Below are positions 1 through 47,091 of a stretch of DNA of 47,091 nt, in pieces (positions within the stretch are counted from its first letter, which is position 1; each line of letters opens with the position of its first letter). A program made the position numbers and the translations under genes. Source of the DNA: a virus. Location: IMG/VR virus record IMGVR_UViG_3300017783_000045, positions 1-47,091 of that record. One strand, 5' to 3'. Below the pieces are notes generated by a model. The model did no database searches and was not told the DNA's origin. It saw only the letters and a program-made list of their open reading frames with translations.

Positions 1-1
1 T

Positions 2-679
2 AGTTTTGATTGTGCAAGTCCTTTTATTGCTACAGCACACGGACTAGTGTACACTAACAGCCAGCATACAAGTAAGAGATGGTCAGTTATAATGGACAAG
101 GCTCCTGATAACAAAGCACTTGCTAACCAGCATGATATTCCTTTTCCTTTCGAAAGTGAAATTGGTAGACGACTAAGCATTGCTGACATTTGTCATTATG
201 CTCCAGGTATGTTAAACAAGATTGGTAAAGAAGGTAAAACATCTTGGGATAGCTTTGGCTATGCACTAATGATGGCACATAACGTTTATCAGCATATTGT
301 TGCAGTACAACGTGCAAACAACTTAACTGATATTGAACTTAAAAAGACTAGACCAGATTGGAGACTATGGCGTAAAGTTAAAGAAGCAGATAAGAGTGAT
401 GAGTATTCAGATTGGGTACCACGTAACATCTTATACTTCGATCGCTTTGTTGAAGAACTGTTCGAGCAGCCAACTAAAGAGGCAGCGTTCGCAATGATTA
501 AAGAAGGCGACAGTTTCCTTAAAAACTTAGAAGGTGCAAGACTACGTGGAGGAGTTACTAATATTTCAAACTCGTTATTCGTTGAAGTAGACGATGACGG
601 TAATGAAGAAACTCCTTGGACTGACGATAGAGAAGATACAGAACTAGATAAATTAGAAAGTGAGCTAACGGAGGCTTAA
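2..679 (+). CDS. Tgt/DpdA-family 7-deazaguanine transglycosylase, C-terminal part (5' truncated)
   Basis: The reading frame is open from the left edge, so this is the 3' end of a longer gene; the GTG at 47 is not its start. The first residues read SFDCASPF followed by an A-x-x-G. This matches the FDC-x-x-P...G block of tRNA-guanine transglycosylases, where the Asp is the nucleophile. A later HNVYQHI matches the family's HNL-x-x-Y segment. The CxCxxC zinc cysteines of bacterial Tgt are not visible; one Cys (ICHYAP) lies in that region. The tail is very acidic. Family members exchange guanine for preQ0, preQ1 or queuine in tRNA, or for preQ0 in DNA (DpdA). FolE, QueD-like and QueE genes downstream favour a 7-deazaguanine role. 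DNA versus tRNA as substrate cannot be decided here. Confidence 0.66.
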   Translation, partial: SFDCASPFIATAHGLVYTNSQHTSKRWSVIMDKAPDNKALANQHDIPFPFESEIGRRLSIADICHYAPGMLNKIGKEGKTSWDSFGYALMMAHNVYQHIVAVQRANNLTDIELKKTRPDWRLWRKVKEADKSDEYSDWVPRNILYFDRFVEELFEQPTKEAAFAMIKEGDSFLKNLEGARLRGGVTNISNSLFVEVDDDGNEETPWTDDREDTELDKLESELTEA

Positions 680-1198
680 ATGAAAAGATCATATAAACAA
701 GGTACTGTTAATGATGCAATTTTCTTTGTAGGTGTTGAAGTAGAACATACTCCTGCATATGGTAGAAAAACATTGTTCGTAACAGGTGTTCAGAACGTTG
801 ACGAAATATCTCAACAATATAATGACAATGAGTGTGAACATATATTCTTTGGTGCTAATCACAGTTTTCAACCTACAAACAGTAAAGACTATGATGACTG
901 GGAAGCAATGATTGAGCCTTTTTTAGATGATGAAATTTGTTGCACTTTGGACATTCCAATTGCAAAAGCAGAAGAAATGCTAGAAAGTTCATTAATTGAA
1001 AGTGATAGTTTTATTCCACAACTACGTGTACCAATTCCGTACATTGAACAGTTTGGTTACAATGCTACACTTAAGATTGATGATAAAGATTTTAAAGCAA
1101 CAAATCCGGGTGTTTGGACACATAGTTTACATGAACTAATGGATCGTTCAAAGTTTACACCTTGGCGTGAATATGAAAATGACGACATAGTAGATTAA
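680..1198 (+). CDS. Conserved phage protein of unknown function in the deazaguanine cluster
   Basis: This is a 172-residue soluble acidic protein. GGAGG sits about 5 nt upstream of the ATG, which directly follows the stop of the transglycosylase gene. The N-terminal half has alternating hydrophobic stretches (FFVGVEVEHTPAYG, KTLFVTGV) and an IFFGANHSF segment. The C-terminal half has LPYIEQFGYNATLK-like and TNPGVWTHSL segments. I do not recognise a catalytic motif. Its position between a Tgt/DpdA-like gene and a QueD-like gene suggests a role in the same pathway, possibly as a partner of the transglycosylase. That is inference from position only. Confidence 0.75.
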   Translation: MKRSYKQGTVNDAIFFVGVEVEHTPAYGRKTLFVTGVQNVDEISQQYNDNECEHIFFGANHSFQPTNSKDYDDWEAMIEPFLDDEICCTLDIPIAKAEEMLESSLIESDSFIPQLRVPIPYIEQFGYNATLKIDDKDFKATNPGVWTHSLHELMDRSKFTPWREYENDDIVD

Positions 1199-1201
1199 TG
1201 A

Positions 1202-1230
1202 TTGACATTAGAAACAAAAGGTGCTACAAT
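1202..1230 (+). promoter_or_regulatory. Possible sigma70-type promoter overlapping the QueD-like start
   Basis: TTGACA (1202-1207) is a perfect -35 hexamer. TACAAT (1225-1230) matches the -10 consensus at five of six positions after a 17-nt spacer. The -10 overlaps the ATG at 1229, so a transcript from it would begin about 7 nt inside the gene. It could drive downstream genes or be a chance match in AT-rich DNA. Confidence 0.35.
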
Positions 1231-1690
1231 GGAACAAGAGCGTTATGCAACATATATGCAACGAAGAATGAGAGAAGAAGATATGGAACAAGGTAAAGAA
1301 AACGCATTGCAACATGCAAAGCGAATGATTTGGGTAACCTTTACAAAAGAAGGTATCCATAAGTATCCTGCGGCACTAGATGATCCTAGTCTTGCAACAG
1401 GAGATGAATATGATGTGAGTTTCTTAGGTTATCCACATAGACACATATTCCACTTTAAGGTAGGTATCGCTGTAACACACAATGACAGAGATATTGAATT
1501 TATTCAGTTTAAACGTTGGATGGAGAAACTATACGCAGAAAAAACATTAGAACTTGACTATAAGTCCTGTGAGATGATGTCCGATGATTTGTGGCATCAA
1601 ATTACAAACAAATATCCTGGACGTGAAGTCCACATCGATGTCTCCGAAGACGGAGAGAACGGTGCCCACATTGAGTATGCTAGTTATTAA
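1229..1690 (+). CDS. QueD-like T-fold protein (6-pyruvoyl/6-carboxy-tetrahydropterin synthase superfamily)
   Basis: I chose the ATG at 1229, preceded by AAAAGG, over an in-frame TTG at 1202. The 153-residue product has an upstream GIHKYPAA, then PHRHIFHF, then DIEFIQFKRW, LDYKSCEMM and a C-terminal VSEDGENGAHIEY. This order resembles QueD/PTPS: a zinc His followed by H-x-H, then D-F-x-x-(I/L)K, then an acidic turn before the last strand. QueD converts dihydroneopterin triphosphate, the FolE product, to 6-carboxytetrahydropterin, the QueE substrate. FolE and QueE lie nearby on the same strand. The catalytic Cys/His/Asp set of true QueD is not clearly aligned, so it may be a divergent T-fold protein with another role. 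Confidence 0.55.
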   Translation: MEQERYATYMQRRMREEDMEQGKENALQHAKRMIWVTFTKEGIHKYPAALDDPSLATGDEYDVSFLGYPHRHIFHFKVGIAVTHNDRDIEFIQFKRWMEKLYAEKTLELDYKSCEMMSDDLWHQITNKYPGREVHIDVSEDGENGAHIEYASY

Positions 1691-1702
1691 AGGAGACCTA
1701 AA

Positions 1703-1903
1703 ATGGGTTACTGGCAGGACCATCCTGAGGTGGTCAAGGTTTTTGATGATCTTGACCTATATAAAGACTTTTGCCGACACAACGGTTTTAAGTTTGATGA
1801 AAAAGATCTCTACAAAAATGCAAGTCGTTCTTGGAGAGCTTTTGAGAATCGAAACAATTATAAGAAAACGTTTCGTAAAAAATTTAACAAACGGAGAAAC
1901 TAG
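1703..1903 (+). CDS. Small basic protein of unknown function
   Basis: This 66-residue ORF has a strong AGGAG Shine-Dalgarno 8 nt before the ATG, and its stop abuts the next start. The N-terminus is aromatic and acidic (MGYWQDHPEVVKVFDDLDLYKDF). The C-terminus is strongly basic (KKTFRKKFNKRRN), which would allow nucleic-acid contact. No cysteine cluster or known motif is seen. The tight coupling between the QueD-like gene and the glycosyltransferase supports it as a real gene. Confidence 0.7.
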   Translation: MGYWQDHPEVVKVFDDLDLYKDFCRHNGFKFDEKDLYKNASRSWRAFENRNNYKKTFRKKFNKRRN

Positions 1904-2944
1904 ATGAAAGTATGGCTTGTTGATTTAGAAGCAGTTGAAACTCGTTACACCAAGCAGTGGAAAACTGAATTTCCTAAACTGTTGAAAGCTCACGGCCATG
2001 ACGTTCATATAGTTAACGGAGGGGATACGCCTCAGGCTACAACACCTGGGGCGTTTCTTAACTTCGGCGGTACTAACGTTTATAAAAGTAAACAACTAGA
2101 GCAAATTGCAGAAGCATTCTGTAACGGAGAGGTTAAAGACGGTGATTATTTTCTTTATACTGATGCTTGGAATCCTACAGTTATTCAATTACGCTATATG
2201 GCAGAGCTATTGGGTATTAACATTCGTATTGGTGGTATGTGGCATGCTGGTAGTTATGATCCGCAAGACTTTTTAGGTAGACTAATAGGTGATAAGCCTT
2301 GGGTTAGAAATGCAGAACGTAGTATGTTTGAATGTTATGATCATAATTATTTTGCAACAGAGTTTCATATAGATATGTTCTTTCAATCATTTCCAGAACT
2401 AGATAGATCTAAAGTTGTACAAACTGGTTGGCCATTTCATTATATGGATAGTACATTAACTATGTACAAAGGAATGCCAAAGCGTGACTTAATTTTATTC
2501 CCTCATAGGATTGCTCCTGAAAAGCAAGTTGAAATATTCCGTGATCTTGCTGATCAACTTCCACAATATGAATGGGTAGTTTGTCAAGAACGTGAACTAT
2601 CAAAGAACGAATATCACAACTTACTAGGAGAAGCAAAACTTGTGTTTAGTGCTAACTTGCAAGAAACACTAGGTATTAGTTGGTATGAAGGTGCTCTTGT
2701 TGGAGCATTGCCTATGGTACCAGACAGATTAAGTTATACTGAAATGGGTTTGCTGCCTTTCAAATATCCTAGTAATTGGACAATAGATTGGAAAACCTAT
2801 ATTTCCAATAGGGAGGCTGTGAAAGAACGTGTAATTGACTATATGGAAAATTACAAAAGTTTTCTTCCTAGCCTAAATAAACAAGTAGAAACACTGAATG
2901 AAAAATATTTCAGTTGCAATGATCTACTAAAGGTGCTAAAATAA
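1904..2944 (+). CDS. GT-B-type glycosyltransferase-like protein
   Basis: The 346-residue product starts MKVWLVDLEAVETRYTKQW, a beta-alpha-beta opening with a candidate acceptor-side domain. Its second half, from about residue 195, reads RDLILFPHRIAPEKQVEIF, then an F-S-A-N-L-Q-E-T-L-G-I-S-W-Y-E-G segment. The last is the E-x7-E-like nucleotide-sugar motif of retaining GT-B enzymes (GT4-like), in the form E-T-L-G-I-S-W-Y-E. There is no signal peptide or membrane segment, so it would act in the cytoplasm. T4-type phages use GT-B enzymes to glycosylate modified bases. Its place between the QueD-like and FolE genes makes DNA a possible acceptor, but a sugar or protein acceptor is equally open. 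Confidence 0.72.
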   Translation: MKVWLVDLEAVETRYTKQWKTEFPKLLKAHGHDVHIVNGGDTPQATTPGAFLNFGGTNVYKSKQLEQIAEAFCNGEVKDGDYFLYTDAWNPTVIQLRYMAELLGINIRIGGMWHAGSYDPQDFLGRLIGDKPWVRNAERSMFECYDHNYFATEFHIDMFFQSFPELDRSKVVQTGWPFHYMDSTLTMYKGMPKRDLILFPHRIAPEKQVEIFRDLADQLPQYEWVVCQERELSKNEYHNLLGEAKLVFSANLQETLGISWYEGALVGALPMVPDRLSYTEMGLLPFKYPSNWTIDWKTYISNREAVKERVIDYMENYKSFLPSLNKQVETLNEKYFSCNDLLKVLK

Positions 2945-2988
2945 TATTATTAAAAAGGCAATCCACTACCTAAACATCGGAGAATAAA

Positions 2989-3672
2989 TTGGAAATAAGT
3001 AAAAAGATTAAAGCAAGATTAAAAGAAGCCGGCAAACGGTTTTGGGCAGGAGACAATATCTCCGACTTCATCGAAGAAGGTGAGAAGCAACAACTAGTAG
3101 ATGAGTTGACTTCTAAATTTGAAGAAGTATTACAGGGTCTTGTTATAGATACTGAAAACGATCCTAACAGTAACGGCACAGGCAAACGTCTTGCTAAAAT
3201 GTATATTAACGAACTAATGGCAGGTAGGTACGAACCAATTCCTGCTGCAACTGCATTTCCAAATGACAGCGCAACACCTTATGAAGGTATGTTAGTTGTT
3301 CGTTCAGAACTTACAAGCATGTGTTCACATCATCATCAGATTGTTAGAGGTGTAGCATACATTGGTATTATTGCTAGTGAGAAACTAATTGGACTAAGCA
3401 AGTATACAAGAATTGCACAATGGTGTGCTATGCGTGGAACACTTCAAGAAGAACTTGCAAATGACATTACCCGTGAAATACAAAAAGCAACAGGTGCAAA
3501 ACACTTAGGTGTCTACATTCAAGCCACACACGGTTGTGTAGAGAACAGAGGTGTAAAAGCACATAGTAGTTTAACACAAACAACTGTTCTTAAAGGTGCG
3601 TTCAAAGATGATCCAGCAACTAAGAAAGAGTTTATGGATAATATTAAATTACAACAACAACACGCATGTTAG
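2989..3672 (+). CDS. folE: GTP cyclohydrolase I (FolE)
   Basis: This enzyme makes 7,8-dihydroneopterin triphosphate from GTP, the first step of the 7-deazaguanine (and folate) pathway. The 227-residue protein has the family signature: MCSHHHQIVRG with zinc ligands C112 and H115, GLSKYTRIA, and ATHGC with the third ligand C183. The 112-115-183 spacing equals the 110-113-181 spacing of E. coli FolE. The start is a TTG at 2989 with GGAGA about 6 nt upstream; no ATG fits. It lacks extensions, so it is probably complete and active. With the QueD-like and QueE proteins it supplies the precursor for the transglycosylase at the left edge. Confidence 0.95.
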   Translation: MEISKKIKARLKEAGKRFWAGDNISDFIEEGEKQQLVDELTSKFEEVLQGLVIDTENDPNSNGTGKRLAKMYINELMAGRYEPIPAATAFPNDSATPYEGMLVVRSELTSMCSHHHQIVRGVAYIGIIASEKLIGLSKYTRIAQWCAMRGTLQEELANDITREIQKATGAKHLGVYIQATHGCVENRGVKAHSSLTQTTVLKGAFKDDPATKKEFMDNIKLQQQHAC

Positions 3673-3679
3673 GAGTTTT

Positions 3680-3895
3680 ATGCCAATACCAGAAAAAATA
3701 ATTATGCCAGCAAATAGAGATCCAAGTGATAATCATTTTGCTGTAAGTTTAGTAAAAAGTATATTTAGAATAGTCGGCTGTGGGTGTTTAATTTACGGAG
3801 GCTATATGTTAGAACAATTTGGTTTGCTTTTTATAGCAGCCGGAGTAATCTTTGCCTTAGCAGAAGTGCTAGGCATTATAGAGGAGATAGTATGA
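3680..3895 (+). CDS. Small two-helix membrane protein
   Basis: AGGAG at 3671-3675 precedes the ATG at 3680. The 71-residue product has a polar N-terminus (MPIPEKIIMPANRDPSDN). Two hydrophobic stretches follow, SIFRIVGCGCLIYGGYM and FGLLFIAAGVIFALAEVLGI, which look like a helical hairpin in the inner membrane. No holin or spanin motif allows a function call. Small membrane proteins of this type in phage early regions often alter host envelope physiology, but nothing here proves that. The stop overlaps the next start (ATGA). Confidence 0.7.
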   Translation: MPIPEKIIMPANRDPSDNHFAVSLVKSIFRIVGCGCLIYGGYMLEQFGLLFIAAGVIFALAEVLGIIEEIV

Positions 3896-4122
3896 ACATT
3901 CATAAGAAAAGAGTTTACAGTGTATCAGAGCCAAAGAAGCCTGAGGACTGCATGGCGCTTACTCCAGCCGAAGCACTCATGTATAATTTAAAAGGTATTA
4001 AATTAGTTGACATGACTGAAAAGCATGGAATGACAGTGCAAAGACTAATGAATAGTCGAAAAGATACATCACATGAAAGGTATACTTATGGGACCATATT
4101 CGGAAACAAAACAACAGCATAG
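3892..4122 (+). CDS. Small protein, possibly helix-turn-helix-like
   Basis: The ATG at 3892 overlaps the previous stop, with GAGGAG about 8 nt upstream, so the two are probably translationally coupled. The product is 76 residues. After a basic start (MNIHKKRVYSV), the segment TPAEALMYNLKGIKLVDMTEKHGMT has a helix, a G turn and another helix. This vaguely resembles a helix-turn-helix (residues about 24-55). The match is weak and no family is assigned. Confidence 0.62.
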   Translation: MNIHKKRVYSVSEPKKPEDCMALTPAEALMYNLKGIKLVDMTEKHGMTVQRLMNSRKDTSHERYTYGTIFGNKTTA

Positions 4123-4291
4123 AATTAATAATATTAAATCTATTCTTGCAAATAAGAAGTTACCAGATGACACTCGTAATATTTGGGAACAAAAACTACA
4201 AAACATTGCAGTTAATGAAGATGAATATAACAAAAGAGTATTTGAAATATTCAAAGATGTTAAACAAGGTATTTTTACAGATGTTACTTAA
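4088..4291 (+). CDS. Small charged helical protein of unknown function
   Basis: Two starts are possible. The ATG at 4088 has AAAGG 8 nt upstream and is preferred; an in-frame ATG at 4073 would add five residues and lacks a ribosome site. From 4088 the protein is 67 residues, rich in Lys, Asn and Glu, and predicted mostly helical (NNIKSILANKKLPDD, EDEYNKRVFEIFKDVKQG). It overlaps the genes on both sides by a few bases. No homology is recognised. Confidence 0.6.
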   Translation: MGPYSETKQQHRINNIKSILANKKLPDDTRNIWEQKLQNIAVNEDEYNKRVFEIFKDVKQGIFTDVT

Positions 4292-4703
4292 TTTTTTAGA
4301 TTGGATCGGAAGAAAGCGTACTATCTATGATAGAACTGGTAGTATTCCGTATTTGGTTAGATACTATTTGTTTTTGAAGGACAGAAAGAACTTTCCTTTT
4401 AACATCACATTACATAAAGTATTAGTAAGTGATGAACCTACACTACATGATCATCCATGGAGTTGGGGAGCATTAATTCTAAAAGGCGGCTATTGGGAAC
4501 ATACACCACAAGGTAAGTTTTGGCGTGGTCCTGGTAGTATACGTTTTAGAACAGCAAAAGATTTACATTGGTTAGAACTTGCAAAAGATAAAGATGGGAA
4601 TGAGATTCCTTGTTGGAGTATTTTTTATATGGGTAAGAAAGCACAACAATGGGGTTTTGTTAAGAATGGTAAGTGGATACATAACGAGGAATACTTAAAA
4701 TAA
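4281..4703 (+). CDS. Cupin-like protein
   Basis: The ATG at 4281 lies within the end of the preceding gene, and the stop overlaps the next ATG (TAATG). The 140-residue product has a cupin-like core: TLHDHPWSWGALILKGGYWEH, with H-D-H and a downstream E-H, then RGPGSIRFRTAKDLHWLEL, whose G-x-x-x-x-x-x-x-x-H fits the second cupin motif. This predicts a metal-binding double-stranded beta-helix. Cupins include isomerases, dioxygenases and sugar-binding proteins, and the substrate cannot be inferred. A longer upstream extension of the frame has no support. Confidence 0.65.
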   Translation: MLLNFLDWIGRKRTIYDRTGSIPYLVRYYLFLKDRKNFPFNITLHKVLVSDEPTLHDHPWSWGALILKGGYWEHTPQGKFWRGPGSIRFRTAKDLHWLELAKDKDGNEIPCWSIFYMGKKAQQWGFVKNGKWIHNEEYLK

Positions 4704-5236
4704 TGATTAAGAAGCACTATTATAGTTGGCAAGATGTTGAAAAAATGTGTGTAAGCATAGTCAATCAGATGTACAAAAGTAACTGGAAGCCTAATTATAT
4801 TGTAGGAATAACAAGAGGTGGAAATGTTCCTGCTACTATTATTAGTAACATGACTGGTATACGTTGTGAGGCATTAAAAGTAAGTTTGCGTGATGATAGT
4901 CGAGATAGCGAAAGCAACTGTTGGATGGCAGAAGATGCATTTGGTTATGGAGATGGTAAAAGTTATCCTAAAGCACGTAAAAATATTCTTATTATAGATG
5001 ACATCAATGATACTGGTGCTACGTTTAACTGGATTATGGAAGATTGGAAAGCAGGTTGTTTACCTAATAGCGAAGCATGGCAAGACATTTGGCAAGAAAA
5101 TGTTCGCTTTGCATCACTTACTGAAAATCTAGCAAGTGATTTTGACAAGGTTGATTACTACTGTCATGAAGTTAATAAAGCTGAGGAAGATGTTTGGTTA
5201 GTTTATCCTTGGGAAAATGTTGCTGACTATGCGTGA
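4703..5236 (+). CDS. Purine (Gpt-like) phosphoribosyltransferase
   Basis: The 177-residue type I PRTase has an early YIVGITRGGNVPA strand-loop at about residues 32-44, the PRPP-binding signature ILIIDDINDTGAT at about 95-107, and a C-terminal VWLVYPWE. The last element is typical of Gpt/Hpt-like purine salvage enzymes, where this region holds the base. It would convert guanine, xanthine or hypoxanthine plus PRPP to the nucleotide. One possibility is recycling of guanine released by base exchange at the transglycosylase. An alternative is general nucleotide salvage. The start overlaps the previous stop. Confidence 0.82.
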   Translation: MIKKHYYSWQDVEKMCVSIVNQMYKSNWKPNYIVGITRGGNVPATIISNMTGIRCEALKVSLRDDSRDSESNCWMAEDAFGYGDGKSYPKARKNILIIDDINDTGATFNWIMEDWKAGCLPNSEAWQDIWQENVRFASLTENLASDFDKVDYYCHEVNKAEEDVWLVYPWENVADYA

Positions 5237-5621
5237 CGATCTAATGGTTCAACAACAAGTTGACAACGTATGGCAGCATATGGTTGGAGTTATTTGTTTG
5301 AACCAAGTAAACAGACTTCAAACAAAACCTGTTCTTACAAGATTGTTTAACAAGTATCCTACTGCACATAGTCTATTGCGTAGTTGTACTATTCCTATGT
5401 TAGAAGAACTATTAGAGCCATTAGGTATGCAACGTGTAAGAGCTAAAAGAATTTATAAGATGAGTATCCAGATTGAGAACTGGGATGGTGTTGATGCTAC
5501 CGACCTTTATGGCATTGGTAAATATGGGTCCGATAGTTATAATATATTTTACCTAAATAATATACCAACCGGTGTTCAGGATAAAGAATTAAAACGATAT
5601 ATTGCAGAGGAGTTAGTATGA
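5217..5621 (+). CDS. MBD4-like HhH-GPD DNA glycosylase
   Basis: The product is 134 residues from the ATG at 5217; ATGs at 5229 and 5244 are also possible because ribosome sites are weak. ELLEPLGMQRVRAKRIYKMS and LYGIGKYGSDSYNIFYL closely resemble the helix-hairpin-helix region of the MBD4 glycosylase domain (PLG...RAK; GIGKYG-x-DSY-x-IF). The following VQDKELKRY places an Asp where MBD4 has its catalytic Asp (PEDHKL). MBD4-type enzymes remove T or U mispaired with G. It lacks an iron-sulphur cluster. In a cluster that may alter guanine it could repair or edit mispairs, but its substrate is unknown. The start overlaps the end of the phosphoribosyltransferase. Confidence 0.72.
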   Translation: MLLTMRDDLMVQQQVDNVWQHMVGVICLNQVNRLQTKPVLTRLFNKYPTAHSLLRSCTIPMLEELLEPLGMQRVRAKRIYKMSIQIENWDGVDATDLYGIGKYGSDSYNIFYLNNIPTGVQDKELKRYIAEELV

Positions 5622-5842
5622 GCTATGATAATAAATGTACAGTTACATGTACTGATAACGGTAAAGTTGCTGAAGCAGAAGTTGACCGAATTGAGCCTAA
5701 AGATTTCTTAAACATCTTTATGGCGAGCAATAAGATACATATGAAATGGAATGGTAGAGTATTTGTAGGAAACGCATTTGGTTTTGAATTTACTACACCT
5801 GGACCAAAACAATTTAACAATGCAATTAGAAGAGGCTTTTAA
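5618..5842 (+). CDS. Small conserved-looking protein, unknown function
   Basis: The 74-residue ORF starts with an ATGA overlap with the glycosylase gene and GAGGAG upstream. It ends in a TAATG overlap with the HIT gene, so it sits in a translationally coupled chain. The protein looks mostly beta (CTVTCTDNGKVAEAEV, MKWNGRVFVGNAFGFEFTT). It has two cysteines near the N-terminus and no recognised motif. Confidence 0.7.
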   Translation: MSYDNKCTVTCTDNGKVAEAEVDRIEPKDFLNIFMASNKIHMKWNGRVFVGNAFGFEFTTPGPKQFNNAIRRGF

Positions 5843-6216
5843 TGAAGGCTGACACTTTACAATTAGCAATAACAGAACAAAGAGCACCGTGGACAGACGT
5901 TGAGATTGATACTCGTGAGTTCACTGTTTTTCGTGATAAGTATCCTGTAACCGAAGGACATTTATTAATTGTACCCAAAGAAGCAACACAAGAAAACATT
6001 TTAAAGTGTTTTAATTTTGCTGTTACTATGGGTTATGATAATGTAGCAAGTGAAAAAACTAACATCACAGGCTACAACATAGGTTTGAATGTAGGTGAAA
6101 GTGCAGGACAAACAGTCATGTATCCACATGTACATTTAATATTCCGTCGTAATGGGGACATGGAAGATCCGAAAGGAGGCGTCAGAGGCGTCATCCCATC
6201 AAAGCAAAAATATTAA
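5842..6216 (+). CDS. HIT-family protein (nucleotidyl hydrolase/transferase fold)
   Basis: The 124-residue protein has PVTEGHLLIVPK at residues 36-46, ESAGQTVMYPHVHLI at about 86-100, and the C-terminal GGVRGVIPSKQKY common in bacterial HIT hydrolases. The histidine triad H-x-H-x-H is altered: the first His is Tyr94, followed by P-H96-V-H98. The two remaining histidines include the position expected for the nucleophile. HIT proteins cleave dinucleoside polyphosphates or adenylylated compounds. Its stop is followed by a strong AAGGAAAGG ribosome site for the next gene. The phage role is unknown. Confidence 0.88.
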   Translation: MKADTLQLAITEQRAPWTDVEIDTREFTVFRDKYPVTEGHLLIVPKEATQENILKCFNFAVTMGYDNVASEKTNITGYNIGLNVGESAGQTVMYPHVHLIFRRNGDMEDPKGGVRGVIPSKQKY

Positions 6217-6225
6217 GGAAAGGTT

Positions 6226-6432
6226 ATGACATTGAGAGAAACTTTGATTAGTGCAGCTCGTAAACATGCAGAAGCAGACATTGCGGTGCACAAAGCAAAT
6301 ATTGAAGTCTATATGCAGCAGGTAGTCGGTATTGGAGAACATTCTGATATTGTTGAAACTATCCAAAAAGAATTGGATAAAATGGCTGCGGCAACAGATA
6401 GACTTGAGATGCTGAACGAGCATTTCAGCTAG
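6226..6432 (+). CDS. Small helical protein of unknown function
   Basis: A GGAAAGG ribosome site precedes the ATG at 6226. The 68-residue protein is predicted helical throughout (TLRETLISAARKHAEADIAVHKANIEVY, then a G-x-G-E-H turn and a second helix EKELDKMAAATDRLEML-like). The two-helix pattern with a VGIGEHSD linker is familiar from T4-like marine phage genomes, but its function is not known to me. The stop overlaps the GTG of the next gene. Confidence 0.75.
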   Translation: MTLRETLISAARKHAEADIAVHKANIEVYMQQVVGIGEHSDIVETIQKELDKMAAATDRLEMLNEHFS

Positions 6433-6614
6433 TGAGTTGGCAAGTAAAAATTGAAGAAGATCCGTACACGAAAGAGTTAACGTTACCGATTCCAACGGAT
6501 CTTCTTAACCAAATGGGTTGGGATATTGGTGATGATCTCGTTTGGGAAGAGAGTATGCCAGGCACTTCTTATACTCTGAAAAAGGTTGACAAACCTGGTG
6601 AAAAGAAGGTATAA
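6432..6614 (+). CDS. AbrB/MazE-like small DNA-binding protein
   Basis: This begins with GTG overlapping the previous stop and encodes 60 residues. The sequence ELTLPIPTDLLNQMGWDIGDDLVWEES has the AbrB/MazE swapped-hairpin pattern (P-x-x-L-L-x-x-x-G-W-x-x-G-D-x-L). This fold binds DNA as a dimer and is found in transition-state regulators and antitoxins. No toxin gene is adjacent, so regulation is more likely than a toxin-antitoxin role. The promoter for queE lies inside its last codons, so autoregulation of that promoter is possible but unproven. Confidence 0.72.
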   Translation: MSWQVKIEEDPYTKELTLPIPTDLLNQMGWDIGDDLVWEESMPGTSYTLKKVDKPGEKKV

Positions 6615-6615
6615 T
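6586..6615 (+). promoter_or_regulatory. Consensus sigma70-type promoter for queE
   Basis: TTGACA (6586-6591) and TATAAT (6610-6615) are both perfect hexamers separated by 18 nt. Transcription would start at about 6619-6622, at or a few bases before the queE ATG (6622). A transcript from here would therefore be leaderless or nearly so. The GAAGG ribosome site (6605-6609) would be present only in read-through mRNA. Confidence 0.68.
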
Positions 6616-6621
6616 AGTAAT

Positions 6622-7563
6622 ATGAATGATAAAATACAGACTCTTGCACAGCACGACTTTAGTAAAACAGTAGAAAAAAAGTTTTACTATTCAGAGATAT
6701 TTTATAGTATTCAAGGTGAAGGGCATTACACAGGTGTTCCGACAGCTTGGATTAGATTCTTCTTGTGCAATTTACAATGTAATGGGTTTGGTCAATTAGA
6801 TCCAACTAATCCAGATACACATGAATTGCCTTTTGAAGACTTTGATGTTGACAGTGTAAAACGTGTTGAAGACTTGCCTGTATGGGATAAAGGCTGTGAT
6901 AGCAGTTATACATGGGCTAAGAAATTTAAGAAACTAATGGGTCAAGAAACTCCTACTGCTATGGCAAATAAGATTGTCGACTGTATTAAGAATGATAGCA
7001 ATCCAGAAGGTAAGTTTTTACATCCTGTAAGTAAACAAAATCAACACTTGTGTTTTACAGGTGGAGAACCTTTGATGGTTACAGGACAACAGGCAGTGGT
7101 AGGTATATATAACGAATTAAAAAAGCAGGGCAATTTGCCTGGTAGCATGACATTTGAAACTAACGGTACACAAAAACTTAGAGAACCATTCTTAGAATGG
7201 GCTAAGAGCATTGACACAGAAATATTTTTCAGTTGTAGTCCCAAACTATTTACTGTATCAGGTGAAAAACCTGAAAAGGCCATTAAGCCTGAGATAGTTG
7301 CTGAATACTTACAAGCATCTACAAAAGGACAACTTAAATTTGTTGTAGGTCCATTACAACGTGAATGGGATGAAATGGAAGAGACAGTTGAAAAATTTAG
7401 AAGTGCTGGTGTTGATTGGCCAGTATGGATTATGCCAACAGGAGCAAGAGAAGAAGAACAAACCGCAACTGCTGGTTCAGTTGCACAAAAGGCATTTCAG
7501 AGAGGATACAATGTAGCGGCAAGAGTACATGTATACTTGTTTGGTAATGCTATTGGAACTTAG
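6622..7563 (+). CDS. queE: 7-carboxy-7-deazaguanine synthase (QueE), radical SAM, phage type
   Basis: QueE rearranges 6-carboxytetrahydropterin to 7-carboxy-7-deazaguanine using an iron-sulphur cluster and S-adenosylmethionine. The 313-residue protein has the family opening FYSIQGEGHYTGVPTAWIRF, cysteines C49 and C53 (C-N-L-Q-C), and FTGGEPLM at about 135-142. The third cluster cysteine seems to be C92 in GCDSSYTW, which matches the WCDTKHTW block of E. coli QueE. This gives C-x3-C-x38-C, with an insertion inside the usual motif. The ATG at 6622 is chosen over an upstream in-frame codon at 6586 because the latter lies in the preceding gene. It acts with FolE and the QueD-like protein. Confidence 0.93.
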   Translation: MNDKIQTLAQHDFSKTVEKKFYYSEIFYSIQGEGHYTGVPTAWIRFFLCNLQCNGFGQLDPTNPDTHELPFEDFDVDSVKRVEDLPVWDKGCDSSYTWAKKFKKLMGQETPTAMANKIVDCIKNDSNPEGKFLHPVSKQNQHLCFTGGEPLMVTGQQAVVGIYNELKKQGNLPGSMTFETNGTQKLREPFLEWAKSIDTEIFFSCSPKLFTVSGEKPEKAIKPEIVAEYLQASTKGQLKFVVGPLQREWDEMEETVEKFRSAGVDWPVWIMPTGAREEEQTATAGSVAQKAFQRGYNVAARVHVYLFGNAIGT

Positions 7564-7571
7564 GAGAAAAT

Positions 7572-7952
7572 ATGTCATTTTTAACAAAAATGCTTGGCTT
7601 AGATAAAATTAAAGAAGTTAACGAAGCCAAAGAACAAGAAAAGAATAAACAACTTAGTCCAAAAGAACTTGCGACTAAGAAGAAAGAACCGTGGGTAGGC
7701 GTACTACAAACACACGTTAACAAAGAAAATGTCCGAAATGGCTTCTTTGAGCTTGACTGGAATAGGCATTTCGTGTTACAATTAATTAAAGAAGGATACG
7801 GAGTTGAGAATGATAAAGAAGAAGAAATTATTGATCGTTGGTTCCGTGAGCTTTGCGCTAATGTTGTTGTTGATGGCGACTACGGCGGTCCATTAGAAGG
7901 CATGGCAACAGGCAACATAGATATAGATAATATTAAGAGAGATAACAAATAA
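7572..7952 (+). CDS. Conserved phage protein of unknown function
   Basis: The 126-residue protein has AGGAGAAA before the ATG and a TAATG overlap with the exonuclease gene. The N-terminus is lysine-rich and helical (KEVNEAKEQEKNKQLSPKELATKKK). The C-terminal part contains ENVRNGFFELDWNRHFVLQL and ...DRWFRELCANVVVDGDYGG. These segments are familiar to me from T4-like marine phages, but I know no function. The basic N-terminus and coupling to a DNA exonuclease hint at a DNA-related role. Confidence 0.78.
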   Translation: MSFLTKMLGLDKIKEVNEAKEQEKNKQLSPKELATKKKEPWVGVLQTHVNKENVRNGFFELDWNRHFVLQLIKEGYGVENDKEEEIIDRWFRELCANVVVDGDYGGPLEGMATGNIDIDNIKRDNK

Positions 7953-8938
7953 TGACACACATTCTAGTAGATACAGCAAATACATTCTTCCGTGCAAGAC
8001 ATGTAATTAACGGTGATGCTGATATTAAGTTAGGTATGGCTTTCCATATTACACTTAACAGCATTAAGAAGGCATGGCAAGACTTTGATGGCACACATGT
8101 TGTATTCTGCTTAGAAGGTCGTAGTTGGCGTAAGGACCATTATGAGCCTTACAAGCGTAACAGACAAGTTGCTCGTGATGCACTTACAGAAAAACAGCAA
8201 GAAGAAGATACTGTGTTTTGGGAAGCCTTTGATACATTTAAAGACTTTGTAGCAGATAAAACTAACTGTACTGTATTACAACACAAAGAGTTAGAAGCAG
8301 ATGATTTAATTGCTGGTTGGATACAACAACATCCAGATGTAGATCATGTTGTTATTTCTACAGACACAGACTTTCAACAACTAATTGCACCTAATGTAAA
8401 ACTATACAATGGTGTACAAGATGTAACTTCTACACATGAAGGTTTCTTTGATAAGAAAGGCAATCCTGTAATTGATAAGAAAACTAAAGAAGCTAAGGCT
8501 GCGCCTGATCCGCAATGGTTGTTATTTGAGAAATGTATGCGTGGTGACACTAGTGACAATGTGTTTAGTGCTTATCCAGGTGTACGTAAGAAAGGCACTA
8601 AGAACAAGGTTGGTTTATTAGAAGCATTTGAGGACAAAGATCTTAAAGGCTACAACTGGAATAACTTAATGCTACAACGTTGGGTAGATCATAACGGTGA
8701 AGAACATCGAGTACTTGACGACTACGAACGTAATAGAATATTAATTGACTTAACTGCACAGCCTACAGAAGTAAGAGAAAAGATTACAGGTACTATACAG
8801 ACGTCAATTGATGCAAATAAAAATATTAGTCAGGTTGGTGTAAGACTTATGAAATTCTGTAATTTATACGACTTAAAGAAAATATCAGATCAAGCACAAG
8901 CATACGCTGAACCATTGAATGCGAGGTACATAGTATGA
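7952..8938 (+). CDS. rnh: T4 RNase H-like 5'-3' exonuclease (FEN/PIN family)
   Basis: The 328-residue protein matches the FEN-1/T4 RNase H family, which removes RNA primers and 5' flaps at the replication fork. Metal-binding acidic residues are visible as D7 (ILVDTAN), E115/D117/D118 (ELEADDLIAG), D138/D140 (STDTDFQQL), and a later MRGDTSDN in the helix-three-turn-helix region. WRKDHYEPYKRNR at about 59-71 aligns with the WRRDF...YKKNR arch segment of T4 RNase H. Length is close to T4 RNase H (305). It is coupled to its neighbours by overlapping start and stop codons on both sides. Confidence 0.88.
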   Translation: MTHILVDTANTFFRARHVINGDADIKLGMAFHITLNSIKKAWQDFDGTHVVFCLEGRSWRKDHYEPYKRNRQVARDALTEKQQEEDTVFWEAFDTFKDFVADKTNCTVLQHKELEADDLIAGWIQQHPDVDHVVISTDTDFQQLIAPNVKLYNGVQDVTSTHEGFFDKKGNPVIDKKTKEAKAAPDPQWLLFEKCMRGDTSDNVFSAYPGVRKKGTKNKVGLLEAFEDKDLKGYNWNNLMLQRWVDHNGEEHRVLDDYERNRILIDLTAQPTEVREKITGTIQTSIDANKNISQVGVRLMKFCNLYDLKKISDQAQAYAEPLNARYIV

Positions 8939-9411
8939 CAACTGATTTTAAAGCAAAGCCAGTTTTAGAAGATAAGTTTTGGATTGTTGAAGAACAAGGC
9001 CAAAAAATTGGTACACTAAGAAAGAACGAAGATAAGTTTGTTTTTAGTAATGAGAAAGGTGTTAAGTTTTATCATAATAAGAAAAGTATCTTAAGTGACT
9101 ATGGGAAAGACTTTTTTGTTGCTAAAATTGTAAAAGAAGCAGATGATTCTGATCCTAAAGAAGTACACGGATACAGATGTAGCACTAGACCACACAACTC
9201 TATGTTTGATATACAAAAGCGTTTACCTCTTTTTACAAAGAGTAAAGACTCAAAGAGTTTATATTGTTCAGGCTATTATGTCATTAAATTCGATAAAGGC
9301 TGGGTTAAATCGTTCTGTCCTAAGCTCATTACCCTCCAACGGTATGCGTATAAAGGACCATTTAAGACTGATTTAGAGATGAAACAGGTACTATCTAATG
9401 TCAACAAATAG
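8935..9411 (+). CDS. Conserved phage protein of unknown function
   Basis: The 158-residue protein starts in an ATGA overlap with the exonuclease gene. It is basic and predicted mostly beta: FWIVEEQGQKIGTLRKNEDKF, KFYHNKKSIL, HGYRCSTRPHNSMFD, then a C-terminal GYYVIKFDKGWVKSFCPKLITL. The HGYRCSTRPHN segment is distinctive. No enzyme motif is recognised. Location next to a replication nuclease suggests replication or recombination, as inference only. Confidence 0.78.
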   Translation: MTTDFKAKPVLEDKFWIVEEQGQKIGTLRKNEDKFVFSNEKGVKFYHNKKSILSDYGKDFFVAKIVKEADDSDPKEVHGYRCSTRPHNSMFDIQKRLPLFTKSKDSKSLYCSGYYVIKFDKGWVKSFCPKLITLQRYAYKGPFKTDLEMKQVLSNVNK

Positions 9412-9646
9412 CCTTCCGCAGTCACTTCCTACCATTGAAAAGATACTACAACGTATTGCAGTTGCGGAGAAATCACAGCAAAAAGACATCAGAATATCTA
9501 TACAAGAAGCACGTTCACTAACACTTGAACTATCTATGTTTACATCTAAACTAGGTACTGTTGTAGCGTCTATAGACGAACAATTAAAGCAGATCAAGCA
9601 GAACAGCGAGCAGGTTGAAGTGAAATTTGAAGGCGGACAGTTCTAA
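9398..9646 (+). CDS. Small coiled-coil protein of unknown function
   Basis: The ATG at 9398 lies inside the last codons of the preceding gene. The 82-residue product is almost all helix (PTIEKILQRIAVAEKSQQ, then a long KDIRISIQEARSLTLELSM helix and SIDEQLKQIKQN). It has heptad-like hydrophobic spacing and an acidic tail. It is the last gene before a late-type promoter. A role as an oligomerising accessory protein fits, but no family is recognised. Confidence 0.68.
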   Translation: MSTNSLPQSLPTIEKILQRIAVAEKSQQKDIRISIQEARSLTLELSMFTSKLGTVVASIDEQLKQIKQNSEQVEVKFEGGQF

Positions 9647-9651
9647 AAAAG

Positions 9652-9659
9652 GATAAATA
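9652..9659 (+). promoter_or_regulatory. T4-late-promoter-like octamer
   Basis: GATAAATA differs from the T4 late consensus TATAAATA at the first base. It ends 31 nt before the ATG at 9691, close to the spacing of similar octamers elsewhere in the window. Initiation would be expected a few bases downstream, at about 9665-9667, inside the 5' arm of the adjacent hairpin. Confidence 0.5.
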
Positions 9660-9690
9660 TATACGTAGTTAATTAAAAGGATTACGTATA
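9660..9690 (+). promoter_or_regulatory. Inverted repeat enclosing the ribosome site of the 9691 gene
   Basis: TATACGTA (9660-9667) and TACGTATA (9683-9690) are a perfect 8-bp inverted repeat that ends immediately before the ATG. Extra G-U, U-A and U-G pairs could extend the stem. The AAAAGG ribosome site (9675-9680) lies in the loop. In read-through RNA this could limit translation; RNA started at the late octamer would lose most of the 5' arm. Confidence 0.5.
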
Positions 9691-9975
9691 ATGAGTAGAC
9701 CAAAACCAACAGTGCTTCTCGAACATGTCAATCGAGAATCATATAAGACAGAACAAATATTAGAGAGCGAAGCAATTTGGGCGGTCTTCTATAAGGGAAA
9801 GCCGTTTAACTTAAAAAGCGGAAGTATGGTATCGAGCTATCCTGGACCGAAGTATAAAAAAGTATCGTTTTCTAATCCTGGACACGCTAGAAACTTAGCA
9901 AAGAAACTAAACGCACTTTTTAATACTGAAGAGTTTGCGGTATACACACTTACTTCTGGAGCAAAAGAAGAGTAA
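9691..9975 (+). CDS. Conserved phage protein of unknown function, late-type regulation
   Basis: The 94-residue basic protein is compact: RPKPTVLLEHVNRESYKTEQILES, IWAVFYKGKPFNLKSGSM and a C-terminal helix ARNLAKKLNALF. The pattern looks like a small alpha/beta fold. No motif is recognised. It is the first gene after an AT-rich leader holding a late-type octamer and a hairpin, which suggests late expression and possible virion or packaging association. That is inference from the promoter alone. Confidence 0.78.
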   Translation: MSRPKPTVLLEHVNRESYKTEQILESEAIWAVFYKGKPFNLKSGSMVSSYPGPKYKKVSFSNPGHARNLAKKLNALFNTEEFAVYTLTSGAKEE

Positions 9976-9981
9976 TGACAC

Positions 9982-10380
9982 ATGGATCAAAAGGACAACT
10001 ATACAAAGGTATTTCTGAAAGCCGCTAATCAGCCTTTTGACACCCCAGACATAAAAGATAAGAGAACATTATGGTGGTATAACATTCGTGATGTTGGCGG
10101 GCTACGTCTAACGGACGAAGCCAAAATGCACATTGAACAAATAGCAAAAATCAAAACCTACAAAGTAGACTTTCCAAAACAATTTAAAATAACACCTAAA
10201 GTGCTTTTATGGCTTGACAATTTTATTGAATCACCGTATTATATAACTAAGAAAACAATAACTGTACTTAAAGAAAGGTCTGCTTTTGAATTATACTTGT
10301 TTAGTGGAGATATCAGTAAAATGGGATATAATAAAGCATTATCCAAAAGACTTTCTGAAGAAACTGCGGACCAAGAATAA
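9982..10380 (+). CDS. Conserved phage protein of unknown function
   Basis: This is a 132-residue basic protein. Segments include KRTLWWYNIRDVGGLRLTDEA, PKQFKITPKVLLWLDNFIES and a terminal KALSKRLSEE helix. The WWYNIRDVGGLRL segment, with a following helical part, reads like a small DNA- or protein-binding domain, but I recognise no family. The spacing of 6 nt from the previous stop puts it in the same transcription unit. Confidence 0.76.
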   Translation: MDQKDNYTKVFLKAANQPFDTPDIKDKRTLWWYNIRDVGGLRLTDEAKMHIEQIAKIKTYKVDFPKQFKITPKVLLWLDNFIESPYYITKKTITVLKERSAFELYLFSGDISKMGYNKALSKRLSEETADQE

Positions 10381-10414
10381 CATTCATTAACATAGCATAT
10401 AATAAATATTAGTG

Positions 10415-10684
10415 ATGATAGAACTTAATCCATTAGACGTACTACGTTCAAGAGAACTTAAGACTATGCCCCCACACTTTGCAAAGTTACAAGTGTCGGC
10501 AACAGATCGATATGACCGTAGACTTTATGAGTGGGTTAAGTCTAATACAAGTGGTAGGTACTGTATTAATACATATCCTACTGCCAAAGAAAATACTTTT
10601 AAGACTGCTACATTTGTAGGCTTTGAAGAAGAGAAAGAACTAACATATTTTATGTTAGCTTGTCCATACTTAAGGAGAAACTAG
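10415..10684 (+). CDS. Small conserved phage protein of unknown function
   Basis: The start is uncertain: GTG at 10412, ATG at 10415, or ATG at 10466 are in frame, and none has a good ribosome site. The ATG at 10415 (MIELNPLDVLRSREL) is chosen because the PLDVLR-x-REL-x-x-x-PPHF opening looks conserved. The product is 89 residues and ends KELTYFMLACPYLRRN. AATAAATA at 10401-10408 lies only 6 nt before this start, too close for a normal leader. The next gene begins 1 nt after the stop. Confidence 0.7.
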   Translation: MIELNPLDVLRSRELKTMPPHFAKLQVSATDRYDRRLYEWVKSNTSGRYCINTYPTAKENTFKTATFVGFEEEKELTYFMLACPYLRRN

Positions 10685-10685
10685 A

Positions 10686-10997
10686 ATGGCTGAAGAAAAT
10701 AAGACGCCGGAAACGGTAACAGAAGCAGCGCCACAAAGTGGTCCTGTTCCTACACCAGGTGTAGATCAAAATGCACCTGCACCAGAAGCTGGGGAACCAG
10801 CAGCACCAGATCTTAACATTAGCGACCTTAATGCAGTAAAAAGCATTATCGAAGTTGCTACACAAAGAGGTGCATTTAAGGCAACTGAACTAGAAGCAGT
10901 TGGCAAAGCATTTAACAAACTAACAGCATTTTTAGATCATGTTGTTAAACAACAACAGGCTGCTGCACCAGGAGCACCTGAAGGAGGACAGCAATAA
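10686..10997 (+). CDS. Ala/Pro-rich acidic phage protein
   Basis: The 103-residue protein has a disordered, proline- and alanine-rich acidic N-terminal half (about residues 1-45). A helical segment ISDLNAVKSIIEVATQRGAF...KAFNKLTAFLDHVVKQQQ follows, and then a short AAAPGAPEGG tail. AGGAGAAA precedes the ATG, and the stop overlaps the next ATG. The composition resembles small virion-associated or scaffolding-like proteins of T4-like marine phages. No function is assigned. Confidence 0.78.
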   Translation: MAEENKTPETVTEAAPQSGPVPTPGVDQNAPAPEAGEPAAPDLNISDLNAVKSIIEVATQRGAFKATELEAVGKAFNKLTAFLDHVVKQQQAAAPGAPEGGQQ

Positions 10998-11620
10998 TGG
11001 CTAAAGAAATGAAGCACGTTGGTAAAATGACCAACACTGGCGATGCTGTAGCTGTAGTATTCAGAACTGTGCCAGGTGAATCAAATCAGGCATTAGTACT
11101 ACAAACTGCAACATTACCTGATATCTATCATGACAGTTTAATGAAACTAATCGAAACAGATCAAGCTCAAGAAGCATATGAACTTGGTGAGTTTATGTTT
11201 AGAAATTCTTTTCCAGACGGAAGACCAATGTTACAATCAATGCAGGCTGATAATAGACTTATTAAAGTTGACACATCAAACGTAACTATGACACCTACAT
11301 CTTCATCAGTAATTCAATTAAGTGAACTTAACGCTTTAATTGCTGAACAGAAGGGTGTTAGCATTGACGAGCTACACAAGTTTGTAAGTGGCGCACCAGA
11401 AGAAACTGCTGCGAATCCAGGTGCAGAAGCACCAGCACAGCCTGTTACTGAAGCAGTTGCACCACAAGACAACGGTGTGTTAAGTGACGAAGATCTTGCT
11501 AAGTCTTATCGCTCACAAGCAGATAGATTAAGTAAAGAAGCAGCACAACTAAGACGCCAAGCTGAAGAACTTGTTCCTACGAAGAAGACTTCTAAAGCAA
11601 AAGTGTCAGAGAGTGCCTAG
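10997..11620 (+). CDS. Conserved phage protein, likely virion or assembly related
   Basis: The 207-residue protein has a globular N-terminal part (MKHVGKMTNTGDAVAVVFRTVPGE, LPDIYHDSLMKLIE, ...YELGEFMFRNSFPDG). A central Ala/Pro-rich acidic linker spans about residues 130-160. A helical C-terminal segment (DEDLAKSYRSQADRLSKEAAQLRRQAEEL) looks like a coiled coil. It overlaps the previous gene by 1 nt and shares the same linker composition, so the two probably work together. I do not recognise a named family. Confidence 0.78.
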   Translation: MAKEMKHVGKMTNTGDAVAVVFRTVPGESNQALVLQTATLPDIYHDSLMKLIETDQAQEAYELGEFMFRNSFPDGRPMLQSMQADNRLIKVDTSNVTMTPTSSSVIQLSELNALIAEQKGVSIDELHKFVSGAPEETAANPGAEAPAQPVTEAVAPQDNGVLSDEDLAKSYRSQADRLSKEAAQLRRQAEELVPTKKTSKAKVSESA

Positions 11621-11921
11621 TAAGCATTATTTTAAACCACCAAAACATCTGGTTAAAGAATGGCCGGAGGTTTTTGACGACCTCTACATGAATACTATGC
11701 CTGTTGCATATTTAGATGCAATGATTTTAGAATTTAGTGACGGTAGAGTTTGGGAGATTGATGTTAAGGAACATCTTCAGGCAGATGATCCAGATAGTGT
11801 AGCAAAAAAAATGTTACAGACTATGAATGAATATAAAGATACTATTAAGAAAGTAGACTTTAAAATCAATGTTGATCTTCTAAAGAAAGAAATAAAAGAT
11901 CGAACAGATCAGATATTGTAG
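11613..11921 (+). CDS. Conserved T4-like marine phage protein of unknown function
   Basis: I chose GTG at 11613, overlapping the previous stop by 8 nt. It gives MPSKHYFKPPKHLVKEWPEV, an opening I associate with a conserved protein of T4-like cyanophages. The frame is open further upstream but only inside the preceding gene. The 102-residue product continues with DGRVWEIDVKEHL and a helical C-terminus (MNEYKDTIKKVDFKINVDLLKKEIKD). It is the last + strand gene and is followed by a terminator. Function unknown. Confidence 0.78.
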   Translation: MPSKHYFKPPKHLVKEWPEVFDDLYMNTMPVAYLDAMILEFSDGRVWEIDVKEHLQADDPDSVAKKMLQTMNEYKDTIKKVDFKINVDLLKKEIKDRTDQIL

Positions 11922-11934
11922 TTTCTCACACTTA

Positions 11935-11967
11935 GGGAGTTAGTAGAAATACTAACTCTCTTTTTTT
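11935..11967 (+). terminator. Intrinsic terminator between convergent arms
   Basis: GAGTTAGTA (11937-11945) pairs perfectly with TACTAACTC (11950-11958) around a GAAA loop. G35-C60 and a G-U pair can extend it. Seven T residues follow (11961-11967). It should terminate the rightward + strand operon. The T run overlaps the last codon of the opposing dehydrogenase gene; no matching U tract exists for the - strand. Confidence 0.87.
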
Positions 11968-13147
11968 ATCTTGTATTTCCGTAATGAATAACTTCGTGTT
12001 TATCTGAAGTGTAAGAACGCCAAGGATCAACTACAACGGAGTCGTCTGATAGTTCTACATAAAGCTCTGGATGAGATAAAAGAACACATGCTCTAAAAGG
12101 TCCTGGATCAGAACCATATACTAACGGATCAACTTGCATAGGATTAAAGCCGTACTCTGTACAATACTGTGCAACTAGTAAAGCATAACTTCCATCGATA
12201 TAAGGCACGCCTGGTTTGTAAGCAATACCGTTAATAAGAATAGGAAGTTCTTTTTCTTTTGCAATATCACAAAGTTTCTGTGCAACATTTTGCGCCTGCA
12301 CTTCTCTAGCATTCATTACTGCATCAAAAATATCATAACCAAGATCTAGTTTCTTTGCCATATACCTAAGTGCAATATTATCTCTTGGGTGACAACTGCC
12401 GCCATCTCCCATTCCTGCTTTCATGTAACTTGGTCCCATTATACGTTGTGTACTTTCTGCAAGTGCTGTAGTAACTACATCAACGTTTATATTACCTTGC
12501 TTTTCAGCAACGTCTTGTATCATATTTACAAGTCCAATCTTTGTACTAATAAATGTATTATAGAATACTTTGATACATTCGCATTCGTCCCAAGTACCAA
12601 TTACATATCTTGGATCATTCTCCATGCATGTATCATAAAAATCTCTAAGCTCTTTAGCATCGCCGGTTTCAGTACCATCTTCTGTACCAATCATAACCAT
12701 TTCAGGATTGACCATGTCCCAAGCAACTGTACCCATAGCAATTAAATAAGGATTATAAACAAAACGTGTGTTAGTTATTAAAGGTACAAACTCACGTCTT
12801 ACTGTTCCAGGTAAAACTGTACTAATAAGAACAAGCATTTGTTTTTTATTCATATACTTGTTTGCTTCTTGTAAACAATCAATAACAATATCGTATTGAA
12901 AGTCTTTAGGCTCTAAATGTGCTGTAGGTGCTTTGCCGTCATAGTTTGGATCATGTGGAGTAGGCACTGCAACAAATACAATATCTGCTTCTGATGCTAC
13001 GTCTTTAATAGTATCTTCTACAATAACATAGTCGCTATTCAATGATTTATCTACATCATATCCTAATACAGCATGTCCTTTTTTAGCAATTTCTTCTGCG
13101 CAGGGCATACCCAATTTGCCAAGTCCAATAAATCCAATTTTCATCAA
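11966..13147 (-). CDS. UDP-glucose/GDP-mannose 6-dehydrogenase family enzyme
   Basis: The family oxidises a nucleotide sugar to its uronic acid with NAD. The 393-residue protein starts MMKIGFIGLGKLGMP, a Rossmann NAD site with G-x-G-x-x-G at residues 8-13. It has NPYLIAMGT at about 132-140, ECIKVFYN with the conserved Lys near 203, the catalytic Cys252 in GGSCHPRD, and INGIAYKPG near 315-323. After the last motif the usual D-x-R-x-S block reads VPYIDGS, without the Arg, so substrate or regulation may differ. Its terminator-proximal position at the end of a sugar-gene run fits supply of an activated uronic acid to the glycosyltransferases. Confidence 0.88.
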   Translation of the reverse strand: MMKIGFIGLGKLGMPCAEEIAKKGHAVLGYDVDKSLNSDYVIVEDTIKDVASEADIVFVAVPTPHDPNYDGKAPTAHLEPKDFQYDIVIDCLQEANKYMNKKQMLVLISTVLPGTVRREFVPLITNTRFVYNPYLIAMGTVAWDMVNPEMVMIGTEDGTETGDAKELRDFYDTCMENDPRYVIGTWDECECIKVFYNTFISTKIGLVNMIQDVAEKQGNINVDVVTTALAESTQRIMGPSYMKAGMGDGGSCHPRDNIALRYMAKKLDLGYDIFDAVMNAREVQAQNVAQKLCDIAKEKELPILINGIAYKPGVPYIDGSYALLVAQYCTEYGFNPMQVDPLVYGSDPGPFRACVLLSHPELYVELSDDSVVVDPWRSYTSDKHEVIHYGNTR

Positions 13148-13286
13148 TCTGTCCTTTTCGAATAGTTATTACTATTTACAATTCAACCTTAAAACGCTGT
13201 TTAAGCCTGGCTTTTTACGCTGATACACAAGTAATGCTTATGTGTGTTAACCACGCTGTATGACGCTTAAAATGCGTTTTAGACGC
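13148..13286. other. Structured intergenic region with repeated ACGCTG
   Basis: This 139-nt gap is the longest non-coding stretch in the window. ACGCTG occurs at 13194, 13217 and 13253, with ACGCTT at 13263 and ACGCCT at 13283. CTTAAA/TTTAAG (13188-13205) forms a stem with ACGCTG in its loop. AAGC-CTG-GCTT then precedes a T run near 13203-13216, ACACAAG/CTTaTGTGT forms another hairpin near 13225-13243, and GCGTTTT (13274-13280) can pair with AAAACGC (13191-13197). No ORF or tRNA cloverleaf is seen. It could hold a processing site, terminator or small RNA. Confidence 0.45.
13173..13180 (-). promoter_or_regulatory. Late-promoter-like octamer upstream of the dehydrogenase
   Basis: On the - strand this reads TGTAAATA, one mismatch from TATAAATA. 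It lies 25 nt before the dehydrogenase ATG, matching the spacing of the other octamers, with an AAAGGA ribosome site in between. It would give the dehydrogenase its own late transcript. Confidence 0.4.
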
Positions 13287-14432
13287 CTAATTCATAGGCT
13301 TTATTAAGTAGTTTCTCCCTTTTAAAACCCTATAATTATATTGTGCAATCTCACGTACTTTGGCATGCCAATTTCTAAACTCTGATCCTTTTAAATTACA
13401 CAATCTTTCAATTTCATTTACAATTGCTATTGCCCTATCTCCGTGGTCTTCAATTTTATCGTAATCTTCATTTATGTAAGGATGATAAGTTCTGTACCCT
13501 AATTCTTTAAGATACTGTAATGTGTTTGGAGAACCTATCAAAACAAATGGGTGTCCCATTGCAATACATTTAAATATTTTTTCACTTAGAAACGGAACAT
13601 TTTCGTAGAATGTTGTTTCGCTAATTACACTAAAATATGTTTCTTGATAATACTTGTGTATTGATTGTTGATGTTCTGCTCTATTAGTAACAAGGTCTTG
13701 TTCATCAAGATACATTGACGGCAACTGCTGTACATCAGCAGAACGTTTTAAAACACGAGAAATCTCTTTATGATCTTTGTGTTTTGTTTGTAGCCTATTC
13801 CATACTTTCTTCCAATCTAAATTATCGTCTGATGGTGCAAGACTAACATATCCATCATCTAATAATCCTCTATCATATAGTAATGTAACCATTAACGGCC
13901 TATGTAAGCGCCATCGTCTATTTAGATTAAGATATTTTTTAGAGTACTTGCGTTTCTTTTCCATTGTAGGAAAAGCACTACGTTGTAGTATTGTATCTCT
14001 ACCAGTGTTTTCAAATAAACTGAACCACATAATTTTAATAGGCTCCACATTATTTTTCTTACAATAACTTAATGTGTATTTGTACATAGTAGGTACACCA
14101 GATAGAAACACAACCTGACTTGTTGGTATGTCATATTTTTGTATAATATCATTATAAATGGCATCTAAACTGTCATAAAAGAACTCTAACGAGTTGTCTA
14201 GTACTAATGAAATCTGTTTAAGTTGTAATTTAAGAATCGTTTCTTGATCTAAAATCGTATCTAAAGGAAAATATTTAAAACTTCTTGCGTCGGAAAACAT
14301 TATAAAATAGTAATCTTGTTTTAATTTAAGACGTCCTATTTCAGCAGGATTTGTAGGTATAGTAACCTTCACAGGATTGTTAACATCATATGTTATAAGG
14401 TATGGTAAATTATCGTTATTCAAACAAGCCAT
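13287..14432 (-). CDS. Putative glycosyltransferase, paralog of the 15210-16448 gene
   Basis: The 381-residue protein shares a C-terminal block with the gene at 15210-16448. Both have an E-T-x-F-(Y/F) segment, then F-L-(S/T)-E-K-(I/L)-F-K, then G-H-P-F, then T-L-x-x-L-(K/R)-x-L-G-(Y/F). The order resembles the donor-binding half of fucosyltransferase-like GT-B enzymes (E-K-x-F...G-x-P), but homology to a named family is not certain. The N-terminal half differs. No signal peptide is present. A highly basic stretch MEKKRKYSKKYLNLNRRWRL lies near residue 155. It overlaps the SGNH-like gene upstream by 1 nt. Confidence 0.6.
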   Translation of the reverse strand: MACLNNDNLPYLITYDVNNPVKVTIPTNPAEIGRLKLKQDYYFIMFSDARSFKYFPLDTILDQETILKLQLKQISLVLDNSLEFFYDSLDAIYNDIIQKYDIPTSQVVFLSGVPTMYKYTLSYCKKNNVEPIKIMWFSLFENTGRDTILQRSAFPTMEKKRKYSKKYLNLNRRWRLHRPLMVTLLYDRGLLDDGYVSLAPSDDNLDWKKVWNRLQTKHKDHKEISRVLKRSADVQQLPSMYLDEQDLVTNRAEHQQSIHKYYQETYFSVISETTFYENVPFLSEKIFKCIAMGHPFVLIGSPNTLQYLKELGYRTYHPYINEDYDKIEDHGDRAIAIVNEIERLCNLKGSEFRNWHAKVREIAQYNYRVLKGRNYLIKPMN

Positions 14433-15223
14433 TATAATCGTCCTGGTTTGTTAGAATGTTCTTTCCACCAAACTTCTAAATCGTCAAAACTACTTGCTTT
14501 CAGTACTTTTTTATTTGTGCTAAGAGCAAACTCTCTCATGTCTTTTGATATTAAATGTTTAGGAAAGCATTTAGCAATATATTTTAAATGATGTTCAGGT
14601 CTAGGATGATAATCAGCAGTTTGGCCTTGTCCTTTAGAACCTTTTATAGGTGTTGTTGGCCAAGAGCCGTCAAAAATTGCTGTAAGAATATCTGGTTGCA
14701 TTGATTCAAGTGTTGTAGCATATACTCTTTTAATATCTCCGTAGTCGCTATTTTTCATTTCTGGAGTTAAATTAAATGAGATCATATCATCGATTTCAAA
14801 AGGAGCCATGTTCAACATATGAAATTCAGCTTTTGATTGTTTCATGTAGTGTCTTGTTAATTCTATAAGTGCTAAATCTCTTAATAGATAAAATCTATAA
14901 TCAAACCAATCATGTACAAACTTGGCAGAGATATTATTTTGTGTTGTAATATTCCCCGATGTTACCCAATGATTTTTCTTATATCTATCTTCACGTGTAA
15001 CTGAGCTCCACATAACAATAACCAAATCATTTTTATTAAAGTTATGTGTTAAATTTGCTTCTACTAGTTGATTAGAAATGTAAAGATTTCCTGCGCCAGA
15101 CTTTCCGTAGTTATGTGTTTCTGGTATATCTTGTTTGATGATGTCCGACCATGTTGGCCATCTATATCTGGTTAAACTGCAACCAAATGTAAAACATCTT
15201 TTATATTCACTAAACCGTTTCAA
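14432..15223 (-). CDS. SGNH/GDSL hydrolase-like protein
   Basis: The 263-residue protein opens with RCFTFGCSLTRYRWPTW, an SGNH block I with G-x-S giving candidate nucleophile Ser16. NYGKSGAGN at 38-46 supplies the block II/III Gly and Asn. ADYHPRPEHHLKY gives Asp204 and His206, the block V D-x-x-H-like pair with D-x-H spacing. Such enzymes remove or add acyl groups on glycans. It overlaps glycosyltransferase-like genes on both sides, which fits sugar acyl trimming. It lacks a signal peptide, so it would act in the cytoplasm. Activity is inferred from motif order only. Confidence 0.75.
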   Translation of the reverse strand: MKRFSEYKRCFTFGCSLTRYRWPTWSDIIKQDIPETHNYGKSGAGNLYISNQLVEANLTHNFNKNDLVIVMWSSVTREDRYKKNHWVTSGNITTQNNISAKFVHDWFDYRFYLLRDLALIELTRHYMKQSKAEFHMLNMAPFEIDDMISFNLTPEMKNSDYGDIKRVYATTLESMQPDILTAIFDGSWPTTPIKGSKGQGQTADYHPRPEHHLKYIAKCFPKHLISKDMREFALSTNKKVLKASSFDDLEVWWKEHSNKPGRL

Positions 15224-16448
15224 AGTATCTCTCCGCTGATTTTATACAATTAGTTATTGCATCTTTATAAAAGTCTTGTGTTCTTGCATGTTCAAAGTTA
15301 TGTTGTACAGCAGGATATGCATATAGTAAACGTCTTTGCTTAGTTTTAAAATCAAGACTGATCCACTCTTTTAAATTTTGTTGTACAGTGTTAAAACGTT
15401 CTAATGGATCTACAATTAAGTCGTAGGGCTTACTAAACAATTTAAAGTCTGTTTTAAATCCTAATGAACGTAAACCAGCAAGTGTTCCTCTTGATGCAAT
15501 TGTAATAAAAGGATGTCCAAGCATAATAGGTTTAAACAATTTTTCTGTTAAAAATACGCTGTCGTCAAAGAATATAGTTTCAGTTACAACTGTTAGTAAC
15601 GTGTTTGCATATAGTTCTGCATTAAAACTATTAGCAGCGTTTGTAACACTCCAGTCTCCATCAAAAAATCTTGGAGTAAACTCTTTGTGTCTTGCGTAAT
15701 TTTCTTTACCAATCAAGTATTCTGCATTTAGATCTTCGCCTTCTTTAACTTCGTTACATGTAACAATACCTTTGTCTAATAGTCCACTAATGCCTAAGTC
15801 TGTTACGTGTGCAGCTCTATGCGGTCTATGCACCCTATTTAAACTATTAAATGCTTTACTATCTTCGTTGTACATTGCACCTTTAATTAACGGCTTGTAA
15901 GGCATAGATTGATTCATAAATATTTTTAAGAAGTGATTTGAATATGCAACTTCAAACATACGTGCATTGCCTGTTTTCTCTAACCAATCTTCGTAATGCT
16001 TTTCTACCAATTGGCTCCCTTGCATAATATAAACAGACATTGGTGGTAGTTCTCTTTTAATTGCAGCATCATGTATACGCTGCCAGCCATCACCTAATGA
16101 TTTGTGTATAAAGGGGCCTCCTTCTTTGTCAGCACCAATTACAAGTCTTAATCTTTTTTTCTTTACTAGTTTTACAATATTCTTTGGTAATGCAGTTATA
16201 ATGTCTGTCGGTCCGTTGTGTACAGAGCTAAGTCCTGTCCACCAACAAGGATCACCATTAACATCAATATAATATATGCCAGGCGAATTTTGACAGTTTC
16301 CTAACTCTTGCACAGGCTTCTTCATACTGCGTAAAGTTTGTTTAACAATAGATCCTTTAGAAGTTAGATACCAATCAGTTTCATCTGTAGTAGAAAGATG
16401 AGCTAAATTTTCTGTATGTTCGTCTGTGGTATCAAAGTAAAAATTCAT
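15210..16448 (-). CDS. Putative glycosyltransferase, paralog of the 13287-14432 gene
   Basis: The 412-residue protein has the shared block VTETIFFDDSVFLTEKLFK, then GHPFITIASRGTLAGLRSLG, near residues 285-335. This block is aligned with its paralog two genes away. The N-terminal half (STDETDWYLTSKGSIV, PGIYYIDVNGDPCWWTG, RLVIGADKEGGPF) is its own. The conserved Glu-Lys and Gly-His-Pro positions are consistent with a nucleotide-sugar site. Duplication around an SGNH-like gene suggests two linkage-specific enzymes. Start overlaps the stop of the radical-SAM gene (ATG/TAA region). Confidence 0.6.
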   Translation of the reverse strand: MNFYFDTTDEHTENLAHLSTTDETDWYLTSKGSIVKQTLRSMKKPVQELGNCQNSPGIYYIDVNGDPCWWTGLSSVHNGPTDIITALPKNIVKLVKKKRLRLVIGADKEGGPFIHKSLGDGWQRIHDAAIKRELPPMSVYIMQGSQLVEKHYEDWLEKTGNARMFEVAYSNHFLKIFMNQSMPYKPLIKGAMYNEDSKAFNSLNRVHRPHRAAHVTDLGISGLLDKGIVTCNEVKEGEDLNAEYLIGKENYARHKEFTPRFFDGDWSVTNAANSFNAELYANTLLTVVTETIFFDDSVFLTEKLFKPIMLGHPFITIASRGTLAGLRSLGFKTDFKLFSKPYDLIVDPLERFNTVQQNLKEWISLDFKTKQRRLLYAYPAVQHNFEHARTQDFYKDAITNCIKSAERYFETV

Positions 16449-17644
16449 TAAGTTAACCTTTTCAATTCTGGAAATGTTTCTGCAAAGTTTTCATTTCTAA
16501 TTATATCATAATGATGTGTACGGTTTTTAAATTGTTGTTTTGTTTTCTCATTAAACTTAGAACTGTTTATATAACTTACAACACCCTTTAGCATATCATC
16601 AATATGCTTATTATATTTTTTACCTTGTATCTTTTCAATAATTTCTGTTTTAAATGAATCATCTAATACTGATGCAGTATAATATTCTGGATATTGTATA
16701 TTATACATCTGTGGGAAATAATCTTCAAGATCAAAAAATCCTTCATTCAATACATAATCAAAAAAGTCTGTTATTGTATATAAATTAAAAACACTAACAA
16801 CTGTATTGCTTTGCATCTTAATATGAGGACATTCTTGTTTTATTTTTTTAATATTACCTTTAACCAAATTCCAGTCTGTTCCTGATCTAATATACTCTGC
16901 TCTACTACCATAATGATCTAAACTTGCACCTATGTGTATAGTATCAAAGTGTTTCCATAGCTCTAAGACGCTCTTAGACTTGTATTTTAGCACACTACAG
17001 TTACTATTATACTCTAACTTCACATTTGTTTTACCTATTGAAATAAGGTGTTCTAGTATGTCATAATGCTTGTCTGTGAGCAAAGGTTCTCCGCCTGCAA
17101 AGTAAAATGTTTCAATATCCTTAAAGTGCGGAAGGAACTGGTTATACAACTTATCGTTGTCATTACCATCTGCTAAAATAAAAATAGGTTTCTTTTCACC
17201 TTGTGCATTATCTTCTTGCGCCCATGTGCTAGAGTATGTGCTACTACAACTTCGGCATTTAAAGTTACAAATATTACTCCAACGCACATCAAAATGTTTT
17301 AGATGCATTACTGGTAATGTACCATCAGCTTCTGTATGTGCTATTAGACCAGCAGTATCACCAAAGTATGGATTACGATTAGCATGTGTTCTTGAGCTTT
17401 CGGCTCCACCATCTTCTATATTATAACAGGCTTGACATTCTACACAACGTTTACCCTCAAGCATATTTTTACGTATTTTCTTGTAGGGGTTGTCATTCCA
17501 AATTTCTTTAATTGTGTTTTGTCTTACATTACCTAAGGGCTTGTCCCACTCACCAACACAACAAGGTAACACCGACCCGTCTGGGTTTACATACATATGT
17601 AACCAAGGGTATATGCAAAACGTATCAGACAGCTTCGCAGTCAT
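16448..17644 (-). CDS. Radical SAM protein with extra cysteine region (SPASM/twitch-like), first of a tandem pair
   Basis: The 398-residue protein has the radical SAM cluster motif C126-x3-C130-x2-C133 (NICNFKCRSC) and AGGEPLL at about 173-179. Unusually, the auxiliary cysteines come first: C10 (FCIYPW), C28/C29 (LPCC), then C67, C70 and C73 (C-x2-C-x2-C). The GSVLPCCVGEWDKPLGN opening is the typical SPASM/twitch signature, placed at the N-terminus. Such enzymes modify peptides or carry out carbon-centred chemistry on sugars. It overlaps the second radical SAM gene by 20 nt. The substrate is unknown; glycosyltransferases on both sides suggest a glycan or a modified protein. Confidence 0.86.
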   Translation of the reverse strand: MTAKLSDTFCIYPWLHMYVNPDGSVLPCCVGEWDKPLGNVRQNTIKEIWNDNPYKKIRKNMLEGKRCVECQACYNIEDGGAESSRTHANRNPYFGDTAGLIAHTEADGTLPVMHLKHFDVRWSNICNFKCRSCSSTYSSTWAQEDNAQGEKKPIFILADGNDNDKLYNQFLPHFKDIETFYFAGGEPLLTDKHYDILEHLISIGKTNVKLEYNSNCSVLKYKSKSVLELWKHFDTIHIGASLDHYGSRAEYIRSGTDWNLVKGNIKKIKQECPHIKMQSNTVVSVFNLYTITDFFDYVLNEGFFDLEDYFPQMYNIQYPEYYTASVLDDSFKTEIIEKIQGKKYNKHIDDMLKGVVSYINSSKFNEKTKQQFKNRTHHYDIIRNENFAETFPELKRLT

Positions 17645-18992
17645 GGTAGAAGTCCTTTAGATCTGGAAACGTATCAGTAAAGTTAACATTTCTGCGTTTA
17701 TCATATTCAGTAAACCACTGATAAAAATCTCTACGGCCTTCTGTCAATCTGTTGACATCATACTGTGTTCTTTCCATATAGTCTACTACACGTCTAAACT
17801 TTTCATATTCTAGTTCGCTAAATTTATGCTTATCTTGGTCGTCCATATTATCAATAATAAACTGTAAGTGTTTCTTCATGTATGGCATAAACATTTCTTT
17901 AGGTAAGATATTCATATCATACTGTAAAGGTTCTTTTAGGTACGGAGTATCAAATCTAATTCTCTGCCATTTAGTTTGATTATCGCTATTATATTTTATA
18001 CGCCAGTCTAAGAACTTTTGCAATAGTGTACTAAAATTAGTTACAGTTAAAATATTAAACGTAACCATAAATGTTAAAGGCATGTTAGTCTTGGTCATGT
18101 AAGTGTCTAAGTTCTTTTGCCAAAGCTCTAAATCTAAGCCTGTTCTAATATACTCTGCTTGTGGTCCCCATGTATCAATACTAGTAAAAATCTTAAAGTC
18201 TTTGATACAGCCTTTTTCAACTAAACTGTTTACTTTGTCAGTAAACCTTTCAATAAGAATTGGCTTAACACCTAAATTAGTATTGATGTTTAATTCTAAA
18301 TTAGGACAAGGATTTTTTTCAAGCTCGTCAAATACTCTCCATGTGCTTTGCTGTAGTAATGGCTCACCTCCTGTAATACGTAAAATTGTAAGTGTCTTAC
18401 GCAATTCAGGCCACCACTTCCACCATGCTTTAACATATGGATTTGTTTCTTCATCTTTGTGTATTTTAAACCAGTCAATATCATTCCTATGATTCTTAAC
18501 CATAGTGTATGGACCTTCTTTTTCAATTTCTTTATAGTAACTGCTAGAATGTTTAGGGTGGCAATATCCGCATTTAAAATTACACTCATTACCGAATGAA
18601 ACTTCAACATACTGTGGATTTACATTTGCCATCGGCTCTTGCTTAATTGCATTGAATCTTTCAGGTGTGTATATACTTGCATTACGTTCTTTACGATCAC
18701 TAATGTAATCTTTACCCATACATTCAACATTCCAACAATAGTTACAACCGCTAGGTTTCTTGCCGTCTATCATCATTTGACGTTCTGCTTTTTTCTGTTG
18801 TGTGTTGTGTAACGCACTTGGATCTGCTTCAATTTCATGCAAAGGTATTTTATGCGGAGCAGGGTGATAACAACTGTGTGTTTCTCCTGTACCTAAGTAT
18901 AGTGTTGTATGATGCCATTTGGCCAAACAGAATGTAGGACTTAGCTCGTCCATGATAGGAATAAACTTTTCTATTCTTTCCTTATCGTGCAT
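17625..18992 (-). CDS. Radical SAM protein with extra cysteines, second of a tandem pair
   Basis: The 455-residue protein has the cluster motif C137-x3-C141-x2-C144 (NECNFKCGYC) and RITGGEPLLQQ with GGEP at about 208-211. Additional cysteines precede it: C22 (FCLAKW), C41 and C83, C86, C91 (GCNYCWNVEC). The layout matches the neighbouring radical SAM protein, but overall sequence differs, so this is an old duplication or a matched pair. EYIRTG occurs in both (residues about 260 and 290). No precursor peptide ORF was found beside the pair. It overlaps the repeat-containing gene upstream by 11 nt. Confidence 0.86.
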   Translation of the reverse strand: MHDKERIEKFIPIMDELSPTFCLAKWHHTTLYLGTGETHSCYHPAPHKIPLHEIEADPSALHNTQQKKAERQMMIDGKKPSGCNYCWNVECMGKDYISDRKERNASIYTPERFNAIKQEPMANVNPQYVEVSFGNECNFKCGYCHPKHSSSYYKEIEKEGPYTMVKNHRNDIDWFKIHKDEETNPYVKAWWKWWPELRKTLTILRITGGEPLLQQSTWRVFDELEKNPCPNLELNINTNLGVKPILIERFTDKVNSLVEKGCIKDFKIFTSIDTWGPQAEYIRTGLDLELWQKNLDTYMTKTNMPLTFMVTFNILTVTNFSTLLQKFLDWRIKYNSDNQTKWQRIRFDTPYLKEPLQYDMNILPKEMFMPYMKKHLQFIIDNMDDQDKHKFSELEYEKFRRVVDYMERTQYDVNRLTEGRRDFYQWFTEYDKRRNVNFTDTFPDLKDFYHDCEAV

Positions 18993-20619
18993 TAAACTGT
19001 TCCTTTAACCAATCAAAGTCATTTATTTTACGTAGGTTATCTGGCTTGTTACTGTTTGCAACTCCGTAAGCTCTGCCTGCTTTTGCTCCTTTAAGTGCAT
19101 ACTCTGCAAAAGGTCCTTTTGCTTCTTTACACCAAATATCTAAACGTTTATCAGTTTCCATGTTATCTTGTCTATTAATAGCTCTACTTGCTAGTTTAAC
19201 ACATTCTCTAAATGAACTTTTCCATGTACTGTATTCATCGGTATCAAACACACTAATGTTACTTACTTCATTCATAGCTTTAAACTTTGAAGATAGACTA
19301 GTAGTCATATCAGTAGTAAAATCTGTAATGTTCATAACTGCTTTTCTTGGTAGTAATTTTACACCACCGTAACCATATTCTAGATCATTTACTGCATTTT
19401 TACTTCGCCAAACATGTACCATATCTTGATCCCAAAACGGAACACGATGATCAAATTTAAAATGTTCAATTAGTTTAGCATCACCGTCAACTACCCAAAA
19501 CATATCTGTTTCACATAGTCTTGCTGCTTCCATATGTGCTTGATGAATACCTTTTACATCACGTATCCAACGTAGTTTTACACTAGAGTCTTGTACTCTT
19601 ACAATGTCTTGTAGTTCTTTGAAATGCTTATCTGCATTTTTTTCTTTATAACTTATAAAAGCAATATCATATGACGTCGGCCTACTACTATTTTGTTTTA
19701 CATCTTTTTTATTTGTAAAGAATCTTGAATTAAATTCACGCTGTGTTACAGGACGCTCTTTTGAAAATAATGTAACACCGTCATACCATTTGCTATTTTG
19801 AAAACAGTGAGTAAGTTTTCTATGATAACTATCGTACTTAGGAATATAATAATCAAATTTAAAACTATCAATAATATTTAGATCAGGATATACTCCCCAA
19901 AACATATCTCCTGTTGCTTTTTCTTGAGCTTGTTTATAATCGTCAAACGTTTCTAAATTAAATACTTCCCACTTCTTAGGATTACTGGCTACTACGTTAA
20001 CTTCTTTTTTATTTGTAAAGAATCTATAATCAAATTCTCGTTTAGCAATTTTATTATTTTTATGGCAAATAAAAATACCATCGTAAGTTTTATCATTTTT
20101 AAAAACATGAACAACATCTTTATCCCAAGCAGGAACTTGATATTGAGGAATGTCTGTTGGAACTACATCATCAGGTATACATAGTATAAACTCTGAATGT
20201 GCAATTTCTTGTGCTGTAACAAGTCCTTCGTAACTGTCTAGTTTAATAATATCGTAAGGTTTAGGACGACTTGCTAGTATATCAATTTCTTTTTTATTTG
20301 TAAAGAATCTATACTTCCATTCTTTGCTCGATACGTTTAAGTTTTTAGGAAATAAGCATACACCATCATAGTGTTCGCCATTTTTAAATACATGAATATA
20401 TTGATTGTCCCATTCAGTAAGTCTGTATGTAAAATCAAAGTCTTGTGTTATATGTAAACAATCCCATACTACCCAAAAGTTTTTTGTAAGAGTCTTTTTA
20501 TTAAGTGTTTCATAGCTTTCACAGTTTTCTATTTTCTGTGCGTGTGGAAAACGTGACTTGAAATTATTCCAAGAACTTACGTTAACCTTAGAATCACTAA
20601 TAAAAAAGATATCATACAT
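18982..20619 (-). CDS. Glycosyltransferase-like protein with three degenerate internal repeats
   Basis: The 545-residue protein holds three degenerate repeats of about 95-100 residues, each containing W-x-x-x-x-(I/V)-H-V-F-K-N, Y-D-G-(V/I) and then R-F-F-T-N-K-K (residues about 104-110, 199-205, 299-305). A final, better preserved GT-A-like domain begins near 317 (YDIAFISY) and has VVDGDAKL at about 376-383 as a D-x-D-type metal motif, followed by GYGGVKLLPRKAV. The last domain resembles the adjacent protein (20612-21517). The first three copies lack an obvious D-x-D (VVWDCLH, CIPDDVV, GVYPDLN), so they may be non-catalytic binding modules. Confidence 0.7.
   Translation of the reverse strand: MYDIFFISDSKVNVSSWNNFKSRFPHAQKIENCESYETLNKKTLTKNFWVVWDCLHITQDFDFTYRLTEWDNQYIHVFKNGEHYDGVCLFPKNLNVSSKEWKYRFFTNKKEIDILASRPKPYDIIKLDSYEGLVTAQEIAHSEFILCIPDDVVPTDIPQYQVPAWDKDVVHVFKNDKTYDGIFICHKNNKIAKREFDYRFFTNKKEVNVVASNPKKWEVFNLETFDDYKQAQEKATGDMFWGVYPDLNIIDSFKFDYYIPKYDSYHRKLTHCFQNSKWYDGVTLFSKERPVTQREFNSRFFTNKKDVKQNSSRPTSYDIAFISYKEKNADKHFKELQDIVRVQDSSVKLRWIRDVKGIHQAHMEAARLCETDMFWVVDGDAKLIEHFKFDHRVPFWDQDMVHVWRSKNAVNDLEYGYGGVKLLPRKAVMNITDFTTDMTTSLSSKFKAMNEVSNISVFDTDEYSTWKSSFRECVKLASRAINRQDNMETDKRLDIWCKEAKGPFAEYALKGAKAGRAYGVANSNKPDNLRKINDFDWLKEQFNAR
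19706..20310 (-). repeat. Three near-identical DNA repeats encoding RFFTNKK
   Basis: TTTTTTATTTGTAAAGAATC occurs three times on the + strand, near 19707, 20007 and 20290. The copies are about 285-300 nt apart and lie inside the repeat-containing glycosyltransferase-like gene. Identity at this level over 20 nt while the flanking repeat sequence has diverged points to strong constraint or recent recombination. Confidence 0.8.
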
Positions 20620-21517
20620 ATTTTTTACTATAGTAGGTTTGTCCTAGGTTCAATGCTTCGTCATATAGATCCATTGTATACCTACTTGCATCAGGTTCTA
20701 GCCACACCCAATCAAGACCTAGGTTTAATTTAATTTCGTCTCCTAGACGTTGTATTTCAGCAATACACGCTTCACTATCTTTTGAAAAATGCTCTGCTTT
20801 ATCTTTATATATTTCGCCCAACATTTCAAAATCTCTAACTTGTATATGATCCCAGTCTGTACAATTAGTCATATAGGTTCCTTGCCTTGCACCTAGTATT
20901 GACATTATACCATTTTCTACATGTGATCCAACCGTTGACCACATTCTAAGTCTGTGAATATTATGCCACCAAATTCTTTCTTTAATTTCCATAGGTGGTA
21001 GTTTTAGACCATCAAACAATGTCATTTTAACACCTTCTCGAAATCCTGATCTCCATGCATGATATGGATTGCCATTTATTTTTGTGTCGCTATAAGTTAC
21101 TGGAAAGTTTCTATAACCTGTTTCCCAACAAAAGTCAACTTGCGCTCTTTCGCTATCTGCATTTTCATGTGTTTTCATATTAAGTAAATGATCCTTAGAC
21201 CATAACTTTAATCCGCCGTTACCGTAACGTAATCCGTTAACAGTATTCTTACCACACCAACTATATACTTTAACTTCTTCTTCTGACATATCTAAGTCAA
21301 GATTAAAATATTCAGGATATACTATATTGTCTGCATCAACGGTAAGTAACCAATCAGTTTCAGATTGTTCTGCACATGCTTTATGTGCATGATCACTTCC
21401 TTTTACACCATGTACACGTTTAGCCCATGGTAACTTATTGCATAGATCTGCATAATGCAAATCAGCAAAAGGTTCATCATAAGATAAAAAGAATACGTCG
21501 AATTCAGCAACCCGCAT
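20612..21517 (-). CDS. GT-A-type glycosyltransferase-like protein
   Basis: The 301-residue protein starts VAEFDVFFLSYDEPFADLHY and has WLLTVDADNIVYP at about 57-69, a D-x-D-like motif for a metal-bound nucleotide sugar. NGLRYGNGGLKLWSKDHLL follows, which parallels the last domain of the gene downstream. A C-terminal part begins with AWRSGFREGVKMTLF. The pair are clearly related in this 100-residue core. It overlaps the downstream gene by 8 nt and abuts the upstream one. It is cytoplasmic, and the acceptor is unknown. Confidence 0.75.
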   Translation of the reverse strand: MRVAEFDVFFLSYDEPFADLHYADLCNKLPWAKRVHGVKGSDHAHKACAEQSETDWLLTVDADNIVYPEYFNLDLDMSEEEVKVYSWCGKNTVNGLRYGNGGLKLWSKDHLLNMKTHENADSERAQVDFCWETGYRNFPVTYSDTKINGNPYHAWRSGFREGVKMTLFDGLKLPPMEIKERIWWHNIHRLRMWSTVGSHVENGIMSILGARQGTYMTNCTDWDHIQVRDFEMLGEIYKDKAEHFSKDSEACIAEIQRLGDEIKLNLGLDWVWLEPDASRYTMDLYDEALNLGQTYYSKKYV

Positions 21518-22168
21518 TTAGATCTCCTCTAGTACATAGTTTTTAAACAGTCTACGAGTAAACACACTAAACTTTCCTGTAATGTCTACATCGTCAATTG
21601 TTACAGACTTACCTTCTAACTCTTCAAGTGTAACATCAAAAGTTTTTTGCGGAAAGTGTGGATCATTATAATCAGCAACTGTAAAAGATAAAGTTGTTTC
21701 ACCTCCCCAAAATATATTTCTTGGTGTTGCTGGTTGCCACTGTTTTTCTAAAACTCTTGTACCACCATACTCTTCGCTTAGTTCAACTGTAAGTTTTTTG
21801 GCAGCTAAGTCATATGTAAGATAGATGTCTGGTTTTACCTCTTCATCTAAATAACGCTTATCAATAATCCTATGTAGTACGTCATCAATTTTTGATAAGG
21901 TTTTTTCTTCTGTAATTTCAAACTTACCTTCATGAGTATCAAAAAAGCACTTACTGATATGGATGTCACCGTCAATAATTTTGATAGCAAGATCTTCGTC
22001 AATCTCAACAACGTTTTTGCTGTACTCCATTTCTATTGCCGAATACGGACCTACTGAAACCAGTTGTCCTGTATCTGGGTCAAATGCTGTACCAAATCTA
22101 CGTGCTGGTTCTTCATAATTTTTAAGCCACTCATCAAAGTCGGGCATAAATTCTTCTACTTCTTCCAT
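21518..22168 (-). CDS. Unknown acidic beta-rich protein in the glycosyltransferase island
   Basis: The 216-residue protein has an acidic start (MEEVEEFMPDFDEWLKNYEEP). A series of beta-like stretches follows (NVVEIDEDLAIKIIDGDIHIS, IYLTYDLAAKKLTVELSEE, ETTLSFTVADY, SVTIDDVDITGKFSVFTRRLF). This pattern may be a small virion or binding domain. It overlaps the glycosyltransferase upstream by 13 nt, and its downstream neighbour starts immediately. I recognise no family, and the coupling with GT genes is the only hint to its job. Confidence 0.68.
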   Translation of the reverse strand: MEEVEEFMPDFDEWLKNYEEPARRFGTAFDPDTGQLVSVGPYSAIEMEYSKNVVEIDEDLAIKIIDGDIHISKCFFDTHEGKFEITEEKTLSKIDDVLHRIIDKRYLDEEVKPDIYLTYDLAAKKLTVELSEEYGGTRVLEKQWQPATPRNIFWGGETTLSFTVADYNDPHFPQKTFDVTLEELEGKSVTIDDVDITGKFSVFTRRLFKNYVLEEI

Positions 22169-22995
22169 GCTATTTCCTCCAGTACATTAATTGTTTCTAA
22201 ATTCATTTTATCTTTTTCAACATAATGTACAATGTCGTTTTGTTGATAACTACCTATTTTTAATTTGCCTTTATCATTTAAGTAATATCCTACATGATCT
22301 GAAAACTTATCAGCATGCCATGGCCAATTTTGTACACCGCCTTTCATATGTACAACTCTTGGAAATCCTAACGGGTATGCAATATCGTCTGTGATATCTA
22401 ATATCTTTGCTGCTATTGCAAATGCTTCATCAGTTCCTATAACTTTAGGTGTATGCTTTGTTAAAAACAAATTAGTGTATTCATTTGGATTGTCCATTAT
22501 AGAACGCTGTAAATTAAAGAAGTCATTTGCTAGTTTACTATCTTTTTTAAAGAATGTAAAGAATGAATATAAGTTTGGTAATTCATTTTTAGTAAATGTT
22601 CTTCTATAAAAATCATTAGTTACTACTTCTCCTCTATATGTGTATGCTTTGTTAGCAACATACAGTTCAGAATTTGCAACAAAATAATCAATCCAATGAC
22701 TGTAATCTCTAAAGAACAACATGTCTGCATCTAAACATACAGTGTGTTCCCACGGTGTTAGCTCGTCCATATAAGAACGGCCGTCCCAAAAACCTTTCTT
22801 GTCCCATTCAATAATCTCATCAAAGACCCAAGTAGATTCAAAATTTTCTATTTGAGTTTTATCATCAATTACTAATGCAACTTTATCGTAACCTTCTTTT
22901 TGTGTATTCTTAATACTTAATGCAAGAGCATATGCCATTTGTGCATAATTGTATTCTTCAGAAGTTGCAACAACAATTAGATATCCAAAGTTCAT
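22156..22995 (-). CDS. GT8-like glycosyltransferase
   Basis: The 279-residue protein opens GYLIVVATSEEYNYAQMAYALALSIKNT, a common GT8 (glycogenin-like) start. It has the D-x-D motif in HTVCLDADMLFF at about residues 86-97 and a late IGTDEAFAIAAKILD. VHMKGGVQNWPWH near residue 220 resembles the H-x-x-G...K/P-W end of the family. No membrane segment is seen. The gene overlaps its paralog upstream by 4 nt (ATGA). The acceptor and sugar are unknown. Confidence 0.78.
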   Translation of the reverse strand: MNFGYLIVVATSEEYNYAQMAYALALSIKNTQKEGYDKVALVIDDKTQIENFESTWVFDEIIEWDKKGFWDGRSYMDELTPWEHTVCLDADMLFFRDYSHWIDYFVANSELYVANKAYTYRGEVVTNDFYRRTFTKNELPNLYSFFTFFKKDSKLANDFFNLQRSIMDNPNEYTNLFLTKHTPKVIGTDEAFAIAAKILDITDDIAYPLGFPRVVHMKGGVQNWPWHADKFSDHVGYYLNDKGKLKIGSYQQNDIVHYVEKDKMNLETINVLEEIAWKK

Positions 22996-23840
22996 ATCAA
23001 CTCCATTAGTTTGTCAAAGTTTCTTTCAATGCTTTTTTTATTCATTACATGAACATCTTTGCCTGATGACGAAGCAACTAGTTCTTCATTAGTTAATAAA
23101 AATTGTAATGTGTTACTTTTTACATCAACTAACATATCTCTATCTATTGTAGAAAACACTGACGGTAATTTATATTCTGTATCTGCTTCTTGAAATCCAT
23201 TTAGTATATGATTAGCTATTGCAAAACTAATATCGTTCCTATATAGTCTAGGATCAAAACGATATGTGTCTGCAAAGAACTTGTAATTTTTTTGTATGTA
23301 TTGTACTAAATCAAAAAGTACTTTTGTTTGATCGTTCTTGGTAAACATAACTGTTGTAGCCCAAAGCAATTTAACGCCAGTATCCGAAACATACTTGTCA
23401 TGGTAACCTGCTCGTGTTCCCATAATATCATTATACTCATGTGATATTAAGAAGTCTTGTTCGACATCCCAATAACTGTTCAAAGTATCTGAAAATGTTA
23501 GATAGTCACAATCTAACAATAATGTTCTTTCATAAGGTGTAATATCCCAAACATTTGGTCTGTTTGAATTATCGAAAGGTACTGCTTCAAAATCATTTCC
23601 ATCATGAAGATTTCTGTATTGCTGTGTTGGAGGACGCTCTACAAAAATAAGGCTGTCAAAGATTTCTTTTGCTTTATCTGCAGTACCTATTTCTTCCATA
23701 TAATCAACAGTTGACTTATCTGTGATTAATGAAACTGGATAGCCGAGATGCTTTTTAGCAAGGCCGCCTGCGACCAATGCTAGTTTAGAATAGTCTAAAC
23801 TTCGACTGTTATGTGCAAATATTACGATTCCTTTATCCAT
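22992..23840 (-). CDS. GT8-like glycosyltransferase, paralog of the previous gene
   Basis: The 282-residue protein opens GIVIFAHNSRSLDYSKLALVAGGLAKK. It carries a D-x-D element in RTLLLDCDYLTF at about 109-120, in the place matching the neighbour's LDADMLFF. YRNDISFAIANHILNG near 215-230 matches the neighbour's DEAFAIA segment. The end is VMNKKSIERNFDK rather than the neighbour's W-P-W-H motif, so the donor or acceptor side may differ. It follows the 23842-24192 gene by 1 nt in the same direction, so the island may be read from the late promoter at 24222. Confidence 0.78.
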   Translation of the reverse strand: MDKGIVIFAHNSRSLDYSKLALVAGGLAKKHLGYPVSLITDKSTVDYMEEIGTADKAKEIFDSLIFVERPPTQQYRNLHDGNDFEAVPFDNSNRPNVWDITPYERTLLLDCDYLTFSDTLNSYWDVEQDFLISHEYNDIMGTRAGYHDKYVSDTGVKLLWATTVMFTKNDQTKVLFDLVQYIQKNYKFFADTYRFDPRLYRNDISFAIANHILNGFQEADTEYKLPSVFSTIDRDMLVDVKSNTLQFLLTNEELVASSSGKDVHVMNKKSIERNFDKLMELI

Positions 23841-23841
23841 A

Positions 23842-24192
23842 TTATACTTCTATAAGTTTTTCTACGGATCTGCTCTTTTTGAGCTTCTGGTATTCTTCGT
23901 AATATTCTAATGTTGATGTTGTGTATCTATCAAGTATGATATCTTTAAAATCTGCAAGATTTTCAATCAATATAGGATTATCATTAACATCAAGTAATAC
24001 TACTCCTTCGGTTCTATCTACTGAAAGTAGCATTTGAACGAAGTTAATTAGTTCTCTATTGATCTTAAATATGCCGCCATTAACACCGTATGTTAATCTA
24101 GCATCAATTTTTTCCTTTAGAGTTTTACGCTGTACAGCAAAAGTTTCTCTATACTTGCTAAAATCCAAGGCTTTTTTTAGTTGTTCTTCCAT
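23842..24192 (-). CDS. Conserved T4-like marine phage protein of unknown function
   Basis: This 116-residue protein has GGAGGA directly upstream of its ATG. It has RLTYGVNGGIFKINRELINFVQMLL and VVLLDVNDNPILIENLADFKDII, then a helix with Y-x-E-x-x-K-L-K-K-S-R-S-V-E-K-L. I recall this pattern from T4-like cyanophages, near structural genes, without a known function. It is the first gene read from the octamer at 24222-24229 and may be a virion or assembly factor. Confidence 0.78.
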   Translation of the reverse strand: MEEQLKKALDFSKYRETFAVQRKTLKEKIDARLTYGVNGGIFKINRELINFVQMLLSVDRTEGVVLLDVNDNPILIENLADFKDIILDRYTTSTLEYYEEYQKLKKSRSVEKLIEV

Positions 24193-24221
24193 ATGTCCTC
24201 CACAGTTATAGTAGCACTTAA

Positions 24222-24229
24222 TATTTATG
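24222..24229 (-). promoter_or_regulatory. Late-promoter-like octamer
   Basis: The - strand reads CATAAATA, one mismatch from TATAAATA. It lies 29 nt before the ATG of the 23842-24192 gene, with GGAGGA between. It would drive the accessory glycosylation/radical-SAM island. Confidence 0.55.
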
Positions 24230-24251
24230 CGCTGTACTGGGGGCTAGGAAA

Positions 24252-25277
24252 TTAACTGACTGTGAATCCGCCCACTGTTACAGATGGCGTTTCAATACTA
24301 AATGATTGTGATCCTGTGGGGTAAAGATTAATGGTACCAACTGCTTTTCTAGTAACAGTTTGGAGATAAAGTGAAGCAGGTCCTACTAAATCAGGTCCAT
24401 AAGTACCTGGTCCTTGTTGCGGAGTACCTGATGTTGACGGTCCGCCTAATCCAACGTGATCGTCATTGTAAACTGCTGCCATTTCTAGTTGATATGCACT
24501 ACCACTTGAGTTATCTAATACCGCAGGTGTTCTTGCATATAATCTATAATAGTTTGCATTGTAAGGACTACTAGCAACAGCTTGGTACCAAGGTGTGCTA
24601 TAAACGTTTGTACATCTATAAAAGTTTCCATTATCATTAGGATTAACACCCGTTGCTGGTTGTTGTCCTCCAAATGTCTGTGTACTTGCTGTCTGTAGTA
24701 AACTTCTCCAAGAAGCGTCTTGGGCTGAACCGCTAATACTGCTCAAACTGCTTGTAAGTTGAATTTGTCCACCACTATTAAAATAGTGCCTAGCGGCTAA
24801 TGCTGATGACCATGTAAAAGTAACTAATACTTGAGCAGAAGTTGACCATGATCCTGTATATACTGCATTACTGTGTGTTGTAGATGATGCTACTGATGCT
24901 GGTGGTATGGTATATTTTGCAGCCTCTAGTGCAATAATTAAATCATTCCATCTTCTGTAAGGCTGTGTATTGTATGTTGCATCATTAGTAAGAGTATTTG
25001 CTTTAATTTTTTGAGAAGTACTAATGTTATTAGGCCAACTTCCCCAATTAGTAGGAGGATTTGAACCATATATATGCCTGTAAGCATTATACATGTCTGT
25101 AATTAACCTACCGTATTCTTCTACAGATACTTTGTCCGAAACACCAACACCTGATGCATTCATTGTTTGGCCCCAACCATATAATACTGTGCCGTCAGCA
25201 AGGCCCACCACTTGCTCAAGGCGAGTGTATAATGCATTGTAGTCGTTTCTACTAATTGTTGCGTGTACGGTCGTCAT
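24252..25277 (-). CDS. Virion/adhesin-like protein, paralog of the 25316-26218 gene
   Basis: The 341-residue protein shares its architecture with the upstream gene: an early VLYGWGQTMNASGV (GYGQSVNSS in the paralog), then a SLTSAW or TGSWSTSAQVLVTFTWSSALAARHYFNSGG-type block, then PYNANYYRLYAR. The Ser/Thr/Gly-rich composition and lack of enzyme motifs suggest a receptor-binding or decoration protein. The end is GTINLYPTGSQSFSIETPSVT. Function is inferred from position beside fibre genes and from composition. Confidence 0.7.
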   Translation of the reverse strand: MTTVHATISRNDYNALYTRLEQVVGLADGTVLYGWGQTMNASGVGVSDKVSVEEYGRLITDMYNAYRHIYGSNPPTNWGSWPNNISTSQKIKANTLTNDATYNTQPYRRWNDLIIALEAAKYTIPPASVASSTTHSNAVYTGSWSTSAQVLVTFTWSSALAARHYFNSGGQIQLTSSLSSISGSAQDASWRSLLQTASTQTFGGQQPATGVNPNDNGNFYRCTNVYSTPWYQAVASSPYNANYYRLYARTPAVLDNSSGSAYQLEMAAVYNDDHVGLGGPSTSGTPQQGPGTYGPDLVGPASLYLQTVTRKAVGTINLYPTGSQSFSIETPSVTVGGFTVS

Positions 25278-25296
25278 ATAATATCCTTAACAGCAG

Positions 25297-25304
25297 TATT
25301 TACT
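25297..25304 (-). promoter_or_regulatory. Weak late-promoter-like octamer
   Basis: AGTAAATA on the - strand has two mismatches from TATAAATA. It lies 19 nt before the 25277 start, with AAGGA in between. It is the weakest of the set and is kept because position and ribosome site fit. Confidence 0.3.
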
Positions 25305-25315
25305 ACAACAAGTGT

Positions 25316-26218
25316 CTATGTTGCACTAATGCTGGTTCCAGAATACGATGGACTCGTAATAGAAAATGCAGCACCACTTGGTTGTAATGTTCCTGTAGCT
25401 TTTAATTCTTCTACATCAATACTAAGTGTGCCGTCAACTTGATCGCCTGGCGCTGGTGCACCTGGATCAACGTAACTGTCAGTCAATAAAACCTTAAAGT
25501 TAAATACTGCGGCTGTTCCTGCGGAGTTACTTGCCACATCACACTTGCCTTGAATCTTGTAATTGTTTGCTGAATATGGCGTACTAGCAGATAAATTATA
25601 TAAATCTTGGTATACATTTGTAAGCATGTATATATTATTCAGCCCGTCTGGTAATCTTCCGCCGATTACTTGTCTACCCACAGTTGAAAGTAAACTAGTC
25701 CATGCACCGTTTTGTGCTGTTGCTGATCCTAGTCCTCTTCCTGTAGTAAATCTTAGTCTACTTCCAGAGTTCCAAAAATACCTTGCGTCGTTAGCATTAC
25801 TAAATGTTACGGTTATAACATATTCTGCATTTGTACTCCAAGCAGATGTATAGCTTTTTGAATCTTTAACTGATGCTGTTAGTAAACCAGCATCGCAGTC
25901 AAATCTATCATTTCGACATTCGTCAGCAAGTGTGTTGTATCCGTTAAAAGGATCACTTGATGATGCTGTAATAGGATCTCCAATAGCAGCAATAGTTGCT
26001 GTTGGTACTACACCGTTCTGATGAAAATAAGCATTTACAATGTCAAACCGGATTGCATCAAAGTGTGACTTTAATACTGTTTGACCAGAAATAACTGTTG
26101 AGCTGTTAACTGATTGTCCATATCCGAATGTACCAACACCGGTACCCATGACTTCAGCAATTTTGTTTCGCAGGCTGTTGAGGTCTGTTGATAGGATCTG
26201 TGCGCCTGTTGTTACCAT
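25316..26218 (-). CDS. Virion/adhesin-like protein, paralog of the 24252-25277 gene
   Basis: The 300-residue protein has GTGVGTFGYGQSVNSSTVIS, then AYFHQNGVVPTATIAAIGDP, then a core SYTSAWSTNAEYVITVTFSNANDARYFWNSGSRLRF. This core aligns with the paralog downstream. The C-terminus has GTLSIDVEELKATGTLQPSG. It is low in charged residues and rich in Ser, Thr and Asn, as usual for phage tail decoration proteins. The stop of the fibre gene upstream overlaps its start by 1 nt. Confidence 0.7.
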   Translation of the reverse strand: MVTTGAQILSTDLNSLRNKIAEVMGTGVGTFGYGQSVNSSTVISGQTVLKSHFDAIRFDIVNAYFHQNGVVPTATIAAIGDPITASSSDPFNGYNTLADECRNDRFDCDAGLLTASVKDSKSYTSAWSTNAEYVITVTFSNANDARYFWNSGSRLRFTTGRGLGSATAQNGAWTSLLSTVGRQVIGGRLPDGLNNIYMLTNVYQDLYNLSASTPYSANNYKIQGKCDVASNSAGTAAVFNFKVLLTDSYVDPGAPAPGDQVDGTLSIDVEELKATGTLQPSGAAFSITSPSYSGTSISAT

Positions 26219-27981
26219 TATAATACTACCGCTTCAATAATTTTTGTTCCTGAATTTGAATTGCTTTCTATTGCAATTGCAAATACGTCTGCATGACTGT
26301 CAGCCTTTGTAGCGTAACCTTCCGCAGCAGCAACTAATCTATCTCCTTTAGCAATACTGCCGATAACTTTAACTGGTACACGACCTTTAAGTGCAATGTA
26401 TGTTCCATCTTCTAACCATGAATTCATCATAAACGCAGGTTGTGCTGAAACAACACCTAACGCTCTATCGCCCTCACTACATGCAGTAACTTCTGCGTTT
26501 CCGCCAACTGATACAACTGTACCAGCTTCATATTCTTTGTCTGCTAAATATTTCTCTGCTAAGTCAGCATATCTAGCTGCGGTTGCTGTACCTTGGAATA
26601 AGTTAGCAATTAAGTCACCGCTTGAATTTCTTGCAGCAATTGAACTTGCTGATGCTGTTGTTTTAGCAGTTCTGTAATTAGGATCACTGTCTGTTGCACT
26701 ATCATCAATTTTAACTCTATCTGCAAAAGTTGCTGCACCATTAAAAGTATTTGCAAAAATTACACCTGACGAATCTCTAACAACAATACTGTTGCCTGAA
26801 GCAGGAACTGATACAGATGGTGTAATACCGTTCAACGCACTTGCATCTGATGCTGTACCAGTCAAGTTACCTTGAACTGATCCAAACAATGTACCAAAAA
26901 TATTTGCGCCTGTGTAACCAATGTTTTTAGTTGCACCGTCAACCATAACAGTTGAATCATTAGCAAGTAAACTACCTTGTGTGTTACCTGTAACATTACC
27001 TGTAACATTACCTGTTAATGGTCCTGTAATTGCATCAGCATGTATTGCTGACCAAGCCAGTGCTGCTGTACCTAATGTAAACGAACTGTCAATACCTGGA
27101 ACTACTCCAGCTGCTGTAATATCTAATACATTCTTTCTTGTTGAGCCGCCGTCATTAATAATAAAGTTAATAGGGTTACCAAGAACACTTTCAAAAACAA
27201 TTTCGTCATCGTTTTCAACTCTTAATCTAAAGTCGCTTTGGTCACCTACTTTATAACCTGAATCTTGGAAGTTGATTTCCTGGTTAAAAGTAATACTTCC
27301 TTTTTGTAAGTATTGATCAGCAGCAATGCCACCTAGCTTTAATGCGTTAGATGATGTTCCCCAGTATACATAACTATCTGATGTAACACCATTAGCATCG
27401 GCTTTCGCCATTGTAATACCTTTTTTAACTAACGTAAAGTCGTCAATAGGGTTAAGTGAACTGTTTAGTGTAAATTCTGTTTGTGAAATAATTGCAACTG
27501 TTTTACCACCTGCATTAATTTTTAAAATTGAATGGTTTGTGTTACCTGTGTCTTTAACAACTTGTGCAACCGCTCCACTAGCACCAAGATCTGGTGATGC
27601 TTCAGGTCCTACTAAGACAAACTCTCCGCCTGACCATGCATATAATTGTTTTGCTGATGTATCCCACCAAAATTCTCCTACTCCTAATCCTGAAGGAGCA
27701 ACTGATGCTACTTCAGCACCGTTGGTAGTTTTCCATTGTGCGCCGTCATAAAACTTAATTTTCTTATTAGCACTGTCAAACCAAACTTGACCAGTGACTG
27801 CTTTTGGTGGTGCAGTAGTATTCGCAAAGTTTTCTAGTAAATGTAAGAAGTTTTCGTTCTGTACTTCACCGTATCCTGCGTAGTTTTTACCAACGAAACG
27901 TATATCCGTAGTGGTATCAATAGTTCCGTCTTCTACTGACGTTAAAAATGTTCCGTTAAATTTATCTACTTGATATGCCAT
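26218..27981 (-). CDS. Tail fibre protein with shared N-terminal module (copy 1)
   Basis: The 587-residue protein begins with the module shared by four fibre genes: a DKxxGT start, GKNYAGYGEVQNENFLHLLENFA, then APPKAVTGQVWFDSANKKIKFYDGAQWK (residues about 1-90). A second GEFWWDTSAKQLYAW block follows. The middle is a Thr/Asn/Gly repeat (GNVTGNVTGN), encoded by a 12-bp DNA tandem repeat, TTACCTGTAACA, at about 26984-27017. The end has YADLAEKYLADKEYEAGTVVSVGG and ALKGRVPVKVIGSIAKGD, a fibre tip form I know from T4-like marine phages. Confidence 0.86.
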   Translation of the reverse strand: MAYQVDKFNGTFLTSVEDGTIDTTTDIRFVGKNYAGYGEVQNENFLHLLENFANTTAPPKAVTGQVWFDSANKKIKFYDGAQWKTTNGAEVASVAPSGLGVGEFWWDTSAKQLYAWSGGEFVLVGPEASPDLGASGAVAQVVKDTGNTNHSILKINAGGKTVAIISQTEFTLNSSLNPIDDFTLVKKGITMAKADANGVTSDSYVYWGTSSNALKLGGIAADQYLQKGSITFNQEINFQDSGYKVGDQSDFRLRVENDDEIVFESVLGNPINFIINDGGSTRKNVLDITAAGVVPGIDSSFTLGTAALAWSAIHADAITGPLTGNVTGNVTGNTQGSLLANDSTVMVDGATKNIGYTGANIFGTLFGSVQGNLTGTASDASALNGITPSVSVPASGNSIVVRDSSGVIFANTFNGAATFADRVKIDDSATDSDPNYRTAKTTASASSIAARNSSGDLIANLFQGTATAARYADLAEKYLADKEYEAGTVVSVGGNAEVTACSEGDRALGVVSAQPAFMMNSWLEDGTYIALKGRVPVKVIGSIAKGDRLVAAAEGYATKADSHADVFAIAIESNSNSGTKIIEAVVL

Positions 27982-28008
27982 GTGTGTTTTCTTCCTAGTT
28001 TACTGTTG

Positions 28009-28016
28009 TATTTATC
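28009..28016 (-). promoter_or_regulatory. Late-promoter-like octamer
   Basis: GATAAATA on the - strand, identical to the octamer at 9652. It lies 27 nt before the fibre ATG at 27981, with AGGAAGAAA as ribosome site. Confidence 0.55.
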
Positions 28017-28021
28017 TACCT

Positions 28022-28462
28022 TCACTCGTCTTCTGGTGGTAACGGCTTAGGGTAAAAACTGTATACATCCGGGTTATCTTTATACGTTTGGACAGCAGTA
28101 TTATGGTTAGTAATCTTCTGCTTAGTATAGTTACGCATAGCAATAAAGTCATCTGTAAGCGGAATTCCAGCATTTTCTAAGCATTCTGCAATAATATTAA
28201 GTTGCTTGTGTACAGGATACTTAACAAGAATCTGCTTGTTAACTACTTCGTCAATCGCTACTTCTTCAATTAGCGGTACATCGTTAAGAGATCTTACTTC
28301 ACCAGTAGCATAATCTCCCCACCAATATTCATTTGCGTCATCTAAATCAATAACTTTGTGAGGTACGCCTTGCGCGGTAAGTCTTTCAGCAAACTCGCTA
28401 TTATAGTCCTGAGACGATATCACTTTTGATCTATCAGTACTAAAAATAATAATGTTTTTCAT
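28022..28462 (-). CDS. Small protein in the fibre region, possibly an assembly factor
   Basis: The 146-residue protein starts MKNIIIFSTDRSKVISSQDY. It has YWWGDYATGEVRSLNDVP in the middle and a helical end, ECLENAGIPLTDDFIAMRNYTKQK, with a proline- and acid-rich tail (PKPLPPEDE). Its size and location after a fibre gene resemble tail-fibre assembly chaperones, but no chaperone family motif is recognised. It overlaps the oxygenase gene upstream by 4 nt (ATGA), so the two may act together. Confidence 0.68.
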   Translation of the reverse strand: MKNIIIFSTDRSKVISSQDYNSEFAERLTAQGVPHKVIDLDDANEYWWGDYATGEVRSLNDVPLIEEVAIDEVVNKQILVKYPVHKQLNIIAECLENAGIPLTDDFIAMRNYTKQKITNHNTAVQTYKDNPDVYSFYPKPLPPEDE

Positions 28463-28953
28463 CTAGTTCTTCCCCAACTTAATGCAAGACTTATTTTTGG
28501 TCTTTCATTTTGTTTAATTTCTGTTACTTCGTGTTCTAAGTTCACAGGCATATCTATTAACATACCAGGATCTTCGTCTACTAAATTTCCTTTGCCTTGT
28601 TCATCGTACCAACAAAAATGTGGTGCATCAGATCTTAAAAATATTAACTTAAACTTCCAATATCCGCCTGCACTATCTTTATGCCTTTTAAGATAATCCC
28701 CTGGATCATATTTGTTAATACAAAAACTATCACAAGTTCTATCTTCTTCTGGAATTGATTCTGTAATCAACTCCTTTAATTCTTTTGGCATGTTCCAACG
28801 GAACATACTCTTTAACTTACTTTCACCGTAGGCAGTTACAAAATTAAACTCTTCTCCAGGCTGCCTAATATAAAAACTTTCTTCGTTTGCCTCTACTAAC
28901 TTTACTATCTCGTCAACATTCTTACAATAGTCCGATACTAACTTTACTGCCAT
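28459..28953 (-). CDS. 2-oxoglutarate/Fe(II) oxygenase (prolyl-4-hydroxylase-like)
   Basis: The ATG at 28953 overlaps the fibre stop (TAATG) and gives 164 residues. A longer upstream start would run into the fibre gene. Iron ligands are visible as H91-x-D93 (YLKRHKDSAG) and a distal His141 (NLEHEVTEI). Arg151 in RPKISLALSWG is the expected 2-oxoglutarate anchor. These enzymes hydroxylate proline, lysine, asparagine or nucleobases. Its position between two fibre genes suggests hydroxylation of a fibre protein or a host target. Proof of substrate is lacking. Confidence 0.85.
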   Translation of the reverse strand: MAVKLVSDYCKNVDEIVKLVEANEESFYIRQPGEEFNFVTAYGESKLKSMFRWNMPKELKELITESIPEEDRTCDSFCINKYDPGDYLKRHKDSAGGYWKFKLIFLRSDAPHFCWYDEQGKGNLVDEDPGMLIDMPVNLEHEVTEIKQNERPKISLALSWGRTR

Positions 28954-31184
28954 TATACATATGACCAAGTACCAGTGTAACTCCAAGTACTACCGTTTGA
29001 GTTATAAGTCAACTTGTATCCTGTAGAACTGTTATAAATGTTTGTTGAAGTGCTAACACTTCCAGTAGCCCATCTATATGCTAAAATCCATCTACCAGCA
29101 CTAAAACTAGAACTTGAACCTGCGTATATGTTATTAATTATCAATTCAAAATTTAATCCACTTGCATTACTTGCAGGAAGATACGCTTCAATTAAGTCAA
29201 TATATTGTGCATCTGGTGAACTTGTATTTGGTGCTGGTGAACTAATAACAAGTTGTCTTGTGTTTGCATTTGCAACAACATTTTGTACAAACGCTGTAGT
29301 AGCAATATAAGTTGAACTATCTGAATTTGCTCTAGTTACACTGTATGATGCATTGTCTGCATTATTAGCATTTGCAGCCTGTGTTGCATTAACTGCTGTA
29401 GTTGCTGTAGATGCATTAGTTGCTGATGATGCGTTACCATTTAGGTCTGCTTGAATAACATTTGCACTAAAATTACCACTTGCATCTCTAGCAACAATTT
29501 TGTTTGCTGTAGCCAAGTTAGTTGCATCAACATTAAATGTTGTATTTGTAATGCCGTCATAAACTAAACCAGTTAAGTAGTTTCCTGGTGTTAAGTTTGA
29601 AAATGCTATTGTATCCCATACTGGCTGACTAGGTCCTGTTGACTTTAAGAACTTACCTGCTGTACCTGATGGAATATGTGCTGTTGAACCAGAAGCAGTT
29701 TGATAAGGTATTGTTCCACCTGCTCCACCTGCTATGTTAGTTGCTGTGGTTGCTGTTGTAGCGTTACCTGCAACTGCACCAGTTAAATCACCGTAAAAAT
29801 TTTGTGAGTATGTATTCTTATATCTTAATGCACCCGAACCAAGGTCAAGTGTTATATCTGCACTTGGTAAAAACCCTGCTTGTGAACTTGGAGATCTTGT
29901 AGGTCCAAATAAATCAAGTTGATAATCTACACCTTCTGATGCTGCTAAACTAATTTGATTAGTTGCTTTTATTTCAGCAGCGTTAATTGTGCCGTCAATA
30001 GTTAAGTTTGAAGCAACTGTAATGTTACCTGTAACACCTAATGATATCAGTGTTCCTACACTTGTAAGTGCTGATGTAGTAACAGTGTTGTGTAAGTTTG
30101 TACCTGTTAGTGTGTTAGCATCTGCTGTAACTGTAATGTCTGCTGTTCCATCAAATCCAACACTATTAATATTTCTAGGAGTTAATAATCTTTGTGCTGC
30201 ACTTGCTGTTCCGCTTAATGTTGCACCAATAAAGTTTTCTGCTGTTACAGTTCCTGTAAACGAACCTGTTGTACCTGTAATGTTACCTGTAACATCGCCA
30301 ACTAAGTTTGATGTAATTTGATTTGCAACAAAGTTACCTGTTGTATCTCTTGCAACAACTTTACCTATTTGATTTAAATGTGTTGCATCAACTGACCATG
30401 TAGTAGCATTTCCGCCATCAAAGTCTGTTCCTGTTAAGTAATTTCCTGCAACTAAACTGTTAGGAGTTTGTGCTGTAACTGTAAGGTTCTCTGACCCGTC
30501 AAATGCAACTCCATTAACTAGTATAGGCGATTCAAGTCTTGTTGCTTTATCTGCAACACCTTGTAACGATCCCATTACTTTTGCCATTGCATTTAAATTA
30601 ATACCTGTAATTAGATCTGAAAATCCGCTTACTTCATTAGTTGGATCAATTGTAAAAGCATTTGAAGCAATAATACCTATTGTAATACCATTTACTTTAA
30701 GTTCAATTACCGGATATGTTGTTCCGTTAGTTGCTAATAGTGTTGTTGTTAATGCTCTAGTCGGTAAGTAACCATCTGCTGTTTCAGGACCAATCTTAAT
30801 CCAGTTAGTTCCATCAAAAACATGTAAAGAAGGATCTGCTGGTGCTGCTGCGGACGATGCATTTTTTAACCAAAACGTTCCAAGTGCTGGTGTTACTGGT
30901 GGAGTAGCGCCTACATTTGCAGAGCCTGTTTCTACCCAGTTTTCACCATCGTAAATTTTTAATATACTTAATGATGTATCAAACCAAACTTGTCCTTTAA
31001 TAGGAGTTATTGGTGCAGAAATATTTGCAAAATTTTCTAATAAGAATAAGAAGTTTTCGTTTTGAATTTCACCGTAGCCAACATAATTTCTACCAACGAA
31101 AGATAAACTAGTGGTTGAGTCAACTGCTGCATCTTGTAATACTACAAGTTGAGTTCCGTCAGTTTTGTTAATTACATAAGCCAT
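28953..31184 (-). CDS. Tail fibre protein with shared N-terminal module (copy 2)
   Basis: The 743-residue protein starts with the shared module: GTQLVVLQDAAVDST, GRNYVGYGEIQNENFLFLLENFA, IKGQVWFDTSLSILKIYDG. A second LGTFWLKNASSAAAPADP block follows. The shaft is a long low-complexity region (GDVTGNITGTTGSFTGT, NGNASSATNASTATTAVNAT) of Ala, Thr, Asn and Gly typical of trimeric beta-structured fibres. SSTYIATTAFVQNVVANAN near the end is a common fibre motif. The last part, YAGSSSSFSAGRWILAYRWATG, may be the receptor-binding tip. An AGGAG ribosome site precedes the start. Confidence 0.86.
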   Translation of the reverse strand: MAYVINKTDGTQLVVLQDAAVDSTTSLSFVGRNYVGYGEIQNENFLFLLENFANISAPITPIKGQVWFDTSLSILKIYDGENWVETGSANVGATPPVTPALGTFWLKNASSAAAPADPSLHVFDGTNWIKIGPETADGYLPTRALTTTLLATNGTTYPVIELKVNGITIGIIASNAFTIDPTNEVSGFSDLITGINLNAMAKVMGSLQGVADKATRLESPILVNGVAFDGSENLTVTAQTPNSLVAGNYLTGTDFDGGNATTWSVDATHLNQIGKVVARDTTGNFVANQITSNLVGDVTGNITGTTGSFTGTVTAENFIGATLSGTASAAQRLLTPRNINSVGFDGTADITVTADANTLTGTNLHNTVTTSALTSVGTLISLGVTGNITVASNLTIDGTINAAEIKATNQISLAASEGVDYQLDLFGPTRSPSSQAGFLPSADITLDLGSGALRYKNTYSQNFYGDLTGAVAGNATTATTATNIAGGAGGTIPYQTASGSTAHIPSGTAGKFLKSTGPSQPVWDTIAFSNLTPGNYLTGLVYDGITNTTFNVDATNLATANKIVARDASGNFSANVIQADLNGNASSATNASTATTAVNATQAANANNADNASYSVTRANSDSSTYIATTAFVQNVVANANTRQLVISSPAPNTSSPDAQYIDLIEAYLPASNASGLNFELIINNIYAGSSSSFSAGRWILAYRWATGSVSTSTNIYNSSTGYKLTYNSNGSTWSYTGTWSYV

Positions 31185-31205
31185 TTATACGCTCCTATTT
31201 TCATC

Positions 31206-33074
31206 TTATGGTAATACCTCATCTGAAACGTGTGTCCAAGTGCCTGACAACAACTGGAATACTTTAATAATTCTAGATGTTGTAATACCAGCAGCTGGAA
31301 CTGATGCAATTGCACCGTTTACTGCTGTAACAGCAGGTGCTGTTCCTGATGGTGTATTAAATGTATTCGTTGTTATAGTAATTTCAGGTGCTAAGTTAAG
31401 ATTAACTGTTGAGTTACTTAATAATGTTACAAGTATTCTTGCAAAAGTACCTGATCTATATTCAGCTGGCGGAGCCAGCTTGGATAAAATTTCTGATGCA
31501 ATGTAACTGTTTGGTTTACCATCTGATAAGTCCATACTAAATGCTAATGATCTTGATTGTGCAATATCGTCAACATATTCTTTTGTTGCAGCATCTTGTG
31601 CAGTTGTAGGATCAGCAAGTCCTGTAATTTTTGGTGTTCCTAATAGTGCAATATTACCTGAGCCATGTGCTTCTAATTGTAAATCATCGTTATTATCAAG
31701 AGTTGAAATCTTCTGATTCTCAATTCTTAATTGTGCTACTGGAGGTAAACCAGGACCAACATTAACAACGTTCTGAGCACCAAAAGCTGTAACACCTGGG
31801 ATACTAGTAATACCTGTACCTAAAGATGTTCCGCTTAATACTGTTACACCGTTAATTTTAAATTCTTTACCAGTTGCTAGGTTAACGTGTTCTGAACTTG
31901 TAAATGCTTGTGAAGCAAGTGCAGGATATTCTGCTGTTGCACCTAACCCATCTTTACTATATAAAATTGCTTTATCAGTAGTACCTTTAATTACAAGTCC
32001 ACCGCCGTCTGCAATTTCATCTGAGTTAGAACCACTATCGCCTGTTTGAGCAAGAACAATGTATTTGTCTTCAACAACTAATTCTGTTTGTTTAATTGTA
32101 GCAAGATCGCCATCATTAATAACAAGGTTACCTCTAATAGTAAGGTCACCTGCTAGTTCCATGCTACCACCAGTTTTAACTAAACTGTCTGGTGCGCCTT
32201 CATATAAATCAATTTGTCTTGTAGAAGGAGTAATCTTAACTGCAATTTCCTGCGAGATACCTTTTCTAACATCTAAAATTAAAAGTTTATTTTCAGCAGC
32301 GTTTGATAACTTAACGTTACCGTTATCAACTGACAAGTTAGCCTGCGAAGCAGAACCAACAACAAGACCTAAGTCACTTTCAATTCTAAGTGTGTTAGTT
32401 AATGAGTTAGCAGTATCTTTTCTAACATAGTTTGTAGAATCAACATTTGCTAATTTTTCTGAATTAGTACAAGTTACATCAAACTTAATGCCTGACAACG
32501 TACCTTGGTTAAAACCTGGACCAATGTCTCCACTAAATCCTTCAATAGCATTTTTAGGTGTAAATGAATCTTTAGCAAATATACCTAACAAGATACCGTT
32601 GTTGAATAATGATGTAATAACACGAGTTTGGTTTAGTGTATCAAGAATACTTGTTACAATAAGTCCACTAGTTCCTTGTGCATCTGAATATGCAGGGCCT
32701 AACAATATAGTGCTAGTTCCGTCAAAGAAGTATAACTGTTTAGCAGTATCATTAAACCAAAGATCACCAACACCAAGTGTTGTTGGTTGTGAGTTAGCAA
32801 TTGTTGCAGAACTTACAGGAACAAATGCTGTTCCACTGTAAACTTTAAGTTTTGATTCTGTGCTATCAAACCAAATCTGTCCTTTGATAGGCGCCGTAGG
32901 CGCAGTCACGTTAGCAAAATTTTCTAGTATTTTAATAAAGTTTTCATTAAGTACTTCACCAAATCCGCTATAGTTTTTACCAATTAGTGTAATGTCAGTA
33001 GAGATATTATCAATTTGACCATCGGCTACTGTTGAAACTATTGTACCATCTGTTTTATTAATTTGATATGCCAT
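31206..33074 (-). CDS. Tail fibre protein with shared N-terminal module (copy 3)
   Basis: The 622-residue protein has the shared module: IDNISTDITLIGKNYSGFGEVLNENFIKILENFA, then IKGQIWFDSTESKLKVYSG. The second block reads VGDLWFNDTAKQLYFFDG. The middle has a LVVEDKYIVLAQTGDSG segment and then ADGGGLVIKGT. GLADPTTAQDAATKEYVDD near residue 480 is a recurrent fibre shaft motif. Ends with an Ala/Thr-rich beta tip. The four-gene family has the same first 100 residues but different shafts and tips, as expected for fibre subtypes or parts of one composite fibre. Confidence 0.86.
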   Translation of the reverse strand: MAYQINKTDGTIVSTVADGQIDNISTDITLIGKNYSGFGEVLNENFIKILENFANVTAPTAPIKGQIWFDSTESKLKVYSGTAFVPVSSATIANSQPTTLGVGDLWFNDTAKQLYFFDGTSTILLGPAYSDAQGTSGLIVTSILDTLNQTRVITSLFNNGILLGIFAKDSFTPKNAIEGFSGDIGPGFNQGTLSGIKFDVTCTNSEKLANVDSTNYVRKDTANSLTNTLRIESDLGLVVGSASQANLSVDNGNVKLSNAAENKLLILDVRKGISQEIAVKITPSTRQIDLYEGAPDSLVKTGGSMELAGDLTIRGNLVINDGDLATIKQTELVVEDKYIVLAQTGDSGSNSDEIADGGGLVIKGTTDKAILYSKDGLGATAEYPALASQAFTSSEHVNLATGKEFKINGVTVLSGTSLGTGITSIPGVTAFGAQNVVNVGPGLPPVAQLRIENQKISTLDNNDDLQLEAHGSGNIALLGTPKITGLADPTTAQDAATKEYVDDIAQSRSLAFSMDLSDGKPNSYIASEILSKLAPPAEYRSGTFARILVTLLSNSTVNLNLAPEITITTNTFNTPSGTAPAVTAVNGAIASVPAAGITTSRIIKVFQLLSGTWTHVSDEVLP

Positions 33075-33087
33075 TTAATATCTCATC

Positions 33088-35229
33088 CTACGTTGTTGTA
33101 AACGCTGGTGGTCCCGAACGTATAATATAGTTAATTGTCAAGAACGGATTCATAATACCAACTAATGACCCTAACGTAAAGTCTGTACTTGGTTTCTTAA
33201 TACCGCCTGATTGTTGTAAGTACTGTGCTTGTCCTGGTGCTGTAGGTCCTAAACCTGTTGTACCTGGACTGTTAATAGCACTATCAACTCTAACAGCAGA
33301 ATATTGAATTCCATTTGCTGTCATATCGTGTTCGTGATCTGGTAGGTTACCTAATGTTAACGCTACCGCACTTGCGCCTGCTGCTCCTGCAAGTGTTTGA
33401 GCTTCTGTACCTTCAACTCTTGCTGGGCTTGGTTCACCGCCGCCGTTATCAACAAATCCACCAACTGAGTTTGGCACGTTGATGTTGTTGTCCATGTTGT
33501 GTCTGCCTAATGCAAATCTACCACGTAAATCTGGTAATCTAAACGTACCTACACCATTAAGTGGTGCTGTACCATTATAAGTTGTTCCTATAGTATCAAA
33601 CAATTCTCTAAACTTAGATATTTCAACTTCTCCACCATCACAAAATAAAAATCCTGTTGGTGGTTGTGATCCTGCATAAGGAATAATACCAGCTAATGGT
33701 ATACCTAAGTCTCCTACAAACGTATCACGTGTTTGTTTAAGAAGTCCTGTTGCTCCTCCTGATTCAGCTGAAGCTCTATATACTAGTACAAAATCATTTT
33801 TGTCTGATTGGTTTGGTGCAGGTTCATCTCTACTTTTAACAATGTTAGCAGTCAATGTAGTAGCAAATGTCTTAGTTGCACTACCTACCTGCCCGTCAAA
33901 CTGTATTGCTGGTGAAACAACATCGCCTGTTAGTGCAAAACTTGTAACAGTTTTTAAGTTAGTTGCAGTGTTTGCATTACCTGTAATGTTACCGTTAATT
34001 GTACCAACAATTTCATCTGCTTGAATTGATTTAGCATAAACTGTTTTCCAACGTGTTGTTGCCTCACCTAAATCATATGTATCATTAAGTTGAGGTTTTG
34101 CAGTTGATGATGTAATAGTTCCTGTAATATTTGCTGAGCCACCAATTAATAAATTTTTAGTAATTGCTGCGCCACCTGTTGTAACAATGCTACCTGTTGA
34201 TAAGTTAGTTGTTTCGGCTGTGCTAGAAATCTTTAGTGCGCCAGTTAAACCAATGTTACCGTCAACATCAAGTGCTTCGTCTGGTGCTGCAATGTTAATA
34301 CCAACTTTATTATCAAGCACTCTAAGTACTGTAGTTGGAATACCATTTCTGTTAACTTGTAAATCTACTGAACTACCTGCTGATGAATTGTAAAGTTTTG
34401 CAGCGGTAGATGATGTTGTTACTTGGAAGTTCCCGTCAACACCAATTGTTAAACCTGCGTTGTTTCTTACATTAATACCTTGATCAGTTGTGTTAAGAAT
34501 ATCACTTCTTAAAAACTTACCTGCTGATACTTCAACTCCGCCAACGTTAAGTGCGTCTGCATTTTTAGCAGTACCAATAAGTTTAGGTAGTTCGCCTCCT
34601 AAAAATATAGAAGCAAATTCTGTTTTTTCAGTATCGTTTGCTGGAGTTGCAACATTAAGTCCTGCTTTGATTGTTGCAAAGCCTTTGATATTAACTTTAG
34701 GTGTAAATGAATCTTTAGAAACAATTGCAACCGGTTGGTCTGCAATATATAAAATTAAAATACTTTTTGTTTGGTTGTCTGAGTCAGCAATATTTTCTAC
34801 TGCTGGTCCATAACGTAATCCGTCAATTGAACTTTCTGCTGGTCCAACTAGTAACCATCTTGTACCTGTATAAATTCTTAACTGTTGGTTTGTAGTATCA
34901 ACCCAAAGTTCACCAACTTTAGAATTTTCAACACTAGGCTCTGTAACACTCTTTTGAATGTTTGATGCTGCTTTCCATGCTGTGTTATCAAACAACTGTA
35001 GCACACCATTTTGTGTGTCATACCAAAGTTGTCCTTCAACTGGATTTACAGGTGCATTTGCACTTGCAAAATTTTCTAATACAGATAAAAAGTTTTCAGC
35101 AATAATTTGTCCGTATCCAGTAACATTACGTCCTGGAAATGTTAAACTTGTATCTTGGCTTGATGTATTATCAAACACCGTGATCGGAGTTTTGTTTTCG
35201 CTATCTGTAAAATTTACAATATATGGCAT
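33088..35229 (-). CDS. Tail fibre/collar protein with shared N-terminal module (copy 4)
   Basis: The 713-residue protein begins with the shared module (GRNVTGYGQIIAENFLSVLENFA, VEGQLWYDTQNGVLQLFDN). Near residues 505-575 it has a phage tail-collar domain: IPYAGSQPPTGFLFCDGGEV, then LFDTIGTTYNG, FRLPDLRGRFALGRH. The end has LTLGNLPDHEHDMTA, also typical of collar-type fibres (L-P-x-H-x-H). In T4-like phages this domain attaches short tail fibres or contacts the receptor. GGAGG precedes the ATG at 35229, which lies 3 nt after the upstream stop. Confidence 0.9.
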   Translation of the reverse strand: MPYIVNFTDSENKTPITVFDNTSSQDTSLTFPGRNVTGYGQIIAENFLSVLENFASANAPVNPVEGQLWYDTQNGVLQLFDNTAWKAASNIQKSVTEPSVENSKVGELWVDTTNQQLRIYTGTRWLLVGPAESSIDGLRYGPAVENIADSDNQTKSILILYIADQPVAIVSKDSFTPKVNIKGFATIKAGLNVATPANDTEKTEFASIFLGGELPKLIGTAKNADALNVGGVEVSAGKFLRSDILNTTDQGINVRNNAGLTIGVDGNFQVTTSSTAAKLYNSSAGSSVDLQVNRNGIPTTVLRVLDNKVGINIAAPDEALDVDGNIGLTGALKISSTAETTNLSTGSIVTTGGAAITKNLLIGGSANITGTITSSTAKPQLNDTYDLGEATTRWKTVYAKSIQADEIVGTINGNITGNANTATNLKTVTSFALTGDVVSPAIQFDGQVGSATKTFATTLTANIVKSRDEPAPNQSDKNDFVLVYRASAESGGATGLLKQTRDTFVGDLGIPLAGIIPYAGSQPPTGFLFCDGGEVEISKFRELFDTIGTTYNGTAPLNGVGTFRLPDLRGRFALGRHNMDNNINVPNSVGGFVDNGGGEPSPARVEGTEAQTLAGAAGASAVALTLGNLPDHEHDMTANGIQYSAVRVDSAINSPGTTGLGPTAPGQAQYLQQSGGIKKPSTDFTLGSLVGIMNPFLTINYIIRSGPPAFTTT

Positions 35230-35232
35230 TTA

Positions 35233-35874
35233 TTAAACCTCCGTAAAGCCTGTTAAACTCTGTACTCTAATTGTATAATCAACTTGTAAGAGTCTGTTCA
35301 AAGACTTTTGTACAGGGTGGAAAACCACGTGTGTTAAAAGTTTGCCTGTACCTGTAGAATTATACCATTTAAGTCCAAGCTCGTCGAAAACAAAGTTACT
35401 GTCCATGTCAACACTATTATCAAATGCTTGTTGATCATCTGGCTCACCATAATCAAGTGTACATGTAATTACAATGTCACTGTATGTTGCACCACTAACG
35501 TGTCTAACTTCCATTTTGTTACGCACTGGATCAGCGTTCGCAATAGAGTTTTGATCAATAACTTTAACGTATGTTTGATTGTATAAACTGGAGTTTGAAC
35601 CAACTGTGTTAGGTGTTAAGTATGTAATTAATCCTGTAGGGTCAACTGTAGTACCACCGCTACCAAACGCCATTTGGTAAACTGTACCTTCCCCTTGATT
35701 TGAAAGACTGTTAACTATTGCAACACTCATGTTTTCATAGTGTATTGCATTGCGTTTATCCTGAAAAACTTCTCCAGTTTCAGGATCAAAAATCTTAATA
35801 TGCCCTTCAAAATGGAACCCGCCGGTTTCATTCAATCCAGGTGCTTTTGGCGTTTTGTTTTCTTTGTTTGACAT
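35233..35874 (-). CDS. Structural protein upstream of the fibre genes
   Basis: I chose the ATG at 35874 (MSNKENKTPKAPGLN), with GGAAGA upstream. ATGs at 35895 and 35934 lack a ribosome site or lie inside the giant gene. The 213-residue protein has FEGHIKIFDPETGEVFQDKRNAIHYENM, then VYQMAFGSGGTTVDPTG and FVFDELGLKWYNSTGTGKLLTHVVF. The composition is that of a virion beta protein, and I link the FxxKRNAIHYENMS segment with T4-like marine structural proteins. The exact role (fibre hinge, neck or baseplate) is unknown. Confidence 0.78.
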   Translation of the reverse strand: MSNKENKTPKAPGLNETGGFHFEGHIKIFDPETGEVFQDKRNAIHYENMSVAIVNSLSNQGEGTVYQMAFGSGGTTVDPTGLITYLTPNTVGSNSSLYNQTYVKVIDQNSIANADPVRNKMEVRHVSGATYSDIVITCTLDYGEPDDQQAFDNSVDMDSNFVFDELGLKWYNSTGTGKLLTHVVFHPVQKSLNRLLQVDYTIRVQSLTGFTEV

Positions 35875-35899
35875 ATTTTTATCTTCCAGTTTCATAGTG

Positions 35900-35907
35900 T
35901 ATTTATT
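35900..35907 (-). promoter_or_regulatory. Late-promoter-like octamer
   Basis: AATAAATA on the - strand, one mismatch from TATAAATA, overlapping the stop codon of the giant gene. It lies 25 nt before the ATG at 35874. The overlap with a stop codon means part of the match could be chance. Confidence 0.42.
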
Positions 35908-38900
35908 CAGGTAACTTCGATGTATTGGCAGCAATGAACTTACTAATTGGAGTACTGTTTTTAAGCAGTGTAACGCCTGATGTAGCAGTATTTTGGCCTC
36001 TATCGTACCATACTTGTCCTTGTTGTTTTATAATACTAATTCGTGTACCTGCAGCAGGCACATTTGTTAGTCTAATATATGCTGACGATCCGTCAACACT
36101 AAATTCAGCTTCAACCTTCTCATCGCCCGCCGGGCTAGTTGAACCTATAGTTTCATTATACTGATCTATATATGTTTTGCGTAATCGCTTACCGCCAACA
36201 AATACTTCAATCGAGTCACATCTTCCATAAATTGCTGGAATAGTACCTTGATACCAATCACTAACAGTACTTAGCTTAGGAACAAAAGGTAGTGGTCCAA
36301 TTAACTGACTACTTCCATCACTAACAAAATCTGTTCTTGATTGTGTATCTTTGTACGGAATAGTTTGATCCGTACTCATATCAACCACATATTCTCCTAC
36401 TGGACTTAAAGTCTTGATTGCTGTACCTTGTGTACCTCTTCTCAAATTGCTTAGTACATTACCGCTCTTGATCATGTATTCAATCTTTTCACCGTTGATT
36501 TCAATAATGCCTGGTACATTGTTACTTGCAACAGGTTCAAACAGTGAAGAAGCATCTTTAAGTGTAATAGTTTCGTCATAGTAAGTTAATTCTTTTGCTA
36601 GTACTAGACTATCAGTGATAGCATATCTAGTGTATCTATTAATGTTTAGCATGTCTTTGCTAACTTGATAAGCACTTGGTAGGGCAAATATATTAGAACC
36701 AAACGCTATAATTTCAAAAACATCTGTTTCTGTATTAGCCCCTTCAATATATACAACACCTTTGTTAACATCTAGTCTATAATCAACGTCTTGTATTAGT
36801 TTTTCTTTGTTTCTATAAACCCAAGTGTAACTTACACCCAATGGTTTAAACGCTATAGGATAAAATGCTTTGCCGCCTGTGTATTGATCGCTAACAACAT
36901 CCATTGACGGATATTCACTAAACCAAGTAACATCAATTGTGTCACCTAATGTTAGTGCTGTTGAATCGTTGATAACAATATTATTACCAATCACAGAGTA
37001 TTCTGCTCCTAAGTTGTTTTCAATCTTGATAACATCACCGACCGTCAAATTTTCCGCAGTAACCTCAAGCTCTTTTGTTGTACCGTTGTAAACATAGTCT
37101 GTAATAAATGTTTTTAGCTCGTTATTAATATAAACTTTAATATTGTTTGGAACAATAGAACCTGCTGATGCAATAGGGTCAACACCTAGTACATACTTTT
37201 TAGTTACACCATCGTAAACACTGTAAACTGTGTCAACACTTTTTAATTTTTTGTTGTTTACTTCAACAATAGTTGATGCTAATGCACTATCTCTACTTAA
37301 CTGTACAAATGTATCTAAGTCATAGCTTTTAGTGCTACCGTCATATGTAAACTCTTGTTGGTTAACTCTAATTAGAGATTGTAATGAACTATCAACATCT
37401 GTTGCTGCACTAAATGCAACTATTCTAATTACTGCTAGTCTATCAGGCTTTATACCAAACTGTACAAGTGTTCTGTTTGGTGTGTCGGGCAATAAGTCTG
37501 TACTGTCAATAAATCCTGTATCAGATTGTACACCGTTAACTGATACAAATATATTTGAAGTGTCAGCGTAATTTGCATTAGTTAAGAATAATGTAGTATC
37601 ACCGTCTGCAATAAATTCTTGATAATCAAGTATTGACACGCCGCCTAATCCTATTGAAACTATTTCGATTTTAGAATTTTCTACTGGAACACTTGCAAAT
37701 TCAATAGTACTATTAGTAACACTAACTGTGTATGTTGCTGGTTCAACTTTTAATCCGTCAACATATACTATTACTGACTTATTCTCAATAATTTTTTGTC
37801 CTATAGGATATGTTAATGTTGATCCGTCACCTATTCTAACATTAGACTTAATTGGAGCACCTGTTGAATCTTGATTTGAATGGAATACTTTAATACTTAA
37901 ACTGTCTAAAACCTGTCCAGGTACGTTTTCTTCTGTTGCAGGTACTTGATCTGGGCTATTATATTCACCACCGTCTATTGAAATGTCTTCTGCATTTGTT
38001 CCTGTTGCTGTTGCATAAGCACCATCCATTGCTGATAAAGTACCACCTGATAATTTTGTATCTAATAAGTTATTATCATTAATAGTTACAGCGCCATCGC
38101 TTTCTGCAGGACGGAAAATTAAGATATCTCCTGGACTTGTTGAAACATATTCGCCTACTTCTACAACTTTTGTGCTGCCGTCACCTATAAATGTTGGCAT
38201 CTGTGCATGAGGATTAGTTGCTATTGAACTATCCCAAGCATCTGTATAATTAGGATCGTCAATTCTAAGTGTTGGTGGAGCATCAACGCCTTCTTCAGTT
38301 TGTAAATTAGAAATATCGTCAGGTACAACAATACCTGCACGTTTTAAGTAAATGTTAATAACTTGTCCGTTTGTAGGAACATAAGGAAGTGTTACACCAA
38401 TTGTACTTCCATCTGCAACATAGTAGTAATCTGCTGCTGCTTCGACACTATCCCAACTGTCTGTAAACCAAGGAAGTGCGTCCCAGCCACCTGTAACATC
38501 AAATGTAGTACCTTGTACTTGAACACCACCAAAGTCAATACCTGTCATTAATTGATCAAGCTCTTTACCTATCATACCTGATGAAGGATTGTAGTATTTT
38601 GTAATTCTGCTTACACTATCTAATATTTCATCATTCTTTTCATACGTAATTGTAATATTATCGTCTTTGGCAGGCGGAATTACAAATGTAATTTTACCTC
38701 TTAACTGTTTGTACACATCTGTTTCTAAAGTAAACAGTGATATAGTGTATTCGTTATTAAGAACTACTTGACCATTATTAATAATTGATATTTTTGCTTT
38801 ATCTCTAGTTGGTGGATATGTTAAATTAAACACCGCAGTTGATCCGTTAGCAGTAAATGACTCAGTTTGTGTAAAGTTATTGTAGATACCTGTTTTAGAA

Positions 38901-41900
38901 AGCCTATCAAACTTCATATTAACGCTCATAGAACGTGTTTTACCGTTACCTAGCACTGCAACTGCTCTTGCAACTGACGGTGATGTTCCATTACCGCCTA
39001 CAAGCGAAACCGTTGGAGTTGATGTGTAACCTGTGCCATGTTCAGTTAGTGCAATTCCTGTAACTTTACCGTTTGAAACATATGCTTTTGCTTTTGCTCC
39101 AGACCCATTGCCGCCTGTAATTAATACTTTAGGTGCTTCTGTATAATCTGCACCTTTACTTGCAATACTAATTTCTACAATTTGGTATCCTTTATTGTCA
39201 TTCCAAAATTTGTAAGGATATGTTGCTAGTATATCGTCATTGCTTTCGACAGGAATAATTTTACCCTTCTCTTCTGAGTAGTAAGGAGGTAAATCAAAGT
39301 CTGCTATTGCAGAATCTGCAATATCTAAGTTATCATACTTACTAATGTACTCCCTTACAGTTGTACTATAAGGTTTGACTTCGTTAATATAATCTAAGTA
39401 ACTCTCAAGACTGTCGTTTTTGTAATTAGTTTTCTGTTTTAATGTGCCAACGTTATGTGTTGCATTTAAGAAACTAGTTTTAAATGCCCAGTCAACGTAT
39501 GTTTGTTCTTTGAAAACATATCTAATAGATGTAAAGAATAAGTTATTCCACTCAACTGCATAATTACCAATCAAGATATCTTCTTTCAATGCTTTTAAAA
39601 TAAATCTAAGTTCGTTTGAAACTTCTTTATCGTAAAAATCAATGTCATACGAATCTACATTATCAAATCCAACACCACTTAGTGTTGTATCATACAACGA
39701 TGTTGAAAATTGTATAGTTCCTAACTCTCTACCAATTAATTCGTAATTGTTCATAGCAGCGCCATCGAGATCAGTAATTTTCTTAAACACTGCCCAACCA
39801 CCTGCACCGTATTCTTTGATTCTAATCAAGTCACCAATTTCAACATCTATAGTTGGTTCTTGGTACACACTAATAATTTCTTGAATGATCCTTGAAGTAG
39901 GACCAAAGTCATTGTCCCACCAGTCGGCATATGACCAGTATCTTGGTGTGTTGTACGCTTGTGATCTACTTCTGTACCAAGACTTTCTTACATCGTCCCA
40001 AGCATAAATGCTCCAGAAGTCATTAGCTGTTGAATCGCTTTCAACAAGTACACTAAACTGTCTTGGCTTAGTAGCAATGTAAGTATATAGTTTACCTTTA
40101 TTAGTAATTGTTACACTGTTAACTCTGCCTTGGTTATCAATTGTAGTAACTGCTTCTGCACCTGTTCCGTCACCTTCGAATTCAATAGTAGGAGGTATTT
40201 TATATCCAAAACCTGGACTTAATATATCAATAGAGTTAACTTCATTGTCAACTATATTTGCACGTAATGAACACTGCTTGGTTCTAGATGTACCAACTTC
40301 AAGTAACTCAGTGTAAGTATCAACTGTTGTATCATATAAGTTTAATAAAGAACTTGGCTTTATATCAACAGAGTTTAATGTTGTAAGATCTAAAGAATCA
40401 GCAAATGATTCTTTGTGCATAATTGCATTAATGTTTGTAATTAAAGTTTTTAATAAAGTCTTTCTATCAACAAACATACTTTGTCTTGGTCTATAACTAA
40501 CACCATATCGTTGTTTTTCTGGCAATTTAGGATCAGGTATTCTATTACCTTGTACATCATAACCAATTAAACTATCAATCCATTTGTTTTCTAATGAAGT
40601 TGTTGGTAGACTATCTGCAACTCCTTCAGTAAGAAGTTGATACTCGTTATGTACTTGATTTTGATTTTCTTGTTGTGTATAGTATTCAATATTAAGAACT
40701 GCTGAATCGTCTGCTACCGTTGCTTTATAATTAAACAACAAGAACTTATCTTTATCAATAAATGCTGCGTAAGTTTGTCCTAACGCTGACGGGTCACTAA
40801 TTAAGTTGAACACATCTGCTGCTGATATACTTCTATCTGGCATGCCTTCTGGTACAGTAACTTTATTTTTTACCCAATAGTAATAATAAATTTCTGTTTG
40901 TTCTCCTGTATTAGGATTAAATTCTGCTTTCACACTATAAGCACTATCGTCTGCATACAAAGGTTGTCCTGATATGCCTAGTGGTAACCCCTCGTTAGTA
41001 TCTGCAACCAATGCCCACTCTGACGGTAGTAATTTAGACTGTACCCATTCATAAATATCAATTGATGCGCCAGGAGCCAATGCTCCCCAAGCACCTACTC
41101 TGTATGATACTTCACCTTGCTCATAGTCAAACCATTTAGCAGTTGAAATATCCCACCATAATTTACCTACGTTTTTAGTCTTCCAACAAATTGAATCGTC
41201 AACAACTGCACCTTCTGCTGTTCCTGTTGTATAAATTGCAGGATCATAAGGCACTTTGTATGAAAGCTCTCTTTCTGCTTCTGCTAACAGTTTCATTTTA
41301 GCTGGATCAAAGATTTCTAAATCAAGAATTTTTGTATCATCTTCTGTATCGTATAATGAAATACGTTTAAACTTATCAATGTCAACTGTCTGTGGTTGTG
41401 AGCCAATAATGTTTAGTGAATTTTGTCCTTCAGTTTTTTCAAATAATCTAACTGTACCTGTTTTAGGTCCATCGAATGCAATGTCAACTCCGTGCGGTGC
41501 AGGTGATATAAAGTTGGGTGATCCAACTACTATAGCATTTCTTGTAGCATATAAACTAAATCCAAATGATTCATTTAAAGAAAGTGCTTCGTCAATTTTC
41601 TCTGATAAGAAGAACTTCTCATTTGTACCCTTTTTCTCAAATACATATACTGCCCCAGCAAACCCATCAAAGTCTCTAAACGTAGTTCTATTACTATCGT
41701 ATGATGTTTGTGAAGCATCAAATCTAGTTTGCAATACATACGGAGAGTTAGTTGCACCAATTGCAATTATTTCTGTGCCGCTTGATATTGAAATATCTTG
41801 GCCAAACATTTCATTTGGATAATCTGAATAACTTGTTAATTTTTGTTTTAGTCTATAAGCAAATTCTGTTGAGTCAGTATCAAACTTGAATACATAAGCA

Positions 41901-44900
41901 CTACCTTGATTCTGGAAGTTCTTGTCTGCTAATGGACTAGTTACAACTAATGTATTACCTGAATAGTCTAAGCCAATTGCATAACCAAACTTATCACCTG
42001 AACTAATTACTTCGCTTGGATCAAGATCACTTAGGTATGGTAAAGCATCTGCGTTTATTTGTTGTAGTAATCTATAAACTCCAGCAGTGTTCTTTTTGTA
42101 AATGTAAACTTTACCTGAAGCAACACTTGTACTGTCACCCACGTTAACCCAAGGTTCGCCAGCATCTGGTGCTTCGTTGTAACTTCTGATTGTACTATCT
42201 GCACCTACTGCACTTGGTCCTAGATTTTGTAACTGATGATACCCGCCCTGATACTTAACTGTATCTCCTTGTGCATATTCGTAGTTAGGTCTCCAGTGGC
42301 CTTTATAGTTTGTAAAATATTGTCCATCACTGTTAGGTGCGCCTACTGCTAGTACTGTCCCGTCATAGTTCATTGCTAAAGAAGTACCAAAGCGATCATC
42401 TACTTTAATTAATTCAGTAAGTTGTTGATCATCAAGTAGTCCAGCATCAAGTGTTGAGCCATCATCGTTAGTCGCAATTGACATTGGAAGCGAAGCACCT
42501 GTTGTTACTTCGTCTAGTAGTACCCAATCATTTGATCCAGTTGTTAATGAACTTCCGTCTGCAACATTGTCAACTAATGCTTTCCACATATCACCATTTG
42601 AAAATACAATTGAATCCTTAGGATAAAAAGTAGAATCATCAGCAGCATAAATGCCTTTGTAATTTTTATTGTAGTCTAAGTGCCAGCCATCTGTTGTATC
42701 ATATGTGTAAAGATACACACGACCTTTTGCATCTTGTGAGCCAGGTGCTGATACTGACATGTAATAAGGTCCTGTACTACTTGCTTGACTAACTGCAATC
42801 TTCTGACCAAATCTTTCGTTGTCATAAGTTCTAGGACTTACTTGTATGTCATGTAAGTTCCACTGTTGAGACTGGTATTGGTAAATGAATATTACCCCTG
42901 TTTCAAAACCGCCTGTATTTGAACCATCTTGTTCAGCTTCAATTTTTTGTACTTCAACCCATTCGTTGCTGTATACATCAATAGTACTACCATCACCATT
43001 AATATTATCTTGTGCTTTGTAAAGTCTTCCTGAGAATAAAACAATATCGTTGACTATGTAGTTTGCGTTTACATCAAACAGCCCTTTGTATCTACTAGGA
43101 ATACCACTTGCTGTGTGTGCGCCAACCATTAACCAATTGCTATCTGGGCTTAGTGCTAGTTCAAGACCAAACGATCCTGTAACATCTGTTGTTAACCATG
43201 TTGGTGGTTCAAGCAATTGCTTAGACGATAGACCAGTTGCACCTTGAATATAAACTCCTACCCTTGCTACATCAGGTATACCAACTATAACTTGTTTAAG
43301 TGTATCACTGTAAACTGTTTTTGTACCAACACTTGTTGGATCGATGATACCAAAGTCAATAATTTTCTTACCTGTAAACTGTTTTTTCTTTTCAACAACT
43401 TCCCAACGTGAATTGACATTTGAATCTACAAATAGTTTCGCCCCGTCACTTAATAGTGCTAACTTTTCTGCATCAATATCATCGTAAGTAGTAAAACGTG
43501 ATTCTGTTAGTAACATAGGATAAGCACCTGTGCTAGGCTCAAATCCTTGATCTGCATCATACTTTTCTGTATGCTGTACTGTAACTGTATTAGTTGTTGC
43601 TGCTTTTACTTTCCAAAACTGATTTAAGCCTGCTATTGTTTTGATACCAAATATATCATCAACTTTCAGCAAGTGTGTTTTTTCAAAAGTAAAAATTACT
43701 TCGTTATCATCATTACTTTCTAAGTTTGTAATTTTTAAATCGTATACTGTATTTGCTCTAAGAACAGTCCATGAAGGTCCATCGAATGTAACCCATATAT
43801 GATTATTGTCTTGTACTGATGCAATTGCAAGATTTAATATTTCATCTCTGTTTGTAACTGTAAAGTCTGTTTGGCCTACTGCTACATACCCTGGTGTTAA
43901 CATAGGCTTAGAATCATAACTAACAGGATTAATTGCTGTTGTAAATGGCGTAGGACCAAATTCAAAGTTAGTAGAATCAACTCTATAGTATCTATCAACT
44001 TTATCTTGTGCTGATGCTTCAACTAATACAGGTTGAGGATTTAATTTAAATTTGTCAGTGTCTAGTCTAATTTCAAGTCTTTCTGATTGATCAACGCCGC
44101 CTATCTGTCCTAGTCTGAAACCCCATTCCTCATTTAAGTCAACAGCAGCAGTAGAAGTATTATCACCTAGTTTTGTAAATAATTTGGTAATTGCATTAGG
44201 TGTACCTTTCTCTCTAATGAATCCTTGATACAATTTAAATTGTGTTGTTGGATCTTCGGATAAGTTTTCTAAATATGTTCTGCTTTGATATCCTACAGTA
44301 TGTCTTGCAAGATCTCTTTGGCTTTTTCCTAAGCCTTCAGATGCTACATCAAAGTAATCTTCAATTTGATTAATTCTGTAATCAAAGTTAGGAATAAGTT
44401 GCTTTTCAGGTTCTGAATCTAGTTGTGTCCAATTAGCATCATTAAACTCTTCACCACTAGTATGGTTACCTCTTGCAGTATATTTGTATGCTCTATAAGA
44501 TACAATGTCGCCTAACTTATAATCGTAGTAAGGTGTCCAGGTTGCAAATGATACATTATCAAATAAGAAACCTGGGCTAGTATAATCACCGTCCCAATCT
44601 GTTGTTCTAAATCCTTGAGCTTTAATTCTTTCTTGTCTATAACCTGTTGCTTTATCAAAGATAGTATCATTGAAAACTGTTTTATCGTCAAACACAACAA
44701 CGTGTTCTTTTAAAACATAATTTAGTTTTAGTAAGTAGATACCTTCAGTTGTATTTGTTGTACTAATCGATATGTTTTGAAAGTCTCTCGAAACGTTTAT
44801 AAACTTAGGATCTATTGCTGAACCGTCTGCTTTTAAAACACTGTAGTCATAAAAACTATCTAGTAAATTATCAGCAACCCCAACTGCTAGTTTAACGTCC

Positions 44901-47091
44901 ATATTCGTTGCACCTGGACTAACTGATAGCACAGAACCTACTGCCCAGTTGTGGACTGTCCAATACATAAATTCTTTTGATGCTGTTACAAAGTCTTGTA
45001 CTACTTGATTAGTTCCATCGTAATTTGCAAAGTTAAAACCTAAACTTTTTAAGTGTGCTTGATATCCTAACAAGAAGTCAACAACGTCTTGTATAGTATT
45101 GTATTCTGTTCCGTAACTTACTTTCTTAACTTTGAAAGTATTAAAATTTCTACGCTGTTGAGCAGTAACAGCATTTGCAACTGGTAAGTCAGGTAGCTGT
45201 ACTAAGTTACTTTTATCAAACGTTTCTCCAGAGGTAAATGTTTGTGTTGCTCTATAAAATGATCCTCTGTATTCAACAATACCGCCGTTATTAAATCTTT
45301 TTTCTTTTTCCCATGTTGCAAATGGTTCTGAAGTTCCTGCAACAGATATAACAGGATCTTTTTGTTGTGGGAATGTTTCAAATGTATTAAAGTAAGGATT
45401 AATGTCATCGTACCCATTAACTACCCAACCTTGTGTAGTTTTCTCAAAGATAACGCCACTGTATGTTACTGAGCTTATTGGCGAACTTACGTTAAAGATA
45501 ATGTCATAGTTTTCTGGTGGAATAAACACACTTGCACTTGCTGAACTAGGATTTTTACTATCAAGCAAATACTTCTGCTGTTGTTTATCAACAAACCCGC
45601 TTACTCTTGAACTTAGTCTAACATTAATACAATCAATGTTCTTTTGTGCTTCAGCAACAGAAGCACCTTTAGACTTAATATAAGAAGCAATGTACATTGC
45701 AAGTCCTGCAACTTGTGTTTTTCCTGCTACAGGAAATTTTAAATCTGTTGGTGTTAAGAATGTATCTGATGTTACATTTACTAACTGATTTATAATGTTT
45801 CTTTTAGTTACAGATCTATCAAAGTTTAATATTAAATAATCAAATGGCTTTAACAATGCTAATGCTGTTGTTACTGCAAAAGCATATTCTGAACTTGTTT
45901 TCCATGCGTTTTCAACTGGACTGTCATCGCCTAATTTAAATGGTCCTCTGTTATTAACAAGCTGGAAGTTTCCTGCAAGACCTGATGTTAACGGATCAAC
46001 AAGTTTACCATCACAATCACAAGGAATATGATTTAAAATAGTTGTTCTAGCATATCTTGGATATATTCCTGCTCGTGTACCTTGAGCAATTTTACCTTGT
46101 GCAATATCTTCCCATAATACTAAGTTACCGTTTGTGTAAGGTGCAACACCATATTCTGTATCCCACCAACTAGGTTTAATACTAAAGCCTAACATTTCCC
46201 AAGGGTGTGTATGAGGTCTATCAGTGTCGTAGAAGTGTTTGTAAACACCTCTCCAATATCCAGGCAAGTTTTCTTTGCCTGTAGGATCAGTCATGTTAGA
46301 ATATGTATATGTAAATGGTTCTGTATCTACAAAATAATCATTTGTTGTATAACCTAGGTTAGTATTTTGTACCCAAGATAAAAACTCTTGATTAATTACA
46401 TTATCTAGTTCTTCTTTTGTAAATGTACTATTACCATAATATCCACCTAACGCTTTTTGTACATCAAAGATTTCAGGATCATATTCTTGTTTAATATTAT
46501 TAAAAATACGTTTTTCAAATTCTAAAAGTAAGTCATCTCTATAATCATCGTATGCTGTAGTTTTACTTCCATCATGTCCTTGGATTATATTTTTAGGTAC
46601 TCTATAAGTATCATCTAAATATTTTGTAGGCTCATACTTAGGATAAAGTCCTAAAGAACTAGGAGTTGGTGGCACATGGCTAAATGCTGTTGATACATAT
46701 TCTCTTATTTCAATTCTATCACCTGGTACAAGAGTTCCTGTTATTGTAATAAAGCCTAACGCACCATTAACTTCGTAATCTTTTCCAACAATAAGTTGTA
46801 CATCGTTAAGGTAAACATATGCTGCTTTCCTACTTAATGTTTCTAAATCAAAATTTTCATTAAGTGTAAAATTCTTAATACCAGGATCATCAACTACATA
46901 TTCAGTTTTAGTAAATGCTCCAGCACCTATCATATCTGTGTCTGCAAAAGGACTTTCGATAGTTTTAGTTTTTGTAATATTTTCTATAATATTATCTAAA
47001 AAGTCTGAAGTATTCTCGTTAAAGTCAACTTCGGTTGCTTTCTTAATAATATTTTGTTTAAAAATTGTATATGCTTTTTTAGCATATCTAA
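35903..47091 (-). CDS. Giant virion protein with propeller blades and carbohydrate-binding-like modules (5' truncated)
   Basis: Reading continues in frame past the first Met (46933) to the right edge, so at least 3,728 residues are encoded and the true start lies outside. Residue numbers count from that Met. Six FG-GAP-like blades (F-G-x-x-(L/I)...V-G-A/S-P) lie at about 1250-1810, for example FGTSLAMNYDGTVLAVGAP near 1520. At least five W-x(n)-Y-x-x-G-D-x-V-x-(Y/F) modules resembling CBM5/12 lie near 545, 800, 1290, 1430 and 1550; the last three sit between blades. Two Gly-rich G-x-G-Y...P-T-(V/I) units follow (about 2240 and 2600). From about 2680 to the end run roughly eight D-G-S-T beta modules. 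It is probably a host-binding tail component. Confidence 0.85.
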   Translation of the reverse strand, partial: RYAKKAYTIFKQNIIKKATEVDFNENTSDFLDNIIENITKTKTIESPFADTDMIGAGAFTKTEYVVDDPGIKNFTLNENFDLETLSRKAAYVYLNDVQLIVGKDYEVNGALGFITITGTLVPGDRIEIREYVSTAFSHVPPTPSSLGLYPKYEPTKYLDDTYRVPKNIIQGHDGSKTTAYDDYRDDLLLEFEKRIFNNIKQEYDPEIFDVQKALGGYYGNSTFTKEELDNVINQEFLSWVQNTNLGYTTNDYFVDTEPFTYTYSNMTDPTGKENLPGYWRGVYKHFYDTDRPHTHPWEMLGFSIKPSWWDTEYGVAPYTNGNLVLWEDIAQGKIAQGTRAGIYPRYARTTILNHIPCDCDGKLVDPLTSGLAGNFQLVNNRGPFKLGDDSPVENAWKTSSEYAFAVTTALALLKPFDYLILNFDRSVTKRNIINQLVNVTSDTFLTPTDLKFPVAGKTQVAGLAMYIASYIKSKGASVAEAQKNIDCINVRLSSRVSGFVDKQQQKYLLDSKNPSSASASVFIPPENYDIIFNVSSPISSVTYSGVIFEKTTQGWVVNGYDDINPYFNTFETFPQQKDPVISVAGTSEPFATWEKEKRFNNGGIVEYRGSFYRATQTFTSGETFDKSNLVQLPDLPVANAVTAQQRRNFNTFKVKKVSYGTEYNTIQDVVDFLLGYQAHLKSLGFNFANYDGTNQVVQDFVTASKEFMYWTVHNWAVGSVLSVSPGATNMDVKLAVGVADNLLDSFYDYSVLKADGSAIDPKFINVSRDFQNISISTTNTTEGIYLLKLNYVLKEHVVVFDDKTVFNDTIFDKATGYRQERIKAQGFRTTDWDGDYTSPGFLFDNVSFATWTPYYDYKLGDIVSYRAYKYTARGNHTSGEEFNDANWTQLDSEPEKQLIPNFDYRINQIEDYFDVASEGLGKSQRDLARHTVGYQSRTYLENLSEDPTTQFKLYQGFIREKGTPNAITKLFTKLGDNTSTAAVDLNEEWGFRLGQIGGVDQSERLEIRLDTDKFKLNPQPVLVEASAQDKVDRYYRVDSTNFEFGPTPFTTAINPVSYDSKPMLTPGYVAVGQTDFTVTNRDEILNLAIASVQDNNHIWVTFDGPSWTVLRANTVYDLKITNLESNDDNEVIFTFEKTHLLKVDDIFGIKTIAGLNQFWKVKAATTNTVTVQHTEKYDADQGFEPSTGAYPMLLTESRFTTYDDIDAEKLALLSDGAKLFVDSNVNSRWEVVEKKKQFTGKKIIDFGIIDPTSVGTKTVYSDTLKQVIVGIPDVARVGVYIQGATGLSSKQLLEPPTWLTTDVTGSFGLELALSPDSNWLMVGAHTASGIPSRYKGLFDVNANYIVNDIVLFSGRLYKAQDNINGDGSTIDVYSNEWVEVQKIEAEQDGSNTGGFETGVIFIYQYQSQQWNLHDIQVSPRTYDNERFGQKIAVSQASSTGPYYMSVSAPGSQDAKGRVYLYTYDTTDGWHLDYNKNYKGIYAADDSTFYPKDSIVFSNGDMWKALVDNVADGSSLTTGSNDWVLLDEVTTGASLPMSIATNDDGSTLDAGLLDDQQLTELIKVDDRFGTSLAMNYDGTVLAVGAPNSDGQYFTNYKGHWRPNYEYAQGDTVKYQGGYHQLQNLGPSAVGADSTIRSYNEAPDAGEPWVNVGDSTSVASGKVYIYKKNTAGVYRLLQQINADALPYLSDLDPSEVISSGDKFGYAIGLDYSGNTLVVTSPLADKNFQNQGSAYVFKFDTDSTEFAYRLKQKLTSYSDYPNEMFGQDISISSGTEIIAIGATNSPYVLQTRFDASQTSYDSNRTTFRDFDGFAGAVYVFEKKGTNEKFFLSEKIDEALSLNESFGFSLYATRNAIVVGSPNFISPAPHGVDIAFDGPKTGTVRLFEKTEGQNSLNIIGSQPQTVDIDKFKRISLYDTEDDTKILDLEIFDPAKMKLLAEAERELSYKVPYDPAIYTTGTAEGAVVDDSICWKTKNVGKLWWDISTAKWFDYEQGEVSYRVGAWGALAPGASIDIYEWVQSKLLPSEWALVADTNEGLPLGISGQPLYADDSAYSVKAEFNPNTGEQTEIYYYYWVKNKVTVPEGMPDRSISAADVFNLISDPSALGQTYAAFIDKDKFLLFNYKATVADDSAVLNIEYYTQQENQNQVHNEYQLLTEGVADSLPTTSLENKWIDSLIGYDVQGNRIPDPKLPEKQRYGVSYRPRQSMFVDRKTLLKTLITNINAIMHKESFADSLDLTTLNSVDIKPSSLLNLYDTTVDTYTELLEVGTSRTKQCSLRANIVDNEVNSIDILSPGFGYKIPPTIEFEGDGTGAEAVTTIDNQGRVNSVTITNKGKLYTYIATKPRQFSVLVESDSTANDFWSIYAWDDVRKSWYRSRSQAYNTPRYWSYADWWDNDFGPTSRIIQEIISVYQEPTIDVEIGDLIRIKEYGAGGWAVFKKITDLDGAAMNNYELIGRELGTIQFSTSLYDTTLSGVGFDNVDSYDIDFYDKEVSNELRFILKALKEDILIGNYAVEWNNLFFTSIRYVFKEQTYVDWAFKTSFLNATHNVGTLKQKTNYKNDSLESYLDYINEVKPYSTTVREYISKYDNLDIADSAIADFDLPPYYSEEKGKIIPVESNDDILATYPYKFWNDNKGYQIVEISIASKGADYTEAPKVLITGGNGSGAKAKAYVSNGKVTGIALTEHGTGYTSTPTVSLVGGNGTSPSVARAVAVLGNGKTRSMSVNMKFDRLSKTGIYNNFTQTESFTANGSTAVFNLTYPPTRDKAKISIINNGQVVLNNEYTISLFTLETDVYKQLRGKITFVIPPAKDDNITITYEKNDEILDSVSRITKYYNPSSGMIGKELDQLMTGIDFGGVQVQGTTFDVTGGWDALPWFTDSWDSVEAAADYYYVADGSTIGVTLPYVPTNGQVINIYLKRAGIVVPDDISNLQTEEGVDAPPTLRIDDPNYTDAWDSSIATNPHAQMPTFIGDGSTKVVEVGEYVSTSPGDILIFRPAESDGAVTINDNNLLDTKLSGGTLSAMDGAYATATGTNAEDISIDGGEYNSPDQVPATEENVPGQVLDSLSIKVFHSNQDSTGAPIKSNVRIGDGSTLTYPIGQKIIENKSVIVYVDGLKVEPATYTVSVTNSTIEFASVPVENSKIEIVSIGLGGVSILDYQEFIADGDTTLFLTNANYADTSNIFVSVNGVQSDTGFIDSTDLLPDTPNRTLVQFGIKPDRLAVIRIVAFSAATDVDSSLQSLIRVNQQEFTYDGSTKSYDLDTFVQLSRDSALASTIVEVNNKKLKSVDTVYSVYDGVTKKYVLGVDPIASAGSIVPNNIKVYINNELKTFITDYVYNGTTKELEVTAENLTVGDVIKIENNLGAEYSVIGNNIVINDSTALTLGDTIDVTWFSEYPSMDVVSDQYTGGKAFYPIAFKPLGVSYTWVYRNKEKLIQDVDYRLDVNKGVVYIEGANTETDVFEIIAFGSNIFALPSAYQVSKDMLNINRYTRYAITDSLVLAKELTYYDETITLKDASSLFEPVASNNVPGIIEINGEKIEYMIKSGNVLSNLRRGTQGTAIKTLSPVGEYVVDMSTDQTIPYKDTQSRTDFVSDGSSQLIGPLPFVPKLSTVSDWYQGTIPAIYGRCDSIEVFVGGKRLRKTYIDQYNETIGSTSPAGDEKVEAEFSVDGSSAYIRLTNVPAAGTRISIIKQQGQVWYDRGQNTATSGVTLLKNSTPISKFIAANTSKLPE

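Follow-up and report, generated by a model that had tools for sequence, protein, structure and literature searches.

Paired N-twitch radical SAM enzymes in a fibre-side glycosyltransferase island of a virus, probably part of a glycan-tailoring module

The window analyzed here, a DNA stretch of 47,091 nucleotides from a marine virus (IMG/VR record IMGVR_UViG_3300017783_000045, positions 1 to 47,091), carries on its minus strand two adjacent open reading frames, rSAM1 (17625..18992, 455 amino acids) and rSAM2 (16448..17644, 398 amino acids), which a preliminary description had read as a tandem radical SAM pair with auxiliary cysteines placed before the core motif. Both parts of that reading are borne out. 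The two proteins match the NCBIfam profile NF033640 (N_Twi_rSAM, twitch domain-containing radical SAM protein) at 388 bits (rSAM2) and 319 bits (rSAM1), against a curated cut-off of 170 bits, and the matches span positions 1-397 and 1-398 of the 398 in the profile, i.e., nearly its full length. Alignment placed the twitch region N-terminal to CX3CX2C in both enzymes, the core strings of the pair being CNFKCRSC and CNFKCGYC. A canonical C-terminal SPASM/twitch enzyme was rejected as an identity because the order is reversed: in the Pfam analysis of rSAM2, PF13186 SPASM (3.8e-16) occupies residues 10-73 and precedes PF04055 at 123-274. The core motif and the N-terminal cysteines C10, C29, C70 and C73 (rSAM2 numbering) are invariant in the 22 aligned sequences, including both window proteins, and the N-twitch enzymes are predicted to hold one auxiliary cluster in addition to the core [4Fe-4S]/SAM site. 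The two enzymes are paralogues (phmmer 3.9e-18 and 3.4e-19), and in a tree of 48 rows rSAM1 and rSAM2 each formed one clade, the branches being long and the deep order among the bacterial rows unresolved. Eleven divergent virus records were tested and each contained 5-16 NF033640 matches, the family having 16 members in one record of 347 kb.

BtrN, the twitch radical SAM dehydrogenase of butirosin, is an aminocyclitol dehydrogenase. Its twitch aligns with that of the window enzymes (1e-5) and the cysteines match, with a one-residue ambiguity at C28/C29; however, the window enzymes are permuted, with the twitch first, and the core aligns only marginally. The structure of rSAM2 was predicted with a pLDDT of 84.8. 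In structure comparison (VIA-align), Z scores of 9.7-10.6, mostly covering the core, were tied among the sugar-acting BlsE and DesII, the peptide-acting anSME, SkfB and CteB, and the nucleotide-acting viperin and MoaA, such that this comparison does not separate the substrate classes. Foldseek and PDB sequence search both ranked viperins first, and rSAM2 scored 39.4 bits with the viperin profile NF038283, as would be expected of viperin-like nucleotide radical chemistry or counter-defence. Nevertheless, this score and the 20.3 bits of the other enzyme are below the cut-off of 180, the window enzymes possess an extra N-terminal cysteine domain, and their glycosyltransferase context is recurrent, as described below; a viperin-like role is thus considered highly improbable. 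MoaA and other equivalogs were also rejected, with scores far below their cut-offs.

The pair is embedded in a minus-strand island, downstream of the fibre genes, in which the genes across 13287-24192 abut or overlap. As originally described, two paralogous glycosyltransferase-like genes lie downstream of the pair, GTa (15210..16448, 412 amino acids) and GTb (13287..14432, 381 amino acids), and their relationship was confirmed at about 1e-20 (phmmer 1.7e-20 for GTb to GTa). The predicted structure of GTa (pLDDT 84.7) retrieved 23 Foldseek matches at E <= 0.001, with TMq of only 0.23-0.46, and the top rows were GT-B glycosyltransferases such as BshA, GlgM and WaaG; judged from this model, GTa has the GT-B fold. 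PDB sequence search with the GTa/GTb profiles returned nothing significant. Between the two genes lies the proposed SGNH-hydrolase-like gene (14432..15223, 263 amino acids), a tentative label: GCS and DYHP blocks are conserved in the alignment, the hhalign match to the bacterial GDSL profile is weak (probability 56.7, E 1e-4) and there is no Pfam match; in PDB sequence search its profile found nothing significant, one fatty acid synthase chain appearing at E 0.084. The last gene of the minus-strand run, UGD (11966..13147), encodes a UDP-glucose/GDP-mannose dehydrogenase family protein (phrog_9148, 7.9e-98), in which PF03721 and PF00984 are above their cut-offs, PF03720 is below its own, and TIGR03026 scores 168.5 bits, below its cut-off of 189.8.

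Four glycosyltransferase-like genes had been placed upstream of the pair. Of these, GTd (22156..22995; motif LDADMLF; phrog_1903, of unknown function) and GTc (22992..23840) are GT8-like by motif and akin to one another in hhalign (probability 96), and DxD is conserved in the alignments of both as well as of p301 (20612..21517), a conserved protein with an invariant DxD and a putative GT-A. The adjoining rep545 (18982..20619), with repeated N-terminal modules and no Pfam match, is related to p301 (phmmer 3e-16). Kinship of p301 to GTd was rejected, as the hhalign probability was 1.1 with the alignment confined to the DxD stretch, and the glycosyltransferase label of p301 and rep545 therefore rests on the motif. 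For the SGNH-like protein, GTc, GTd and p301, neither Pfam nor PDB sequence search gave a significant match. The block is completed by p216 (21518..22168), a core-block protein by synteny, without assigned function or significant Pfam match, and by the small conserved p116 (23842..24192), which precedes GTc. The upstream flank (24252..27981, also minus strand) comprises p341, p300 and fib587, which match PHROG tail and head families; p300 and p341 are paralogues, and fib587 is a fibre with a Peptidase_G2-like C-terminus that scored 24.7 bits with PF11962, just below the cut-off of 25. TATAAATA, taken as a late-promoter mark, had 0 matches.

The block recurs in related viruses. Set 1 was made up of the top 80 out of 184 relatives and the top 80 out of 116, a selection that favours sequences close to the queries. 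After removal of 16 second loci on the same contig (matched by contig names), the block was found in 134 virus contigs, the counts being of contigs and not of independent lineages. The pair did not occur alone: within this best-matching set, all 102 contigs that extend 3 kb or more beyond rSAM1 on its downstream side had a GTa/GTb relative in the locus, and among contigs with enough flank GTc/GTd relatives were found in 87 of 88, p301/rep545 relatives in 109 of 110, and an SGNH-like gene in 85 of 102. A second SGNH-like gene lies between rSAM1 and rSAM2 in 27 of the 86 set 1 contigs that have both, one locus (L079) has both enzymes fused in one open frame, and the loci of some relatives contain epimerase, DegT aminotransferase or nucleotidyltransferase genes. 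The view that radical SAM genes are uncommon in phage fibre-side islands did not hold for uncultured viruses, as at least 580 uncultured-virus stretches, several of which may share one contig, encode a relative. Among phage isolates the family is almost absent, with distant relatives only; those of Vibrio phage K566 adjoin two Glyco_transf_8 genes. A viral_contigs scan retrieved no relative with the L155 and K566 queries and one with the L176 query, and NF033640 was over its cut-off in 0 of 289 genomes in the class of G003, a scan without any match.

A second set of 81 divergent loci, made up of the best 80 of the at least 580 stretches plus L202 (set 2), revealed a larger arrangement, in which mostly five or six radical SAM enzymes follow one another in a fixed order. 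In 40 of the 41 five-gene arrays of this set rSAM1 best matched array position 1, and in 40 of the 41 rSAM2 best matched position 3; by sequence, the window pair thus looks like a short form of the conserved array of many large uncultured phages, corresponding to positions 1 and 3. Motif strings for the CX3CX2C core and the twitch cysteines were found in 404 and 403 of the 407 array proteins of set 2. Clusters were named by single-linkage comparison, our own profiles and, partly, sequences read by eye. Relatives of GTa-GTd were present in 76 of the 81 loci (78 if p301/rep545 are counted as glycosyltransferases), the p301/rep545 profiles matched 70 and the GTc/GTd profiles 56, and p116 directly preceded GTc in 15 of the 16 loci with room. 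An O-carbamoyltransferase occurred in 54/81 loci, and the one member scanned had PF02543/PF16861 and matched NovN, GdmN and TobZ; an amidinotransferase-like protein occurred in 18/81, one member matching AGAT and inosamine-phosphate amidinotransferase. SGNH proteins were assigned in 44/81 loci, partly from the clusters named by eye, and in 21/81 by profiles alone, the one divergent member scanned being below both GDSL cut-offs.

The bacterial relatives were examined by a tally of neighbours, comprising 113 proteins from 14 loci after 10 of 123 had been dropped (partial, long, or for size), with loci L154, L157, L175, L178 and L184 left out. The top Pfam family was Lipase_GDSL_2 (8/113, 14 loci), followed by epimerase (6), RmlD (5, mostly overlapping epimerase-fold matches), UbiA (4), Gly_transf_sug (4) and ABC2_membrane (3), none of which is among the 25 families listed for 95 control proteins; the control regions, for their part, had two Glycos_transf_2 and two Glyco_transf_4, more than appear in the family list of the neighbours, and three PhyH. 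Several bacterial relatives sit in surface-polysaccharide loci, and in the bacterial locus L177 a carbamoyltransferase adjoins the family member. In L190, an ABC-transporter polysaccharide locus, a bacterial radical SAM protein is fused to ABC_tran+Wzt_C beside ABC2, RmlD and RmlC, with WbsX close by. This locus resembles the viral ones in having four consecutive NF033640 matches beside sugar genes, but differs in its export genes and RmlC/RmlD: within the flanks covered, the RmlC and RmlD queries, like those of AsnB and PhyH, matched 0 virus loci, and a KdsA-like query matched 1 of the 134 set 1 contigs. Two other bacterial loci, L155 and L156, are surrounded by haem genes, and there a ChaN-like gene follows the radical SAM gene. 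NirJ-like tetrapyrrole or haem-related chemistry would accommodate these neighbours, the 40.6 bits of rSAM2 with the NirJ2 profile TIGR04055, and the HemE and HemC queries matching 2 and 4 of the 134 set 1 contigs; yet the NirJ2 identity was rejected, the score being far below the cut-off of 500, and within the flanks covered both queries matched 0 of the other 130 contigs of set 1 and 0 of the 81 loci of set 2, and we regard this chemistry as very unlikely.

The preliminary description had left open whether the island makes an unusual sugar or a modified peptide. The peptide alternative holds that the enzymes modify residues of the fibre or of p300/p341 (epimerisation, cross-links, oxidation) and that the glycosyltransferases glycosylate the same proteins. 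It draws on the structural neighbours anSME, CteB, SkfB and EpeE, a resemblance that is generic, and on the fibre or p300/p341 genes, which in all 16 set 2 loci with room lie upstream of GTc at a distance of no more than three genes. Against it, BtrN is the solved sequence with which the auxiliary domain aligns, the bacterial relatives include polysaccharide loci and the Wzt fusion, and the block has no precursor-sized gap: within 13287-24192 of the 47-kb fragment there is no intergenic gap for a RiPP precursor, a check that covered the intergenic gaps of an island in which 117 small ORFs overlap the genes in other frames, and no obvious peptide gene was seen by eye in the 139- and 59-base gaps at the island ends. 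Peptide modification is accordingly judged unlikely, although it deserves some weight. The sugar half of the earlier proposal fared better, being supported by the conserved glycosyltransferase/SGNH-like/UGD block, the GT-B fold modelled for GTa, the O-carbamoyltransferase found in many divergent relatives, the bacterial polysaccharide loci and the Wzt fusion, and the island probably tailors an unusual sugar.

Overall, we assign a probability of about 0.68 to the pair being part of a virus-borne glycan-tailoring module within the run of fibre genes, and infer that it would act on virion or host-surface saccharides; in what follows, substrate, reaction, cluster binding and target are all putative. 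Sugar nucleotides would be supplied by UGD here, and by the epimerase, DegT aminotransferase or nucleotidyltransferase in some relatives, and the saccharide would be assembled by GT-A/GT-B-type transferases. Either the sugar nucleotide or the chain may next undergo radical chemistry by the N-twitch enzymes, each specific for a position (oxidation, dehydration, epimerisation or rearrangement), which would rely on the core site together with a single auxiliary cluster on the four cysteines. The SGNH-like proteins, joined in relatives by the O-carbamoyltransferase and the amidinotransferase-like protein, could trim or decorate the product, which would most likely reside on the fibre or neighbouring virion proteins, and less likely on the host envelope.

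Radical SAM genes in such phages have been published, while the ordered array was not found in the literature searched. The host recognition cluster of pelagimyophages (SAR11 T4-like phages) is likewise a variable fibre-side island with glycosyltransferases, and its description mentions UDP-glucose 6-dehydrogenase and radical SAM cassettes, the latter in passages that state no family, order, partners or function (PMC7029224); the window has a comparable fibre-side glycosyltransferase island, the far border of which lies beyond the fragment. A marine T4-like environmental genome similarly has many radical SAM genes, 12 in all, placed under Fe-S metabolism, but section 14 of that report makes no array, glycosyltransferase or SGNH link (PMC5332604). 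Grouping of marine-phage radical SAM genes with Fe-S or auxiliary metabolic genes, as in passages of PMC5332604 and PMC7150976, would suit host-serving auxiliary metabolism without bearing on virion or surface; the recurrent place after fibre genes and the ordered core in divergent viruses make this a very remote prospect for the genes described here.

Returning to glycan tailoring, a more speculative extension, which we offer tentatively, is that large uncultured phages possess a radical-enzyme line in which mostly five or six position-specific N-twitch enzymes work with glycosyltransferases, SGNH-like proteins, in many cases an O-carbamoyltransferase and in some an amidinotransferase-like protein to make a sugar without precedent, aminocyclitol-like or heavily modified, on the phage's own fibres; the window would hold a version with two such enzymes (positions 1 and 3). 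If true, this line would represent a new class of chemistry for virion glycans and the receptor interface. The ordered five-enzyme array supplies specific enzymes in which new radical SAM chemistry on sugars can be sought. NF033640, a family named without function, is linked here with a gene block that recurs in viruses, and phage fibre-side islands and several bacterial polysaccharide loci give it a strong context. If the glycan-tailoring reading is right, phages would perform oxygen-sensitive radical sugar chemistry where the virion binds its receptor or at the host surface, with consequences for adsorption, host range and superinfection.

On the minus strand of the window, the long open reading frames extend from a 3676-residue structural protein to 11966 and comprise, in order, fibres, p300/p341 (paralogous fibre-side proteins), p116 (a conserved block protein), the glycosyltransferase-like GTc and GTd, p216 (also conserved in the block), p301 and rep545 (mutually related, putative glycosyltransferases by motif), the radical SAM enzymes rSAM1 (17625-18992) and rSAM2 (16448-17644), GTa, the SGNH-like gene, GTb, and UGD, of the UDP-glucose dehydrogenase family. 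Between 13287 and 24192, each gene overlaps or directly adjoins the next, and the run meets plus-strand genes at 11.9 kb. The window, an IMG/VR virus record of 47,091 bases, appears to be a fragment of a large phage of the T4 superfamily; the isolates closest to its exonuclease were PA5oct-like Pseudomonas phages (51%), and such phages, together with Sinorhizobium phage Phosso, were also the closest for the large structural protein (28-30%). On the plus strand, genes for GTP cyclohydrolase I (2989-3672) and a QueE-like radical SAM protein (6586-7563; phrog_2076, 3e-52) likely represent a 7-deazaguanine pathway, apart from the island. Also outside the island, 1904-2944 on the plus strand encodes a 346-residue protein that resembles a glycosyltransferase by eye and has no Pfam or PHROG match. 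The sequence TATAAATA is possibly avoided, with 0 occurrences on both strands of the window against 7.05 (sd 2.83) expected from shuffles.

Both rSAM1 and rSAM2 passed the cut-off of the NCBIfam family NF033640, with nearly the full profile covered. In an alignment of 22 sequences that included these two, the CX3CX2C triad and the N-terminal cysteines C10, C29, C70 and C73 (rSAM2 numbering) were invariant. The profile of the 22 sequences resembled viperin in its core (3e-7) and the C-terminal twitch domain of BtrN in its N-terminal domain (1e-5), from which it follows that the domain order is permuted relative to BtrN; the twitch cysteines of BtrN match those of the family, save for a one-residue ambiguity at C28/C29. 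The rSAM2 model showed a radical SAM fold (pLDDT 84.8), and its best structural matches, namely BlsE, anSME, DesII, SkfB, CteB, viperin and MoaA, were tied (Z 9.7-10.6), covered mostly the core, and did not discriminate the substrate. As for the partners, GTa is modeled with a GT-B fold at modest TM-scores. Searches of Pfam and of PDB sequences found nothing significant for the SGNH-like protein, GTc, GTd and p301, and Pfam had no match to rep545; the names of these five derive from motifs, a weak SGNH profile match and the relation between GTc and GTd, while profile comparison found no relation between p301 and GTd.

Two sets of close virus relatives, numbering 184 and 116, each contributed their best 80; with 16 second loci removed, this gave 134 contigs, of which 132 contain rSAM1. 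The two enzymes were separate genes in 86 contigs, adjacent in 59 and with one gene between them in 27, and this gene carried the SGNH-like motif GESW-x-YG in all 27; in one locus (L079), both shared a single open frame. Counted anywhere in the locus on contigs with enough flank, which are not independent lineages, GTa/GTb were present in 102/102, p301/rep545 in 109/110, GTc/GTd in 87/88, the SGNH-like gene in 85/102, and a separate rSAM2 gene in 73/102. The block is nearly constant up to rSAM1, and beyond it is modular, sometimes inverted or replaced. Among 68 loci with rSAM1 below 80% identity, which were picked by radical SAM similarity, the median identity of rSAM1 (72%) was the highest of the block genes, followed by UGD (68), GTd (67) and p301 (65). 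Five pairs gave dN/dS values of 0.035-0.086 for rSAM1, with dS saturated in some of them. Single-sequence queries matched an amidinotransferase-like protein in 6 of the 134 contigs, an epimerase in 12 and DegT in none, and two B12-binding radical SAM queries, taken separately, matched in 14 and 6. Such B12-binding proteins are located after GTb in L059 (14399-16540) and L132 (14541-16472). The core block of L051 contains genes for DAHP_synth_1 (KdsA-like by eye) and uroporphyrinogen decarboxylase (2928-3701 and 4696-5637), with a HemC-like gene, by eye, farther along (20380-21168).

A broader profile scan found at least 580 stretches encoding a relative, some surely on the same contig, and the best 80 of these plus L202 formed a divergent set of 81 virus loci. 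Counted over flanks of 8 kb, or 7 kb in the case of L202, 42 loci had five NF033640-like genes and 25 had six; 66 contained a run of five or more in which consecutive members were separated by at most two genes. A frequent order was p300, p116, GTc, GTd, p301, R1, GTb, R1, R2, R2, R2, a protein of ~370 residues, and an O-carbamoyltransferase. Relatives of GTa-GTd were found in 76/81 loci (78/81 if p301/rep545 are counted), p301/rep545 in 70, GTc/GTd in 56, the carbamoyltransferase in 54, GTa/GTb in 53, and the SGNH-like gene in 44 (21 by the profiles built for this analysis alone). In the 41 loci with exactly five genes, an enzyme at positions 1-3 found its best match at the corresponding position of the other array in 1560-1600 of 1640 comparisons; positions 4 and 5 mixed (1005 and 1112 of 1640). 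In 40 of these 41 loci, the window rSAM1 was most similar to the enzyme at position 1; rSAM2 was most similar to that at position 3, likewise in 40 of 41. The fixed positions suggest distinct steps rather than redundancy. CX3CX2C was found in 404 and a twitch-like pattern in 403 of the 407 array proteins; all 11 records tested contained family members, 5 to 16 each, and 87 of the 89 matches exceeded the NF033640 cut-off. The 346,856-base record of L247 has 16 such matches, some scattered and some in the array, one with an internal TAG. Single-sequence queries matched an amidinotransferase-like protein in 18/81 loci, DegT in 10 and an epimerase in 4; one amidinotransferase-like member resembled AGAT and inosamine-phosphate amidinotransferase. 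The ~370-residue protein cluster occurs in 60/81 loci (e.g., L202, 10692-11804), directly after the last radical SAM gene in 52; the one member scanned had no Pfam match.

Among 50,697 phage records, rSAM2 matched only 13 Vibrio phages and rSAM1 matched none (E 1e-5); p301, p116 and p300 had no match among isolates. With an array member as query, the matches were a single-cell virus and two Vibrio phages. One stretch of Vibrio phage K566 contains four relatives together with two Glyco_transf_8 genes; a gene annotated as PagP (lipid A acylation; 19984-20433 of L192) lies a few genes from this cluster. Passages of published papers describe glycosyltransferases and radical SAM cassettes in the pelagimyophage host recognition cluster (PMC7029224), 12 radical SAM genes in one T4-like genome (PMC5332604), and radical SAM and glycosyltransferase genes listed for marine phages (PMC7150976). 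Literature searches of titles and abstract beginnings, with subscription papers and most preprints outside their scope, retrieved no ordered radical SAM array and no paper on NF033640 or its short name.

In bacteria, NF033640 matches over cut-off were found in 10 of 247 genomes in the class of a Flavobacteriales MAG, and for a Rhizobiales MAG in 2 of 398 genomes of its phylum and 0 of 289 of its class. For 14 bacterial loci, 113 neighbours were tallied, and their top Pfam families were Lipase_GDSL_2 (8), epimerase (6) and RmlD (5), the latter two overlapping on the same proteins, UbiA (4), Gly_transf_sug (4) and ABC2_membrane (3). In 95 control proteins from nine regions of the same contigs, none of these six was among the 25 families listed, which did include Glycos_transf_2 (two members), Glyco_transf_4 (two) and PhyH (three). 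One bacterial locus (L190) has four family members in a row, one being the C-terminal half of a protein that carries ABC_tran and Wzt_C; this fusion adjoins ABC2, RmlD and RmlC, with WbsX on the opposite side. Two other loci (L155 and L156) are surrounded by haem genes, the radical SAM gene being followed by a ChaN-like gene, and this setting counts against a polysaccharide context for the bacterial relatives. A carbamoyltransferase adjoins both a virus member (L202) and a bacterial member (L177).

A saccharide is the most likely substrate of the enzymes, because of the recurrent glycosyltransferase and SGNH-like company in viruses, the carbamoyltransferase neighbours, the fusion to Wzt and the resemblance of the twitch domain to that of BtrN. 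Overall, we consider it probable, at roughly two chances in three (0.68), that the island is a virus-borne glycan-tailoring module in a fibre-gene run. Since it sits in that run, we infer that the target would more likely be the virion than the host surface.
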